Of a DNA stretch of 64,000 nt, positions 1-64,000 are shown piece after piece. A model generated the notes under the pieces. It worked only from the letters and a program-made list of their open reading frames with translations. It had not been told where the DNA came from and did not search any database. The first letter of the stretch is position 1. Every line of letters begins with the position of its first letter. Origin of the DNA: Chrysophaeum taylorii (lineage: Eukaryota; Sar; Pelagophyceae; Pelagomonadales; Pelagomonadaceae); NCBI GenBank assembly GCA_029834535.1, contig JAQMWT010000111.1, forward strand, positions 1 through 64,000. Reading direction: 5' to 3'. A program made the translations under genes and the position numbers.

Positions 1-870
1 GTTGTCGATGCTGACAAGACAACGCGCGCATGACCGCGGCCTTTTTTTCCTGGAGACGAGGCGTCGGAGTTCTTTTCAGCCGACTAGGTTGGGTCGGAAG
101 ACGACGCCTCGCTCTTTACAGTCGAGTTTTGAACTCCCTGACAACCAACGGCATGCTGACTTTGATCGCGAGCTTAAAGTCTTCGCAACCTCGACCCGTC
201 GCACGGCCACTGCAACGGTACCAGATACATGATCGATCGTGTCGTGTCACCGAGGCTCCTCCAACCTGGATCCCTTAACTCCCGCCGACGCCAAACGATC
301 AACAAGAGCCAGGGCCAGACGCCCCGCGAGGTCGGCGTCCTCTTGCCCAAGCCCGTCTTCTGCCACGTCCAGCTCTACGTGCCTCTCTGTCGATCGGCAA
401 CCCCGAGGTTATCCTCTTCCGGGTCGACGACTCCACCCTACCCCACGCCTGCTGCGCAATACCGATAAGCCCCCTCCCGGCGTCTACACGCGCACTGTAG
501 GTGAACTTACTGGAACCAGGTGAACTTACGGAGGTTAGGGATTGGGATTAGCTGAAATTAGTGACCAGGCGAACTTACTGAGACCAAGTGAACTTACCGG
601 GGTTTTTAGAGCAAACTCAAAGGTTAGCGACGTGTGCGGATCAAAGCAGCTTAGATTGGCGAGGGTGAGAGGGACGAGTTCAAAGGAGAGGGGTGAGTGG
701 ATGTGACCACGAGTGGGCTTACGCCGAACTTACTGGGGTTAGAGAATTGGGACTAGGTGAACTTACTGGGACCAGGTGAACTTACTGGGGTTAGAGATTG
801 GGACTAGGTGAACTTACTTGCGAACTTACTGGCCTGCACTTGTCCTAACTACTAATCGACAGATGTTTGT
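1..870. repeat. Tandem duplication, copy 1
   Basis: This stretch is repeated with small changes at about 1066-1880. Both copies share a GC-rich part of about 480 bp, then a part built of short GTGAACTTACTGG-type repeats, and both end in GGCCTGCACTTGT. Open frames run across it on both strands, but they resemble no protein I know and look like by-products of the repeated sequence. It lies directly upstream of the dynein gene and could be intergenic or part of a 5' intron. Confidence 0.8.
500..832. repeat. Short interspersed minisatellite in copy 1
   Basis: The motif GTGAACTTACTGG and close variants recur many times, separated by GGGACCAG, GGTTAGAGATTGGGACTAG and similar spacers. The same pattern ends copy 2 at about 1563-1865. 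No coding capacity is apparent. Confidence 0.75.
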
Positions 871-903
871 CTGTCTGTTTGTTTGTCTGTCTGTTTGTTT
901 GTC
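862..903. repeat. TGTT/TGTC tetranucleotide microsatellite
   Basis: An alternating run of TGTT and TGTC units lies between the two copies of the upstream duplication. Confidence 0.8.
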
Positions 904-916
904 CCTCGATTTAGGG

Positions 917-963
917 TAAGGATCAGGTAGGCGCGAGAGTAAGGATCAGGTAGGCGCGAGAGC
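917..963. repeat. Two tandem 23-bp units
   Basis: The 23-bp unit starting GTAAGGATCAGG and ending GCGCGAGA occurs twice, head to tail, just before copy 2 of the large duplication. Confidence 0.8.
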
Positions 964-1065
964 CAGACAGTGATCCTCCAAGCCGTCTACGGCGACCTCG
1001 CAGACTATTTCCACGACCCGCGGCGGCTGTTTTAGCCAGCGCGCCATTCTCACGCCCCGGAAACG

Positions 1066-1880
1066 ATGTTGTCGATGCTGACAACGCGCGCATGACCGCG
1101 GCCTTTTTTTCCCGGAGACGAGGCGTCGGAGTTCTTTTCGGCCGACTAGGTTGGGTCGGAAGACGACGCCTCGCTCTTTATAGTCGAGTTTTCGACTCCC
1201 TGACAACCAACGGCATGCTGACTTTGATCGCGAGGTTAAAGTCTTCGCAACCTCGACCCGTCGCACGGCCTCTGCAACGGTACCAGATACATGATCGATC
1301 GTGTCGTTGTCACCGAGGCTCCTCCAACCTGTATCGCTTAAGGCCCGCCTACGCCAAACGATCAACAAGAGCCAGGGCCAGACGTCCCGCGAGGTCGGCG
1401 TCCTCTTGGCGAAGCCAGTCTTCTGCCACGTCCAGCTCTACGTGGCTCTCTGTCGATCGGCAACCCCGAGGATATCCTCTTCTGGGTCGACGACTCCGCC
1501 CTACCCCACACGCGCTGCGCAATGCCGATAAGCCCCCTCCCGGCGTCTACACGCGCACTATAGGTGAACTTACTGGGACCAGGTGAACTTACTGGGGTGT
1601 GAGATTGGGACTAGGTGAACTTAGTGACCAGGTAAACTTACTGAGACCAAGTGAACTTACTGGGGGTTTCAGAGTAAAGGGTTTTTAGAGTGAACTCAAA
1701 GGTTGGCGGCGCGTGCGGACCAAAGCAGCTTAGGTTGGCGGAGGCGAGAGCGACGAGCTCAAAGGAGTTGGTTAGAGCTAGGTGAACTTACTGACCAGGT
1801 GAACTTAACAGAAACAGGTGAACTTGATGGGGTTAGAGATTGGGAGTAGGTGAACTTACTGGCCTGCACTTGTTTGTTAT
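1066..1880. repeat. Tandem duplication, copy 2
   Basis: This is the second copy of the unit at 1-870, in the same orientation. It differs by scattered substitutions and short indels. Its last bases (GGCCTGCACTTGT) are followed by about 80 bp of unique DNA before the first ATG of the frame that runs into the dynein gene. Confidence 0.8.
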
Positions 1881-1954
1881 AATCTGAAGCACCACGTAAC
1901 GATTCAATTCACAACGATCAATTTCGCTGCTCGTGAGACGACGACAATAACGAT

Positions 1955-4900
1955 ATGACGATGTCGTTGTCGTCGTCTTCCATGAGCACTATTCTATCTG
2001 GATTGTGGGGCTTTCACGTTGGTTGGCGAGAGGCCGAGGCGCTGTGTTTGCTAGGTGACACGGCCGAGGGACACGTGCGGCTTAGGCTGGAGGGCCGAGA
2101 GTGTGTAGTCGACTCTTGGAATTGGGAGTGGGAGATTTCCAAGGCAGGGGGCAGGCTTGTGTCCATAGTACGGAACCGCGGGTCATCCTTTCAACGTGGT
2201 CTGCGTCGGCGGCAGCGGCGGCAGCGTGTATCGCTGGCTGCGGTCCTGACGAAAGTGGTGACGAGGTCAGAGTTGGTGGCCGGAATTGACAGAAAAGAAG
2301 GTGCGATAGAAGAAGTGGAAAGATTTGGCCGCGCCGAGGTCGAGGTGCGTCTGGACTATGAAGCTGGCGAACCACGCGTGGCATGTGGTGATGAGGGTGT
2401 GGCGCGAGAGGCACGATTGGTGGCAGAATGCATGGGGCTATCCACTGTCTGGGAGTCAGGCTTTGCGGTGCAACTCATGCGACTACGCCAGGTCGCGGCA
2501 TTTTTTAAAGGTCTTGACTCTCAGATCTTGGGCTGTCACCGGCCGCGATTCTTGCCGTTATTGGTGGGACTCGAGGCCACGCAGGATGTGAACCGTGCCA
2601 AGGCGACGTGTGACGCTATTGCCAGACTCAATCGGAAGCTCCGGAAGCGACACTCAAACTTTTTGGACCATCTCTCATGGCTGAGCGAGGTGCGCTAATC
2701 CACTAAGTAACGTGAGCTTGCTGGCAGGTCGACGTGCGTGTAAACCCGCAACACTGGAAACAGCAGTTGGCCATCTGCCAACAGTATGCGGACGACAGTG
2801 AAGATGGGGCTTATAGAGATTTCGCATCTAGTCAGATCCGCAAGATATTCCAAATTTGCTGGCTGACTAGCGCGCAGTCACTCTTATCTGGAGGGTTTGT
2901 GGAGGTCCTGGCTGACGGCAGATTTGATCCCCCATTTGAAGAGATTCGTGCTCGGACTTACAGGGAGGTTAAGAGGTCCGTGGACTCAGCTGCTCAATTT
3001 GGCGGTATAGGGGCCACACGCGAGGTCATGGGTTTCTTGATGGAGGTGTACCGGAGGCTTGAGGCGACTTTAGAAGGTGTGTTAAAATCACGAGACCATG
3101 TCTTGGCTTTGGGACAAAAAGTTCTGCGGCTGGTAGAGTCATCCGAGAATGTGTTTGAGGTTGTCACTCATGATTTCGAGGTTGAGATTAGAGCAATTCG
3201 CGCTACGAAGAAGTTGATGGATCATGAGGTTCCTGACGAGATTAAGATCGAGGGCTACACCCTCCAGGCACGTAAGTTTAAGCAGCGGCTTGATGAGAAA
3301 CTTGACGAGGCCTCAGTGGCAGTTTGGAGGCAACTGCGTCGTACTGCGAACGAGGCCGCTACGCTGATCGAAACTCAAGTAAGTGACGTGTTGGAGTTGC
3401 TCCGAAGCCGCCCACAGAGTATCCCAGATATAGCCGATTGCCAGGCACGATTTCAGTTGATGGACAAACAAGCGCTTCTTGCAGCTGCGGCAGATGCCAT
3501 GGACCTTTTAGATCTCATGAGTGATGATCCAAGGAAGATCAGCCTAAGAACAAAATTGGCTGCTGTCGAAGACGCACACGAGGCTTTTCAGGAGATGCTT
3601 GCGATGCAGAAGGCCTCCTTGCTGTCGAGACTGGAAGCCTCGATTGTCGAACATCGCCAAGAGATCGACAAACTTCAAGAGCGCTGGGAGGTGCTACGGC
3701 CGAGAGAGGTTCTCGACAACAACCTAGAGACTGTGCTCGGTGATCTTGCGGCCTGGGAAAAGACGACGGACGAGCTGATGGTACGCTCCGTAGACCTGAC
3801 CAGTAATGTCTGCGCCTTCGGTTTGCCGCCACAACGCTTCGAGGCACTCGACACGCTACAGCGGAGTGTTCGTGCCGCAAGCGACGAATGGGCAGTCCTG
3901 GCGAATTTTCGACATGACCTAGAGGTGATGGGCAGCCAGGACTGGATATCGTTCCGCAAGAACGTCCACCAACTCGTCGACCTCGCAAACAAGCAGCCTG
4001 TCCCAACGGAAAATGCGACTCAAACCTCGGTTGTCTTCCTTAGCCTACAGCTTGAGTGCGACCAGCTGCGTGCAGCATACCAGACCTTGAAGTATTGCCA
4101 CGGGAAGGACTTCAAAGATGAGCACTGGGTTTCCCTCCTCCAATTTAAGCTCCAGCTCCCGCGAGAAGTCAAGCTAGACACGCTGACAGTGGGGCACTTC
4201 CTCGCTCACCTAAAAAAAATGCCAGACTTACTACCCTTCTGCAAGGAACTCACGGCCAAGGCCGCTGGCGAAGTGCTCGTCCGGGACGCACTGAACGAGG
4301 TGCAGGCTTGGGCGCAGTCAGCACATCTGGCGCTGAATGACTTGGGACACATCATCGAGTGGAGGGACCTATTTGCTGAACTAGGCGATAAGCAGGCTTT
4401 GCTTGCCTCTGTGAAGGGGTCACCATTCTTTGAAAACTTCGAAGAATTGGTTGTGACATACGAGCGTAAAATGGCAGATTTAGACTTATCATTGCAAGCG
4501 CTGAAGACCATTCAACACAGGTGGGTCTATCTCGACCCTTTATTCAAGCGTGGTGCTCTCCCTCAAGAACTACAAGGGTTTTCAGCCTTAGACGCAGACT
4601 TCCACGACATTCTTCTTCGCATCAAAGACGATCCTAAAATTTTTTCACTCGTAAGGGAGAATAATGAACAACTTCGCACCAGCATCGAACGTCAACTTCA
4701 TCAGCTCGACCGTTGTCAGAAGGCTCTTACAGATTTCCTTGAAAAGAAGCGTGCTAGCTTTCCAAGATTGTGCGTATGACTCGTGTGTTTACTGCGCACT
4801 CCTCTAGGAGGTGTGGACCTTCTACCGATTTGACAGCACTCCGGGCTTTTAAGTTTTGACGGCAATCTGTGCTCTCTTTCAACTTATTCGACCGGGGCAG

Positions 4901-7900
4901 TGTGCTCACCCTTCCTGCTGTGACAATCTGACCTCTAAAAAAATGTGTCATAAATATGTCGTCAACTATTCTGTTGACCATGCACTATCAAGCGTTGCCG
5001 TACGATGCTTAAGCAACACCACAAGCCGTGGACTACCAATCTATTTCGAATCTGGCCTCCTTGTCCCCCTAGTGCGCGTTCCTCTCAAGTGCATGAAGCA
5101 GTATGAACGCAAGAACCTGAGGTCACGTGAGCGCATGACTGATCAATAACATAGGATTGTCCACAGACCCCATTCATAGCGCCACCGGAAGTGAACCTCT
5201 CGCAGAGGCGCGCATGACGAACGGCGAGCTTGATGATGGAGATCAATTGGAGTCTTGCAGTCAGTTTTGCGATCTTGCACGTTCAGCCGTTTGTCACTTA
5301 TGTTGGATACATGGCCTAATGTGCATGTAATTCCATATAAAGCTGGCCATGCTTTGAGACTGGAGATCAGCTTTGAACTGGATGTAAGTAATGCTGGACT
5401 GGAAATCGCAGGATCAAATGAAACGGCCTGTTAGCTGATATTGTCATTCGTCGCTCAGCGCCCTCATATATGGTTTAGCTGTGGCCGGCTGCTCCTGTTA
5501 TGCCCAGCAAATTTGCTTTGCAATCCTAGCCATATGGACAGACGACTACTTGGGGCTCTACCAGGAGCGTCACCCAAATCGCAGTATGACACTCCTCGAC
5601 GATTTCGATATGGAGGGTCCGTATGCTGGCACGGTGAGTGCATTGAAGGATTACTCGGTCTATTATGATCAGACGAGAGCCATATGATCCGAAGAGGTCC
5701 CTCGCGAGAACTGGTTTGGAGACAGATCATAAAAAGCGCTGTGAGTTGCGTCGGTGCCACGGAGGCAGGAGCCGAGCACTGACACCAAGATCAAGTCACT
5801 CATGATCATGCTCGCTCACTGAACTCATTCTGCCCATGGTAATCAAGAGACTCGTGATAACAAGTGGGAGGTCGTCTTCAAAATTGTGACTTGCAGATGA
5901 CGCGCGTCTCCTTCCGCGAATGCAAGTGAAGTGCGTTTCTTTCTGTGAAGTGTGAAATAACACGCGGCAAAATCACACAACATAGCTACGGGTGTTCGAT
6001 ATTGAAATAGTCCTTGACGAGTGTCGGAATCTCCCCCTCAGGCTGTCACGCCTTCACTGCCTGACAGTCCGTGTTTCAGGTGTTGCTGGCGCGTGGTGAT
6101 GACAACTTTCAGTCTATGGTTTCATCAGCATTTCACGGGTCTGCGGTGATGGCGCTTCGGTGCTTCGGTCGTGTTTCGGTGATATGTGGCGATGTTCACC
6201 GCTCTTCTGTTGCGTTTCAGTGATGTGTGTAGATTTAAGTTGCGTTGTGCGTCAATGTCAGAACGCTGACTACCGACAATCAGTAAGCTTCAGCGAAGCC
6301 ACTTAATGGCGACGTCATGGTTTCAGCGTGAAGCGCATGGACACTAGGCTACCGCTGTTCTCTTGACACTGCGAACTACACTTGCAACTTCAATGACATG
6401 AAGAGGTATCCCTCGGTGTGACCTCTATGTGATAAAGAAATATCCATCGATGTTTCTTGACATCGCCAAAATCCATTGTGAATCTTTTCCGAGCCCCTTA
6501 TATGCGAAGTAAAAGCAGTGATCTGCGAGCTTTGGGCATCCCTGCTAAAATAACTTAGTGGGCTGGCATGAAAATTCGCTTTCAGTGTTTTGCTGCCTCC
6601 TACCCCATAATCGTTATATGCACCTTCAATTTGTGAAACACACGTGACTGCATTGATTACTCTGCAAAGTGTCGCATGATGCGCCTGATTGTGCCGCTTT
6701 CCTGGTCAGATGGTCAAAAATTTACACACTCAGGGCGGCTTCCAAATGAACAGTGGGATAGTGTTGTTCTCGTTACTCGTAAATCTTCGTCAAAGAAATG
6801 CTATGGTGTTGGAAGCCTCATTGTCTTCTGCTGAAAAAAAACGCAATATCTTTTTTGGATGCCACACATGACCCTGATTCTGACGGAACCCGTATGCTGA
6901 GTTTCGTGGCTTGTTGCGCTTCATGTGCGTTTTGTCGTTGAATCTATGGTGGACAATCGGTTGACAGCATTTGGTGGCTGTAGCGCACGTTACTCCATTT
7001 GAAGGCATTGTTGTCGTTATTACACCATATACTTGACGATCAGGGTTCCACCATTCATGCGGTTTTCGCGAGCTGTGGTCTGTTTAGCGACACATCCCTA
7101 TGGATGTCATTGTGGCTCAGGAAATTGGCCGACGAATGGTAATGAGACGTCAGATTAATTCAGAGAATGCCGATCGAGCCCCACGTCGTGCCCATTGTAA
7201 ACAAGTCCCTAAACCTTGTAATTAGCCCCTCCATTTCGTTGCCCGAAGAGTTGCGAAAAAATGAACCGATTGTGTGAATCATTACAAATGCGTCTTAACA
7301 CACGTAAATTTTTTGCTCGTCAGATTCTCCTAATCAATCGTGTCGATCCCAACTGTTTTGCCAAAAGACATCGTGTTGTCTCCAGTAATTGTCTTCTCTG
7401 CTTATGTATGGCGCAGTTTGCAACAGTTTCCTGTAGTGCTTTGTTCTTCCCTGGCCCTAGCTGACCTGCGTGTGGTTTGTATTCTGACAGCTACTTCGTT
7501 GGCGATGAAGATCTTCTCGAAATCCTTGGCCAGGCGGTTTCACCTAATGTCATTCAGACCCACTTCAAGAAGCTCTTTCAAGGTGTCGCCAACGTCGAGA
7601 TTACACAGTTATCCAAACAACATCACACTGCCGTAGCCATGCTGTCATCTTACGGTGAGCGCGTTGAGTTAAGTTCCTCCGTTGCAATCACCGACTTGGT
7701 TGAGGACTGGCTCACGGCCTTCAGCCGTGAGATGAGGCGCACGATTTCCAGCTGTGTGCACAGTTACTTAAGATCTCCCTTATGTGATTCCGCGTCACAA
7801 GTTGTGTGCCTGGGTGAGCAGATAAAGTTCGCTCTGGCAGTGGAAGATGGAGACTTGGCAATGCTTCGGATAAAGCTCTCTGATGACCTGACGGCCCTCG

Positions 7901-10900
7901 CAACCCAAAATCACTGTGTGCTCAACGTGTTGGCCAGAATGAAAGTTAAGGCCCTCATTCTCGATCTGGTGCACGATCTTGACATACTCGACCTGTTAAT
8001 GGCCAACGATGCCCCCTGGACCTGGCAGAAGCAGCTCCGTTACTACCACCGCCAAATCGAGACTGTGGCTGTAGAGATGGCGTGTGCTGGTTTCGAGTAT
8101 ACTTTTGAATATCAAGGCAATTCCCCTAAACTTGTCAGTGCCAGAGTCCAGGACGACGGCGAAACAGCCGTCGAGTGCTTGTGCAGCTGACAACGTCTGG
8201 CGCAGGTCCACACCCCGCTGACTGATAAGTGCTACCTGACACTCTGCCAGGGTATGCACATGGGCTTTGGCGGAAATCCCTACGGACCTGCCGGTACCGG
8301 CAAGACCGAGACGGTCAAAGCCCTTGGCCAAGCGCTCGGCCGCCAAGTTCTCGTATTCAACTGTTTCAGCGAGGACCACCAAGTTCTGACAAACAATGGT
8401 TTTATGTTCGTTGATGACATCCTCGACTATGAAGGTGAACTACTTTTTGCCACTTACGTCTCCAAAAATTCTAGCATCCAGTACGAACCGGCTCGGCACT
8501 TGGTCGTCAATGAGAAAAGGACTCAGTCGATGATCGACTTCACTCGCGGAGGAGAGAGGTTGCGTTGGATGAACGGGGCAATCAGACACATGAGCGTGCC
8601 GGATGCAGTCGGAGTGTGGACAGAGCTGGTATCAGGAAATATAGTGGAAACACGTCAGTTTATCGGAGATACTCTTGGATGTGCGCGGCAAGTTGATGGC
8701 TTTTCGGTGATAAAAGCATGGGATTCGAATCGCGTTTCTGTCGTCACCACACCTCAACACCAAATATACTCCCAGAGTTTCAGAACGAAACTCAGCTTTG
8801 ACGAGGGGACCTGCGTGCAATGTGTGGACCCAGCCTCCTCGAGCCTGTGGAAGTGTGCTGCTCATTGTTCTAAGAAGGTCAAGGCCCAGGAGCTGTTAAC
8901 GAATGCTCTGACTGTGAGAATGATTGGACGCGCGGCGTGTGGTCTCTACGTGCCTCGAAGTTCCTATAGTTTTCGCATGATCCATAACGCTGTTTTCAAG
9001 CACTTAGGGTTTCATACAGAGGATAATATCCAGGGATTTTTCGAGTTTTATGGCTTCTGGCTTGGATTAGGCTATTTGCACTTCGATGAGAGTTGCAAGC
9101 CATTATATGCGCACTGTGCTCCACGTAAGAAGCAGGTTGTTTATCTGGTTGCAGCTCTGAACCGGACTCCACTGCGACAGGGGCTGGACTATGTCCTGGC
9201 ACCCTGCAGCGACAGCAGACGCGCATTGCGGTTGACCAATTCTTATTGGTTGCAACTCTTCTGCGGAGAGTTTTGGCCAAAAAGCGATTTGGGTGTTGTT
9301 TCTGAAGATAGTGTTTCCAGTCTGTTCGCATCTTGCAAGGACACTCGAAATTATGACATAGCTTGCGGTGTGAAGGTGCGAAAAGGCTGGCAGTCACGTG
9401 CTTTGCTGACCAAGAAAATACCAAAAAGTAGACCTTCAAGTTTGGAAGCCAATCAAGAGTATCACAGCCGGTACGGAGCTGTCACTCGATTCCCTACGCT
9501 GTAAATCACGGTGCGCAGGCCACAGTGCATTTGGGAGGCCAGAATGCTTCCCATTCTGGTTCAAGAATTGTCTGAATTGCTGTTTGAGCTTCTCGGAGAA
9601 GGCAACACACACTCGGTGATAGCATTGCTAAATGACCAAACTACATGGTTCCTCTCATATACGTGCCCCATCTTTGATTCTCTAAACTTTGAGATGGGTG
9701 AGCCTGGTGCTAGTCCCGCAGCAACAGTGCTTGGCACCATGTGGCAAAACCTTGGAAGGAAGACGTGTCTGTGCAATCGGCTGAAAGGGTATTGGGTCGC
9801 TGCTCACGCTGCTTATTTGAAAGGTGTGTTGAGACAGGGTGACTATTTACTGCCAGGTTCAGGCAGCAGGCTCATGCAAACAAGTCAGGGACACTACGTG
9901 CAGAGTACATTGGAGGATGTGCCGCTAGGGTCGTCGGTTTGCACAGCACCCATTGATTCTCCCGTATTGTGGTGGATATTTTGTCTTGGCAAAGAGCAAG
10001 TGCGCAGAGTCATTGTGGGATTAAAAGCTGCTCGAGGTGACGAATATTGTGAAAATGTAATCTGGACTTCTTCAGTACACATGCGCGACGATGTCTTACT
10101 CATGTGTCTTCATGCTGGTTACAGCGCTGCCTTCGTGTGTGCTCGTGATGGCCCTCTCCCACACAAGGTTGATTGCCCTGTCCCCAAAACCTGGGCTGTG
10201 ATATACTCTGGCAGTCCGGTTGTGGCTAATCCGGTGCTGTGTAAGGCTAGTGACATTCGCGTGGTTTCGTACACAGGCAAAACGTGGTGCGTTACTATTC
10301 CTCAGGGATATCTCGTTGTACGTAGAGCAATTGTCGACAAAAATCGCGATGTTGTCCAAGCATCTCGAGCGACTATCCAAGGCAATTGCGACGAAGGGAT
10401 AGATTTCACAGCAATGGGGCGCATTTTTGTTGGCCTAGTTGAGTCTGGCGCCTGGGGGTAAGTACGCCCGACCATCACCCAATCGTGTGCACTAAACAGA
10501 TAGGACCAATCCTCCCACAACTTCCACTTGTTAAGTAGCTTCACGCTTAGCATCTTAAACACGTATCTGTCGCCCTTGGAATGTGTGCCTGGCATGAAGA
10601 TTGTGTGTTTGTCGATACCTTTACCTGCCTGCTTTAAGTTTTCTGTTGTTCTCTAGCTCATGTCATCACTTGAGGTAGCGAACGTAGATGTTTTGATGAC
10701 AATCACCAGCTGCTAACGAATTATGGCTTCATGTTCCTTGATGACATTCTTTCATGCAAGGACTCTGACTTGCAGTTCGCCTCCTATGACTCCGACACTA
10801 AGACGATACGTTATGCCCACGCACGTCATGTTGTCGTGCACCCAGCTGGCCTCGAAGAAATGGTGGAATTTTCGCAAGCCGATGTGCAATGCTTAGTTGA

Positions 10901-13900
10901 TGCCGGCAGTCATTTCTTGGGTAAGCTTGTTGCTGTTCTCTAAATCCTGTTTTGTGAATCGTTGCTTTAAAATGCGAGGCCGCGTGGCTAAGATGTGCAT
11001 GCTTGAATGGCAGGCTTAAGCTTGAGTGGTGTCTCTCTCTCAGTGACTCAAGACCACGACATCTATGCAAATCAGGTCATTGATGAGCATCAACTGTTCG
11101 TGAAGAATTCGCATGATTTCCAGGCCTGGGATGATCTGAATTTTTACCAACAATGGATAACCACGTGCCGTGGGCTTGCACGTCGAAAATGTGCGAAAAT
11201 GTATTTGCCGGGCAATAGTGTAGAGTCAACCCATGGGTTCAAGCCACTCGAGTGGACAAAAATTCTTCATTGTTTCCGGCACCTAGCCGCTCAAAGGCTC
11301 GCGCGATGTGATGATCGAGCAGAGGTGATGGCTATTCACGATATACATCTTAAAGCAGAACACTTGAATAAAACACTGACTATTTCGCCCACAGTTACTG
11401 CACATATTAAGCATATCGGATATCCCAAATTAATCAGCGCATGCAATGCCCCGCAAGAGCACACTTGCGTGCCCGCCCAAGAGAGCTTTCGCCGGATTAA
11501 GGCTGGAGAGCTCGCCACTCTCAATAATAATAAATCCGCCATCGGGATGCTTGCGTTTGCTGAAAATGGGCTCAACACAGCGACTGATTCCGGGGTGGCC
11601 AAATTTATCCGGGCTGTGCTGGTAGGACTTGGACTTAAAAGAGAGGAGAAACAGTTCGCGTTTCTGCGTTTCTATGGCTCCTGGCTAGGCGATGGGTGTT
11701 TACGGTTCACTGCAGGGCTACCATGTGCCATTGTCTTAGCCCGGCAGAAAGGAGCTGACAGTGGGTTTGTACTACAGCAGCTCAATACTTGCGAAGTTGA
11801 TGACTCATATTTTAGAATTGTTCCTTCTGGTGCTATGGCTGGGGTGCACGTTTCAGAACCTAGGTGGGTTCGCTTCTTTTTTGGCGAGTATGCACACCTG
11901 TATAAGTGTGCAGACATGGAAGGTATCCATCACTGGCTTGGTATCGTGGTAGGTAGTTGTGACCTAGGTGCATTAGGGTGCAGTTGTCGGACGATGCTCG
12001 ATAAACAGTGTGGCAAGCGACGAAGTCTCGCTGTGTTCCAAGCACTTCGCAGCATCCCCATGATCATGGATGAAGAGGATGCTAGAAATTCTCCGTGTGC
12101 TTTAGAAAAGAAAGGCAGCTCTCATGAGACTCTAGATGTACTCCGTAGTTTCTTAAAATTGCGACCACCAAGAATCGACCAAACTAAAAAAAAAGAAGCG
12201 GAAGTGACATCCGAACTGCTTTATTGGTACTCGCGAGCTTTCGGATCACGTACTCTCAACAATGTTAAGAACGTCCCGTTTCTCGAGCTCGATTATCTTC
12301 TCCGTACTTCACTTTCGGCATCGCCGTGCGTTCGTACTGGGCTCTTGGACGAGATTTGCCAGCGTCACAAGGGTGCCTTGCGAGACGAGCTTCTTGCTTT
12401 CTTTAGAGTCGTTCTTCGCACGGCGCACTTGCCATTTGTTCGACCGGTCTCCACAACGTTTATAGCACTTGATACGAACGCTACACGTGAAATACTTGAT
12501 CCGGAAGCCGTGTGTCAATGGGACGTAGGGAAAGTACCAAGTGAAAGCGCGAACATTAGCGATTTCCTCAGGGACTTGCTCGGGGACATGGATCTTCGGC
12601 GATTAGACTCCATGCTATCGATCATTCGTCACAAGGGACGCAGCTATTATTCTGCAGTTGATTGGGCCATGGTGAAAGAACTAATGACCGGGCGGCTGGA
12701 GCACATTGGGCTGATGCCCCCATTCCACATCCAGGCAGCCATTGCCGTAGGCCTGCGTGTTGGTCACGTTGTCCAAATCCTGGGTCTCAAGCCCGATTAT
12801 GCAGGTTTACGGCACGCATTCCAGCCCGAATTCGAAGTACCGAAAGCCACTTTCGCATTTGATTTACACCTCGCTCGACAGGAATTGTTACCCCTAATGC
12901 CATCTTTCTTGCCACGGCCATGTTTTCAATCTAGACCCAATAGCCCGCGGAGTAAGCAGGGTGACATTGAGGGCTCCGAGATACAAAAAAATTTGACGTG
13001 GTGGACGCTGGCGCTTGCACAGGAGTTTGCACGTTCTATAATAAGTGGCTACGGTGTAGCCGCTGGATCAACTTTGGGGCGAGAAAAGTTCGTGTTTACT
13101 TCGTCAGAGCGTTGCCGCGATGAATTTACAATGATTATACTGCACGCTGGATACGCTACCCGATTCACACAGGTATCCGAGCATCTTTACAATCAGAACC
13201 TCGAACGTAAAATCAGCCTGGTTGCTAATTGCCAGCAACGCAGCGTGAACCTGTGGCGCAGCTCCTTTGTCGACAAAATGTGGGCTGTGTCTTACATATT
13301 AGGAATCGAAGAATGTGAATTCTGTCATCCTACCTGCAGAACCATTGCGACACCCATAATGCGTGCGTCTACAGATGTGAGGTCAGTCCGGAAAAAGTGC
13401 CGCGTGTGGTGTGTCACTATTCCCCACGGGTTGGTCGTCGTGCGTCGTGCACGCAGGGAGGGCGCTTGTGGAAACGTGGTCTGCGCCTCCGCGCCAACCA
13501 TTCAGGGAAATTGCTTTGACGAATTCAACCGTCTGAAATCGGATCAGCTATCTGCCATCTCCCAGCAGATCCAGGTAATCCAGGATGCTATTAAGGCGCG
13601 TCACGCGACCTTGAGCCTCCTGGGCAACATGGTGCCGATTGATCACAACGCTGGCATCTTCGTTACTCTAAACCCGGCTGGCAAGGAATATGGCGGCCGG
13701 TCTGATATCCCAGAAAACTTGAAGGCGCTGTTTCGGCCAGTAGCCATGGGCATGCCGGATAATGAACTCATTGCTGAAGTGTACCTAAAAGCTGAGGGCT
13801 TCACAAGTGCAAAGGAGCTTGCTATCAAAATGGTCGCACTCTTCGCCATGGCACAGCATTCACTTACGCCACAACGTCAGTATGACTGGGGCCTTCGTGC

Positions 13901-16900
13901 CCTTAAGGCAGCCTTGCATACAGCTGGCAAGCTCGCTGTGCTTGCCCGCATGACTTCCGAATCGGCCATTGATGAGGCTTTCATCCTGATCAAGGCTGTT
14001 CGCGTCAACACGCTCTCCAAGCTGACTCTTGGTGATGCCCGTCGTTTCCTAGACCTTGTTATGGACGTGTTCCCATATGTATCTTCAACTAATGCCGCGG
14101 ACGGTGAACTCGAGGCCGCATTGCGAGATGTTATCCAGGCAAGCAGCCTCTCGGTAAGTGAAACGCAGGTTCGGAAGATGCTTGAACTCAAAGAAGCCCT
14201 TGACCAGCGAATGGGCTGCGTGGTCGTTGGCCCTTCGGGTTCGGGCAAGACGACAGTTTGGCGATCACTTGAAGCCGCCCTTTTCAAGCTGGGGCATCCT
14301 GCTTTGATCAGCGTCTGGTGTCAATGCGTATGCGCACATCAGTGGTGTGTACACGGGTGGGTGTTGGTTGTGAAGTCGGCAGTGCTTAATGTCAACGCGC
14401 ATGCTCACATATATGTGTGTACACCTATAGGTGGTGAGATGTGCGGGTAGCTGGGCTCCTGTTCGGTGCCTCTCATCACGTTACGGCAGGTCAAAACTCA
14501 CGTGCTTAACCCGAAGGCGATGCCGCGTTCGCGTCTCCTGGGTGTTATGGATGCTGACACGCGCGAATGGACTGACGGCGTCTTGACAGCAGCTGCGCGA
14601 CAGGTCGTCATTGATGAGCCAGCCACGTCGTGGATTGTGCGTTCTCAACGTGTCTCCAATACTAACAGCAAAAAAACATGTACTTAGGTGTGCGACGGTG
14701 ATGTGGATCCGGAGTGGATCGAAGCGTTGAACTCGGTGCTTGATGACAACCACCTGTTGACTCTCCCGAATGGGGAGCGGATTGTTTTCGGGATGAATGT
14801 TAATTTCATTTTTGAGACGCATGACCTTAAGTTTGCGTCACCCGCAACGATATCGAGAATGGGCATAATTTCTTTGTCCAGTGAAGACTTGGACGTTCGA
14901 CGAGTGTGCTTGAAATGGCTTGCCGACCACTCTGCGCGCCATCTCGAGGCGCTCATGAACGAATTTTTCTACCGTGCAGTTGACCTTTTTCAGGCGCAGT
15001 TCAAACAAGCGGAGATAGTGGAGACTACTTTGGTTGGGACCGTGGTAAGTGGGCTTTCGGCACTGCCTCGGATTGGGGAGAAGCCACCGCCTAAGGGGCA
15101 ATTCATTTGTTGCCTCGTGCGAGGGCTCGGGGGTAACCTTCCAGTTGCTGAACGGTCCAGATTCGCCAAGAAACTCTTTGATTGGGCAGAGGAGCGGCCA
15201 CCCGACTGCGGGGCACCACTCGACTGCGACTTTGATGAGCAAGTTGGGATTTTGCGTCCACTGGCGCGGCGAGCAGCCGAGTCACGGCAGCGGCAGCAAC
15301 ACAAACATCCTTCGACGTTAGGTGATTACATTCCAACAGTGTCATCCTTGCGGGCGCTCGCAGCTCTCGAGCCATGGGTCGAGGCATCTGAGCCGTTCAT
15401 CTTAGTAGGCCCGGAAGGCTGCGGAAAAGCGATGCTCATTCGTGAAGCCTTTGCCTCGCGAAAGACTGCATTTGCAACCTTGTACTGCTCGGCGCAGACG
15501 TCTGCAGTACACGTCGTGACAAAGATTCAGGAAACATGTGCCCTGCTGTCAGGTCCTGACGGTAGGGTCTACCGTCCACGCGATGCCGACCGACTTGTTC
15601 TGTATCTCAAGGACCTCAACTTGCCCAAGCCTGACCAGTATGGCACGTGCATGCTAGTTGCCTTTTTACATCAGCTTTTAACGCTCGGTGGTTTCTACGA
15701 CACTGACCTCGAATTCCTTAGGATCGATCGCCTGCAGATTTGCGCCTCGATGAATCCGACAACCACTGTCGGTCGGTATCCACTCTCAGTCAGATTTACG
15801 TCTGCGGTTCACTTTCATGTTCTTGATTATCCCGACACCTCAGAGCTAGTGGCAGTCTGCTCTGAGCTTTTAGACGAACGTTACTCAAAGCTCGCGGTAG
15901 CGATGGTCGATGTGTATGGGCAGATCCGGTCGACCTTCACCGTTGATGATCAGCGCCACTATGTCTTCACTCCGCGAGATTTGATTGCATGGGTTCGTGG
16001 GATCAGACGCTACGCTACCAATGAGGACACTGAGGAGATTGCAGTGCACGAGGCCCTACGCCTGTTCAGAGATCGTCTGGTTGACGAGGTTGCCTGCGAA
16101 AAGTGCGACCGGCTGCTGGAAGAAGTCTTCCCATCGCACAAGTGCCTTGGTGGGATGCCTACTGTGTATTATACAACGCTAGTGGCCAAATTGATCATTG
16201 GGCATCAGACTCTTACACGTACGTCGGCCGCTGATTTTGAGTCGCACATTCGGACAGGGTTGGAAACCTACGAACGCGAGCACGCGGCTCTACGAATGAC
16301 ACTTTTCCCGCAAATCCTTAGGAACATCGCGTGCATTGACCGTGTCTTAAGTCGCCCTTGTGGGCACATCCTACTTTTGGGTCGGGCCGGTGTCGGCCGG
16401 CGTTCAGCGATCAGACTCGTGGCGTACCTTTACGGTGTGGAGCTTACAACTCCGAGTGTCCCAGTGCAATGCGACCCTGGCTTAAAGCAGCTCAAGGCGG
16501 ATCTCAAGCCAGCTGTGGCCCTAGCCGGAAGTGCGGGCAAGTCGGGTGTAGTCTTCTTAGAAGATCGGCACCTCGCCCTTGCGGGAACTCTCGAGCTCCT
16601 GAACTCTTTGCTGACATCAGGAGAGATCCCAGAACTCATTGCAGTCGATGAACTTGACCTAGGTGCCATCCGTGAGGATGCACACGAGGCAAAGTTTCCT
16701 GGTTCACCCTATGACTTCTTCTTGCAACGCATCCAGAGCAATCTCCATGTTTGCATAGCGATGGACCCAACCAACCCGAGTTTTGATTTGCGCTGCGAGT
16801 CGAACCCAGCCCTCTTAGCCAGGTGCGACTTGCTTTGGTTTGGTTCTTGGGCTAGGGAGTCCATGCGCGCGCTGACAGTGGGGTTTATGGATGATGTTGA

Positions 16901-19900
16901 CGAGGCGGTTATACTCAAGCAGAGATATCGTTATCAAGAGAGCAACTTTGTCTGTCAGGAGCAAAATTTGACTGCGTCCTCGAAGTGCCTAATTGACGGC
17001 CTCATTGCTGTCCATGAATCGGTAAGTCCACCTGCGCCCCCCTTGGGATTTTTCTCATTGCTTGAGACATGGCGAGGGCTGTACAATGCAGCGCGGGGCA
17101 ATCTTGGGGAAAAGCTTGGGAACCTCGAGGCTGGCCAGGCTAAGCTAAATGATGCGTCGAGGACTGTGGATGACTTCTCGAAACAAGCCCGCATGGATCA
17201 AAGTAAATTGCAAGAGGCTCAAAAGGCTGCCGACGTGGCCATGGAGATGATCACCAAGACACTTTCTGAGGCGACAGCTCGACGGGTCGAGGTTGATGAG
17301 TTAAAACACGAGGTCGAAGAGTCAGAGCGGGCCACAGTTTCTCGACACGGCGACATCAAACAGGAACTTTCTTCGATCGCACCAGTTCTTGAGTCAGCCA
17401 AAGTGGCCGTAGGCCGGATCAAACCTGAGCATCTTAACGAGATCAGATCACTAAATATGCCGCCAGAACCGATCGCCGATGTCCTTCGTGCTGTCCTTAT
17501 GCTTCTGGGTATCACTGATGTTTCATGGACGTCAATGAAGAAGTTCCTGGGGAACCGTGGTGTTAAGGATGAGATTCTTAATTTTGATGCAAGTCGCATC
17601 AGCGGCCAAATGCGCAAGGATGTAGCGCGATTGCTGAAGCAAAAGGCTTCTTCCTTCGATCAGGCCAGCATTACACGAGTATCAGTTGCCGCTGCGCCAT
17701 TGGCTGCATGGGTCAAGGCCAATATCCGGTACTCGGTCGTCCTGGAAAAGATCGAACCACTCGAATGTCAGCTCCAACAAGCGGAGGATGCAGCAGCCAG
17801 CTGCCGTCAGCGGCTCTCTGACTGCGAGCATGAGATCTCCGAAATTGACAGTCGTGTGGTTTTGCTCAAGCGTGACTTTGCTGACAAGACGCGCGACACC
17901 GAACTGCTCAAGCAGCGCCTCGAAACTGCCGACGGAACACTTGCCAAAGCGCAGCAGCTTATCGGCCAGCTCAGTGGCGAGCAAGATCGCTGGCGTGCGC
18001 AGGCGCGGGACATCCGCGATGAGCTAGAGGTACTACCACGCAAGCTTATCGTTGCGGCAGGTTTTGTGACTTACTTGGCCAAGTACCCCGAGGACAAGCG
18101 TGAGGTTCTGCTTGCGAGATGGACGCGGGAGCAGGGCTTTGACCAAGGTTTTTCACTGACCAGGCTTCTCTCCAGCGAATCTCAACTGTTGTCGTGGAAG
18201 CAGCTTGGTCTGCCTGCAGACTCGCTTTCGCAGGAAAACGGCCTCATCCTTTCAAACTGCCGCCATGCTACACAACGGGTCCCTTTCATTGTTGACCCGG
18301 CCATGGCTGCTTCTCAGTGGCTTCTGGCCATCTCGGATGAAGCAAGCGCCAGTCTTGAGGTTGTGCATGCGGCAGACGCGCGTCTCGCACACCACGTTGA
18401 GCTATCCATACGTTTCGGAAAGACTCTCCTGGTGATGGACGCCGATGGTGTTGATGCGGCTTTCTACCCGCTAGTGCGCCGTGATGTCATCTTCTCGCAC
18501 GGCACACGAGCCTGCATACGGTTTGGTGACAAGACCCTTGATTTCAATGAGAGCTTTCAGATGACCCTCACTACTAAGAACCCACAGCCCAATCTTCCGC
18601 CCGACGCCGCCGCACTGGTTGTCGAGATCAACTTCACTGTCACGCGAAGCGGCTTTAAGGACAAACTACTTGAAGAAACACTGCGGCACCAGCGACCCGA
18701 GCTAGAAGTAAGAAAAAAAGCTCTGTTACAGGAGGAAGAAGAGTACAAAGTCAAGCTGGCAGACCTTGAGAAAGAGCTACTATTGACGTTGGCCACCGAG
18801 AAAGGCAACTTGTTAGATAACGTCATGCTGATGGAGTCCCTGACCCGGATCAAGACTGCTGCACAAAATATTCAAGATGCCTTGGCTGCGTCGGCTGAAG
18901 CTTCGTGCAAGCTCGATAAAGAGCGTGAGGTCTACCTGCCACTCGCACACGACGCTTCGCGGCTCTTCTTCATCATATCGGACCTCGTGCATATCAACAC
19001 GATGTACCAGTTCTCCCAGAAATATTTTTTGTGTGTGTTCTGCCGTGCGCTTAAAGATTCAAAACGTGACACGTTCAAGGGTCAACTGGGTCAGCTTGTT
19101 TTTTTTTTCGAGCAGCTGGTGTTTTATTGTGTTGGTCAGTCCTTGTTCAAGGTTGATCGGGCAACGTTTGCTATGCACGTCCTCCGTAGCATGCATCCCG
19201 AGAGTATACACAAATCGGAGTGGGCCCTCTTCATGGGGGACCTGGGCAGAGGGGTGGGTATGAGTGCTACCACGGCGGTGAACCTACCGTCGTGGGCTGC
19301 GGCTGACCGCCAGCAATCCTTTGCAAATCTGGCGACACATCTTCCGCAACTTGTCAGGGCGCTTGAACTAGAGAATGCGCCGAGGTGGGTACCGTGGTCT
19401 TGCTCACTGGAGTGCGAGCACGAGTTCCCACCTGAGGCAATGCGCGAGACAACGCCGTTCCAACGGGTATTATTTGTGAAAACTTTTCGACCCGACCGTC
19501 TCATGTCGGCCATCAACCAATTGTGCATCGAGGTTCTTGAACTGTCGACACTGTCGCCACCGCACTTTTCCTTCGAGGAATGTGAGACGCGAGCCGACAC
19601 CCCCATCCTCCTTATCACGACCCCAGGAGCCGATCCTTCTAGGGAGCTTCAGGACTACGTATCCCGCCAACCAAATTTGCGCATTAACATGCTGGCTATG
19701 GGTGGTGGCACCCATGACACAGCGCTTCGTCTTCTTGAGGCAGCCATGTGCGAAGGTGCTTGGCTCTGTCTGCAAAATCTTCACCTCGTTGTCGCATGGC
19801 TACCCACTCTCGAGAAAGCATTGGCGCCTGTCCAGAACACAGGAAATCTCCACGGTCGTTTCCGTCTGTGGCTGACGACAGAGCAACACAGCGAGTTTCC

Positions 19901-21329
19901 GTGCACACTTTTGAAACAGGCTTTAAAGATAACGTTTGAGAGCCCGCCGGGTACGAAAAGAAACATGCAACGAACACTCGCTTTTTGGGGGTCAGATTTT
20001 TACAACGCACACGATGCTCGCACCCGTAGGCTGCTTTACCGTCTCGCCTGGTTTCATGCACTTGTCCAAGGGCGCTGCATGTATGTTCCTCAGGGTTGGT
20101 CCAAACCCTACGATTTCTCGGATAGCGACCTTCGCGCTGGTGGGATAGTGATGTCCGCTGGCCTCGACATTGTTGCTGTCCGTGGCCTAATGGAGGATGC
20201 AATATATGGTGGCCGCATTGACAATGAACAGGATGCCTGTGTACTACACGTTTACTTACGCGAGCTTTTCTGTGACAGCGACTGCAGTTCATTACCATTT
20301 GGTGGACCGGATGAACCGCGGTGTTGTTCGTTCGGCGATTGTGTTTCCGCTGTCGACCGTCTCCCCGACGCTGACATGCCCTCAGTTTTCGGGCTACCGA
20401 ACAACATCGGACGGTCGATGCAGCGGGCATCGTCAGCTCGCGTTGTTGATCACCTTCGTCGCCTTGCATCCGCCGGTGTGTGGACCGTCAGCTTCGACCG
20501 CAACCTCTGGCGCTCTAAGCTCTCTCCCTTTCTGGACCTATGGCAGGCGCTCTCTCTTTCCATGCATGATAACGGTGGTGCTTACAACACCACCGAAAGT
20601 GCATCTGATCGTTTTGACCCCCTGCGCGACTTCGTCGCTATGGAACATTCAAAGGCAACAAAACTCTGCCAGCTGGTTAATGCGTCGCTGGCAGAACTCA
20701 AGAACGTTCTCTATGGCACGCGCCTCCTGACGTCGGCAGTTCAGGCCTTTGCGACTTCGCTGATTGCTGGCAACATCCCTTCCACATGGGCTGCGCACTG
20801 GGACCAAGGGCCCAAGGACCAGCCTTCAGCCCAGCTCACTGGGCAGGCACACAAGCTCACCGCACTACGACAAGACTGGGGCATTGGAAATCTTATGGCG
20901 ATCCACCTCGATCTAAATAGTGTCTTCCGACCCGCGACCTTCCTCAATGCCCTCCGACAGCTCACGGCACGAGCCTCTCAATGTCCAATCACCGATTTGT
21001 CCCTCATGTGCGACTGGTCCAAAGAGGGACTAGCCGAAACTACCATATGTGTGGTCTGTCGGAATCTGCTTCTCCAGGGAGGGGACTTCTGCCAGGGCCA
21101 TTTTGCCACGGCCACCGCAATGTCACCCGATCTTTTAACACTGAACCCCTTAACGCTGGCCTTTGTCCCGAACGCGCAAGTTACTATCTGCGACATCTCA
21201 CTCCCAGTGTATGTCGATACTTCACGCCAGTACTTCATCGTGAACTTTAACTTCCCTTCGACCCAGGCTGATGACCAGTCCGTCCGGGTCCTTGCTGGAG
21301 CTGCCATCTTCCTCCGGGACGTCACCTAG
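1955..21329 (+). CDS. DYNC2H1: Cytoplasmic dynein 2 heavy chain (retrograde IFT motor) with two inteins
   Basis: This is the minus-end microtubule motor that returns intraflagellar-transport trains from the tip of the cilium. I assemble exons 1955-2689, 2728-4769, 7491-8133, 8206-9500, 9543-10457, 10688-10920, 11044-14312, 14490-14636 and 14688-21329. They give one frame of 5306 codons plus stop, or about 3745 residues after both inteins are removed. Recognised parts are the tail and linker (to about 8130), AAA1 P-loop GPAGTGKT (8284-8307), AAA1 Walker B CFDEFNR (13512-13532), AAA2 P-loop GPSGSGKT (14229-14252), AAA3 GPEGCGKA (15408-15431), AAA4 GRAGVGRR (16380-16403), stalk coiled coils (about 17095-17430 and 17740-18030) around the microtubule-binding tip, then AAA5, AAA6 and the C-terminal domain. 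The end ([10 protein letters not shown], then AAIFLRDVT) matches dynein 2 rather than axonemal dyneins. Dynein similarity is clear only from about 2310, so the start is uncertain. Roughly 550-600 N-terminal residues of the usual protein are not found. Confidence 0.93.
2690..2727 (+). other. Dynein intron 1 (38 bp)
   Basis: This very short GT-AG intron (GTGCGC to TGGCAG, phase 0) contains an in-frame stop. Removing it joins WLSE to [10 protein letters not shown], which restores the tail alignment to dynein 2. Confidence 0.85.
4770..7490 (+). other. Dynein intron 2 (2.7 kb)
   Basis: The donor GTGCGTATG and acceptor TTCTGACAG, split within a codon, join SFPR to [14 protein letters not shown], the conserved linker sequence of dynein 2. 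The interior has no recognisable gene, RNA or transposon, only short frames without family resemblance. It is more than ten times longer than any other intron in the gene, so it may hold an unrecognised or decayed insertion. Confidence 0.88.
8134..8205 (+). other. Dynein intron 3 (72 bp)
   Basis: The intron runs from GTCAGTGCC to GGCGCAG. Excision joins QGNSPKL to [13 protein letters not shown], matching the conserved entry into AAA1. A donor four bases further on cannot be excluded. Confidence 0.8.
8362..10386 (+). other. Intein 1 in dynein AAA1 (about 661 aa)
   Basis: This is a protein-splicing element inserted between Asn and Cys of the dynein motif VFN/CDEGID. Block A begins [15 protein letters not shown] with the nucleophilic Cys1. 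Block B is [10 protein letters not shown] (TxxH, about 8734-8765). The C-terminal blocks are [15 protein letters not shown] (about 10285-10329) and TIQGN, ending in the splice Asn (penultimate Gly, not His) before native Cys+1. Between them is a LAGLIDADG-type homing endonuclease region. Its first motif reads [11 protein letters not shown] (about 9046-9078), with Leu where the catalytic Asp of WLGDG is expected, so the nuclease is probably inactive. The splicing residues all look intact. The closest style I recognise is the large inteins of giant viruses and some eukaryotes. A small intron interrupts it at 9501-9542. It is paralogous to intein 2. Confidence 0.93.
9501..9542 (+). other. Intron 4, inside intein 1 (42 bp)
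   Basis: An in-frame TAA (9502-9504) is bypassed by a GTAAAT to GGCCAG intron of 42 bp, the same size class as intron 1. An 18-bp alternative ending at 9518 also keeps frame but would be extraordinarily short. If neither is spliced, the intein is cut short and dynein would not be made. Confidence 0.65.
10458..10687 (+). other. Dynein intron 5 (230 bp), abutting intein 2
   Basis: The consensus donor GTAAGT follows GAWG of the dynein frame. The acceptor AACGTAG is followed by one base that completes the Gly codon, then the TGT of intein Cys1. The intron therefore ends one base before the intein. Confidence 0.88.
10689..13511 (+). other. Intein 2 in dynein AAA1 Walker B (about 900 aa)
   Basis: This second intein is inserted between Gly and Cys of the Walker B segment GAWG/CFDEFNR, 24 dynein residues after intein 1. 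Block A starts [15 protein letters not shown], nearly the same as intein 1. Block B is SVTQDHDIY (TxxH, about 11040-11066). The last blocks are [15 protein letters not shown] (about 13406-13450) and TIQGN before native Cys+1. The first LAGLIDADG motif is intact ([11 protein letters not shown], about 11668-11700). The second region reads ISGYGVAAG and lacks the expected acidic residue, so nuclease activity is doubtful. It is about 240 residues longer than intein 1, the excess lying in an unrecognised segment between the two motifs (about 12000-12950). All residues required for splicing are present. Confidence 0.92.
10921..11043 (+). other. Intron 6, inside intein 2 (123 or 93 bp)
   Basis: The donor GTAAGC follows SHFL in the intein frame. 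Two in-frame acceptors exist, at 11013 (TGGCAG) and 11043 (pyrimidine-rich TCTCTCTCTCAG). I prefer the second because of its tract. The first would add ten residues before VTQDH. Confidence 0.75.
14313..14489 (+). other. Dynein intron 7 (177 bp)
   Basis: The donor GTCTGG is weak and the acceptor is TACGGCAG. Excision joins HPALIS to [13 protein letters not shown], conserved in AAA2 of dynein 2. The exact donor is less certain than the acceptor. Confidence 0.75.
14637..14687 (+). other. Dynein intron 8 (51 bp)
   Basis: The intron runs from GTGCGT to TACTTAG, with a branch-point-like ACTAAC near its 3' end. It joins TSWI to [12 protein letters not shown], the conserved AAA2 Walker B region. 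Confidence 0.88.
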
Positions 21330-21453
21330 CCTCGGTGGCGCACGTGATCATCGGGACATAAACACTGCTCTCTAATAATCCCTCTACGGTTCGGCCTAAC
21401 CTTCTCCTGAATGGCGACATTTGTGCCTTTATGCTGCAGACTCAACTATAAAC
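21330..21453. other. Short 3' flank of the dynein gene
   Basis: Only about 120 bp separates the dynein stop codon from the first retrotransposon LTR. No other feature is seen, and the 3' untranslated region may run into the LTR. Confidence 0.5.
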
Positions 21454-21743
21454 TGGAGAGATTTGACCCTCCCCGGGTACATGGTAGAGACTGCGTGCAG
21501 TCTTAGGCGAGTACAGGCCATTCCGCTTGTCACATGCTACTACACAAGGTAGGGATTTAGGCCCTAGCTCCTTAAGGACATTAGGTCCCATAGAAGCGTA
21601 TACACTGACAACGAGGAACGAAGCCTCTGTTAATTATACAGAAAACCCCGTACCTAACGGTACGCACCTGGAGGCCTACTCCGTGTTGGAAGAGAGCTTC
21701 AGACTGTATTCATCATAGTCATGAAATAAATAATTGCGGAAGG
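21454..21743 (-). mobile_element. Partial copia LTR, type A (copy A1)
   Basis: It starts TGGAGAGATTTGACC and matches 47581-47870 in the same orientation, and 42299-42574 and 49800-50080 inverted. It is a truncated LTR whose inner side abuts a different LTR type (B) at about 21744. No internal region of its own remains. Confidence 0.8.
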
Positions 21744-21746
21744 GGT

Positions 21747-22060
21747 GCAGAGAAATCTGCTGCCTCTTACCCTTATCCGTCTGTTGAGAACGTGATCTCT
21801 TCCTTACCCCTTCTTCTTCCTTTCTACACAATCTGATAGTCCTCTGATTTGTGCCTACGCTCATCATCATGGTCTAGCGCGTCCCGAGGTATGTAGCACT
21901 ATACACTTTACTTTTTCGTGTATTCTAGATGCCGCCTGTCGTGTTCTGAGGATATAGGGAACATACCTTTTCATTCCCCGAATTAAATACTTCCAGACGT
22001 TCACGATGAGACGGGATGGTTTCCCAGGTGACTTACCACTGCTTGCCAAATGCTCGGCAG
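21747..22060 (+). repeat. Copia copy 1, 5' LTR (type B, partial)
   Basis: It matches 40341-40653 over about 310 bp with scattered differences. Its upstream part is missing and replaced by the type A LTR fragment. It is followed directly by the primer-binding site. Confidence 0.8.
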
Positions 22061-22076
22061 GTTATGGGCCCAGGCG
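22061..22076 (+). other. Copia primer-binding site matching initiator tRNA-Met anticodon arm
   Basis: GGTTATGGGCCCAG directly follows the LTR. Its complement, CTGGGCCCATAACC, is the anticodon stem-loop of eukaryotic initiator tRNA-Met. The same site follows the type A LTR at 42575. Drosophila copia is known to prime from a cleaved 5' half of this tRNA. Confidence 0.75.
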
Positions 22077-23490
22077 GGTCCCTGAGAAACCATGTGTCAA
22101 CATGCACGTAACCTATGGGTATTGGACTGTTACCGCGCCAGCCCAGCCTCGCCATGTGACACGCTTGTCAATATATCGCCATTACCATTGGGCTGTATAT
22201 AATATCTTTTTGCACACGTGATCGTGTAACCTTGTGTGCACCTGTTCATAGCATCGTATTGTCATGTCAATGTTGATGTGTGTGGCAATACGTAACTGGA
22301 ACGAATTACCGCGTTGCGAGGTATTTTGGGTATTCACTCGTACATTCCGGCAATACACACGACACGCTTCTTAGAGCACCAAAATAACCAGCTGGTGATG
22401 GCGCTTAGCGACACTACTCTGGACTCACAGCGTGCACGGTCGTCATATAGACACGACCATCGAAAACGATAGTGTACATAGACACCGATAGAGACAGACC
22501 AAGAATGCTGGGCAGTGGCACAGACTGAACCGCGTTCCCCGTCAACTGCTATGGCAGAACACGCAGCACGAGCCGCACCCGAGGCGATGCAGGGTGCGGA
22601 TATGGCCCGAGCTCGAAGCTCCTTGTAGTTGAGTTTGTTAACGACGGAATTGCGATTTCAGCTTCAGAATCGCAAGGCGTAAGCTGCAAATCAAACACAT
22701 TAACAGGTGATACGGTCCAGTCATGCCGATAAGCCTCGAGTACGATAGTACGGGCGCGCGGCTCGGTCATGCAAGGACTACCGAGATCTCCCGGAATCAA
22801 ATTCTCGATCGCGTTTTCCTGGAATGGAAGACCGATAGGGCAGCTGATCTCCGTTTAGCTGTTGATGGATACCCCTGAGTATCAGGAATGGCATTTCACC
22901 AACAAGCTACCTGATGGCAAAGTGGCTCAGCAAACTACTGTCTGTTACGACATAGTCAAGGCATTTGCGTCCTGAAATCAAGTCGTTTCTTAGAGGAACA
23001 GATTCTTAAATCGCGCGCACCCGAAGGCGCGAAAGCGAACACCGTGTTCGTGCCCCTGTTACCATGTTTTCGTTAACTGCAGCTGACTGGCACACTTTAC
23101 CAGAACACGTACTTGACCTTCGTAGCACTTCGATCTTGGTGTTGGAAAACCGGCACTTGCGGCCGGCCCGCCATCAATGAGGTATACAACAAAGTGCACC
23201 CAACAAGGCCGAGCTATGCTCATCGCGGCTTTAGTACTACGAGTCTTATTACTACTGGGTGTGTCTTATTTGAAACAGCAATTTAACTCTGTTGTTTATA
23301 ATCCTGCTGGTATGTCCATGTATTTACATCGAAGCTGTCCTGCTGTTTAGGCAAATCAACACCAACTTAACCAGGAGAGACTAGACCTTCAATTCGACAC
23401 GGCACTTTCTTGCAGAAAAACCTATGAAGAGATGCATCGGCATTATACCGATAATACCAGCAACAACCGCTGATCGTGGTTGGGTAGATT
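22077..23490 (+). other. Copia copy 1, degraded 5' internal region
   Basis: This lies between the primer-binding site and the first recognisable gag remnant. No readable gene is seen. By position it corresponds to the leader and first part of gag of copy 3. Confidence 0.5.
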
Positions 23491-23496
23491 GGTGTT

Positions 23497-24495
23497 ATGG
23501 TAGCGAAACCCGTTACACATACTTTGGACTCATCGGACAAAAGTCTGACTCAAACTGCTAACACACTCGCCTTCATCACTTCGCCCCAACCTGGTACATC
23601 TTCCACGTTTAATGCGAGACGCTTGCGTAACTCTAATGATGCTCGCCAGCCTTTCTCTCGCAGCGATTTATCGTATTATCGTCCTGGTGATTCTTACGTC
23701 ACCAAGAAAACTGCCGGACAGTCCCATGACCGTCCAATTTACCCCACTTTTGACAGGTCCTCGGTCTAACATGAAATTATTAGATCGAACAAACCACACC
23801 TAATCACCCTGCGAGAACAGTGTGGCGAACTCACGCATGTGACAGATAATGATACCACGGCTCAGCTACAACATAATATCAACAAGTTATTTGAGACTCT
23901 GTTACAATCAGCTGATATTCTGTCAACGACATCTACTGAGGACAACAGTAGTTTACTTCGTCTAAACGAACAGCTCATGTTTGCGGAAGACATCATTTAT
24001 GATATAGACGTTAATCTATCCTCGACCGAAAAGTCGTTAAACTACGTGGAGCCACAACACCATACTGTCGTTACTGCTCCCGCCCCATCAACAACTCCTC
24101 CTACTACAAACACACAGGGTAATCCTTCCCTGTGTCTAACCTCTTCCGCTTCCGCCATCTCGGCTTTACCACCAGCATTATTGTCCTCGCTATCTTCACA
24201 GGTCCAATCTGCCCTCAACCTACCATCACAAGCCGAAACCAAAAGGGATGCCGATCACACTTCTCTATCGTCATTTGACGAAAAGCACGGCATGGCTGAC
24301 GAGGCTGACGAAGCATCACCACCTGTTCAACCGATCATTATTCCAACGAATCTGTTATTGCTGAGGAACTTCTTTACAGCCAGCCTCTCCACTACTTGCC
24401 CACATTCGGAAAACGCCTTCCTTACCAACTACATGAAGGTAAACAGTGTCCCTACATTGCCTTCTTTATATTTTGACTCTTGTGCTACCATCTGA
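23497..24495 (+). pseudogene. Copia copy 1, gag to protease remnant
   Basis: The stretch at 23497-23769 resembles the copy 3 gag around 44160-44300 (FNARRLRN against FNARKLRN). The frame at 23839-24495 is rich in Ser, Thr and Pro and ends at a retropepsin-like LYFDSCAT. Homology is to the other copia copies in this window. The region is broken and is continued beyond the gypsy insertion. Confidence 0.7.
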
Positions 24496-24671
24496 TGATC
24501 CACCTACGATTCGCAATACCCAATCATACAATTCCATTAGACTCCAAATACGCGCCGATTGTTATTCAGACGGCAAAAGGACAACAACGGGCATCACACA
24601 TGATGTTAACACGCAACATCGTTATTCCCCTACCAGATCATCCACAAGTTGGCTACGTTAAGATCGACTTC

Positions 24672-25004
24672 TGTCGTGGTTTTTCTCAGATACCCGCCCC
24701 TCCTGGCCGGACCGGGGGCCTCAACAACCCTTTCTCCCTACCCGAACCACGGGTGAAACCACCACACGCCCGATCTCAGCGTAATACCTCACGCCATCAC
24801 GAAATCGGACAATCAAAAGAGGGTAGTATCAAGAAGACAGCAAGAAAGCAATACAAATGCCCGGTACATTGGGTCGAGTGGAAGCGCAGGTGAAGGTGTC
24901 AAGATGACACCCCCCCCCATAAATGCAAGATCAATACCAGGGCAACAATCAGGGTAAGTCAGGTGGCAGGCAAGCAAGTGGGGAAAATGGGCATTACTGC
25001 CACA
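24672..25004 (-). repeat. Gypsy 3' LTR
   Basis: This 333-bp LTR starts TGTCGTGG and ends CTGCCACA on the + strand. It is nearly identical to 31482-31810. It lies after the integrase tail of the pol frame. Confidence 0.9.
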
Positions 25005-25039
25005 GGAGCCCCCTACTTGAGATGAAGTCGTCCTCGACT

Positions 25040-28000
25040 TCAAGGGTGACGAAGGTCACGCTCACGAATGGTACGATAAGCTCGTTCAGCTACATCAGCA
25101 GGAACTTTGTTGCTGTGGAGACCGAAGTTAGTGACGAGGACATCGATTTCATCCGGGCGAAAATCAGTCACACAGGGTTCACAGCCCTCCATGTTTGGTC
25201 GTAGGCGTGTGAAGCTACCTCCGTCAGGATCTTTGTATTCTGGTCTTAAGCGCCGCTCAGCAAGAGGCTTAGTAGGATCAAAGACGCGAGGATCATCGCG
25301 TGGTCCCAAATCGGTATAATAGTGAAGCGCAACTGTATCATTGTCGTAGTCATATTCTTCGTAGACTTCGGCAACATAGATACGCTTCTTCCACGCGTTG
25401 GATCGTCCTTTCACCCTGAAAATCACGAACTTACCATGTTTGAACCGGTCGCGGTCCGAGGGTAAATGCAGAGGGGCTGAAGAAGTGTCGATGGTAGGCA
25501 CTTTCAAAGGCACAATCCGTTGGACAGATACTACAACCGATTCAGCATCATCGTCGTTAACGTCTTGAATTTCATAAACGACGGGAGAGATCTTTCTAGT
25601 AATCATGTAAGGTCCGCGCCAAATGGGCCGTAGCTTGTGGCGTGCTTTAGGCACAAAACGCAGAACATAATCACCTGGGGAAAACTGGATATCAACTTGG
25701 TGGGCATCATAGTTGAGCTTTTGACTCTCCTGTGCTTTCTGATGAGCTCGTGTAACGAGTCGACTATAAAATTCAAACTTGTTCTTAAAGTCCACCAAAA
25801 TCTGATGACGTGATTGCGGTAGAACACGCTGTTCACTCAAAAGATTGTAATCGGGTGGTAACAGGGGTTGCTTGCCAGTACGTATCATGAAAGGTAAAAT
25901 CTTCGTTCCCGGAATGTACATCCTATTGTACATGAATGACACATATGGGAGGAAATTCGACCAATCTGGCTGACGCTGTTCATCGATCGCAGCTCGCAAG
26001 AAGGCTTTGATGAATCGATTGACACGCTCAGTATGATTACTCTGAGGATGATACGGAAGGGTAGTACGATAACGTACGTTGAATTGACGAACAAACGTGC
26101 GGAATAACCTGTTCGCGAACTCATTTCCATTATCCGTGACTATGCACCGTGGGAGACATCCCTCGAGTAAAATCTTGTCAACAAACGCGTTCAAGATCGA
26201 ATAATCATGCTTCGTGTTGATCAGAGCTAATTTCAAGAAATGTGATGCTGCATCGTACATTGCGAGTATGTACGTGTACAGGTCAGCGCCTCGTAGAGGT
26301 CCAATCAAATCCATACCTAGGACATAGCAGTCTCCGACGCGATTCGGTTGACAGAGCAAGCCATGGCGCTTAGGCATGGTGGATCGAATCTTCTGACAAA
26401 TAATGCAGGCATTGACGAACTCATTAACGGATGATGAGACGTTTGGCCACCAATACCGTTCTAGGATTTGATTCGCTGTGGAATCTCGTCCTACATGGCC
26501 TCCGAACAAGCCTCGGTGATGCATGGCGATCACACGCTTCTGCATAGACTGAGGGACCACAATAAGACGTTGAGAAGCTGAATCATCGACCTTATACAAC
26601 ACGTTGTCATCAATCTCATATGGTACGGATGACTGCTCGTCTTGATCTTTCTGTTCAGAGTCGAGTTTCCGTCTGATGCGCTTGCATGTTTCATCCTCAG
26701 CTTGTTCTTTCGCTATCTCATCGAGAGTGATCTCATCCTCCGCTTGATCCGCAAAAGGGAGACGTTCGACGGAGTCAACTGGCTCAGATTCGTACGAGAA
26801 TTGAGGCGGTTGTACGTTCTGTCGCGTACTAACTGCTACCATAGCTGCGGTGGGTCCGCTGTCCGTCAGCATGGGCATCGTCACCGAAGAGAAGGTGAAG
26901 CAAGCTGTGCCAGGGACATCGGTGGGGATTTCTTGGAAAATCAAAAAAGCTTCATTGATCGGTTCCCCGTCTTCATCTTTCTCGATCAATTTGTCGATAG
27001 GGTTGCGCGACAGACAATCCGGAATACGCATGCCAGGGGAGCTTCCAGGTTTGTATCCGAGCTCCCGGTCGAACGCAGCAAGCCGCATAGCCCATCGTGC
27101 TAACTGTCCAGACGTATGATTCGAATCCCGCAGAAACGTTAAGTTACGATGATCCGTCTCTAACTTTGTCTGATGACCTTCGATATAAAATCGGAAATTT
27201 TCGAGAGCAGAGAGTACTGCGAGGAGTTCCAAGCGCCGAGGATCATACTTCCTCATCGACTTAGGCACGGTTCGACTCCAGTACTCGATAACTCTCTCTT
27301 CGATTCTTTCTCTTCCATCGTCGTCAACGACTGGTACTTTTTGAAATAGGTAAGCACCCAACCCATGCGCGGAAGCATCTGTTCGAACGTAGAAAGGCAA
27401 CGAGCAATCAGGATGGTAGACGCCCTTCGACGTGACAATAGCCTCGATGATGGCATCCCAAGCTTCCTGACATTCTTTCGTCCACTTGAATTTCACGTCC
27501 GGCAACGTCAGTTGTCTTAATGGCTCTGCAACTTTCGCAAAATTCCTTACATAACGCCGGCAAAAGCTCCCCATTCCAAGGAAAGATCGCACTTGCTTCT
27601 TAGGGTCAGCATCCGACAAAGTGCCAGGGATTGGCATGTGTCTGATGGCTTCTAAAGATCTTGGTGATGGAAGAAGTCCGTTCGGGGTAGATAAATGACC
27701 CAAAAACTCAATGACTTCTTGCATAAAATGAATCTTCTTGATCTTGGCGCTGTACCCCTTCAAGGCGAGATGGGGAATAACTTGCACAAGGCACTGCAAG
27801 TGATTCTTTGTATCTGCGTGACCGGCGAGAATATCGTCGATATATGCCACGAGATCACGATATAGCCATTGCGACAAGTCAGTGTTCAACTGCTTGCAAA
27901 ACAAACTTCCGGCTGGTTTGACTCCCAAAGGTAGACGCATGTAGCTGTACGCTCCCAGAGGACTAGTGAAGGTGACCACATCTTGTGCATCCAGCGACAA

Positions 28001-28693
28001 TCGTAAATTGTGATAGCCCCAACGAATATCCAAACTGGAACGACAGAACTTGTCAATGAGAAACATCAACGCGTCAGCCATGCTCACACTCGGCCAGCTA
28101 TCATCCTTGAGCAATGCATTGAGGCGCCGTAGGTCGACAGCTGCTCTGTAAGCATTGGAAGTGCCAGGCTCAGCACCTTTCTTAGGCAACATCAAAATAG
28201 GGAAACCCCATGGAGAATTCGCGGGACGAATAACTCCGTCTCGGGTCCATGCTTCAATCTGCATCCGCAAACATTCAATCTTTTCTTTCGATAACCGATA
28301 TGGCGAGAGTTTGACGGGAGTCGGGTTCTCTTCTTTGAACCGGAGCGTCACTTCAGGTGAATCAACAGGTCTCATCACATCATCGAAAAATGCCCACGAA
28401 TACGAGATTAAATGCTTCATCATCAGCTTCTCGTCATCATCTAAGGCAGGATGCTCTGTAATACCCAATTCAGTCATCACCTCTTCGACCTGCGCGACGG
28501 TCGGAGGGATGACCTGCATGCTCTCCTGATCCGCTAAATGAGGAGGCATCACCGGTGAAGGTTGACCATGTTCGTCGTGAGGCGCGTCCGCCCACGGAAC
28601 GTCGTACGTATTGAAATACGCTGGTCGCTCTTTCGCGGTGCCTTCTTCTTCAGCAGTTGCGGAGGGCTGGTTATCAACTTGGTTGTTCTGCAT
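25040..28693 (-). CDS. Gypsy pol: reverse transcriptase, RNase H, integrase (1217 aa)
   Basis: This is a single long frame of a fossil retroelement that looks whole. From the N-terminus there is an unassigned acidic leader of about 120 residues, then reverse transcriptase with LPLGVKPAG and the catalytic box YIDDIL (about residues 280-290). RNase H follows (FYVRTDASAHGLGAYLFQ), then the integrase zinc-binding HHCC domain (HHRGLFGGH to CIICQK) and the DDE core (MDLIGPL, TDNGNEF). A C-terminal tail contains KHGKFVIFR and a small beta-rich module (KRIYVAEVYEEYD, VALHYYTDLG). The same tail recurs at about 61250-61590. It occupies the place where chromoviruses have a chromodomain but is not a standard chromodomain. 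No protease precedes the reverse transcriptase. Confidence 0.9.
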   Translation of the reverse strand: MQNNQVDNQPSATAEEEGTAKERPAYFNTYDVPWADAPHDEHGQPSPVMPPHLADQESMQVIPPTVAQVEEVMTELGITEHPALDDDEKLMMKHLISYSWAFFDDVMRPVDSPEVTLRFKEENPTPVKLSPYRLSKEKIECLRMQIEAWTRDGVIRPANSPWGFPILMLPKKGAEPGTSNAYRAAVDLRRLNALLKDDSWPSVSMADALMFLIDKFCRSSLDIRWGYHNLRLSLDAQDVVTFTSPLGAYSYMRLPLGVKPAGSLFCKQLNTDLSQWLYRDLVAYIDDILAGHADTKNHLQCLVQVIPHLALKGYSAKIKKIHFMQEVIEFLGHLSTPNGLLPSPRSLEAIRHMPIPGTLSDADPKKQVRSFLGMGSFCRRYVRNFAKVAEPLRQLTLPDVKFKWTKECQEAWDAIIEAIVTSKGVYHPDCSLPFYVRTDASAHGLGAYLFQKVPVVDDDGRERIEERVIEYWSRTVPKSMRKYDPRRLELLAVLSALENFRFYIEGHQTKLETDHRNLTFLRDSNHTSGQLARWAMRLAAFDRELGYKPGSSPGMRIPDCLSRNPIDKLIEKDEDGEPINEAFLIFQEIPTDVPGTACFTFSSVTMPMLTDSGPTAAMVAVSTRQNVQPPQFSYESEPVDSVERLPFADQAEDEITLDEIAKEQAEDETCKRIRRKLDSEQKDQDEQSSVPYEIDDNVLYKVDDSASQRLIVVPQSMQKRVIAMHHRGLFGGHVGRDSTANQILERYWWPNVSSSVNEFVNACIICQKIRSTMPKRHGLLCQPNRVGDCYVLGMDLIGPLRGADLYTYILAMYDAASHFLKLALINTKHDYSILNAFVDKILLEGCLPRCIVTDNGNEFANRLFRTFVRQFNVRYRTTLPYHPQSNHTERVNRFIKAFLRAAIDEQRQPDWSNFLPYVSFMYNRMYIPGTKILPFMIRTGKQPLLPPDYNLLSEQRVLPQSRHQILVDFKNKFEFYSRLVTRAHQKAQESQKLNYDAHQVDIQFSPGDYVLRFVPKARHKLRPIWRGPYMITRKISPVVYEIQDVNDDDAESVVVSVQRIVPLKVPTIDTSSAPLHLPSDRDRFKHGKFVIFRVKGRSNAWKKRIYVAEVYEEYDYDNDTVALHYYTDLGPRDDPRVFDPTKPLAERRLRPEYKDPDGGSFTRLRPNMEGCEPCVTDFRPDEIDVLVTNFGLHSNKVPADVAERAYRTIRERDLRHP

Positions 28694-28869
28694 AACAGCA
28701 GTGGCGACGGTGCCCCCTGCAAAAGATGAAGCCGTCCCAGGCGATGTAACTGAAGGCGGTGGCGGGGTGGTGGTGGCAGCAGCGGATGGTGAGGACTCGC
28801 AGAAGAGTAGAGTTCATCGGGCGCAATCCATGATACACTTCGAGTGGCAGGGTCGAGCGTTGGAATGCG

Positions 28870-30168
28870 CGACTCTACAGAAAAGGTGAAAACCGTAGAA
28901 TATGGTGATCAGGTTGGGCTAGCGTAGTCGTCGTAATATTCCGCAACTTACCCAAATTTCGAAGTGAAGGTTCAAACGAATTGTGCACTGCTAGCGCAAT
29001 CCGCGTCATAGTCGCGGGTGGCACCATACTGCCAAGCATCTTCATAGCTACTGTCTCGGAAACTGTCGCACCCCATTGCCACGTATCAGGAACGGTCATA
29101 ATTTCCTGGTGCATCTGCAACGTGAGTGGACGGGTGTTCGAGAAATGAGGTCCTAAGCGGAGCTTATTGCGCGTCACCGTGAAGGCAGGGCCGATAGCCG
29201 GGCGCGTAGATGAGAAACTGTTCACTATAATGAGCGGGTGACCACCTGTAAATCCCAACGCTGGGCCAAAACGGTCCCGTAAATTCGGTGGTACACGCGA
29301 TAATAACGGCAGTTCCAAGCGAACATTGCAAGCAAGTAGGCGCGTGCGCGAGCACAGCAGCTCTGGCGTGATACTATAGAAATCAACAATACGCGGCACA
29401 TAAAATTGGTGATGCACAAAAGGGATCACTGATGGTTCCTGCTCGAGTGTCCATCGTCCAATCACATAAGGTGCGTTGCGGAAATGACGCAGGACCCAAG
29501 AAGTAATAGTAGCGCCCTTGCGTGCGTCCCTGTAGTGCAAATTGGCAGTCGATCCATAGATACACGGCGGACTGGCGTGAAAATAAGAGTGCTTCCAAAA
29601 TCTGAATGCAAATACGACAACACCAAGTCGTATGTACGACGATGAGATTTCCCCAACTCATGCAAAACATAGGGAATCTTCGGAAAATTGAGTTCAAAGG
29701 TGGCTCGGGCTTGAGGACAAGCATCCAAAGCCAGGACAATGCGAAATGAACTGCCATATAGCTCATTGCATCGCCGGATACCCAACGTTGATCCTCCAGC
29801 GCCAGCAAAATAGACGACGACAAAGGTGTCGGTGATGGGTATCCAAACCAAGGAGGCGTGCTTAGATAGCAGCTCCTTAACAGTCGCCTCCATCTCCATT
29901 TCTGGTGTTTTTTCACTTCTTCATCTGGAGGTGGCTGAGGAGGAGGTCTGTCACTCAAGACATCCTCCTCGACTTCGTCGTCGTCAACAGCAGCCGTAAG
30001 AGTGGCATGACACACGTCATCAATGGCTTCTAGCTGTATGTTGACACATCCTTCATGCGGTATGATCTCGCCTTCGACCATACGCCGCAATTGCATCCAC
30101 CACGCGTCCACCTCATCACGGTCCTTGGTAATTTGCCCCGTGAGATTCGAGAATGTGATACGTGTCAT
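28870..30168 (-). pseudogene. C5 cytosine DNA methyltransferase region in gypsy element
   Basis: The region shows the ordered motifs of the DNA cytosine-5 methyltransferase family. Motif I is FAGAGGSTLG (about 29785-29815), for S-adenosylmethionine binding. Motif IV is a PPC with the catalytic Cys (about 29563-29575). Motifs IX-X, near the end, read RPLT and LGSMVPPA (about 29010-29110). It starts with an ATG overlapping the stop of the preceding small ORF (ATGA, about 30165-30168), so it was translated as part of the element. It is broken, by about two or three interruptions. Retrotransposons with captured cytosine methyltransferases have been described in some algae and dinoflagellates. This one lies where gag and protease would be. 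The motifs make the family call firm. Whether it ever acted on element DNA is inference. Confidence 0.8.
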
Positions 30169-30671
30169 ACCAGCAGCTCCCTGACACGAAGTATTTCTTC
30201 TTCGTCACGAGGACGCGCCGAACCGGGGTCAGTATGATGGTGCGGGGTAGGCTCCGGTCGACTTCGCGGTGGCGGATCGTCGGTCAGTGCCGATACAGCG
30301 TCATTATCGTCGTCGGGCGTAACACGCGTAGCATTCGGAGAGGTTGGCCGTGCCTCTCGAGCATGCGCTTGCATGGATTCCTCCATCATTCGCCGAAGTC
30401 GATCGTTGTCGATCCGCTGTCGCTCCACTTCTGAGCGTTGTTGTTGAGCGTCGCGGCGGGTATTCTCAAGTTCACGTATGATTTGCTCCATCTGCGACTG
30501 GTACATCTCGAATCGTTCGTTGATGGTCTGCAGAACCTCGGGGTCGACATCCCCGCGAAAATCTGTCGCTCTCATATTCACAGATGGTGGCCTAGGAGGT
30601 GCACTCTCCTCTGGTCCACGCATCGCCGTAAACGGTTCGGGTTCCGCTCGAGATGACTCCGTAGTATTCAT
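30165..30671 (-). CDS. Small coiled-coil ORF of gypsy element (168 aa)
   Basis: The first ORF after the leader of the gypsy element. It has a Pro/Glu-rich start, a central Gln/Glu/Arg-rich heptad region (about residues 45-105) typical of a coiled coil, and a low-complexity acidic end. It overlaps the methyltransferase start by four bases. Its position suggests a gag-like assembly or RNA-binding role, but it has no capsid or zinc-knuckle signature. The function is unknown. Confidence 0.55.
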   Translation of the reverse strand: MNTTESSRAEPEPFTAMRGPEESAPPRPPSVNMRATDFRGDVDPEVLQTINERFEMYQSQMEQIIRELENTRRDAQQQRSEVERQRIDNDRLRRMMEESMQAHAREARPTSPNATRVTPDDDNDAVSALTDDPPPRSRPEPTPHHHTDPGSARPRDEEEILRVRELLV

Positions 30672-31458
30672 CGCACGTTCGTAGGGTTGTGCGTACGGGA
30701 ACGTTCGTAGGGTTGTGCGTACGGGAACGTCGGCTCCCCTTGTCTTGAAGTTGCGTCTGACGCAACCGTATCTCCCCCTTCGTCGCCGCGTGGATCCGGA
30801 AGGATGACCACGCTCGGGGGGCTGTCGAGGCTATCATATGATCTGGCCTCTCTTCCGATGCCGCTTTCCTCGGCTTCCTGTCGTTGAAGGGCGTACTGAA
30901 CGGTGTTCTTCCAATAGACGCAAACGGGGTCCCTGCACTGAATCGTTGCAGACGCCCCTGTGCGTCCCGAAACCACTGCGATCGTTCTGTCATTGGCCTC
31001 TCTGCCATGATCGCGATTTGCCTGGATAATATGTCTGTTCCGGATGTTCACAACTCACTTGTATTCTTTTCGTCAGACGACAATTGCCGGCAGCCGTCTG
31101 ACTACTGCGCGCTGTACCGGTGCGCTGGCCTTACGAAAGCAATTGCCTTGCGCGTGAAGACTATGGACGGCCTTCCCGGCGTAGTCGCTCGCCGTCAGGG
31201 AGGTGGTCTGACTCGCACGAGCTAGTTAGGTCTTACGATACTGCCTTACAGTATGACGATCGATATGCAAAAGTATGCAAAATGAGTCGTAGTGACTCCG
31301 CTCCCCGTTCGATCCGAATCACGTAAAATGAACCCCGCGGAGGTACCCGTGATCCTCTGGATCTTCACCCACAAATGCGTCGGCTTCGCACTCACTCGAC
31401 CGTTACGAACCGACTCGCCGCCGAGAAACAGGAGATCGATAGTCCGGGAGTTAGACTA

Positions 31459-31480
31459 TCGATTCCCGTTTCTGAGACCA
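31459..31480 (-). other. Gypsy primer-binding site
   Basis: On the element strand, TGGTCTCAGAAACGGGAATC lies one base inside the 5' LTR. On the + strand it looks like a tRNA 3' end: a T-arm-like GATTCCC followed by the acceptor end ...GAGACCA. This is ordinary tRNA 3'-end priming, unlike the copia elements here. It is not a tRNA gene, because no 5' half is present. Confidence 0.75.
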
Positions 31481-31481
31481 C

Positions 31482-31810
31482 TGTAGTGGTTTTCTCAGAT
31501 ACCCGCCCCTCCTGGCCGGACCGGGGGCCTCAACAACCCTTCCTCCCAACCCGAACCGCGGGTGAAACCACCACACGCCCGATCTCAGCGTAATACCTCA
31601 CGCCATCACGAAATCGGACAATCAAAGAGGGTAATATCAAGAAGACAGCAAGAAAGCAATACAAATGCCCGGTACATTGGGTCCAGTGGAAGCGCAGGTG
31701 AAGGTGTCAAGATGACACCCCCCCATAAATGCAAGGTCAATACCAGGGCAACAATCAGGGTAAGTCAGGTGGCAGGCAGGCAAGTGGGGGAAATGGGCAT
31801 TACTGCCACA
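31482..31810 (-). repeat. Gypsy 5' LTR
   Basis: This 329-bp LTR starts TGTAGTGG and ends CTGCCACA on the + strand. It is the partner of 24672-25004. Confidence 0.9.
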
Positions 31811-33180
31811 CTTCGCTTTATGTCTTCAACCAGTGTATGACCGACATCTCGCTATCCTGAGCATCCTCGAGTGGAACCAGACTAACCTGCCACCGTGTTC
31901 AATGATCGAGCTGAGCCCAAGCCGGCGTCACAAGCCGCATAGACAAAGATGTACGTACCATGCGTTGGGCAGCAATTCACCGCCCTCTTGTCTCACTTAC
32001 AACATCGCGCGCGACAAGCGGCTGAACTTCGCTCCTTGCATTTCCCCTCAAGCGATACCGAAAACAGGGATCTAGGCATACTACAATTACGCGCTCCAAC
32101 GAACCAGATCGGCCGTGGATTCGCCCTTTGGTTCTCAATCTTCGGAAACAGAACAAATTTGTTCAGCACAATACGCAGCCATTGAATTTATACTCACGCC
32201 CAGTGTTTCTCTCACAAAGTCAATCTCCAAACCCTCTGTCATGTTACTTTGATCTGGTTTGTCAACTCCGGCGTTCCTGTCTCAAGCCCTAATGACTTAG
32301 GCTTAAATATCAATGGAAAGTTGTTGTTGAGTCTGGTGATACGGCTTCGTATGTTACGTCACCGTTTTCCTACTGTACTATTATTTGAATCTCTCCCCGC
32401 CTTTATTAACCATCTTCACCTAATCTCACCAGAGGAAAGGCGCACATTCTATTGTGATATAATTGAGATCATATCCCTGCACAAACAGGAATTTACTAAA
32501 ACAGCGAAAGTCGGAAGACTTTTACAGCCTGCTGGGCGATTCTCTTTTCGACAGCATGCTGTCTGTCATCAAGCTACTCCAGCCCTTGGTACTACTGGCT
32601 GAGACGTGACGCATAATGCGTCATCAAGACCATAACAGTGGCCAACCTTATCTATACTACCCTGATTACTGTAGATGTTGTTTATAGGTTCCCGACCTAC
32701 GTGGCGACTACCAATCTAGAAGGTGGATATGCATCGCACGCAGATACTACTGGACCAATTAAACTATCATCGTGGCCCATCCTCCATCCACGCCCCTTCC
32801 TAAAGATCGTGGATGATCTACAAGCTATTCCCAAGCGGCTTTGGCTACCTAAAGACGTATCAAAAGGCTGGATCCGGGTGTTCCTCGATCCTCCATATAT
32901 TCCCGTTCCTAAGACGTTTGCACCTTACTCTCGCACAGGTTCTGCTCACCTTACTATGGCTGACCTTGAATCCCGACAGGTCCATATATTTGGAGCCGTT
33001 TATGGTTACGTGGATAGTCCAAGCCCTTCCCCAAGTTGGCTTCGCTGCCACCATGGCACCGCCATACAAAACTCGTCAGGTGCGCTCTTGTGATGCCGGC
33101 TGCCTTGCCTACAAGGCCACCGACAACTCCGATTACAAGGTTCTCGTTTTGCTCTGGAAGATCATCACCGTCTCATAGTC
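31811..33180 (+). pseudogene. Copia copy 1, pol region after the gypsy insertion
   Basis: The interrupted copia frame resumes (YDRHLAILSILEWN). It parallels the minus-strand copy at about 57100-57400 and 56100-56660, for example FPTYVATT against FPAYLCGD and the shared PLLHPRPFL-type and PKTF segments. This is the stretch between protease and integrase, and it is broken in several places. Its function within the element is not recognised. Confidence 0.6.
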
Positions 33181-33589
33181 GCTATATAGGGTCTTCGTGG
33201 AAGTGACCGCAAACTCGGCTCTAAAATCCGCCGATGGCTCCATTGCCAACCGTGAGAGTATGCCAATATTATTTTACTCGACCCTCGCAACGGGAAATTA
33301 CGCTAACCCACTCGACCGGAGTTGATTCGTGCTAACAACCACACCAAACAACAGGATCTCCTCTTGTCTCTACGCCATGACCTTTTGCTGTGACATGGCA
33401 AACAATGTCTAGCCTGCCGGTACGTACAGCACGGCAAAGCGCGGCTTTCGCTCATCGTCGCCGATATTAAAACCCTATGTTGGACCCTACCTTCCAACAT
33501 ACTGCCGTGACGAAGAAATCCGTATCCAATTTCATGACCGTTGATAAGCCTCCACCACGCAGCACAGATACGTCTTTGGCACAATGAAT

Positions 33590-34470
33590 GATGTGCATTT
33601 CCAGCAACTGCTTGACCGAAATGTCGTTAAACTATATAGTCGTCCTACGAAGATATCTCGCTACTCGTGATAATGAGGACGCACCTCAAGTGACCCTGCT
33701 GTGCACCAGGATGACGACGCACCGCTTCCCCTGCCTTAGACACCGAACTCAAGTTCGATGTTCGGCGCAAACGGCACATTCCCGCTCATCCAATTCCTCG
33801 TAAGTCCCTCGCACACGGATCCACCGAATATCTCAATGCCAACGAACGTGCTAATCGCTTTCACCGGGTGCATCACTGCCCCGACAACGCCGCTGCCAGG
33901 CCCCCAACGTACTTCGCCCTGGATTCTCTGCTTCTGACAGCCTATCGCGACTTATGCACCGACTGCATCGCACACAACAAGCGCCACCCGCACAAGCACC
34001 AGTGCGACCAAGCCGCTTTGAGCAAACCCACAAAGCCGGTGAAGTCTGGGCGTGCGACGGCGGCTATGTGACCATCCCATCCGAATGGGAGGCTTCACAT
34101 ATGGATCGTCTTCAAGGACACATTTCGAAATTTCTCTTGGTGTACTTTACACGCACCACCAACGCCACGGAGTTCCTCAAGCTCTGATTTTGTGTATGAC
34201 TTCTGTCGTACACAACTCAATGTGCACACGCGCACCCTTTACTCCGATGCATTAAGCGCTTTAGCCAGCATTAGCTCCCCGTACCGCGTCGATAAGGGCA
34301 TTCAACTCATTGCCTTCCCGCCGTACATGCACCACTTTAACTTTGAAGTTGAGTCTGCCATCGGTTTCATCGCCTCCGCCTCCTCAACTCGCCTTCGTTC
34401 TCTCCTTAATGCTCACTATCGTGGCGCCAAGATCGTGGAACCAGCTATCATGTTCCCATGGGCGGTGATA
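33590..34470 (+). pseudogene. Copia copy 1, integrase region
   Basis: Recognisable segments are the HxxxH-like RFHRVHHCPDN followed by CTDCIAHNKRHPH (zinc-binding part) and the integrase core around VWACDGGYVTIPSEW, TRTTNATEF and HYRGAKIV. The same segments occur in copy 2 at 54230-55170. The region is broken several times. Confidence 0.7.
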
Positions 34471-35688
34471 CACACCGTTCAAAGCTATGACCTTCTCGAA
34501 CGCCTCGCTCGAGCGCATTCATCATGCTATTCTGAGTCCGCAACAGCTACTCTACAACCAACTCAGCACTCCCCAACACGATATGCTCAAGATTTTGGCG
34601 CTGAATGTTACCTCCTATTGGAGCCCCATGAACACCACAATGGAAACGTGCCGCCGCAAATATCGTATCTCTGTTGCGCCAACGCACAAAACCCGCTCGT
34701 CTCCCCACGCGTCGACCATCTCGCTGACGTCGTCCTCAACCCTGAAAACGGACAATTTGCGTTTCGTCAAGCTGCAATTCGCCATGTTGCAGCATCCTAC
34801 TCCGATCCTGAACTGGCTCCTCCGCCACACGCTCCTTCGCCTTTCTCGCTCACACCCCACACCACTATGCAAGACCGTCATTCAGAGGGGACAAGGACTC
34901 CTCATCCTCAGAGGGGCACTCCCACCTCCTTCAGCTCCTCCTTCTTCGTCCCCTACTCCGGCCTCTTCTCCCTCTTCTGACGCTACCGCCGACGAATCTG
35001 GCTCTATGTCACCGCCGCCCTTGCTTCCTTCTTACAAAGACGACTTTTGCACAAGATGACCTCATTCTTGTCCCAGGTTCCAAACAGCCTACACTCGCAA
35101 GGCCACTTCTATGAAAACTATCCGAGCCCGGTTACAAGCGTCGCTATTGGTGCTTACAAAGCCGCTGGTGGCAAGCTCGCCGATTTCCGCTGGGATCTTC
35201 GCCACCATTTTTACGTTCAAGTCTCCCGCCCTCTCCGCCCTTCATCTCCGTGGTGGTATCCTCTGGTCTGCTATCTGCTCAGAGGGGAACATGCGTGTTA
35301 GCTCGTCTTCTTCTCCCGTTGCGCACTGACTTGCCCGCTACCCGCACGTCGATGGTTACTTCGCCCACGCCAAGTGCGCATCCAGCATCCCAGCTGCAAC
35401 CTTTTTAACTGCTGATGGTTCACCTACGTGCCCTATTCCTCAGCCCCTTTTATCTGCGTTCACTGAACACACTGCTGCCTTCGGCACTTCTTCCTTACAA
35501 TATGCACTTTAACTGCTGATGGTTCACTTACGTGCCCTATTCCTCAGCCCCTTTTATCTGCGTTCACTGAACACACTGCTGCCTTCGGCACTTCTTCCTT
35601 ACAATATGCACTTACGTACCTGGCGCCGACCAGCTTTATTGATCACAACTTATCCGAGTTTGGCGCTACTTCTGCATCTCTGGCTGAC

Positions 35689-36957
35689 TTGGAGGAATAC
35701 CTTCTGGTCTCTACAGAGTTTATCACCCAGGTCTTACGTACCGACCCTACTATCCATATCCAACTGGAATCTGCCCCTACTACTCCTACTGACGCTGTTT
35801 CCGCTTATCCCGAAGTTGCGCACACTGCCTCGACCGCAACGTCGCTAAACTATAATTCACCAGCCACTGTTGGTCCTGACGAATATAAGGTCCAAGAAGC
35901 GGACGTTTCCATTGACGAATATAAACTTAAGTGCCTCCACGGTTTGTCGCCTGAAAACAGGCACGCCTACCTCAAGGCCATCGCCAAGGAACTCCACGAC
36001 ATTATCCGCTTTGGCTGCTTCAAACTTTCCTTACCCGACGGTGTCTCTCGTCCTATTGACAGCAAGATGGTGCTGAAGATTAAAACAGACTCTGCAGGCA
36101 AATACGTTAAGCACAAGGCTCGCCTCGTACTACGTGGCTTCCTAGCATCTCTTGGCGCCGATTTCTTTGGTACCTTCAGCCCCATGGCCACTATGACCGC
36201 AATCCGGGTACTACTAGCTATTGCAGCATACAAGCAATTACCTGTCTACCATGCAGACGTCCCGAACGCCTTCGTTCAGTCTGACATCGATGCCAATGTC
36301 TATGTTCAATTACCAGACGGCATCAAGCTTATCGACCCCGATGACGCTAAGTACAAGGGCCGACGTCTACCGAAACTGCTGAAGTCACTTTGTGGACTTA
36401 TGCAATCACCATCCCTTCGGAACAAAGAGATAGACGGCTTCTTCCGTAGCCTTGGTTACAAACGCCTGCATTCGGACTCTTGCCTATATGCTCGAGTATC
36501 CGCACATGCTAAGTTCGTCGTATGCAGTCTGTCTGTAGACGACATTGTTGTTGTGTCCAATGACGACCCTCTTCGTACTGAATTACAGGATGCCCTCCAC
36601 AAACGGTATGCTGTAGAGCAGTTTGAACCTGTCCATACCCTCCTAGGCATGCGTGTGTGTCGCACATCTGACGGCTCCATTTCACTGGAAGTGCACGCCA
36701 AGCTGGATGAACTCTTCGCTGATCACCCAGTCTTGCAGCAACTGACCCCGCTTAAATATCCTATGTCATCGTCCTTCAAGTATAAAGATGGCACTCCCAG
36801 CACTGAAACAGAGTTGTACATCAATTCGCACTTTGCCACCCTCCTTGGCAAGCTGGTGTTCATGCAAGTTGCCTGCAGACCTGACTTCTCGCAAGCCTTG
36901 GGCAGATGTTCGCGTGGTATGCATGCACGAACATATGTTCACGTCCAAATGCTATAG
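35689..36957 (+). pseudogene. Copia copy 1, reverse transcriptase
   Basis: Typical Ty1/copia reverse transcriptase segments appear in order: KHKARLVLRGF, TFSPMATMTAIRVLLA, VYHADVPNAFVQSDI, YVQLPDG, LPKLLKSLCGL and the catalytic LSVDDIVVV (about 36526-36552). Copia enzymes have YVDD or a variant at that place. A long stretch reads openly, but the element as a whole is broken on both sides. A 75-bp segment is duplicated just upstream (about 35405-35512 and 35513-35620). Confidence 0.8.
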
Positions 36958-37080
36958 CATTTACTTCGCTACCTCAAGAAGCCGGAAAACCGCTCACTTC
37001 GCCTCTGGTTTCACCCTAAAGGTAATGCCATTGAAGCTCACCTTCGCACTGTCTCCGCTAATCGAATTGATCTATCCACT

Positions 37081-37722
37081 GTGGTCGACTACCAACCACA
37101 GGATGTATATACTGGACAGTTTGACCCCTTAGTTGCCATGGTTGACGCTGACAATGCCCCTTCCTTAGCACAGGAAGATAGGAAATCTACCACCGGGTTT
37201 GTCTTCTATCTTTTCAACTGCCTTATTGGTTGGAAAAGCAAACTTCAACCGATTGTCTCCTGCTCAACTCACGAAGCTGAGTTGATTGCCCTCAGTATTT
37301 GTGCTGATGAAGCTGTTTGGCTACGCAAGCTGCTGTTGGAACTCTCCTTTGTCGTCAACCCCACCTTCTACGTCAACAATGCTAATGGTGAGAACACCGC
37401 TGATCATGTCGACTTCGATGACAATGACAACCCAATTGATGAAGATATGCGCTTCATCAGAAGCCTACCTATTTTGTCTGACAATGCTGCCGCTGTTCAC
37501 ACCTCTAATAACCCAGATGGGTCCTCTCGATCCAAGGCACTGTCGACCAGATGGTTTAAGATTCGTAAGTACATATCGCTTCAGAAAATACGAGTCCATC
37601 ATGTTCCTGTCAAGCTAAACGTGGCGGATGGTTTTACAAAGCCACTTGCTGCTGAGTTCTCCACCTTTCGCTCTCTACTCGGTATGCATCATGCCTCTGA
37701 CGACAATCCTTTACAGGATTGA
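37081..37722 (+). pseudogene. Copia copy 1, RNase H
   Basis: Copia-type RNase H segments are present: VDADNAPSLAQEDRKSTTGFVF, LIGWKSKLQPIVSCSTHEAE and ALSICADEAVWLRKLL, then KYISLQKIRVHHVPVKLN near the end. It is the last domain of pol, before the short GC-rich repeat and the additional 3' ORF. Confidence 0.8.
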
Positions 37723-38102
37723 ATATGCCTAACCCTAGTGACCGCAGCGTCGTTAAACTAGCAAACTAGCCCTGGCCCTACCTTCTTTTGCCACATTTTT
37801 TTTTGTACGTGTCGTGTGAGTGTCACTCATGTCTTTTTCTTGGCACGCCCGTGGCCGTGGCCGTGGCCGTGGCATCTCTCCAGTCGTTCGAAGGACAATT
37901 CCACGCTCGCTCTCCACGGCCGAGCCTTCTCCCAAGTTGGTCCAAAAGCGACAACCCATAACCATGTCACTCGTACTACCTCCCAGGCTGCTACTGTCTC
38001 ACCGACACCAGCTGAACCTGTTTTACCACAATCCCTAACACTCCAGGCTTACCCTGATCGCCGACTGCGGTTGCGATGGAGGACGGTGCCTCATGAATCC
38101 TG

Positions 38103-38404
38103 AGCCTTGCGAGGGCATCCGCCCTCCCGGCGTAGGTTGGCACCTATTCGCCTCCCGGACGGGCCGGTTGGCAGCCGGAACGTTCGCAGTGGGACGGGGT
38201 ATGGCCGGGGGGCGCAGACGGAAGGTTATCGACGAGTTGGTTGTCAGTCACATCGCGGTCTCCTCGTCGCATGGCGACAAGCTTGATGGTCACTCTCCGC
38301 CGACCGACCTTTCGGCGCTCCTCGTCTACAGGCCCGTGATTCCGGACTGGCTCCTGTCGGTCCGGCCTGGCTCCCATGGTCGGGAGAGGTCGGAAGTTAG
38401 TTAG
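38103..38404 (+). repeat. GC-rich short interspersed repeat, copy 1
   Basis: It is homologous to about 50203-50546 in the same orientation. The left part (CGCCTCCCGG, GCCGGTT, CCCGGAA-type blocks) and the right part (TGATTCCG...TGGCTCCTG, CCGGCCTGGCTCCCATG) are conserved. The middle 150 bp is not. It lies between RNase H and the additional ORF of copia copy 1. It has no coding capacity I recognise, and no poly-A tail or clear tRNA promoter boxes were seen. Confidence 0.65.
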
Positions 38405-38428
38405 TTAACACTCCAGGATGGCCCCAAC

Positions 38429-40183
38429 ATGGATTTTGCCCTGATTGAACTAGGATTCTCTCTTTTTGAGAGCTTCCGTACTCCTGCTACGCCCTTTCTC
38501 TCTTCTGTTATGCGAGCGGGAATCTCTACGGCACTCAACTCGATATATGAATCTGCTGACTCTTTACTGTTTGTGGAACTTACGACGTTCATATCTATGC
38601 GCCTACCCATTACTACATTTTGGGACGCTGCTCCTGCTATTACTTCTATTGGCTGCTACAGAGGCCCCAAACGTGAACGTTTCATCTTGTCATCCTACTG
38701 TACGCAATGCCTCAACGATTTGGGGCAGCCTACATTTCTTGCTTCTACCACGTATAATTCGAAGTCACAAGCACCTAGTGAACTCCCCACTGAAGTGCTG
38801 AGTCACCTCAACACAGATGACCACAAGAAGAATGGTCATATTCCCATCTCAACTATCACCACTAACATTTGTTATGCTTGTCACAACACCGATCAGGCGC
38901 CCATACAACCTAACGTATGTGCACGTAATGCTACTTCCTTCCAACCCTCCTGTAATGGGTGTTCAGTTGGTCATATACGCGCAACCATCATACGCACGTA
39001 TCATTTGCCAAAGGAGCTACATACTCTCTTAACCAGCAATCTAACGCAACATTCGTCACTTGCTCATTTAGTCTTATCAGTAACCGATGCAGCCACAGAC
39101 TCCACTACTCAACTACCATTGGCACTGGATCTTCGGCTTATTACTCAGATGCACCTGGAGCATCTTAACTTTCTTGTAACGCTCGAGCGAACACAAGCTC
39201 GTAAAACTCAGGCTATGTTCAAGCCCACCAAATACCACCATGTGATTCATACTGTTGTCCAATCGTGGGTACAACACCTTGACGACTACGTATCATCCTC
39301 AGACGATACAAAGCCGCCATCACTCTTGGATGTAATGTTCGGTCCCACCTATACTTCGGCCGAACGTCAAGACTTTCTGCACTTCCTAAACACGAAATAC
39401 CCCCTACTTGCACAGCATGTGTTGACCGAAATGTCATTTAACTACTCACTTCCCTCATCAGAATCTACTCTGGAAATGTCTTCGCCATCGACACACCCTG
39501 CTCCTTCTGCCTCGCCTGATGATGTCGATGCATTGCGTCAACAAGTCGAACAACTCCAGGAAACTCTTCGCCTATATATTCGCAAGGTCAACACCCTTAG
39601 CGCTGAGAATCTATCTCTGCACACAGATCTACAGGCAGCCATTGCTTCAATTACCTCCCTGGAAAACCGGCTCTTTCCTCCTACAGCCAATGCACACGTG
39701 TTGCTTGTAACACTGTTCAAGATCACAGAGCTACTGTCTCGCTTAACGCTAACAGGTCATGACCAATATGCCGCCAACCATTCCTCCACGGACGATCACC
39801 TCCATCGTCTGCGTGATAATTTGCTCTCGTGTATTCAAAGCATTCCCTTCGCATGTGAATCGGAAGACCCTTCTATCCTCTCGGATCCGTTCGCTGAGTC
39901 CAACTTTTTGGAAAACCAACTGGACACCCTACAACTTGACTCACTAGTGCCATCCCTACTGAATGCTTTACTTGCACTCACGTTTCGTATGGTACCACAC
40001 CATTCTACTATTGGCGTTCACCGCCTGACAGCAGAAGCTGACGAAGACGATACCGATACTCTCGAACCAGTAACGTCCACCACCTCAGATAGCTTTAACA
40101 CACTGTCTGTCGTACCTGTGTTTCGTAATGCTCTGTTCAAAAGCGTCAAGTCGACTCTCAGCTCCACCAAGTCCAAGCCCTAA
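38429..40183 (+). CDS. Additional 3' ORF of copia element (584 aa, coiled coil)
   Basis: This long open frame lies between RNase H and the 3' LTR, the position used for envelope-like genes in some plant copia lineages. It shows no signal peptide or obvious membrane segment. Residues about 365-415 form a heptad-rich coiled coil (VDALRQQVEQLQETL). Related copies occur on the minus strand at about 40908-42133 and 48087-48930, and on the + strand at 48930-49570, always followed by an LTR. It is therefore a regular part of this family. It matches no protein I recognise, and its function is unknown. Confidence 0.7.
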   Translation: MDFALIELGFSLFESFRTPATPFLSSVMRAGISTALNSIYESADSLLFVELTTFISMRLPITTFWDAAPAITSIGCYRGPKRERFILSSYCTQCLNDLGQPTFLASTTYNSKSQAPSELPTEVLSHLNTDDHKKNGHIPISTITTNICYACHNTDQAPIQPNVCARNATSFQPSCNGCSVGHIRATIIRTYHLPKELHTLLTSNLTQHSSLAHLVLSVTDAATDSTTQLPLALDLRLITQMHLEHLNFLVTLERTQARKTQAMFKPTKYHHVIHTVVQSWVQHLDDYVSSSDDTKPPSLLDVMFGPTYTSAERQDFLHFLNTKYPLLAQHVLTEMSFNYSLPSSESTLEMSSPSTHPAPSASPDDVDALRQQVEQLQETLRLYIRKVNTLSAENLSLHTDLQAAIASITSLENRLFPPTANAHVLLVTLFKITELLSRLTLTGHDQYAANHSSTDDHLHRLRDNLLSCIQSIPFACESEDPSILSDPFAESNFLENQLDTLQLDSLVPSLLNALLALTFRMVPHHSTIGVHRLTAEADEDDTDTLEPVTSTTSDSFNTLSVVPVFRNALFKSVKSTLSSTKSKP

Positions 40184-40189
40184 GACACC

Positions 40190-40653
40190 CTGTTACACTC
40201 TTGATGCCTCTTATGTGACCTCTGCGACCATCAAGACTGTATTCTCCTTCCTTTCCTTTTTTTTTTCTTCTTCTTCATCATCATCTTTCTCAAGATTTGC
40301 TCTACAGTCGCACCTTGCGCTTAAGACATCTCGAGGGGGTGCAGAGAAATCTGCTGCCTCTTACCCTTATCCGTCCGTTGAGAACGTGATCTCTTCCTTA
40401 CCCCTTCTTCTTCCTTTCTACACAATCTGATAGTCCTCTGATTTGTGCCTACGCTCATCATCATGGTCTAGCGCGTCCCGAGGTATGTAGCACTATACAC
40501 TTAACCTTCCTCGTGTAGTTCTAGATGCCGCCTGTCGTGTTCTGAGGATATAGGGAACATAACCTTTCATTCCCCGAATTAACCTTCCAGACGCTCACGA
40601 TGAGACGGGATGGTTTCCCAGGGGACTTACCACTGCTTGCTAAATGCTCTGCA
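40190..40653 (+). repeat. Copia copy 1, 3' LTR (type B)
   Basis: It begins shortly after the stop of the additional ORF, includes a T-rich tract (about 40256-40275), and from 40341 matches the 5' LTR at 21747-22060. It ends against a type A LTR fragment. Confidence 0.75.
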
Positions 40654-40654
40654 A

Positions 40655-42133
40655 GGGGTAAGGAAGGTGAGGGAGAGCCGTATTACGGAGAGAAAGCCCC
40701 CGAGTAGGAGAAGTGTGAAAGAAGGAGCAAAGAACGCCAGTGTCGTACACATTATAGTGTGGCGCTCTGGGCCCCCTCAACGTGTGGGAAAGGCTTTATG
40801 CGTTCCAGACGTTCTTGAGTGTGAAGCTTGTGTACGATACATGAGAGCATCGAATAAATTAAACATAAAACAACAACATAAACGATGAGGCTACATTACA
40901 CTTAACATTAGGAGGAAGTTGGGCGTGTTGTTACATTACGTAACGAATCAGCATCCACAATGTCTGATGTATGGTCCAATTCATCATCACTATTGTCTTC
41001 AAGTTTCTTTAATTCTGGAGAGGAAGTGACATGATATTCGAGCTGGTCACTATAGGTAGTGTTGTTCATAGTCGTCACGTCGCAGAGATCAGCGAGTGGA
41101 GACATGACATAAGACAAGTAGGACATAGCAGCATCCGGAGGTAGAGTACGCAGTTCAGTTGCAGGAATAACACGATCCTGTGCATCAGACATGGCGGTAT
41201 GTAAGCCAACAGCTGTATTTTCGATTAAGAGTTGCTGTGTCTCCTCAAATGTGTTTGGAGGAGATTGTTCAACTGAAGCAATAATGGACTTGGAGATAAG
41301 GTGAGCTAAAACAGCAAGGGCGGGTAATGTAGCGTCCTGGTGCATCTGGTAGTTAGAAAACAAATCATCCAATAGTGACACATGTTTGGTGTTATCGGCT
41401 AATTGCGAGGTGAGAGCATCATTTGCGCTTTGAAGTTGAGTGATGGTCCCCAAAGCATCGGAGATTTGTAAGTCACGTTCTGCAAGCTGTTTATCGCGCT
41501 GGGTGACATGCAAAGAAAGTGACTGGATTTCTTCTTTTAGAAGTCGTAAAGTTTCGTGTACGTTGTCAGGAGGCTCAGCTGTAGGAGTAAGCACCGCATG
41601 TTCATGTTCAATTTAGCGTCTGAAAATGAATCTATTATTGCAGAGGGATAACCAACTTAGATAAGAACATTATTGAATGCAGTCTGACGATCTGGGACTA
41701 AATTAAGGAGGTAGTCCACCATCGGTGGCGATGTTTCACGAGAGGAAGTGTGAATCTGATGCATAACATCATTAACGAAACATTCAATGTGAACTTCGAG
41801 AAGGGCATCAGGGGTTGTGACGACACACACATTGTCTTCGACAGACTGTAATAGCGACCAGGCGGTAATAAGTATTTCGATATTGACAGTCGAAATATGA
41901 GGAAGTTGCAGAAGCAATGGGGAGTTATCATCGTCCGAGCTGACTACTATGTCGGAGCTGTCAGGGTTGTGAATGGCCATGTATTTAATGAGCGCATCTT
42001 TGAGCTGTTTACTAATTGGGATGGACTTTCCAAAGCGCAAGATAGCAGCTCGGATATGAGCTGAGGGGTCATTATGACACGAGAGAAGAAACGTGTCGAG
42101 ACGATTCTTCATTAATGCGGTCCCGTGTTGTGA
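40655..42133 (-). mobile_element. Copia fragment: partial LTR A (A2) and additional-ORF remnant
   Basis: A type A LTR fragment (about 40655-40863) is followed, on the minus strand, by a 3' ORF remnant. The coiled-coil part is at 40908-41594 and the upstream part at 41657-42133. It resembles 38429-40183 (HIRAAILRF against HIRATIIRT) and 48087-48878. Nothing upstream of that ORF remains. It is broken at least once. Confidence 0.7.
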
Positions 42134-42574
42134 GAGGTTGCACATCACACATATCAATAAAAAAAAACTGGGCGAGGGATTCCAGAGAGCTACACTATTA
42201 TGTGTGCGACACTGGAACATTTCACACCTATCTCTACAAGAGGGTTTTCTCTCCGTAATGCGGCTTTCCCTCCTTCCTTCCTTCCCCTTCCGCAATTACT
42301 TATTCATGACTATGAGGAGCCCAGTCTGAAGCTCTTTTCCAACATGGAGTAGGCCTCCAGGTGCGTACCGTCAGGTACGGGGTTTTCTGTTTAATTAACA
42401 GAGGCTTCGTTCCTCGTTGTCAGTGTAAACGCTTCTATGGGACCTAATGTCCTTAAGGAGTTAGGGCTTAAATCCCTACCTTGTGTAGTAGCATGTGACA
42501 AGCGGAATGGTCTGTACACGCCTAAGACTGCACGCAGTCTCTACCATGTACCCGGAGAGGGTCAAATCTCTCCA

Positions 42575-42590
42575 GGTTATGGGCCCAGAT
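42575..42590 (+). other. Copia copy 3 primer-binding site (initiator tRNA-Met anticodon arm)
   Basis: GGTTATGGGCCCAG directly follows the LTR end, as in copy 1 at 22061. Conservation between the two otherwise different LTR types supports a real priming function. Confidence 0.78.
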
Positions 42591-43123
42591 GCGTAGGTGT
42601 GTCAGCCCAACTGTGTTGTACGTATAAATGGAGTGATCAATTTACGCCGGATCACGAGTACAATGCGACAATGTGTTTGGCGGTGGTCTACTGCACATAT
42701 TTGTTGTACGACGGTATGTGCCCACCAGTTAAATTGGTTTGTGACCGAGTTGGGTCGGTCACTGGTCATGTGCACTCGCATAGCCAATAAAATTAAAATT
42801 TTCCCTACACAAGCCGCGGAAACTTGTACGGGTTTTTCGTCCTATTCCCCAACAAAAGACTGTCTGCTCGAGAATTAATCCATTATTCAGTCTCAAGTCA
42901 TCCTGTTTTTAAATAACATGTTGATTTGTTTGGTCTTGTAAATAAGCCCACGCTTAAAATAGCGTACTGTACATATGACCCGCACTCAAGAAGCCCTTCA
43001 TTCTTATGTGTCGAATCTGTATATCAATCCTCTAACCTACCTTGATCAGTCACGATACTTCTCCTAAAAATACCAATGTCCAGAATGCTCCGGAATACAG
43101 TCAAATCCTTGATAACGAAGTAG

Positions 43124-44637
43124 ATGCCATCTTTTCAAGATGGATATCCGAGAAAATTAACGAATTACATCTGCATTAATGAAGATGCCCTGCCCGAACA
43201 TTTAAAGACTTGGCACGTCAATTCATCACATCAACTATCAGTTGATGCTCGTAATAATCTCGAACGACTTTACTACCAAGAGTCATACAATCTCGTTCGT
43301 CCCGAATTAAATGAGGATGTTGAACGTGCCCTCACTTTATTAGATACGCGACTCCCTAAATCAATTGTGTATGATTCAGCTCTAACTAACATATCCTTTA
43401 CACGTCTCTCTAGTACCGACTGGATCAAACACTGCGAAACTTATGCTGGTTTCTTGTGCACATTTTTTAATCTGGAATCACAAGACAAACCCGCACTCGC
43501 TATGTGGCCTCAATTAAAGAAGATATATGCACTCACTGCACATAGTTTATTAATATTATTATTATTACTGCACATCCTAATAAACTACGTGCAGTAATGC
43601 TTTTAGCTTACCATTACTATGAGACAGTGTCTTGTACAGATGCCACTGAGCTTAAATCTCAGTTTAATCGAATGTCTTTAAATGTTAATTGGCATGCCCA
43701 TGTATTTGTCGAACAACTCCTTGCTTTCCAATCTCAGGCAGAGCAATTAAATAATGATGAAGCATCAATCCAATTTAATGATTCCATAATCACTCTCGAA
43801 GCTCACGAGGAGATCTACCGTCTATATGCTAATCCCTCGGATCACGAGCGCTATTCTCAATCTTTATTGGAGTGGTGTAAACTCTACGAGACACGCTCTG
43901 GGAACAACTCGATTCACGATCCTGAATTGCTAAAGCTAGTTGATCCTAACGACGTTCGTCCGTTATTGGAGTTCTTGTTAAAGATATATAATGAAACAAA
44001 GTTTCCCTCTAACCGACGCTTGGATAAACCCGCTTCCTGGATCCCTTACATCCCTGGTACTACCGCTACCAAGCCACCTAAGGTATTATTGATGGATACT
44101 ATTCATCAATCCCACGACTCTCTAAACAATGCTTATTCGTTTTTAGCTACTGTAGCTGGACAATCTGGCTTCAACGCTCGTAAGCTTCGTAATGCAAAAG
44201 ATAAAGCATCGACAATTTTACCTCGTGACACGTCGTACTGTCGCCCACCTTCAAATTATAACGTCAAAGGTACCAGCTTCGATCGTCCTGCCTACTCACC
44301 CTCCTCTAACCGTAATGCACGCTCTAATATGTCTCTTATGGACCGGGCTACTTTTCAAGTTGATCGTCTTCGCCATCTGTTTGGTAAACTACATGAAGCG
44401 AATCCCAACCCCTCTACCGACTCTAAAATGGTACAGGCGGAAATGAAAAGCTTACTGAGTACCCTCTGGACAACCGCTTCTCAAGCTTCGACACAGTCCT
44501 TAGATCCTGACGAAGCCACCCAAGTTCATCTCTACTTATCTCGAGTTGATACTATGTCCAATACCATAATGAACCTCTTAGATGCCGATAAGGAATCTCT
44601 TTCAGAAGAAAAGTATCAAGCTGAAACATCTGCCTAA
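43124..44637 (+). pseudogene. Copia copy 3 gag region
   Basis: Two neighbouring frames (157 and 346 residues) contain an alpha-helix-rich, capsid-like region without a zinc knuckle. The second ends in a Ser/Asn-rich part that resembles the gag remnant of copy 1 (FNARKLRN, then a FDRPAY-type segment). It is the best preserved gag of this family in the window. Confidence 0.6.
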
Positions 44638-47580
44638 GCGTCCCCCAGTGATGCGGACAGGGGGACTGCTGATACAAGAAGGTGTTCCCTTCCTGTCCAT
44701 TAAGGATGATGAAATCGATAACATCCTCAGCCGCTATTGCAGCACATGTGCTAAAGCAAGAATGCATCGTTCGTCGTCAAGCTCGGGAAACTTCCTGCAC
44801 TCTGAGCTCCCAATAATACGCCCAACGAAGATAATGAAGATGGCACAGATCCCCTGTGTTGCTACCAAAATTAAACACGGTTTTACACTCGTCGTTGTGC
44901 CTTCCGAACAAACGCAAGTTTTCATGACACAGTAGTGTTTGGTCAAGCTCAACACATGCGCGTTATGCAACAATGCTTAAAGCATACAAATTTGATTGCC
45001 GCTAATGACGCGCCAGGATGGCGACGACACGGCGTGCCTCAACATGTAATGCTTTAAAAACGTTATGCTGATCCACATACATCGGCAAAGCTACCCGAGT
45101 CATCACCTGCATCCAGACTGCGCGGATACGCAGAGTATTACACATGCGCGATTATAAGGACGTCATTCCCGCTCTCCAAAGCATCCAAATGTGGGATATG
45201 TAAGCTAGACGTTGCGCTTTTCCTACCCAAGCAAAACGACCATAACGATCCCGATCTGCACATCATATATGACCGTGGGAAGATAAACTGGTATACATCT
45301 TTAGGTTGAATTTAAGGACAATCGTCTATCCAGAGTAAAATTGATGATAATGTCAAGATTACTTGTTTTAGAATGAACCTGTTGCCTACTCTACCAATTT
45401 ATTCGCTACAACAAGCAAAAGCGCGTAAAATGGAACTTCGCTCACTACAGTTCAGACTATTGCTTTTAATGAACAACGCGAAATAAACACATATTCCACC
45501 CTCATGGAACGCGTAATTACGTCCCATGGCTTAAACCATCTTGGAGTCAATGGCATAGCTGCCTTACATACGCAAGCACACCTCCGTATGACGCAAGGTT
45601 ACCGTTTCTTCACACAGTAACAGTGCGGCTCACGAACACCTACACTTACTTTGCTCTGGGATGTCCACTCCTGCATTCTTGGCTTGCGCTTCTAATGACT
45701 TGCATCAACATCAACGTTAAAGTTCGTTGAGAGCGACGACAATGCACATGCTACGAAGACGTTTGGTAATTCATCAAGTTTTCCCATCCCTACCAAGTTT
45801 CTGACATATGTCCATCGAGCATCGGACGCTGAACGTGCACGATATTACACTGATATAGTGGAATTGACATCACCATGCACAAATCGCAACATAATCAATG
45901 GGAGATCCACTTCCACCTTCGAGCGTGATATGGATGATTCCTGTTTCCAAGTGCTCTAAGTGTACTTGAGCTTTTAAAGCCGCTTGTTCTTTTCATGGAA
46001 ATGACACCACCACACTCCGCATCGTATGAAGACCATATACGAGTTGCTAATCTCATCTTCTCAACGATGCACTATACGGTGGATATATGTGACCGATTTC
46101 CATGCTATCTGTGTGGAGATTATCAAGCCAGAGAAGATGGATCCTCGTTGCACGCAAATATAACACCGGCCCTCTTGATCTGCTTTCATGGCCTAACAAA
46201 CGAGTCACTTCCTTTCTGGACATTGCAGACCACGCTAATTCCATCAGTCGCAAGTTAATAGTCGACGAACCTTGGACGCAGGTCTTTCCTGACATACCAT
46301 TCGTGTCCACACCTAAAACCTACACAGTCGTACAGGATCCGTGCGCTTAACTGTGACTGAGCTTGAAACCTTACTATGCTGTTCCTTCGTCTGCACTCTA
46401 ACAAAACAGTCGACATCCCAGTCAAGATGAAATGGAGGGCACTTTCTTGGGATTCTTGACTAATTCAAGAAAACCACTTGCTTGCATGAGATCCCCTATT
46501 GAACTCAAAGCTTTTGTGCTCCTCTATAATATTATGGGACGTTTATTCCCTAAATCTATCACATTACCTGTGTCCTTTCGTATTACAACTATCGAATATA
46601 ACCAACCATCTCACAGGTTATTTCTAAATAAATCCTCTACTTCCTCCATCATTTACATCACCGGTGGAAGACATACAGGCGGAGACATAACAGTTTCTAA
46701 CTCCTCTTCTAAATACCAGGCACATATAAATGCTTTTGGCGAAACCTACCTTCCTAACACATGAGCCGGAATCGATAAGACTGCTTCTCTCGAACGTCTT
46801 ACTGGTTTTCTTTGGCTTTGCCAAGCATACCATCATAATAATGAAAATCAAGACCCGCGTCATCTAGTACAAGCACTGGTCACCTATACTTCTCCTGTAT
46901 TTCATGATTCTTTTGTCTTCTACCCTCAGGAAAATCGTCTCGAATTTATCGATAAAATGTTTGCTTTAAGTGACATGCATCTGTCCCAAAGCAGATATCT
47001 GGGCTTTATTACATCAAGCGATAGGAAGATGGGTGCTAAAGTTCATTCTATATCACTCCTACTCCTACCATTCGTGGATTTGCTAATATGCTCGTGTACG
47101 ATCCGACTCGATCGCATTCGACACTACTCAACTCGCGAATTGGCACGCGCCAATAACTTCAGCAGCGTACCAAATCAATTTTCTTTTGTCTTTGTCCCCG
47201 GACCTATGCTGTGATAATCGCCAATGCTATTCCGGCTGGAACATATCATCTAATTTATAAACATTTGTGTCAGCTTGTCTATGACTTGCGTAAATTAACG
47301 CTATCACCATCGTTTGACCCTGATCATGCCCTCTAACCAAAAACTATAGGTCAACCTTCTTCACAAATATATTCCCAACAGATACATCCTTAATATTGCA
47401 CCATAGTTCCATTACAATGTTCTACATCTCCAATAAAAAACTCTCATGTTGTGATAATCTTGCTTCTAACCACGAACTTCCATCTTTTCATCTCGATTCA
47501 GTCGCTCATGTCTTCCTCTCTAACACCTCATCCGCAGATATATCATCTCCTACTAAAGAAAAACAAGTTACTCTTATAAC

Positions 47581-50080
47581 TGGAGAGATTTGACCCTCTC
47601 CGGGTACATGGTAGAGACTGCGTGCAGTCTTAGGCGTGTACAGACCATTCCGCTTGCCACATGCTACTACACAAGGTAGGGATTTAGCCATAACTCCTTA
47701 AGGACATTAGGTCCCATAGAAGCGTTTACACTGACAACGAGGAACGAAGCCTCTGTTAATTAAACAGAAAACCCCGCACCTGACGGTACGCACCTGGAGG
47801 CCTACTCCATGTTGGAAAAGAGCTTCAGACTGGGTTCTTCATAGTCGTGAAAGAAAAGGGGCGGAAGGGTAAGGGAAAGGAAGAAAGAGGGAAAACCGTA
47901 TTGCGGAGAGAAAACCCTCGTGTAGGGATAGGTGTGAAAATGTTCCAGTGTCGCACACATAACAGTGTAGCTCTCTGGACCCCCTCAACGTGTGGAAACA
48001 GTTTATGCATTTCAGACGTTCTTGAGGCGGAACTTGTGCAATATACATGACAATGGAACAAACGACAACAGAACAGGACAAATTAATTATGATGTCGAGC
48101 GTGTTGTAATGTTACGCAAAGAAGCTGTATCAGTATCAACGTTAGATGTATGGTCCAGTTCATCTTCACTATTATCATCCAGTTCCTTTAACTCTGGAGA
48201 AGGTGAATTATGAACATCAGATGGTGGGTCGTTCGTAGTGTTAGTATTGTGCGTAGTCATTGCATCACTCAAGGTAACCAAGGGTGATATGACAGATGAA
48301 AGGAAAGACATAGCAGTGTCCGGAGTAAAAGCTTGTAGGTCCAATGCAGGAACAACACGATCATTTGCATCAGACATAGCTGCATGGAGATGATGAGCTG
48401 CTGCGTCGATTTGAACTTGCTGAGCCTCATTATACGTATTTGGAGGGAGCTGTCCAATAGACGAGATAAGTGATCGAGAAATAATATGGACAAATACAGC
48501 AGAAGACGGGATTATGATGTCCTGATGCATCTGAAGACTTGACAGGATGTTGTCTAGTAGAGACACATGCTTGATGTTCTCAATCACTTGGGTGTTTAAA
48601 TTTTCGTAAATTTCTTGCGTCTGTGTGAGAGATGTTGATGCAAGCGATAGTTGTTGCTCTTGTGCCTTCAATTGCTGTTCGGTATTAGTGAGACGCAAGG
48701 ATAAAGACCGAACCTCTTCTTTTAATTGATGTAAAGACTCAGTCATATTATCGTTAGTTTTATCTAGCGTAGGTTCAGCGGGTGGATTGTCGATCGGCGC
48801 TGGTGAAACATCTTCAGAAGAAGTATCATCTGAAAAGACATCATTTATGTCCAAAGGGTAGCCAATCTGGACTAGCACATTTTCAAAGGCAGCTTGCTGT
48901 ATGGGTGTTAGTTGACGAAAATAATTAATTAAAAGAAGAGATTCGGTCTTTATCCTTACGTCTCACTAACACCGAACAGCAATTGATGGCACGAGAACAT
49001 CAACTATCGCTTGCACTAACTTCTCTCACACAGATGCAAGAGGCCTCCGAAACACTAAATACTCGAGTTACCGAGAACACCAAGCATGTCTCTATGTTAG
49101 ATAACATCTTGTCAAGTCTTCAAATGCATCCGGACACCATAATCCCGATCTCTGCTGTATTTGTCCATATCATTTCTCGGTCGCTTATCTCGTCTATTGG
49201 ACAGTTCCCTCCAGATACGTATAATGAGGCATAGCGAGTTCTAATCGATGCAGCAGCTCACAGCCTCCACCCAGCTATGTCTGATGTACATGATCGTGTT
49301 GTTCCTGCGTTGGATCTACACGCTCTTACACCAGATGCTGCTCTGTTCTTCCTCTCGTCTGTTATGTCACCCTTGGTCACCTCGAGTGATGCAATGACTA
49401 CGCACAATGCCAATGCTGCTAACGACCTATCCTCCGATGATCATAATTCGTCTTCTCCAGAGTTAAAGGAACTGGGCGATAATAGCGAGGATGAATTGGA
49501 CCACGCATCTGATGTTGTGGATCCCGATACTGCTTCTTTACGCAACATTACAACACGCTCGACGTCATAATTAATTTGTCCTGTTTTGTTGTTGTTTGTT
49601 CCATTGTTCACTGTTCTCATGTATATTGCACAAGTTCCGCCTCAAGAACGTCTGAAATGCATAAATCGTTTTTACACGTTGAGGGGGTCCAGAGAGCTAC
49701 ACTATTATGTGTGCGACACTGGAACATTTCACGCCTATCTCTACAAGAGGGTTTTCTCACCGTAATACGGCTTTCCCTCCTTCCTGCCTTACCCTTCCAC
49801 AATTACTTATTCATGACTATGAAGAACCCAGTCTGAAGCTCTTTTCCAACATGGAGTAGGCCTCCAGGTGCGTACCGTCAGGTGCGGGGTTTCTGTTTAA
49901 TTAACAGAGGCTTCGTTCCTCGTTGTCAGTGTAAACGCTTCTATGGGACCTAATGTCCTTAAGGAGTTATGGCTTAAATCCCTACCTTGTGTAGTAACAT
50001 GTGGCAAGCGGAATGGTCTGTACACGCCTAGGACTGCACGCAGTCTCTACCATGTACCCGGAGAGGGTCAAATCTCTCCA
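47581..50080. mobile_element. Head-to-head pair of copia 3' ends with LTR A on each side
   Basis: The left arm reads on the minus strand: additional ORF (48878-48087, extending to about 48930), then LTR A4 (48047-47581). The right arm reads on the + strand: additional ORF (from about 48930 to 49570), then LTR A5 (49620-50080). The arms meet near 48930 with almost no spacer. The outer ends form perfect TGGAGAGATTTGACCC / GGGTCAAATCTCTCCA inverted termini. The flanks ATAAC (left) and ATAAG (right) are similar, which could be a 5-bp target duplication or chance. The left arm is open and the right arm shows about one break. Confidence 0.75.
48087..48878 (-). CDS. Copia additional 3' ORF copy, coiled coil (263 aa)
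   Basis: This is an open part of the additional 3' ORF. Heptads run over about residues 50-105 (ESLHQLKEEVRSLSLRL). A conserved block follows (KHVSLLDNILSSLQMHQD, PPNTYNEAQQ, DRVVPALDLQAFTPD) and an acidic end (DDNSEDELDH). These same blocks appear in the copies at 40908-41594 and 48983-49570, so the C-terminal half was under constraint. The function is unknown. Confidence 0.6.
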   Translation of the reverse strand: MLVQIGYPLDINDVFSDDTSSEDVSPAPIDNPPAEPTLDKTNDNMTESLHQLKEEVRSLSLRLTNTEQQLKAQEQQLSLASTSLTQTQEIYENLNTQVIENIKHVSLLDNILSSLQMHQDIIIPSSAVFVHIISRSLISSIGQLPPNTYNEAQQVQIDAAAHHLHAAMSDANDRVVPALDLQAFTPDTAMSFLSSVISPLVTLSDAMTTHNTNTTNDPPSDVHNSPSPELKELDDNSEDELDHTSNVDTDTASLRNITTRSTS

Positions 50081-50202
50081 ATAAGGAAAGCCATATTTGT
50101 AGGTAAACGTATGCGACCTAGGGTACTTCAAAGGAGTGAGGGACTTCAGTATAGGGAGATCGTCGAACAAATAATCGATATTAGCTTGGACGTCTAACAC
50201 GC

Positions 50203-50546
50203 TTGCTCCCTGCGGCGGCCCCGGCCGTCCCGGAGTGAGACGGTGCCTGCTCGCCTCCCGGGCTTGCCGGTTAGCACCCGGAAAGTCCGCGCTGGGATGG
50301 GGTTCTCTCGGTTGGGCAGAACGCGACGGACAGGTCCATTGTTCGTGGACCAACACGTCCGCGGCCTGCGACGCTTTTGCACGGCCTCGCACAAGACCGC
50401 GCGCAGTGGCGGTCCACCATCAACAAGTCCGTCCTCGTCCCTCGCCTCTGCCCCAACTGCGTGATTTTCCTCTGTGATTCCGCACTGGCTCCTGCCGGTC
50501 CGGCCTGGCTCCCATGCTCGGGAAAGGTCTGAAGTTGGATAGTTAG
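50203..50546 (+). repeat. GC-rich short interspersed repeat, copy 2
   Basis: This homologue of 38103-38404 is inserted in the reverse transcriptase part of copia copy 2, which resumes on both sides. The ends are conserved and the middle differs. Insertion in two different places of related elements shows that it is mobile or was mobilised. Confidence 0.65.
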
Positions 50547-50559
50547 TATAAAGACATCG

Positions 50560-51862
50560 ATCCATCCGGCGTTCTGCAGACGCGCATTCCCAGGAGTGTG
50601 TGGACTGGTTCGAATTGTTCCACCGAGAAACGCTTATGTAGGGCTTATTGGAGTTCTGTGCGCAGAGTATCATCGTTAGCAACTATGCCGATATCATCCA
50701 CAGAGAGGCTGCAGATTGGAAATCGAGCGTGAGTAGAAGTGCGAACATATAGACAAGTGTCCGCATGTAGTCGATTGTACCCAGGACTCCGAAAGAAGCT
50801 GTCGATCTCCTTATTCCAGAGAGAGGGAGATTGCCTGAGTCCGTAGAGAGACTTAAGCAACTTGGGTAAACGGCGACCACGATATTTGTCGTCTTGAGGA
50901 TCAAGCAACTTGATGCCATCGGGAAGCTGGACGTAGACGTGCGCGTCGATGTCGGACTGAACGAACGCGTTGTGCACGTCGGTGTGGTACACGGGGGGGT
51001 TCTTGTAAGCAGCAATGGCGAAGATGACACGTATAGCAGTCATCGTCGCCATGGGACTAAACATCCCAAAGAAGTCGGCGCCAAGCGAGGCTAAGAATCC
51101 ATGCAAGACTAACCGAGCCTTGCGCTTAATACATTACCAGGAGGCATTGGTCTTGATCTTGAGTACCAGGCGACTGTCGATTGGACGAGTCGAAGTATCA
51201 GGCAGGGATAGCTCGAAGCATCCGAACCGCACAATATCATGCAGTTCTTTTGCGATCGCCTTGATGTAGGCTTGCCGGTCTTCAGGAGTAAGTCCTTGTA
51301 AGCACTTGAGCTTGTACTCGTCGATAGATATGTCTGCCTCTTGGACTTTGTATTCATCCGGGCCTACGGTGGCTGGGGAGCCATAGTTTAACGACTTTTC
51401 GGTCGAAGCAGTGTAAAGGACTTCAGGATAAGCGTGAGTGGAACAGGTGGAAGGAGTGGAATTGTCAGGTTCCAACTCAACCACAAGGAGTGGTTCCTCA
51501 TGAAGTACCTGGGTAATGTATTCGGTGGAACAGAGGAGATATTCCTCCAGATCAGATAGTACAGATGATGTAGCGCCAAACTCAGATGATGACCAGGGGG
51601 TGTGGACATTATGATCGATGAAGCTGGTAGGTGCCAGATAAGAGTAAGCGTATTGCAATGGAGAGACACCGAAAGCCGAAGCGTGTTCAATGAACATAGC
51701 AATAAGTGGAGACGGAAGGTGACAGAAGGGAGTTCCATCGGTAGTTAGGTGTGTAGCCACTGGAATGCTGGATGCGCATTTGGTTTGCGAGAAAACACCA
51801 TCAATCAAAGGATACCGAGATAGAAGGTCGGTACGTAGTGGGAGGATGTGTTGAACCAGCAT
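50560..51862 (-). pseudogene. Copia copy 2, reverse transcriptase
   Basis: Segments VGPDEYKVQEADISIDEYKL, FASLGADFFG-type, YHTDVHNAFVQSDI, YVQLPDGIKLL and the catalytic LSVDDIGIV (about 50684-50710) match copy 1. It is broken and is also interrupted by the GC-rich repeat. Confidence 0.78.
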
Positions 51863-52871
51863 AGCCTGTTCCCCCTCTGGGCAGAGAGCCTTCCAGTGGA
51901 TGCCACCAGAGGAGTTGAGGGCGGAGAGGGTGGGCGATTTGAAATCAAGGAAGCGATGCTGAAGATCCCATCGGAAGTCAGCGAGTTTGCCACCAGCGGT
52001 TTGTAAGCACCAACAGTGGAGGCTTCAAGCCGAGCAGCCACAGAGGCGATGGAGGAGGCCTTGCGTTGGTTGGGGGGTTTGGGACCTGGGACAAGCTAAA
52101 GGTTGTCTTGGGAAAACTAGCCCTTGTAAGATGGTAGGATGGGTGGTGGCGAGAGAGTATTGTCGTCCGCAGTTGGAGAAGCTGCTGGGCTCGAAGTTGA
52201 GGACGGATGCTGAGACGGCGACGTAGCGGGAGCGGGTGGTGGAGACGGAGCAGGAGCAGTAGAGTGCCCCCTCTGAGTGTGATTCCCCCTCTGCAACGCA
52301 TCATCGGGGTCGTCATCTCGATGAGGTGTGATGTCGAAAGAGACAGGTGGAGCATCAGGTGGAGGAGCATGTTCAGGATCAAGGGTGGAACGCTGGAGCA
52401 TGTACGTGAAGGTGAGCTTGGAGGTAACGCGAAGCTGCCCATTTTCTGGGTTGAGAACGACATCAGCCTGGTGGTCTACATGTGGAGAGACAAGCGGGTT
52501 TTGCGAATTAGCACAGCACGGTAAAGATATCGTCGGCGAGACGGTTCATACTTGTGGTGTTCGTGAGGTTATAGTAGTAGGAAGCATTCACTGCCGAATA
52601 TTTTAAGGAGATCATGTTGAGGTGTGCTCAGCTGATTATATAGGAACTGTTGTGGGCTGATGATTGCATGGTGAATGCGTTCTAGGGAGGCGTTTGGTAA
52701 TATATATTAAGACTGAATTGCATGCACCACAGCCCACGGAAAGTGGATTGCAGGTTCCACGATTTTATGACTGGCGCGGAAAAGAAAATGGGAGTTTATG
52801 GAAATGGAAGCTTCCAGATAATTCTATAAATATCCAGGGCCTCTCAGAGGCTGGAAAAGTGCGTCAAATCA

Positions 52872-52984
52872 GGAATACTCAGTATGTAGTGCGCGCGCAA
52901 GGCTTCCACGCTCGCCCACTGTGCGTCGCGAATATTCAGTATGTAGTGCGCGCGCAAGGCCTCCGCGCTCGCCCACTGTGAGAC
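52872..52984. repeat. Two tandem 57-bp units inside the DNA transposon
   Basis: The unit starts AATACTCAGTATGTAGTGCG and ends near CTCGCCCACTGTG. The two copies differ at a few positions. Confidence 0.8.
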
Positions 52985-53281
52985 CGCTTAGTGAGAGCGC
53001 CGGCGTGCAGGTTCGTGTTGGTGTCATGGGCCACACGCTCGAGTGGGGTGGGCGGGAGGTCCCCCCCGCGGTTCACAGGGCGCTGAGTGAACCTTACAGG
53101 GGTCAACCTTTCAGAGACAAAAGGTTGAAAGTGTTGGCGTTCTTTAGTGAAGAAGAGGCGGTGCTGGACGCCCCTGGAACCTCTACACGGACGACCCCGC
53201 CGAAGTTGACGGTCGCGGTGAACGTCAAGACAAAGCTGACGATCAAGGCGGACCCATTGTTGTCTAGAGTTTCAACGCGCG

Positions 53282-53701
53282 AACATCGGGGACTATCTGC
53301 CGGGTGAGAGCCACGATGACGACAATGGCCGCAAGGACGACGAAGATCTTGATTTGGAAGACGACGATGACGGGAGAGACGAAGAGCAAGATGGTGCGGT
53401 CTACTTCGATGAGTTTGAAGTTCCTCCAGGATTCTCGTTCGTCGACAAGCCGGCTTCCTTTCTCCGCGAGGATGAAAAGATCCCGCACTACGTTATACTT
53501 TGCTGCATGGACACCTCGACGACGACCTTCGAGAACCATGTGTGGTGGTTAGGGAGGGTGGTCAAGTTCAAGCCGCAGGCCCGGGTCTACAACTGCGACG
53601 TTCAGTGGGACAGCAACGCGCCTTGTCGGCACGGGCTTAAACTCGAAAACTATGTGGACGACAGTCGAACTCCGACTGTTAAGGCTGGTTGCTGGTGCTA
53701 G
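53282..53701 (+). CDS. Acidic small protein with SH3/Tudor-like module, cargo of the DNA transposon
   Basis: This open frame has a strongly acidic first third (Asp/Glu runs at 53300-53400), then VPPGFSFVDKP, and a C-terminal module HVWWLGRVVKFKP to YNCDVQWD. The pattern of a Trp followed by GRV and an alternating beta-like stretch is reminiscent of Tudor, chromo-barrel or BAH-type readers. The start is not certain because the frame is open upstream and no ATG is in frame nearby, so it may be an exon. No transposase motif is present. The function is unknown and the domain call is tentative. Confidence 0.4.
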   Translation, partial: NIGDYLPGESHDDDNGRKDDEDLDLEDDDDGRDEEQDGAVYFDEFEVPPGFSFVDKPASFLREDEKIPHYVILCCMDTSTTTFENHVWWLGRVVKFKPQARVYNCDVQWDSNAPCRHGLKLENYVDDSRTPTVKAGCWC

Positions 53702-54191
53702 AAGAAGACACCCCCCTTTGCCTCTGCTGCCTCTTCCCGCCAGCCGCTTATCCTAGATGGTGCCGACGTCGACGAGACTCCTCGCCAGCGCCGCCGCATC
53801 GACGACGGCCTTTCGACGACTGAGGTTCGCAGCTCTCAAAGCCTCTAGCGTTGCGACTGAAACGTTGCTAGCGTTGCAAGCAAAGTTAAACGAAACACTA
53901 AAGCAAGCCACCGAGCCCCCCGCATGCTCACGTTCGCACCCCCCCCCCCTCTTAGCAGTTACCTTTAAAGACTTTCCTAATACCACTGAGCGCCTTGCGT
54001 GCTCACACCACCGCACTCCCCGCGCCGGTGGCGGTCGCAGACACCTTAGTGGACACCCACGTATCTCTATTGAGCGTTTTACCCACCTTGGGCTCAGTCC
54101 GCCAGGTGGCCGAAAATCTTCTCTCCAGTTTCCGGGAATTTCCACGGAAATGGGAAATATGGACGATTCCGGAAACTTCCAGGTCGGCTGT

Positions 54192-55169
54192 TCACTTTCC
54201 CGGAAATACGCAAGTCATAACGATTTTGGCGCCACGGTAGTGAGCATTGAGGAGGTTACGGAGGCGGGTTGAGGAGGCAGAGGCGACAAAACCTATGCTC
54301 TGTTCGACTTCGTGGTTAAAGTGATGGAGGTAAGGCGGAAAAGCAATCAGGTTAATGCCTTTATCCACCCGATAGGGTGTGGTGATATGTTGGCTGAAGT
54401 ATGGGCGAAACGCGTCAGAATGAACAGTGCGTGGATGTACGCTGAGTTGAGTTCTACATAATGCGTTGAGGTAATCAAGGGCTTGTGTAAATTCGGTCGC
54501 GTTGGTAGTGCGAGAGAAGTAGGCTAGCAAGTATTTCGACAGCAGTTCCTTAAAGACAATGATGTGGGTAAAGCCACCCCATTCTGAAGGGATGGTGACG
54601 TAACCACCATCGCAGGCCCAGACTTCACCCGGTTGGTGAGTCTGTTCAAAATTGGGCTTGGTCTGATTTTCGTGATCATGGGGATGACGTTTATTGTGGC
54701 AGATGCAGTCGATGCAAAGGTCACGATATGGGATATCGGATGCCGAGAAGCCAGGACGTGCAATGACGTCAGGAGCTTTGGCTGCTACATTGTCAGGGCA
54801 ATGATGTACCCTGTGGAAGCGGTTGGCCCGTTCCTTTGCATTTTGGTATTCAACTGTGCCATGAGAGAGTGATTTACGGGGAATCGACTTGACAGGGATA
54901 TGTCGTTTTCTACGAACACTGAACTTGAGTTCGGTGGACGAGTCTAAGGAGGGAGCGTGGGTGTCTTCGGTGGAGTCACCATCAGTGTGTGCATTGGTAG
55001 CTGCGGCTGTCGAGGTAAGTGCTTCTTCATGTGCAGTTCCTGAGGAGCGGTAGTTTAACGACATTTCGGTCCAGCTGCGGTTGGCAATGTGACTCATGAA
55101 TGCATCAGCTTGAGAAATAATGTATGAGAGAGATAACGTCTGAGCTGTGACTAGAGGGAGACAGCTCAC
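54192..55169 (-). pseudogene. Copia copy 2, integrase
   Basis: One long open stretch holds RFHRVHHCPDN with CIDCICHNKRHPH (zinc-binding part) and the core EVWACDGGYVTIPSEWGGF, TRTTNATEF, VHPRTVHSDAFRPYF and VEQSIGFVASASS (Asp, Asp and Glu in integrase order). It is the best preserved integrase of this copia family. It ends at the DNA transposon insertion. Confidence 0.75.
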
Positions 55170-55549
55170 TATCGAGACAGGTATATACTCAACTCTTCTT
55201 CAATATGGCAATGTCGTGGTGAAAGGTAGGGTCCAACATGCGAGACTTCATGTCGACAACTATGCGGCAAATATGAGTATAGAGTGTATGATAAGTGCCC
55301 GCAGGCAGGGCATTGCTGAGAAGATCACATCACAGGTCCTTATTCGGCGAGAGTAAGAAGGTTGCCTGAGGGCGAGTATGGTTGTTTGCTCTAATGAGCG
55401 CAGAGCGAGCTGGGTAGCGAAGCTTGCAATTGCGCGGATCGAGTATGATAATGTTGGCACATCCACGCATGGTGGGCAGAGGCGCAAGCATTGGGTGAAT
55501 TTTAGATCCGAGTTCGTGGTCGCTGCCGCGTAAGTAGCCAAGAAACCGA

Positions 55550-57539
55550 CTATGAGAAAGATGGTGGTCCTCTGAAGCAATATATTTGTCTTTCAAAGAA
55601 AGTCGGTCGCAAAATGGGCCGTAAGTGACACAGTTGGGCATGAAAAGGGCACACTGTTTCTGTAGGTATTGAATGGGGGAAGAATGCCGTGAGCTGTGTC
55701 AACCGGAGGGTAGGCTTGCACGAGCCAGAGATAACCTTGGAACAAATCGAGATGGAGTGTTTTATCGGTGGGGGATTATCGCAGGCAGTGAGCGTGTAAG
55801 TAGATCCAAACGCTTCAAGTGAAGCTTGGTAGTTGCTGGCCTTATTTTCAACTAGTAGGTTACCCTCGGAATGGTGTCCACCAGTGAGAAGGTGAATGTT
55901 GAATGTAGATGATGAATTTGCAAGAAATAACCTAGGTACGGGTTGGTTAGTTTCGAAAATAGTTACATAATAGGACACAGATGTGGGTGTGTTCGGTGAA
56001 ATTTTGGCGAACAGATTATACGAAGTAACGATTGCGTTGAGGCGAATGGGATTAGAAGATCCCGATAACGGTCGATTGGAGGATCTCATAAAGCCCAGGT
56101 GGCGATAAGTGCATACAGAATGAGATTTGTGAGTAGTTTGTTCGAGAGCTTGCTGTGAATGAAGCCTGAGAAACAGAAGATTCAAGGTCTCAAGCTCATA
56201 GAGGCTTAGCCGAACGGAACCTGTACGTGAGTATAAAGGAAAGGTCTTTGGTGAGTGGACGAGTGGTGGATCGGAATAAACGCGAATCCAGTCTTTGGCT
56301 AAGGTCTTAGGCAGCCAGAGCGTTTTAGAAATGGAATCGATGTCGTCTGCAATGTCCAGGAAGCGCTTGGGGTGTTGATTCGGCCAGGACAGCATATCAA
56401 TGGAACCTGTGTTGTACCTGCGAGCAACGCAGATCCATCGTTCCCGAGACTGATAGTCGCCACAGAGGTAGGCAGGAAAGCGGTCAACCACATCAACGGT
56501 GTACTGTAGTGTGGTGTGAATGAGGTTAGTCACGGAGATGTGACCCCGGTGGACCTGCTTGAGCGGAGGCGTCATCTCCGCTAACAGAATCCGAGGTTTC
56601 ATTAAATTGATGACAGAGAGCATACTGTCGAAAAGAGCGTCGTCGAACAGGCTAACCAAATCGGATATCTTGGTGCTCTTTAGCAGGTTCCGATTTGTAC
56701 AAGGGGTGTAATCTCTATGATGTCACAATATAGATTCTGTCTTTCTTCTTCCGACATAGCAGGAGGTGGTTGATGAAAGAGGGAAGGGATTGAAAAATGA
56801 CAACATCAGGGAATCGTTTACGTAACATGCGCACAAGAGTATCATCAGACTCGACAACAACTTTGACATTGATGTTCAAGACCAAGTCATCATTGGCTTG
56901 TGACAGAAACGCAGGAGTTGATAACCCATAACATTGTAGAATAACGGGTGGTTTGCGAGAATTGCTATGTGCGGTCGATAAGAACACTGGTCGGGAATGT
57001 AGTCAAGTAAGCGGAACGGTATTTTGCCCAACGTACTCGTTTTACTTCCGGAGGTTGAGCAGGAGGGTACGCAGCAAAGGGCGCGTAGGGAGCTTCTTGA
57101 CCAGGTAGTTGTAATAGTGACGCAAGTCGCAATTTTCGTTGTACCTCTTCAGAGGAAATGCAAGTGAACGTAATTCGATGTTCCTATCGCGCGCAATATC
57201 GTATGGCAGACAAGGTAATGCGGGTAAATCGTGATCCACGAAGTGGATGGGTACTTCCACGTCTTTGTCAATGAGACTGGTCAAGTGAGACATATTGGGT
57301 TGTTCACTGTCGTTCAGGGTGACAGTCAACCGAGCCTTGTTCCACTCTGGTGCGCGCAGAATAAATAGGTGTCGTCCTTGCACCGGTTTAAGAAACAAAG
57401 CATAGTCCAGTTTCACATATCCGATGCCAGGGTGATTGGGTAGTGGAGACACAATGTTCTTCGTTAGCATGATGTGCGATACCTGTTGTTGGCCTGTGGC
57501 AGTTTGGACAACACGGGCACATTTGGTATCAATTGGCAC
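55550..57539 (-). pseudogene. Copia copy 2, protease-to-integrase spacer
   Basis: Two long frames (57539-57042 and 56659-55550) parallel the decayed stretches of copy 1 (31811-33180) and copy 3 (45995-47214). Typical segments are GYVKLDYALFLKPVQ, AYLCGDYQSRERWICVARRYNTGSIDMLSWP and YSRTGSVRLSLYELE. No known domain is recognised, although its presence in three copies shows it belongs to the family. It may be an unusually long pre-integrase region. Confidence 0.6.
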
Positions 57540-57553
57540 GATGTGATTCGGTA

Positions 57554-57742
57554 CTAGAGATAGAAAATTTGAATTGGGGTTAGTACCCCCTATTCCAGGG
57601 TTAACTTTAGCACCTTTTGATTTAAGAAAACGCTGTGTTATTCACACCGGCTGTCCTCGTTCTAGGAGACAGATTCGAGGGCAGACTACCACTGCTCTCT
57701 CGCTCTGCTGAAGGGTAACACAGTAGAAATTACTGTTCTCTA
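57554..57742 (+). repeat. Short LTR, type C, copy 1
   Basis: This 189-bp repeat, TAGAGATAGAAAAT...TTACTGTTCTCTA, is found inverted at 62368-62563. It stands directly before the gag of a second copia family and is read as its 5' LTR. TAGAGA/TCTCTA ends are unusual, because most LTRs end in TG...CA. Confidence 0.65.
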
Positions 57743-60700
57743 GGTATTGGGCACCAGTCCCGGTATCAGCAGAGCCCCAGGATTTCCAGAAGAGTCCCGC
57801 CGCTCCCTGACGTTCCTGAACCCAAGCAAAATGCCAGCCAATCAAGAACTCCAAAAGGAGATAAGAGAACAAGAAGCTCGCTTAGAAGCCAAGTACCAAA
57901 GAGACATGCAACAACAAGCTCAAGCGTACGAAGCCCGGCATCAAAAAGAGATTCAAAACCAAGAAGTTCGCTTGAGGGCAGAGATGAGGGCAGAATTCAA
58001 TGCTCAATTCAACGCGTTCGCCGCCCAAATGCAAGCAACGCAAGCACCACCACCTGCCGTCGCTGCTGCGGCTCCACCCCCCACTCCAGCTCAACAAGAC
58101 CCCAAGACCAAGGCTAACACCTTTAGTGACCCACCTAGCGCCGTCCTCAAGTCAATGGACTCAGCGCAAGTCACGCCCCAAATGCTTTCGTTTCGTGTTA
58201 TGTAGCTGTTCGTTGAACATCTGATGCCTGAAACAGGCATAGCACAATACTTTTTGCAGGGCTTCTACACGTGGGAATCCGTCTTGCGTGGATCTAACGA
58301 TCTCGCTGACGCTCTTCTCAGCCACTGCATCAAGGAATACGATAAGGATCCCGACAACCACTCTACCGCCGGGAACACGCAAGATTTCCAAGGCCGTTAC
58401 GTCTACTACAAGGGTACTTACCGCAAGTTCGGCAAACACTTCTTGGAGAACGTCTACGAGCCAAAGCTCCAAGAACTTAAAGACCAAGACAAGGACCCGA
58501 CCGATACGACAAAAGGCAAGTTATATCCAATCACCCAACCCCACCTCCAAGGTAAAGAAGCCGACTTCATCGTATATCTCCGCGAGACCGTACACCCCCT
58601 ATTTCGCCGTTTCCTACATGCCGGTAGCGACTCCGTCGAGCACCCAGCATACGACGAAATCGACGCACTCGGATCCTCCTACCCGATAGGACTCGAATTA
58701 GTGCTTCAAGTTCGCCTAGCACTCGACAAGCACGCGGGCCAGAACCACATCCACCGTGCGCATTATGTTTACAATGCCTTTCTGGACACGCCGTTTAACC
58801 CTGAAATACACGAGCCAGCTCACTACATTGACTACATGCGCCATGTCCAGCAGCAACTGCGCCAGATAACAACCGACGCTTCTCTCCAACTTCCCGACAA
58901 CAAGATCCTCAGGGAAATCCACCAAATGCTTCGCTTCAAGTACCCCCCAAGCTTGCTTGACTCCCGCGCCCCAACCCACATTAAGGGGTTCGCGCGTCTT
59001 GCCAGCTGTCTGCGTACTCCAAACGACTCGCTGTTACTCGACGAAGACAAGGAAGCCATCAATCACCTCCCCAAGCTGATCGCTCGCATCACAGTCATCT
59101 CCACCTTTGAGCGCAACTTTTGGGCTCACCTTAAGCCTCATCCCACCCTCAACTTCAAGCCGTTGCGGTTCGTCACTGACTTTGGTCGTCTACCGACTAA
59201 GGACAAGGATAATCCACGTCTTCGCTCCCGCCGTCATGGCCTCCACTTCACCGAGGAAGAAGACACCGCCTCTGAAGATGACATCCCACCGGATCCCAAT
59301 GAAGCCTCCAACGACGACACCGACCCTGTTGCCGTCTTTCTCACTGAAGCCAACCTCGATGAAGATGACGACAATGATCTGATCCAACACCTTCACGCCT
59401 ATAGGAAGAAACAGCTCGCGCGACATCCCAACAAGCCCCTTCCAAAAAAGCCTCCGAATCATCGCTCTCCGTCGTACTATGACATCAATGACAGTCCAGA
59501 GCCCAAGGCCACCCCTGTCACCCCAACGAAGACCAAGCAAAATCCCCGTGCTGCTCCTGTCACCCCCGACAAACGCGAGCACCCCCACCTTCGCAAGGTC
59601 ACCTTTCCAACCCAACCGCATCCACCCAAGCCATCTACTCCTGACCAACGATTCAAGGTCCCCCTTCGTGAAGTCCGTCGCAAGCTCCAAACCATGCGGA
59701 ATCTCAGCCACACCGGTCGCCAACATACGTCCAGCTCCGAGCGTATGAACAAGCTAATCAACCTCATCACCACCATCTCCGATGAGATACTTCTCTCCGA
59801 AGCAGATTGCGATGCCGAAGAGTTTCTTCAGGTGCTATCGTCCGATCCTCAGGATGATCCACCTGATGAGGGCGAAACTGACGAAAAAGATGACCAAGGC
59901 CATCTCGGTTTCTATGATGATCACGGACATCTAGGCCTCTACGACGACACCATCCCCGAAATCCACGATGAAGATGATTCCGCCGAAGACTACGCACAAC
60001 GTCACAGTGACTACATGCGTGCTCTCCACCAGAGTCAGCTTTTTCGCTGATGGTTGCCGACGACGCCTGTGCCGCCAACCACATCTTACTCAATCAGGCA
60101 CCAAGCCTCACGATGGCGAATTTCCCGACCTCAACAATATCTCCCAGAGTCGTAGATTTTCTTTGTGCAACTTACACTCCAGGCAAGACCTCAAAGAAGA
60201 CTAACTCGCTGCACGGATGCAATGGACCCGGCACTGAAACTTCATTAATTGACGGTGGCGCATCCTTTTGCTTCACTCGCACAATTCAACACTTTGTTCC
60301 CGAGTCCATACGCCGGATTCCCGAACACACCATACGTATGGGAAAAGGCACCTTGACCAGCCATTTCATCGGTGTCAAACCGCTGTACTTGCAGGCCGCA
60401 GGTCTCTCCTCAAAGGATATAAAAGAATCCACAGGTTACGCCCTATATCTTGTATTTCTGGTCGTCCCGCAATTCCGCAAAGGTCTTCGGGTTATCGCGA
60501 CATCACAGCTCAAAGCTCCGAATGTTCAAACAACCGACACTCCATTGCCACGCGCACCATACCTGTACGAGCTTATGAACACGTCGACCGCGGATCCTCA
60601 CGATTATAAGACGCTTCTAGGAAAAACAGCAATAGTTCTCGCCAATCGCCGAACGACTGGCTTGTTGTCCCTGCCGTCTCATCCGAAGCAAACATTCCGC

Positions 60701-60945
60701 GCTGTGGTTAGTTTTCACACCGGCACACGAATGTCACTCAAGGATGAACTTGCACACATCACACAGCATGTCGCCAAGACACGCTCGCAATCCCACCTGT
60801 TGGATTTTGCTAAGCTACAGCATCATTCCATATTCCTCCAGGAACTCATTAGCCTCCCGCGTACTGTCGTCCAATTTGCTTTCACTGGCTCAGCGGACCT
60901 CACTGTGCAAGCACAACCCCCTCCGCTAAAAACAGCCATTATTGC
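57743..60945 (+). mobile_element. Second Ty1/copia family, 5' part: gag and protease (fossil)
   Basis: After LTR C comes a Gln/Glu-rich coiled-coil ORF (57832-58205), a large gag-like ORF (58224-60050) and the start of pol (60050 onward) with a retropepsin-like LIDGGAS (about 60250) and VVPQFRKGLRVIATSQL, typical of copia protease to pre-integrase. The copy loses its own pol at about 60945, where gypsy integrase-tail sequence begins. It has about two breaks apart from that replacement. Confidence 0.65.
58224..60050 (+). CDS. Gag-like protein of second copia family (608 aa)
   Basis: This open frame overlaps the following pol frame at ATGG. The first half is helix-rich and capsid-like. The second half is disordered, with acidic and Lys/Pro-rich stretches (PKKPPNHRSP, VTPTKTKQNP) and two near-copies of an HGHLG-containing unit (HLGFYDD, HLGLYDD). 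No zinc knuckle is seen. The basic Pro-rich tail may bind nucleic acid. It belongs to a fossil element and is not a host gene. Confidence 0.6.
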   Translation: MPETGIAQYFLQGFYTWESVLRGSNDLADALLSHCIKEYDKDPDNHSTAGNTQDFQGRYVYYKGTYRKFGKHFLENVYEPKLQELKDQDKDPTDTTKGKLYPITQPHLQGKEADFIVYLRETVHPLFRRFLHAGSDSVEHPAYDEIDALGSSYPIGLELVLQVRLALDKHAGQNHIHRAHYVYNAFLDTPFNPEIHEPAHYIDYMRHVQQQLRQITTDASLQLPDNKILREIHQMLRFKYPPSLLDSRAPTHIKGFARLASCLRTPNDSLLLDEDKEAINHLPKLIARITVISTFERNFWAHLKPHPTLNFKPLRFVTDFGRLPTKDKDNPRLRSRRHGLHFTEEEDTASEDDIPPDPNEASNDDTDPVAVFLTEANLDEDDDNDLIQHLHAYRKKQLARHPNKPLPKKPPNHRSPSYYDINDSPEPKATPVTPTKTKQNPRAAPVTPDKREHPHLRKVTFPTQPHPPKPSTPDQRFKVPLREVRRKLQTMRNLSHTGRQHTSSSERMNKLINLITTISDEILLSEADCDAEEFLQVLSSDPQDDPPDEGETDEKDDQGHLGFYDDHGHLGLYDDTIPEIHDEDDSAEDYAQRHSDYMRALHQSQLFR

Positions 60946-62036
60946 AGGTGGACTTCACCAAGAAGGCTTTACCTCTGTTCGCAAACGCTTCGACAGCCGT
61001 GTTGATGTGGGGTATGAAGAAGGTTCACATGTTCTGCTCTACATCCCTTTTCTTCAGAACAAGCTTCGACCGGAATGGCGCGGTCCATTCGTTGCTTTGG
61101 AACGTTTGTCCCCGGTCACTTACAGGATTGAGTCTCTTGATTCTCCTCCTGAACGCCGTTGTGTTCATGTTAGTCAGATCACCCCTGTGGTGGTTTCTCC
61201 AGTGGTCGATCGAGCTGTGCCCAAGCCCAAGGAGACATTTCGGGATGATTACAAGCATGGTAAGTTCGTTATCTTTCGGATTCCGGATAACAAACGGTCC
61301 GATTGGCGAAAGAAGATTTACGTCGCTGAAGTTTATGAACCCTATGATTTTGTGCATGATCGAGTCGCTCTGCATTTCTACGCTGATCTTGGTCCCCATG
61401 ACAAGGTTTCTTATTACAAGCCTACCTCACATCTCTCTGCTCGCAAGCTTAAGCCGGAATACAAGGACGTGGACGGTCGCAGTTTCACCGACAAGACCAA
61501 GGTCAACAACAGTACCACTCCTTGTGTCACCGACTTCGCCCCGCATGAGATCGATGTGTTGATTCCTGAGTTCACTTTGTGTGGTGGACGCGTTCCTTAA
61601 CCTGTCCTTGAACGTGTATACAAGAAGATTCGTTCCCGAGACGCTCATTCAGCCAAGGTTCGTGCTTCTCGCCGGACTCGCCGAGGGCAGCTCGTGTTCT
61701 CACCAGGGGAGTCCTGTGGCGGCAACTCCTGACCGCTGAGGCTTACCCTCCCTTTCTCGAGGCTTGATACCGTTCAACGGGACGCCTTTCCCTACCTTCC
61801 TAGTGACATCATACCTCTCTCTTGTGAGAAGCATTCCTGCAGTATTATTGTAGCATTCTTGCTAACATATGCCATCTCACCATCTTGTTGAGAGGCTTGG
61901 TGAGCGTGAGCAAGGCGTGTGGCGAGCATGTCCGACCCCGAGTCCGTGTTTTCCTCGTTCAGTGAGGTCTAGGACGAGTCGGTGAGTACCCCCTTTGTCA
62001 CCCGGGGGTCGGGAGTGGTTTTTCTGTGCCGCCATA
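60946..62036 (+). mobile_element. Ty3/gypsy fragment: integrase tail and 3' region
   Basis: From about 60990 the sequence encodes a gypsy integrase C-terminus (LRPEWRGPFVALERLSPVTYRI, then KHGKFVIFRI and KKIYVAEVYEPYDF) closely similar to the tail of the gypsy pol at 25040-25450. The frame runs to 61600, with non-coding sequence to about 62036. Reverse transcriptase and the integrase core are absent, so this is a remnant within a copia element. Confidence 0.7.
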
Positions 62037-62367
62037 GATGACTCCGCCGAAGACTACGCACAACGTCACCACGACTACATGCGTGCTCTACACCAGAGTC
62101 AGCTTTTTCGCTGATGGTTGCCGACAACGCCTGTGTCGCCAACCACATCTTGCTCAATCAGGCACCAAGCCTCGCGATGACGAATTTCCCGACCTCATCA
62201 ACAATCTCACCCAGAGTCGCAGATTTTCTTTGTGCCACTTGCGCTCCAGGAAAGACATCCAAGAAGACTAACTCGCTGCACGGACGCAATGGACCCGGCA
62301 CTGAAGCTTCTTTAATTGACGGTGGGGCATCATTTTGCTTCACTCGCACAATTCAGCACTTTGTTCC
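62037..62367 (+). pseudogene. Second copy of copia gag/protease junction
   Basis: It repeats 59974-60305 with few differences, up to LIDGGASFCFT and the following residues. Together with the gypsy fragment this looks like an insertion or recombination between two copies of the same copia family. Confidence 0.75.
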
Positions 62368-62563
62368 TAGAGAACAGTAATCACAACTGTGTTACCCTTC
62401 AGCAGAGCGTGAGAACAGTGGTAGTCTGTCCTCGAATCTGTCTCCTAATCGAGGACAGCCGGTGTGAATAACACAGCGCTTTCTTAAATCAAAGCGTGGC
62501 AAAGTTAAGGGAACTAACCCTAGAATAGGGGGTACTAGCCCTAATTCGGATTTTCTATCTCTA
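62368..62563 (-). repeat. Short LTR, type C, copy 2
   Basis: This is inverted relative to 57554-57742. On the minus strand it lies about 40 bp after the stop of a copia pol, the position of a 3' LTR. Confidence 0.7.
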
Positions 62564-64000
62564 CGCCCTCGCAGATTGAACGCGGCGAGCGAAATCTGGA
62601 TCAAACTAAGCAGGAAGCGTCTTACCATCGACAAGAATGTAGAGAGTGTTCTGGACAGACTCGTACGGTGGGAGAGTAGCTGCAAGAGTAACTTGATGTG
62701 AAGGTGGTGAGGATGAGGTGGAGTGAACACCGTAGGCGTTTTCGAACTTGTGGAATAAATTGCATGAAAGGAGCTTCGAAAAATGATCAGCGACCTGGTA
62801 GAGAGTAGGACACCAGAGAGGTCTAATGATCGAATTAGCTTGGTAGTCGCGAATGCGAAATTCTCGTAAATTGATATGACGAGAAGGAGCACTGACTTTA
62901 GGATGATTAGCGACATGTAATGCTAGCGTTATCAATAAGCAGGGGGATAGCGTGAGCTTGATCACATTAAACAGATAAGGGTGAGAGGAGAAAAGCTTGT
63001 AAAACCAGTGACATTCATCGGCGGCTGCGCTGGCGGCGATGAGTTCAGCTTCCATGGTGCTTTTGGCAGTAAGAGTTTGTCGTTTGCTAGACCAAAATAC
63101 GAGATTGCCAAAGACGAAGATACATGCACCAGAATTAGATCGCAAGCGAGGGTCAGAACGATGAGCTAAACTTGCATCAGTAAAACAAATAATAGGTGAA
63201 CGAAGGTGATGCAGTTCAGGATAGCGGGTGATCAGATGCTGAATAAAGGGGGTAATTGAGGGGCTGTCGGATGAATAGTCGAGTGAGTCATTCGGAGTGC
63301 CCTTTAAGTAGCGAAGTAAAACATATGAGTGTGAAAGGTGGGTCTGGTCGGGGTTGTGCATGCCCTTGCAGCATTTGTTGCACAAGGTGGTGATATCAGG
63401 CCGACATGTGACAGACAAGTAAATGCTAGTGCCACAGTAGAAAGGGAAGATTTTGCGTAATACGTATAAGGTAGTAGCCAAGTCTGAGAGAAGTTTAGTA
63501 GAAGGTTTTCGGGCGAGGATGTCCGAATAGGGGACGTCTAGACTATGTGGGTTGAGCTTATGCTCAGCAAGCATCTTGGTGATCTTCGCTGCTACATTCA
63601 TAGTGAGATGACCAGCGGAGACATTGTAGTGAACATCGATGCCAAGAAAGGATCTGATGTTGTCATGCCACGTACCTTTGCCATATTCCTTCTCCAGAGC
63701 AGTGCGAAGAGATGTAATCTTGGCAGTGTTGGTACCAGTGATCAATAGGTCATCGACTGAAACGGATAGTAAAACCCATTTGTTGATAGATCGATCTCAA
63801 TTGATATAGACACAAGTATCGACTTGTGAGCGTTCGAACTCATGTTGTCGAAGAAACGAGTCGAGTTAGATGTTCCAAAACAAAGCTGACTGTTTGAGGC
63901 CATAGGGAGTCTTGGCGAGTCGGAGAGCGAGCTTCGACCCTGGATGGTTCTTCTGTATCTGCTGGATAAGATTTTGCGAGACACGTATTCCTCGAGGGAA
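62564..64000 (-). mobile_element. Second Ty1/copia family: reverse transcriptase and RNase H (fossil, runs off window)
   Basis: On the minus strand, a copia reverse transcriptase with LAKTPYGLKQSALFW and a VDDLLITGTN segment leads into RNase H (ICFTDASLAHRSD, FWSSKRQTLTAKSTMEAEL, KLLSCNLF near the end). It ends 40 bp before LTR C2. The copia family differs from copies 1-3. It has about two breaks in the visible part. Confidence 0.8.

Follow-up and report, generated by a model that had tools for sequence, protein, structure and literature searches.

A dynein-2 heavy-chain gene of Chrysophaeum taylorii that very probably encodes a precursor with two RPB2-type inteins

Introduction

Inteins are scarce in eukaryotes, and a 2018 survey (PMC5784728) places those of nuclear genes mostly in Prp8, VMA1 and RNA polymerase; its example of several inteins in one genome is Fusarium fujikuroi with three, and the word "dynein" is absent from its main text. 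The nuclear inteins of RPB2, RPC2 and threonyl-tRNA synthetase (ThrRS) described by Goodwin et al. (2006, PMC1635734) belong to the same sequence family as the inteins reported here, are likewise inserted at highly conserved host sites before a Cys and have a Gly before the last residue as well; the intein piece of an E. huxleyi virus in that report ends in TGN. In contrast to the RPB2/RPC2/ThrRS type, the hosts described below are motor ATPases and regulators rather than polymerases or synthetases, one nuclear genome contains 13 inteins or more, the catalytic pair of the endonuclease is mostly lost, and introns lie inside inteins. Two inteins in one ATPase are also known from Mycobacterium smegmatis DnaB (PMC6195587), although the host there is a bacterial helicase and here a eukaryotic nuclear motor protein. 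Compared with PI-SceI, the VMA1 intein, identity is 11-12% over aligned residues, host and site differ, and the endonuclease here is decayed, while the Cryptococcus Prp8 inteins, from yet another host, have shorter chains that align over the Hint part only (133-136 residues).

Results

The window, a stretch of 64,000 nucleotides of C. taylorii contig JAQMWT010000111.1, was analysed together with the rest of the genome for gene structure, homology, selection, the size of the intein family and a predicted fold of intein 1. The host protein contains Pfam PF12774, the DYNC2H1-specific PF21264 and further dynein motor domains, and DYNC2H1 was its best match in a PDB sequence search. The two insertions that a sequence-only reading had placed in this dynein-2 frame were confirmed at the same positions: both start with Cys (8362 and 10689), end in ...IQGN and are followed by a host Cys (10387 and 13512). 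Once joined, the extein aligns without gaps to DYNC2H1 from Walker A to Walker B, so that no host residue is lost. A second dynein-2 copy lies on contig C183, and both inteins are present in each of the two copies; the two contigs differ by 20-22% in DNA with the same arrangement, and no third dynein-2 was found in the genome. The gene is laid out as follows.

2716..4779, + strand: dynein-2 tail/linker part (DHC_N2), an open frame (Pfam PF08393, E 2e-45)
7465..8133, + strand: dynein linker to AAA1 start, the exon ending before intron 8134-8205 (Pfam PF08393; 5' limit that of the open frame)
8134..8205, + strand: putative spliceosomal-type intron (GT..AG) between PKL and VHTPLTDK; the joined reading matches DYNC2H1
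8206..8361, + strand: extein, AAA1 with Walker A GPAGTGKT, ending VFN (joined reading against DYNC2H1)
8362..10386, + strand: intein 1, with a Hint domain and a LAGLIDADG domain in which both catalytic Asp are missing; 659 aa once the 48-nt intron is out
9471..9518, + strand: putative 48-nt in-frame GT..AG intron in intein 1, with place and length as in the C183 copy
10387..10457, + strand: extein of 23 residues, plus the first two bases of a Gly codon
10458..10687, + strand: putative intron splitting this Gly codon ahead of intein 2; same intron in C183
10689..13511, + strand: intein 2, splicing blocks plus LAGLIDADG region; 910 aa once intron 10921-11013 is out (homology to the P0001 and P0002 inteins; dN/dS 0.40)
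10921..11013, + strand: putative spliceosomal-type intron within intein 2, 93 nt here and 107 nt in C183
13512..14450, + strand: extein, Walker B CFDEFNR, remaining AAA1 and AAA2 start (Pfam PF12774, E 1.3e-72; 3' limit that of the open frame)
14688..21329, + strand: dynein-2 heavy chain from AAA2 to the C-terminus, a 2213-aa open frame (Pfam, PDB match)

The introns within and beside the inteins are common to both dynein-2 copies. The single in-frame stop of intein 1, a TAA at about 9505, falls within the 48-nt GT..AG stretch 9471-9518, and the corresponding place in intein 1 of C183 also has a GT..AG stretch of 48 nt with a stop in it. Alternative GT..AG pairs in intein 1 would fit as well; 9471-9518 was chosen because its place and length are common to both copies, and the frame is open only if this intron is accepted. 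Intron 10458-10687 ends one base ahead of the intein 2 Cys codon, and its alignment to the C183 counterpart has gaps of 20, 1, 2 and 3 nt.

Block A Cys1, block B TxxH, the C-terminal Asn and the host +1 Cys are all present in both window inteins, the penultimate residue being Gly instead of the usual His. A structure model, which covers intein 1 only, predicts an intein fold in which the Hint domain brings both ends together, with a mean pLDDT of only 64, 281 of 675 residues below 50 and an input alignment that included other presumed inteins; in structure comparison its best fits were endonuclease-bearing VMA-type inteins. Each of the two inteins has a LAGLIDADG endonuclease domain with an incomplete catalytic Asp pair, the sites reading GLG and ARG in intein 1 and GDG and AAG in intein 2 (first Asp kept, second lost), and judged by these residues neither domain is put forward as an active homing endonuclease.

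The outcome that the sequence-only reading had named as a refutation, the lack of a Hint-profile match, was what the scans gave: neither window intein matched Pfam or NCBIfam up to E 10. Such a match commonly accompanies inteins but does not define them. We regard the missing match as too weak a test, because relatives also lack one and intein 1 is predicted to fold as an intein. Five of the seven relatives scanned (P0003, P0005, P0024, P0085 and P0088) gave no Pfam Hint match with the E limit set at 1; the remaining two did, but in a different intein. These two matches, in the RPB2 proteins P0060 (759-978) and P0083 (884-1275), were rejected as family support since they precede the INPH site (after residues 1242 and 1297) and so belong to another intein. 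Of seven C. taylorii inteins scanned, none returned a Hint match and one a LAGLIDADG_3 match short of significance (E 0.085). At the least, those members of this intein clan that were scanned escape the curated Hint profiles. PDB searches gave no match to intein 2 up to E 1 and none to a profile of seven C. taylorii inteins up to E 10; with profile A3, the best 60 of 107 rows belonged to RNA polymerase subunits and so reflect exteins of the relatives in the alignment. An Rfam scan of the window found no matches.

Between the two dynein-2 copies, all 23 intein indels are multiples of three, whereas in two neighbouring introns this holds for 3 of 7, and the frame is held across 650 and 899 aligned intein codons with dN/dS below 1. 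The inteins (dN/dS 0.40-0.43; Hint parts 0.29-0.37) evolve faster than the AAA1 extein (0.15) in this comparison. Neither copy has a stop in the long extein frame, which runs to 2213 and 2219 aa, and its four indels are all multiples of three.

Elsewhere in the genome the same family recurs, giving at least 13 inserts at 11 different host sites when the dynein-2 sites, occupied in both copies, are counted once; these counts are lower bounds. Cys1, TxxH, WC, the terminal Asn and a host +1 Cys or Ser are found in all 13, a recurrence that, like the indel pattern between the dynein-2 copies, goes beyond chance, and complete inteins lie inside host genes on eight contigs. The hosts are both dynein-2 genes, an axonemal dynein, two kinesins and, as read, an anaphase-promoting-complex subunit, a UBR-box protein, a phosphatase and an ankyrin protein. 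A clear catalytic pair (GDG and ADG) occurs only in the intein of the C110 kinesin, C552 carries a degenerate kinesin-intein piece with stops, and the host motif is uninterrupted in three of the four intein-free paralogues fetched. Weak matches on C440, C650 and C126 (E 0.08, 1.2 and 0.4) were left uncounted. A 103.6-kb contig carries a RuBisCO large-subunit gene, read as red-lineage type, which points to a probable alga and no further.

Relatives were sought in a protein search limited to proteins between 0.55 and 1.75 times as long as the query, so that dynein-sized hosts elsewhere could not appear, and that scored the 8000 or 7999 candidates with most words in common. Window intein 2 matched the inteins of P0001 and P0002, P0002 matched P0003, and the DDX41 intein of P0003 led mainly to proteins that carry Rpb2 domains, including one named RPC2, and to one with threonyl-tRNA synthetase domains; our N- and C-terminal profiles score the inteins of the RPB2-type relatives directly. 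By sequence similarity the window inteins belong to the RPB2-type eukaryotic intein clan, the tie to the published RPB2 inteins running through hosts and insertion type rather than a named reference intein sequence. Among 105 relatives, 103 had readable ends, with Asn or Gln as the last residue in 101 and Cys, Ser or Thr at +1 in 101. If these relatives are nuclear, as their eukaryotic-type hosts suggest, the handful of nuclear intein genes listed in the sequence-only reading is too narrow.

A tree was built from 30 of the 105 proteins and the 13 C. taylorii inteins, leaving out P0017 (N end unreadable) and P0089, P0009 and P0092 (uncertain ends) and trimming P0006 by two residues at its start. 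The dynein Walker B intein (GAWG/CFDEF) is sister to an MCM helicase Walker B intein from another source (C/CIDEF; support 94), and the inteins of the two kinesins, which occupy homologous sites, pair as sisters (support 97). Viral contigs scanned with profiles A1, A2 and A5 gave 61, 10 and 73 pattern matches, and genome contigs scanned with A5 gave 99, none of them relatives. A viral or prokaryotic DNA source was thus not found in the contigs scanned, which does not exclude one.

Discussion

Two inteins in AAA1 of a dynein-2 heavy chain, as originally proposed, is the best reading of the locus and is supported by these data. The least improbable rival, though still very unlikely, is that both dynein-2 genes are dying, with inteins that no longer splice and loci that are pseudogenes. 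The loss of endonuclease residues and the stop-ridden kinesin-intein piece at C552 would fit such decay, and, should the 48-nt stretch turn out not to be an intron, so would the stop that interrupts the intein 1 frame of each copy; however, those stops sit in a common 48-nt GT..AG unit, both copies keep the splicing residues, the extein is open in both (2213 and 2219 aa, 4 of 4 indels multiples of three), and dN/dS is 0.15 in the AAA1 extein and 0.29-0.37 in the Hint parts. We give slightly less weight still to Hint domains of a Hedgehog-like or bacterial-intein-like kind that cleave instead of splicing and so cut up the dynein, since a chain severed between Walker A and Walker B of AAA1 should leave no working motor. 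The terminal Asn with +1 Cys or Ser in 13 of 13 C. taylorii inteins, the corresponding residues in 101 of the 103 readable relatives at each position, and the best structural fit, to endonuclease-bearing VMA-type inteins, also argue against cleavage.

That the inserts are open spliceosomal introns, removed from the mRNA and never translated, is harder again to credit. The gene does have spliceosomal-type introns, two within inteins and one touching intein 2, but the insert borders, on inspection, offer no GT..AG pair whose removal would give back the extein: the sequence reads AAC/TGT and GGA/TGT where the inserts start, and GGCAAT and GGAAAT, followed by TGC, where they end. The maintained frame (650 and 899 codons, dN/dS below 1, 23 of 23 indels in threes) and the predicted intein fold point the same way. 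Lowest of all we place an artefact of assembly or contamination; the assembly is in 697 contigs, but the arrangement recurs on two contigs 20-22% apart, introns in and beside the inteins are shared by both copies, and complete inteins sit in host genes on eight contigs.

We are confident, short of certainty, in the two-intein reading, in which dynein-2 would be made as a precursor containing two homing elements of RPB2 type whose endonucleases have decayed and whose splicing parts are kept. On the other side stand the missing Hint matches, the modest confidence of the intein 1 model, the penultimate Gly, an intein 1 frame that needs the 48-nt intron to be open, and the faster evolution of the inteins than of the extein. 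From the data above we infer introns, retention of both inteins in the mRNA, protein splicing and a homing origin. Spliceosomal introns, among them one per intein, would leave the transcript first, and the precursor would then be translated. With its Cys1, block B TxxH, C-terminal Asn and host Cys+1, each Hint domain would excise its intein, joining VFN to CDEG and GAWG to CFDE, and only after both excisions would Walker A and B stand on one chain without inserts of 659 and 910 residues. The elements would have arrived as homing members of the RPB2-type eukaryotic family and since multiplied in the genome; the dynein-2 endonucleases would then have decayed, while the splicing parts would persist under selection, as the host gene cannot do without them. 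The earlier claim that mature dynein-2 depends on two splicing events is backed by the gene structure and by the presence of both inteins in both copies, the splicing itself being what we infer.

A wider idea, which we hold to be doubtful, is that one intein family colonised the nuclear genome by moving from one P-loop motor to another, unrelated one by way of the conserved DNA that encodes their nucleotide-binding motifs; the building of cilia and transport along microtubules, served by both dynein-2 genes, an axonemal dynein and two kinesins, would then all wait on protein splicing, possibly as a common switch. On the two-intein reading itself, the motor would not be whole before two protein-splicing steps, which puts a splicing dependence of cilia within reach of a direct test. 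C. taylorii has inteins that are intact, decayed or free of an endonuclease, and the homing cycle may thereby be read within one eukaryotic nucleus.

Inteins within AAA1 of the dynein-2 heavy chain

The sequence-only reading held that the dynein-2 frame is interrupted at VFN/CDEG and at GAWG/CFDEFNR, and we recovered both breaks in the reading frame of this gene. Intein 1 follows the host sequence directly from 8362, with the host restarting at 10387; intein 2 starts at 10689, after a Gly codon that is split by an intron, and the host restarts with CFDEFNRL at 13512. The host was assigned to dynein-2 from Pfam matches running from AAA_6 through Dynein_C and including the DYNC2H1-specific AAA domain, and from its best PDB match, DYNC2H1. 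When 266 residues were joined without inserts and introns, they aligned to DYNC2H1 (4rh7) with an E value of 1.2e-105, gap-free from VHTPLTDK through Walker B and well past it, with a single gap near residue 218.

Four introns, all with GT..AG ends, are inferred from the sequence of this region:

8134-8205, putative intron
9471-9518, putative intron of 48 nt in intein 1
10458-10687, putative intron splitting the Gly codon before intein 2
10921-11013, putative intron in intein 2

The 48-nt intron removes the single stop of intein 1. In a second dynein-2 gene, on contig C183, a stop falls within a GT..AG unit that has the same position and length. Including these 48-nt pairs, seven GT..AG pairs were listed that would open the intein 1 frame in the window copy and two in the C183 copy; the 48-nt pair was preferred because it is the shortest common to both. 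In both copies, a spliceosomal-type intron ends 1 or 2 bases before the first Cys codon of intein 2. The same placement before an intein Cys codon was seen by eye in a kinesin gene on C330 (stretch L012, about 2930-3085).

A second dynein-2 gene and selection on the inteins

The C183 gene is 78-80% identical in DNA to the window copy, and its two inteins occupy the same positions as there; a search of the assembly with the DYNC2H1-specific profile found these two loci and no further dynein-2 locus. Between the copies, dN/dS was 0.43 for intein 1, 0.40 for intein 2 and 0.15 for the AAA1 extein (the surrounding host part). Within the inteins, it was 0.29 for both N-terminal splicing parts, and 0.50 and 0.43 for the middle parts of inteins 1 and 2, respectively. 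Indels were multiples of three in 23 of 23 cases in the inteins versus three of seven in two neighbouring introns, and the 48-nt intron had none. The most economical interpretation is that both inteins were in place before the dynein-2 gene was duplicated and have been translated ever since.

An intein family across the genome

Using intein 2 and individual N- and C-terminal pieces as queries, we found 13 complete inteins, a lower bound for this genome. The non-dynein hosts are presumed identities, based on reading the flanks rather than on family searches.

Complete inteins by host:

Dynein-2: C111, the window contig (two); C183 (two)
Axonemal-type dynein: C138 (two), at HMRK/CFDN and VFN/CSDQ
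Ankyrin-repeat protein: C24 (two), both starting within one 3165-aa frame
Kinesin: C330 (one); C110 (one)
UBR-box protein: C40
CDC27: C40, on the strand opposite to the UBR-box protein
Ser/Thr phosphatase: C334, at APNY/CDAMGN

Ten of the 13 read without stops (six contiguously, four with proposed introns), and the remaining three were joined by eye. All 13 have Cys1, TxxH, WC and a last Asn. Gly precedes that Asn in 12 inteins and His in one; the +1 residue (the first host residue after the intein) is Cys in all but one, which has Ser. A clear catalytic Asp pair of the endonuclease was found only in the C110 intein, and the C40_b intein, of 220 residues, is without an endonuclease. The C40 mini-intein (stretch L019, 5239-5898, minus strand) has a CDC27/APC3-like TPR protein as its host and shares a single unbroken frame with it.

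Of the 17 contigs with AAA_6 matches, three were found to have inteins in their dynein genes; on the AAA_6 profile, the VFN/CSDQ site of C138 coincides with the intein 1 site. VFN/C or GAWG/CFDEF was uninterrupted in three of four intein-free paralogue stretches, and the fourth matched no pattern used. A kinesin-like stretch on C552 contains a decayed C-terminal intein piece with stops. In the C330 kinesin, two intein N-terminal starts in tandem (L012, 3086-3250 and 3790) precede one recognised C-terminal end; what lies between the starts could be a first intein that has degenerated, perhaps with two inteins in a row.

Relatives in other sources and probable spread between genes

Searching with intein 2 identified an MCM protein whose intein lies at Walker B (E value 6e-44) and a PP2B-type phosphatase whose intein lies at APNY/C (5.5e-10). 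The phosphatase intein in turn found DDX41, where the intein sits before a zinc-knuckle Cys, and the DDX41 intein found 104 proteins, DDX41 itself among them. By our count from the table, 69 of the 104 have Rpb2-type domains; further hosts include family-B DNA polymerase, threonyl-tRNA synthetase and a RING-domain protein named from Polyrhizophydium, a chytrid. The C-end was readable in 103 of 105 found proteins, the last residue being Gln in 67, Asn in 34 and another in two; the +1 residue was Cys in 98, Ser in two, Thr in one and another in two. The accession of P0091, a protein from these other sources, is presumably a transcriptome record, a hint that family members stay in mRNA. Two RPB2 proteins (P0060 and P0083) carry, besides the intein at INPH/C, an extra one of a different, profile-recognised type. 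Goodwin et al. (PMC1635734) described inteins of RPB2, RPC2 and RPA2, together with a group joining RPB2 inteins with those of ThrRS and ClpP.

In a tree of 43 inteins and 409 columns, the MCM intein was the sister of the dynein-2 inteins that share its Walker B location (support 94), and the C138 dynein inteins adjoined this group (81 and 78). The two kinesin inteins were sisters (97), the C334 intein paired with that of the RING protein P0085 (96), and the ankyrin, UBR and CDC27 inteins formed a cluster that also took in inteins from two further proteins (80-87); many deeper branches were weak (30-73). Dynein intein 1 stood apart from C138_b despite their common VFN/C site. This separation, together with the other groupings, indicates that inteins probably entered several times and moved from gene to gene, for which DNA encoding shared motifs may have provided the route. 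Inteins of different tree branches also occupy APNY/C of Ser/Thr phosphatases from different sources, in C334 (stretch L018, 3229-4302) and in P0002.

Other features of the window and genome

25040-28693, minus strand, retroelement frame encoding reverse transcriptase, RNase H and integrase domains
28875-29540, adjacent frame with a DNA methylase match slightly below the Pfam cut-off
18-544 and 1080-1607, direct repeat, copies 1.06 kb apart
21448-21725 and 42303-42580, inverted repeat, 95%, 20 kb apart
48137-49517, imperfect inverted repeat, 594 nt
60997-62036, stretch of 1 kb that matches one place on C183 at 94% identity; the final 0.3 kb matches a second place as well

The assembly also contains a plastid-like contig of 103.6 kb (C697; stretches L030 and L031), with genes presumed to be rbcL, rbcS, cbbX, chlI, psbA and psbC. 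Since this contig is plastid-like, the host is probably photosynthetic.

Predicted protein splicing and the dynein-2 motor

A literature search of titles and abstract openings, mainly in openly accessible journal papers, found no report of an intein in dynein or kinesin, and the word dynein does not occur in the main text of a 2018 survey of eukaryotic inteins (PMC5784728).

In intein excision, an N-S shift at Cys1 is followed by transfer to Cys+1, then by cyclisation of the Asn and finally by an S-N shift. The dynein-2 inteins would follow this established order; the parts of this picture supported here are the residues, the predicted fold of intein 1, the exact junctions and the selection between copies. 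In each of the two dynein-2 genes found, both inteins separate Walker A from Walker B of AAA1, so a working dynein-2 motor would imply splicing at both sites.
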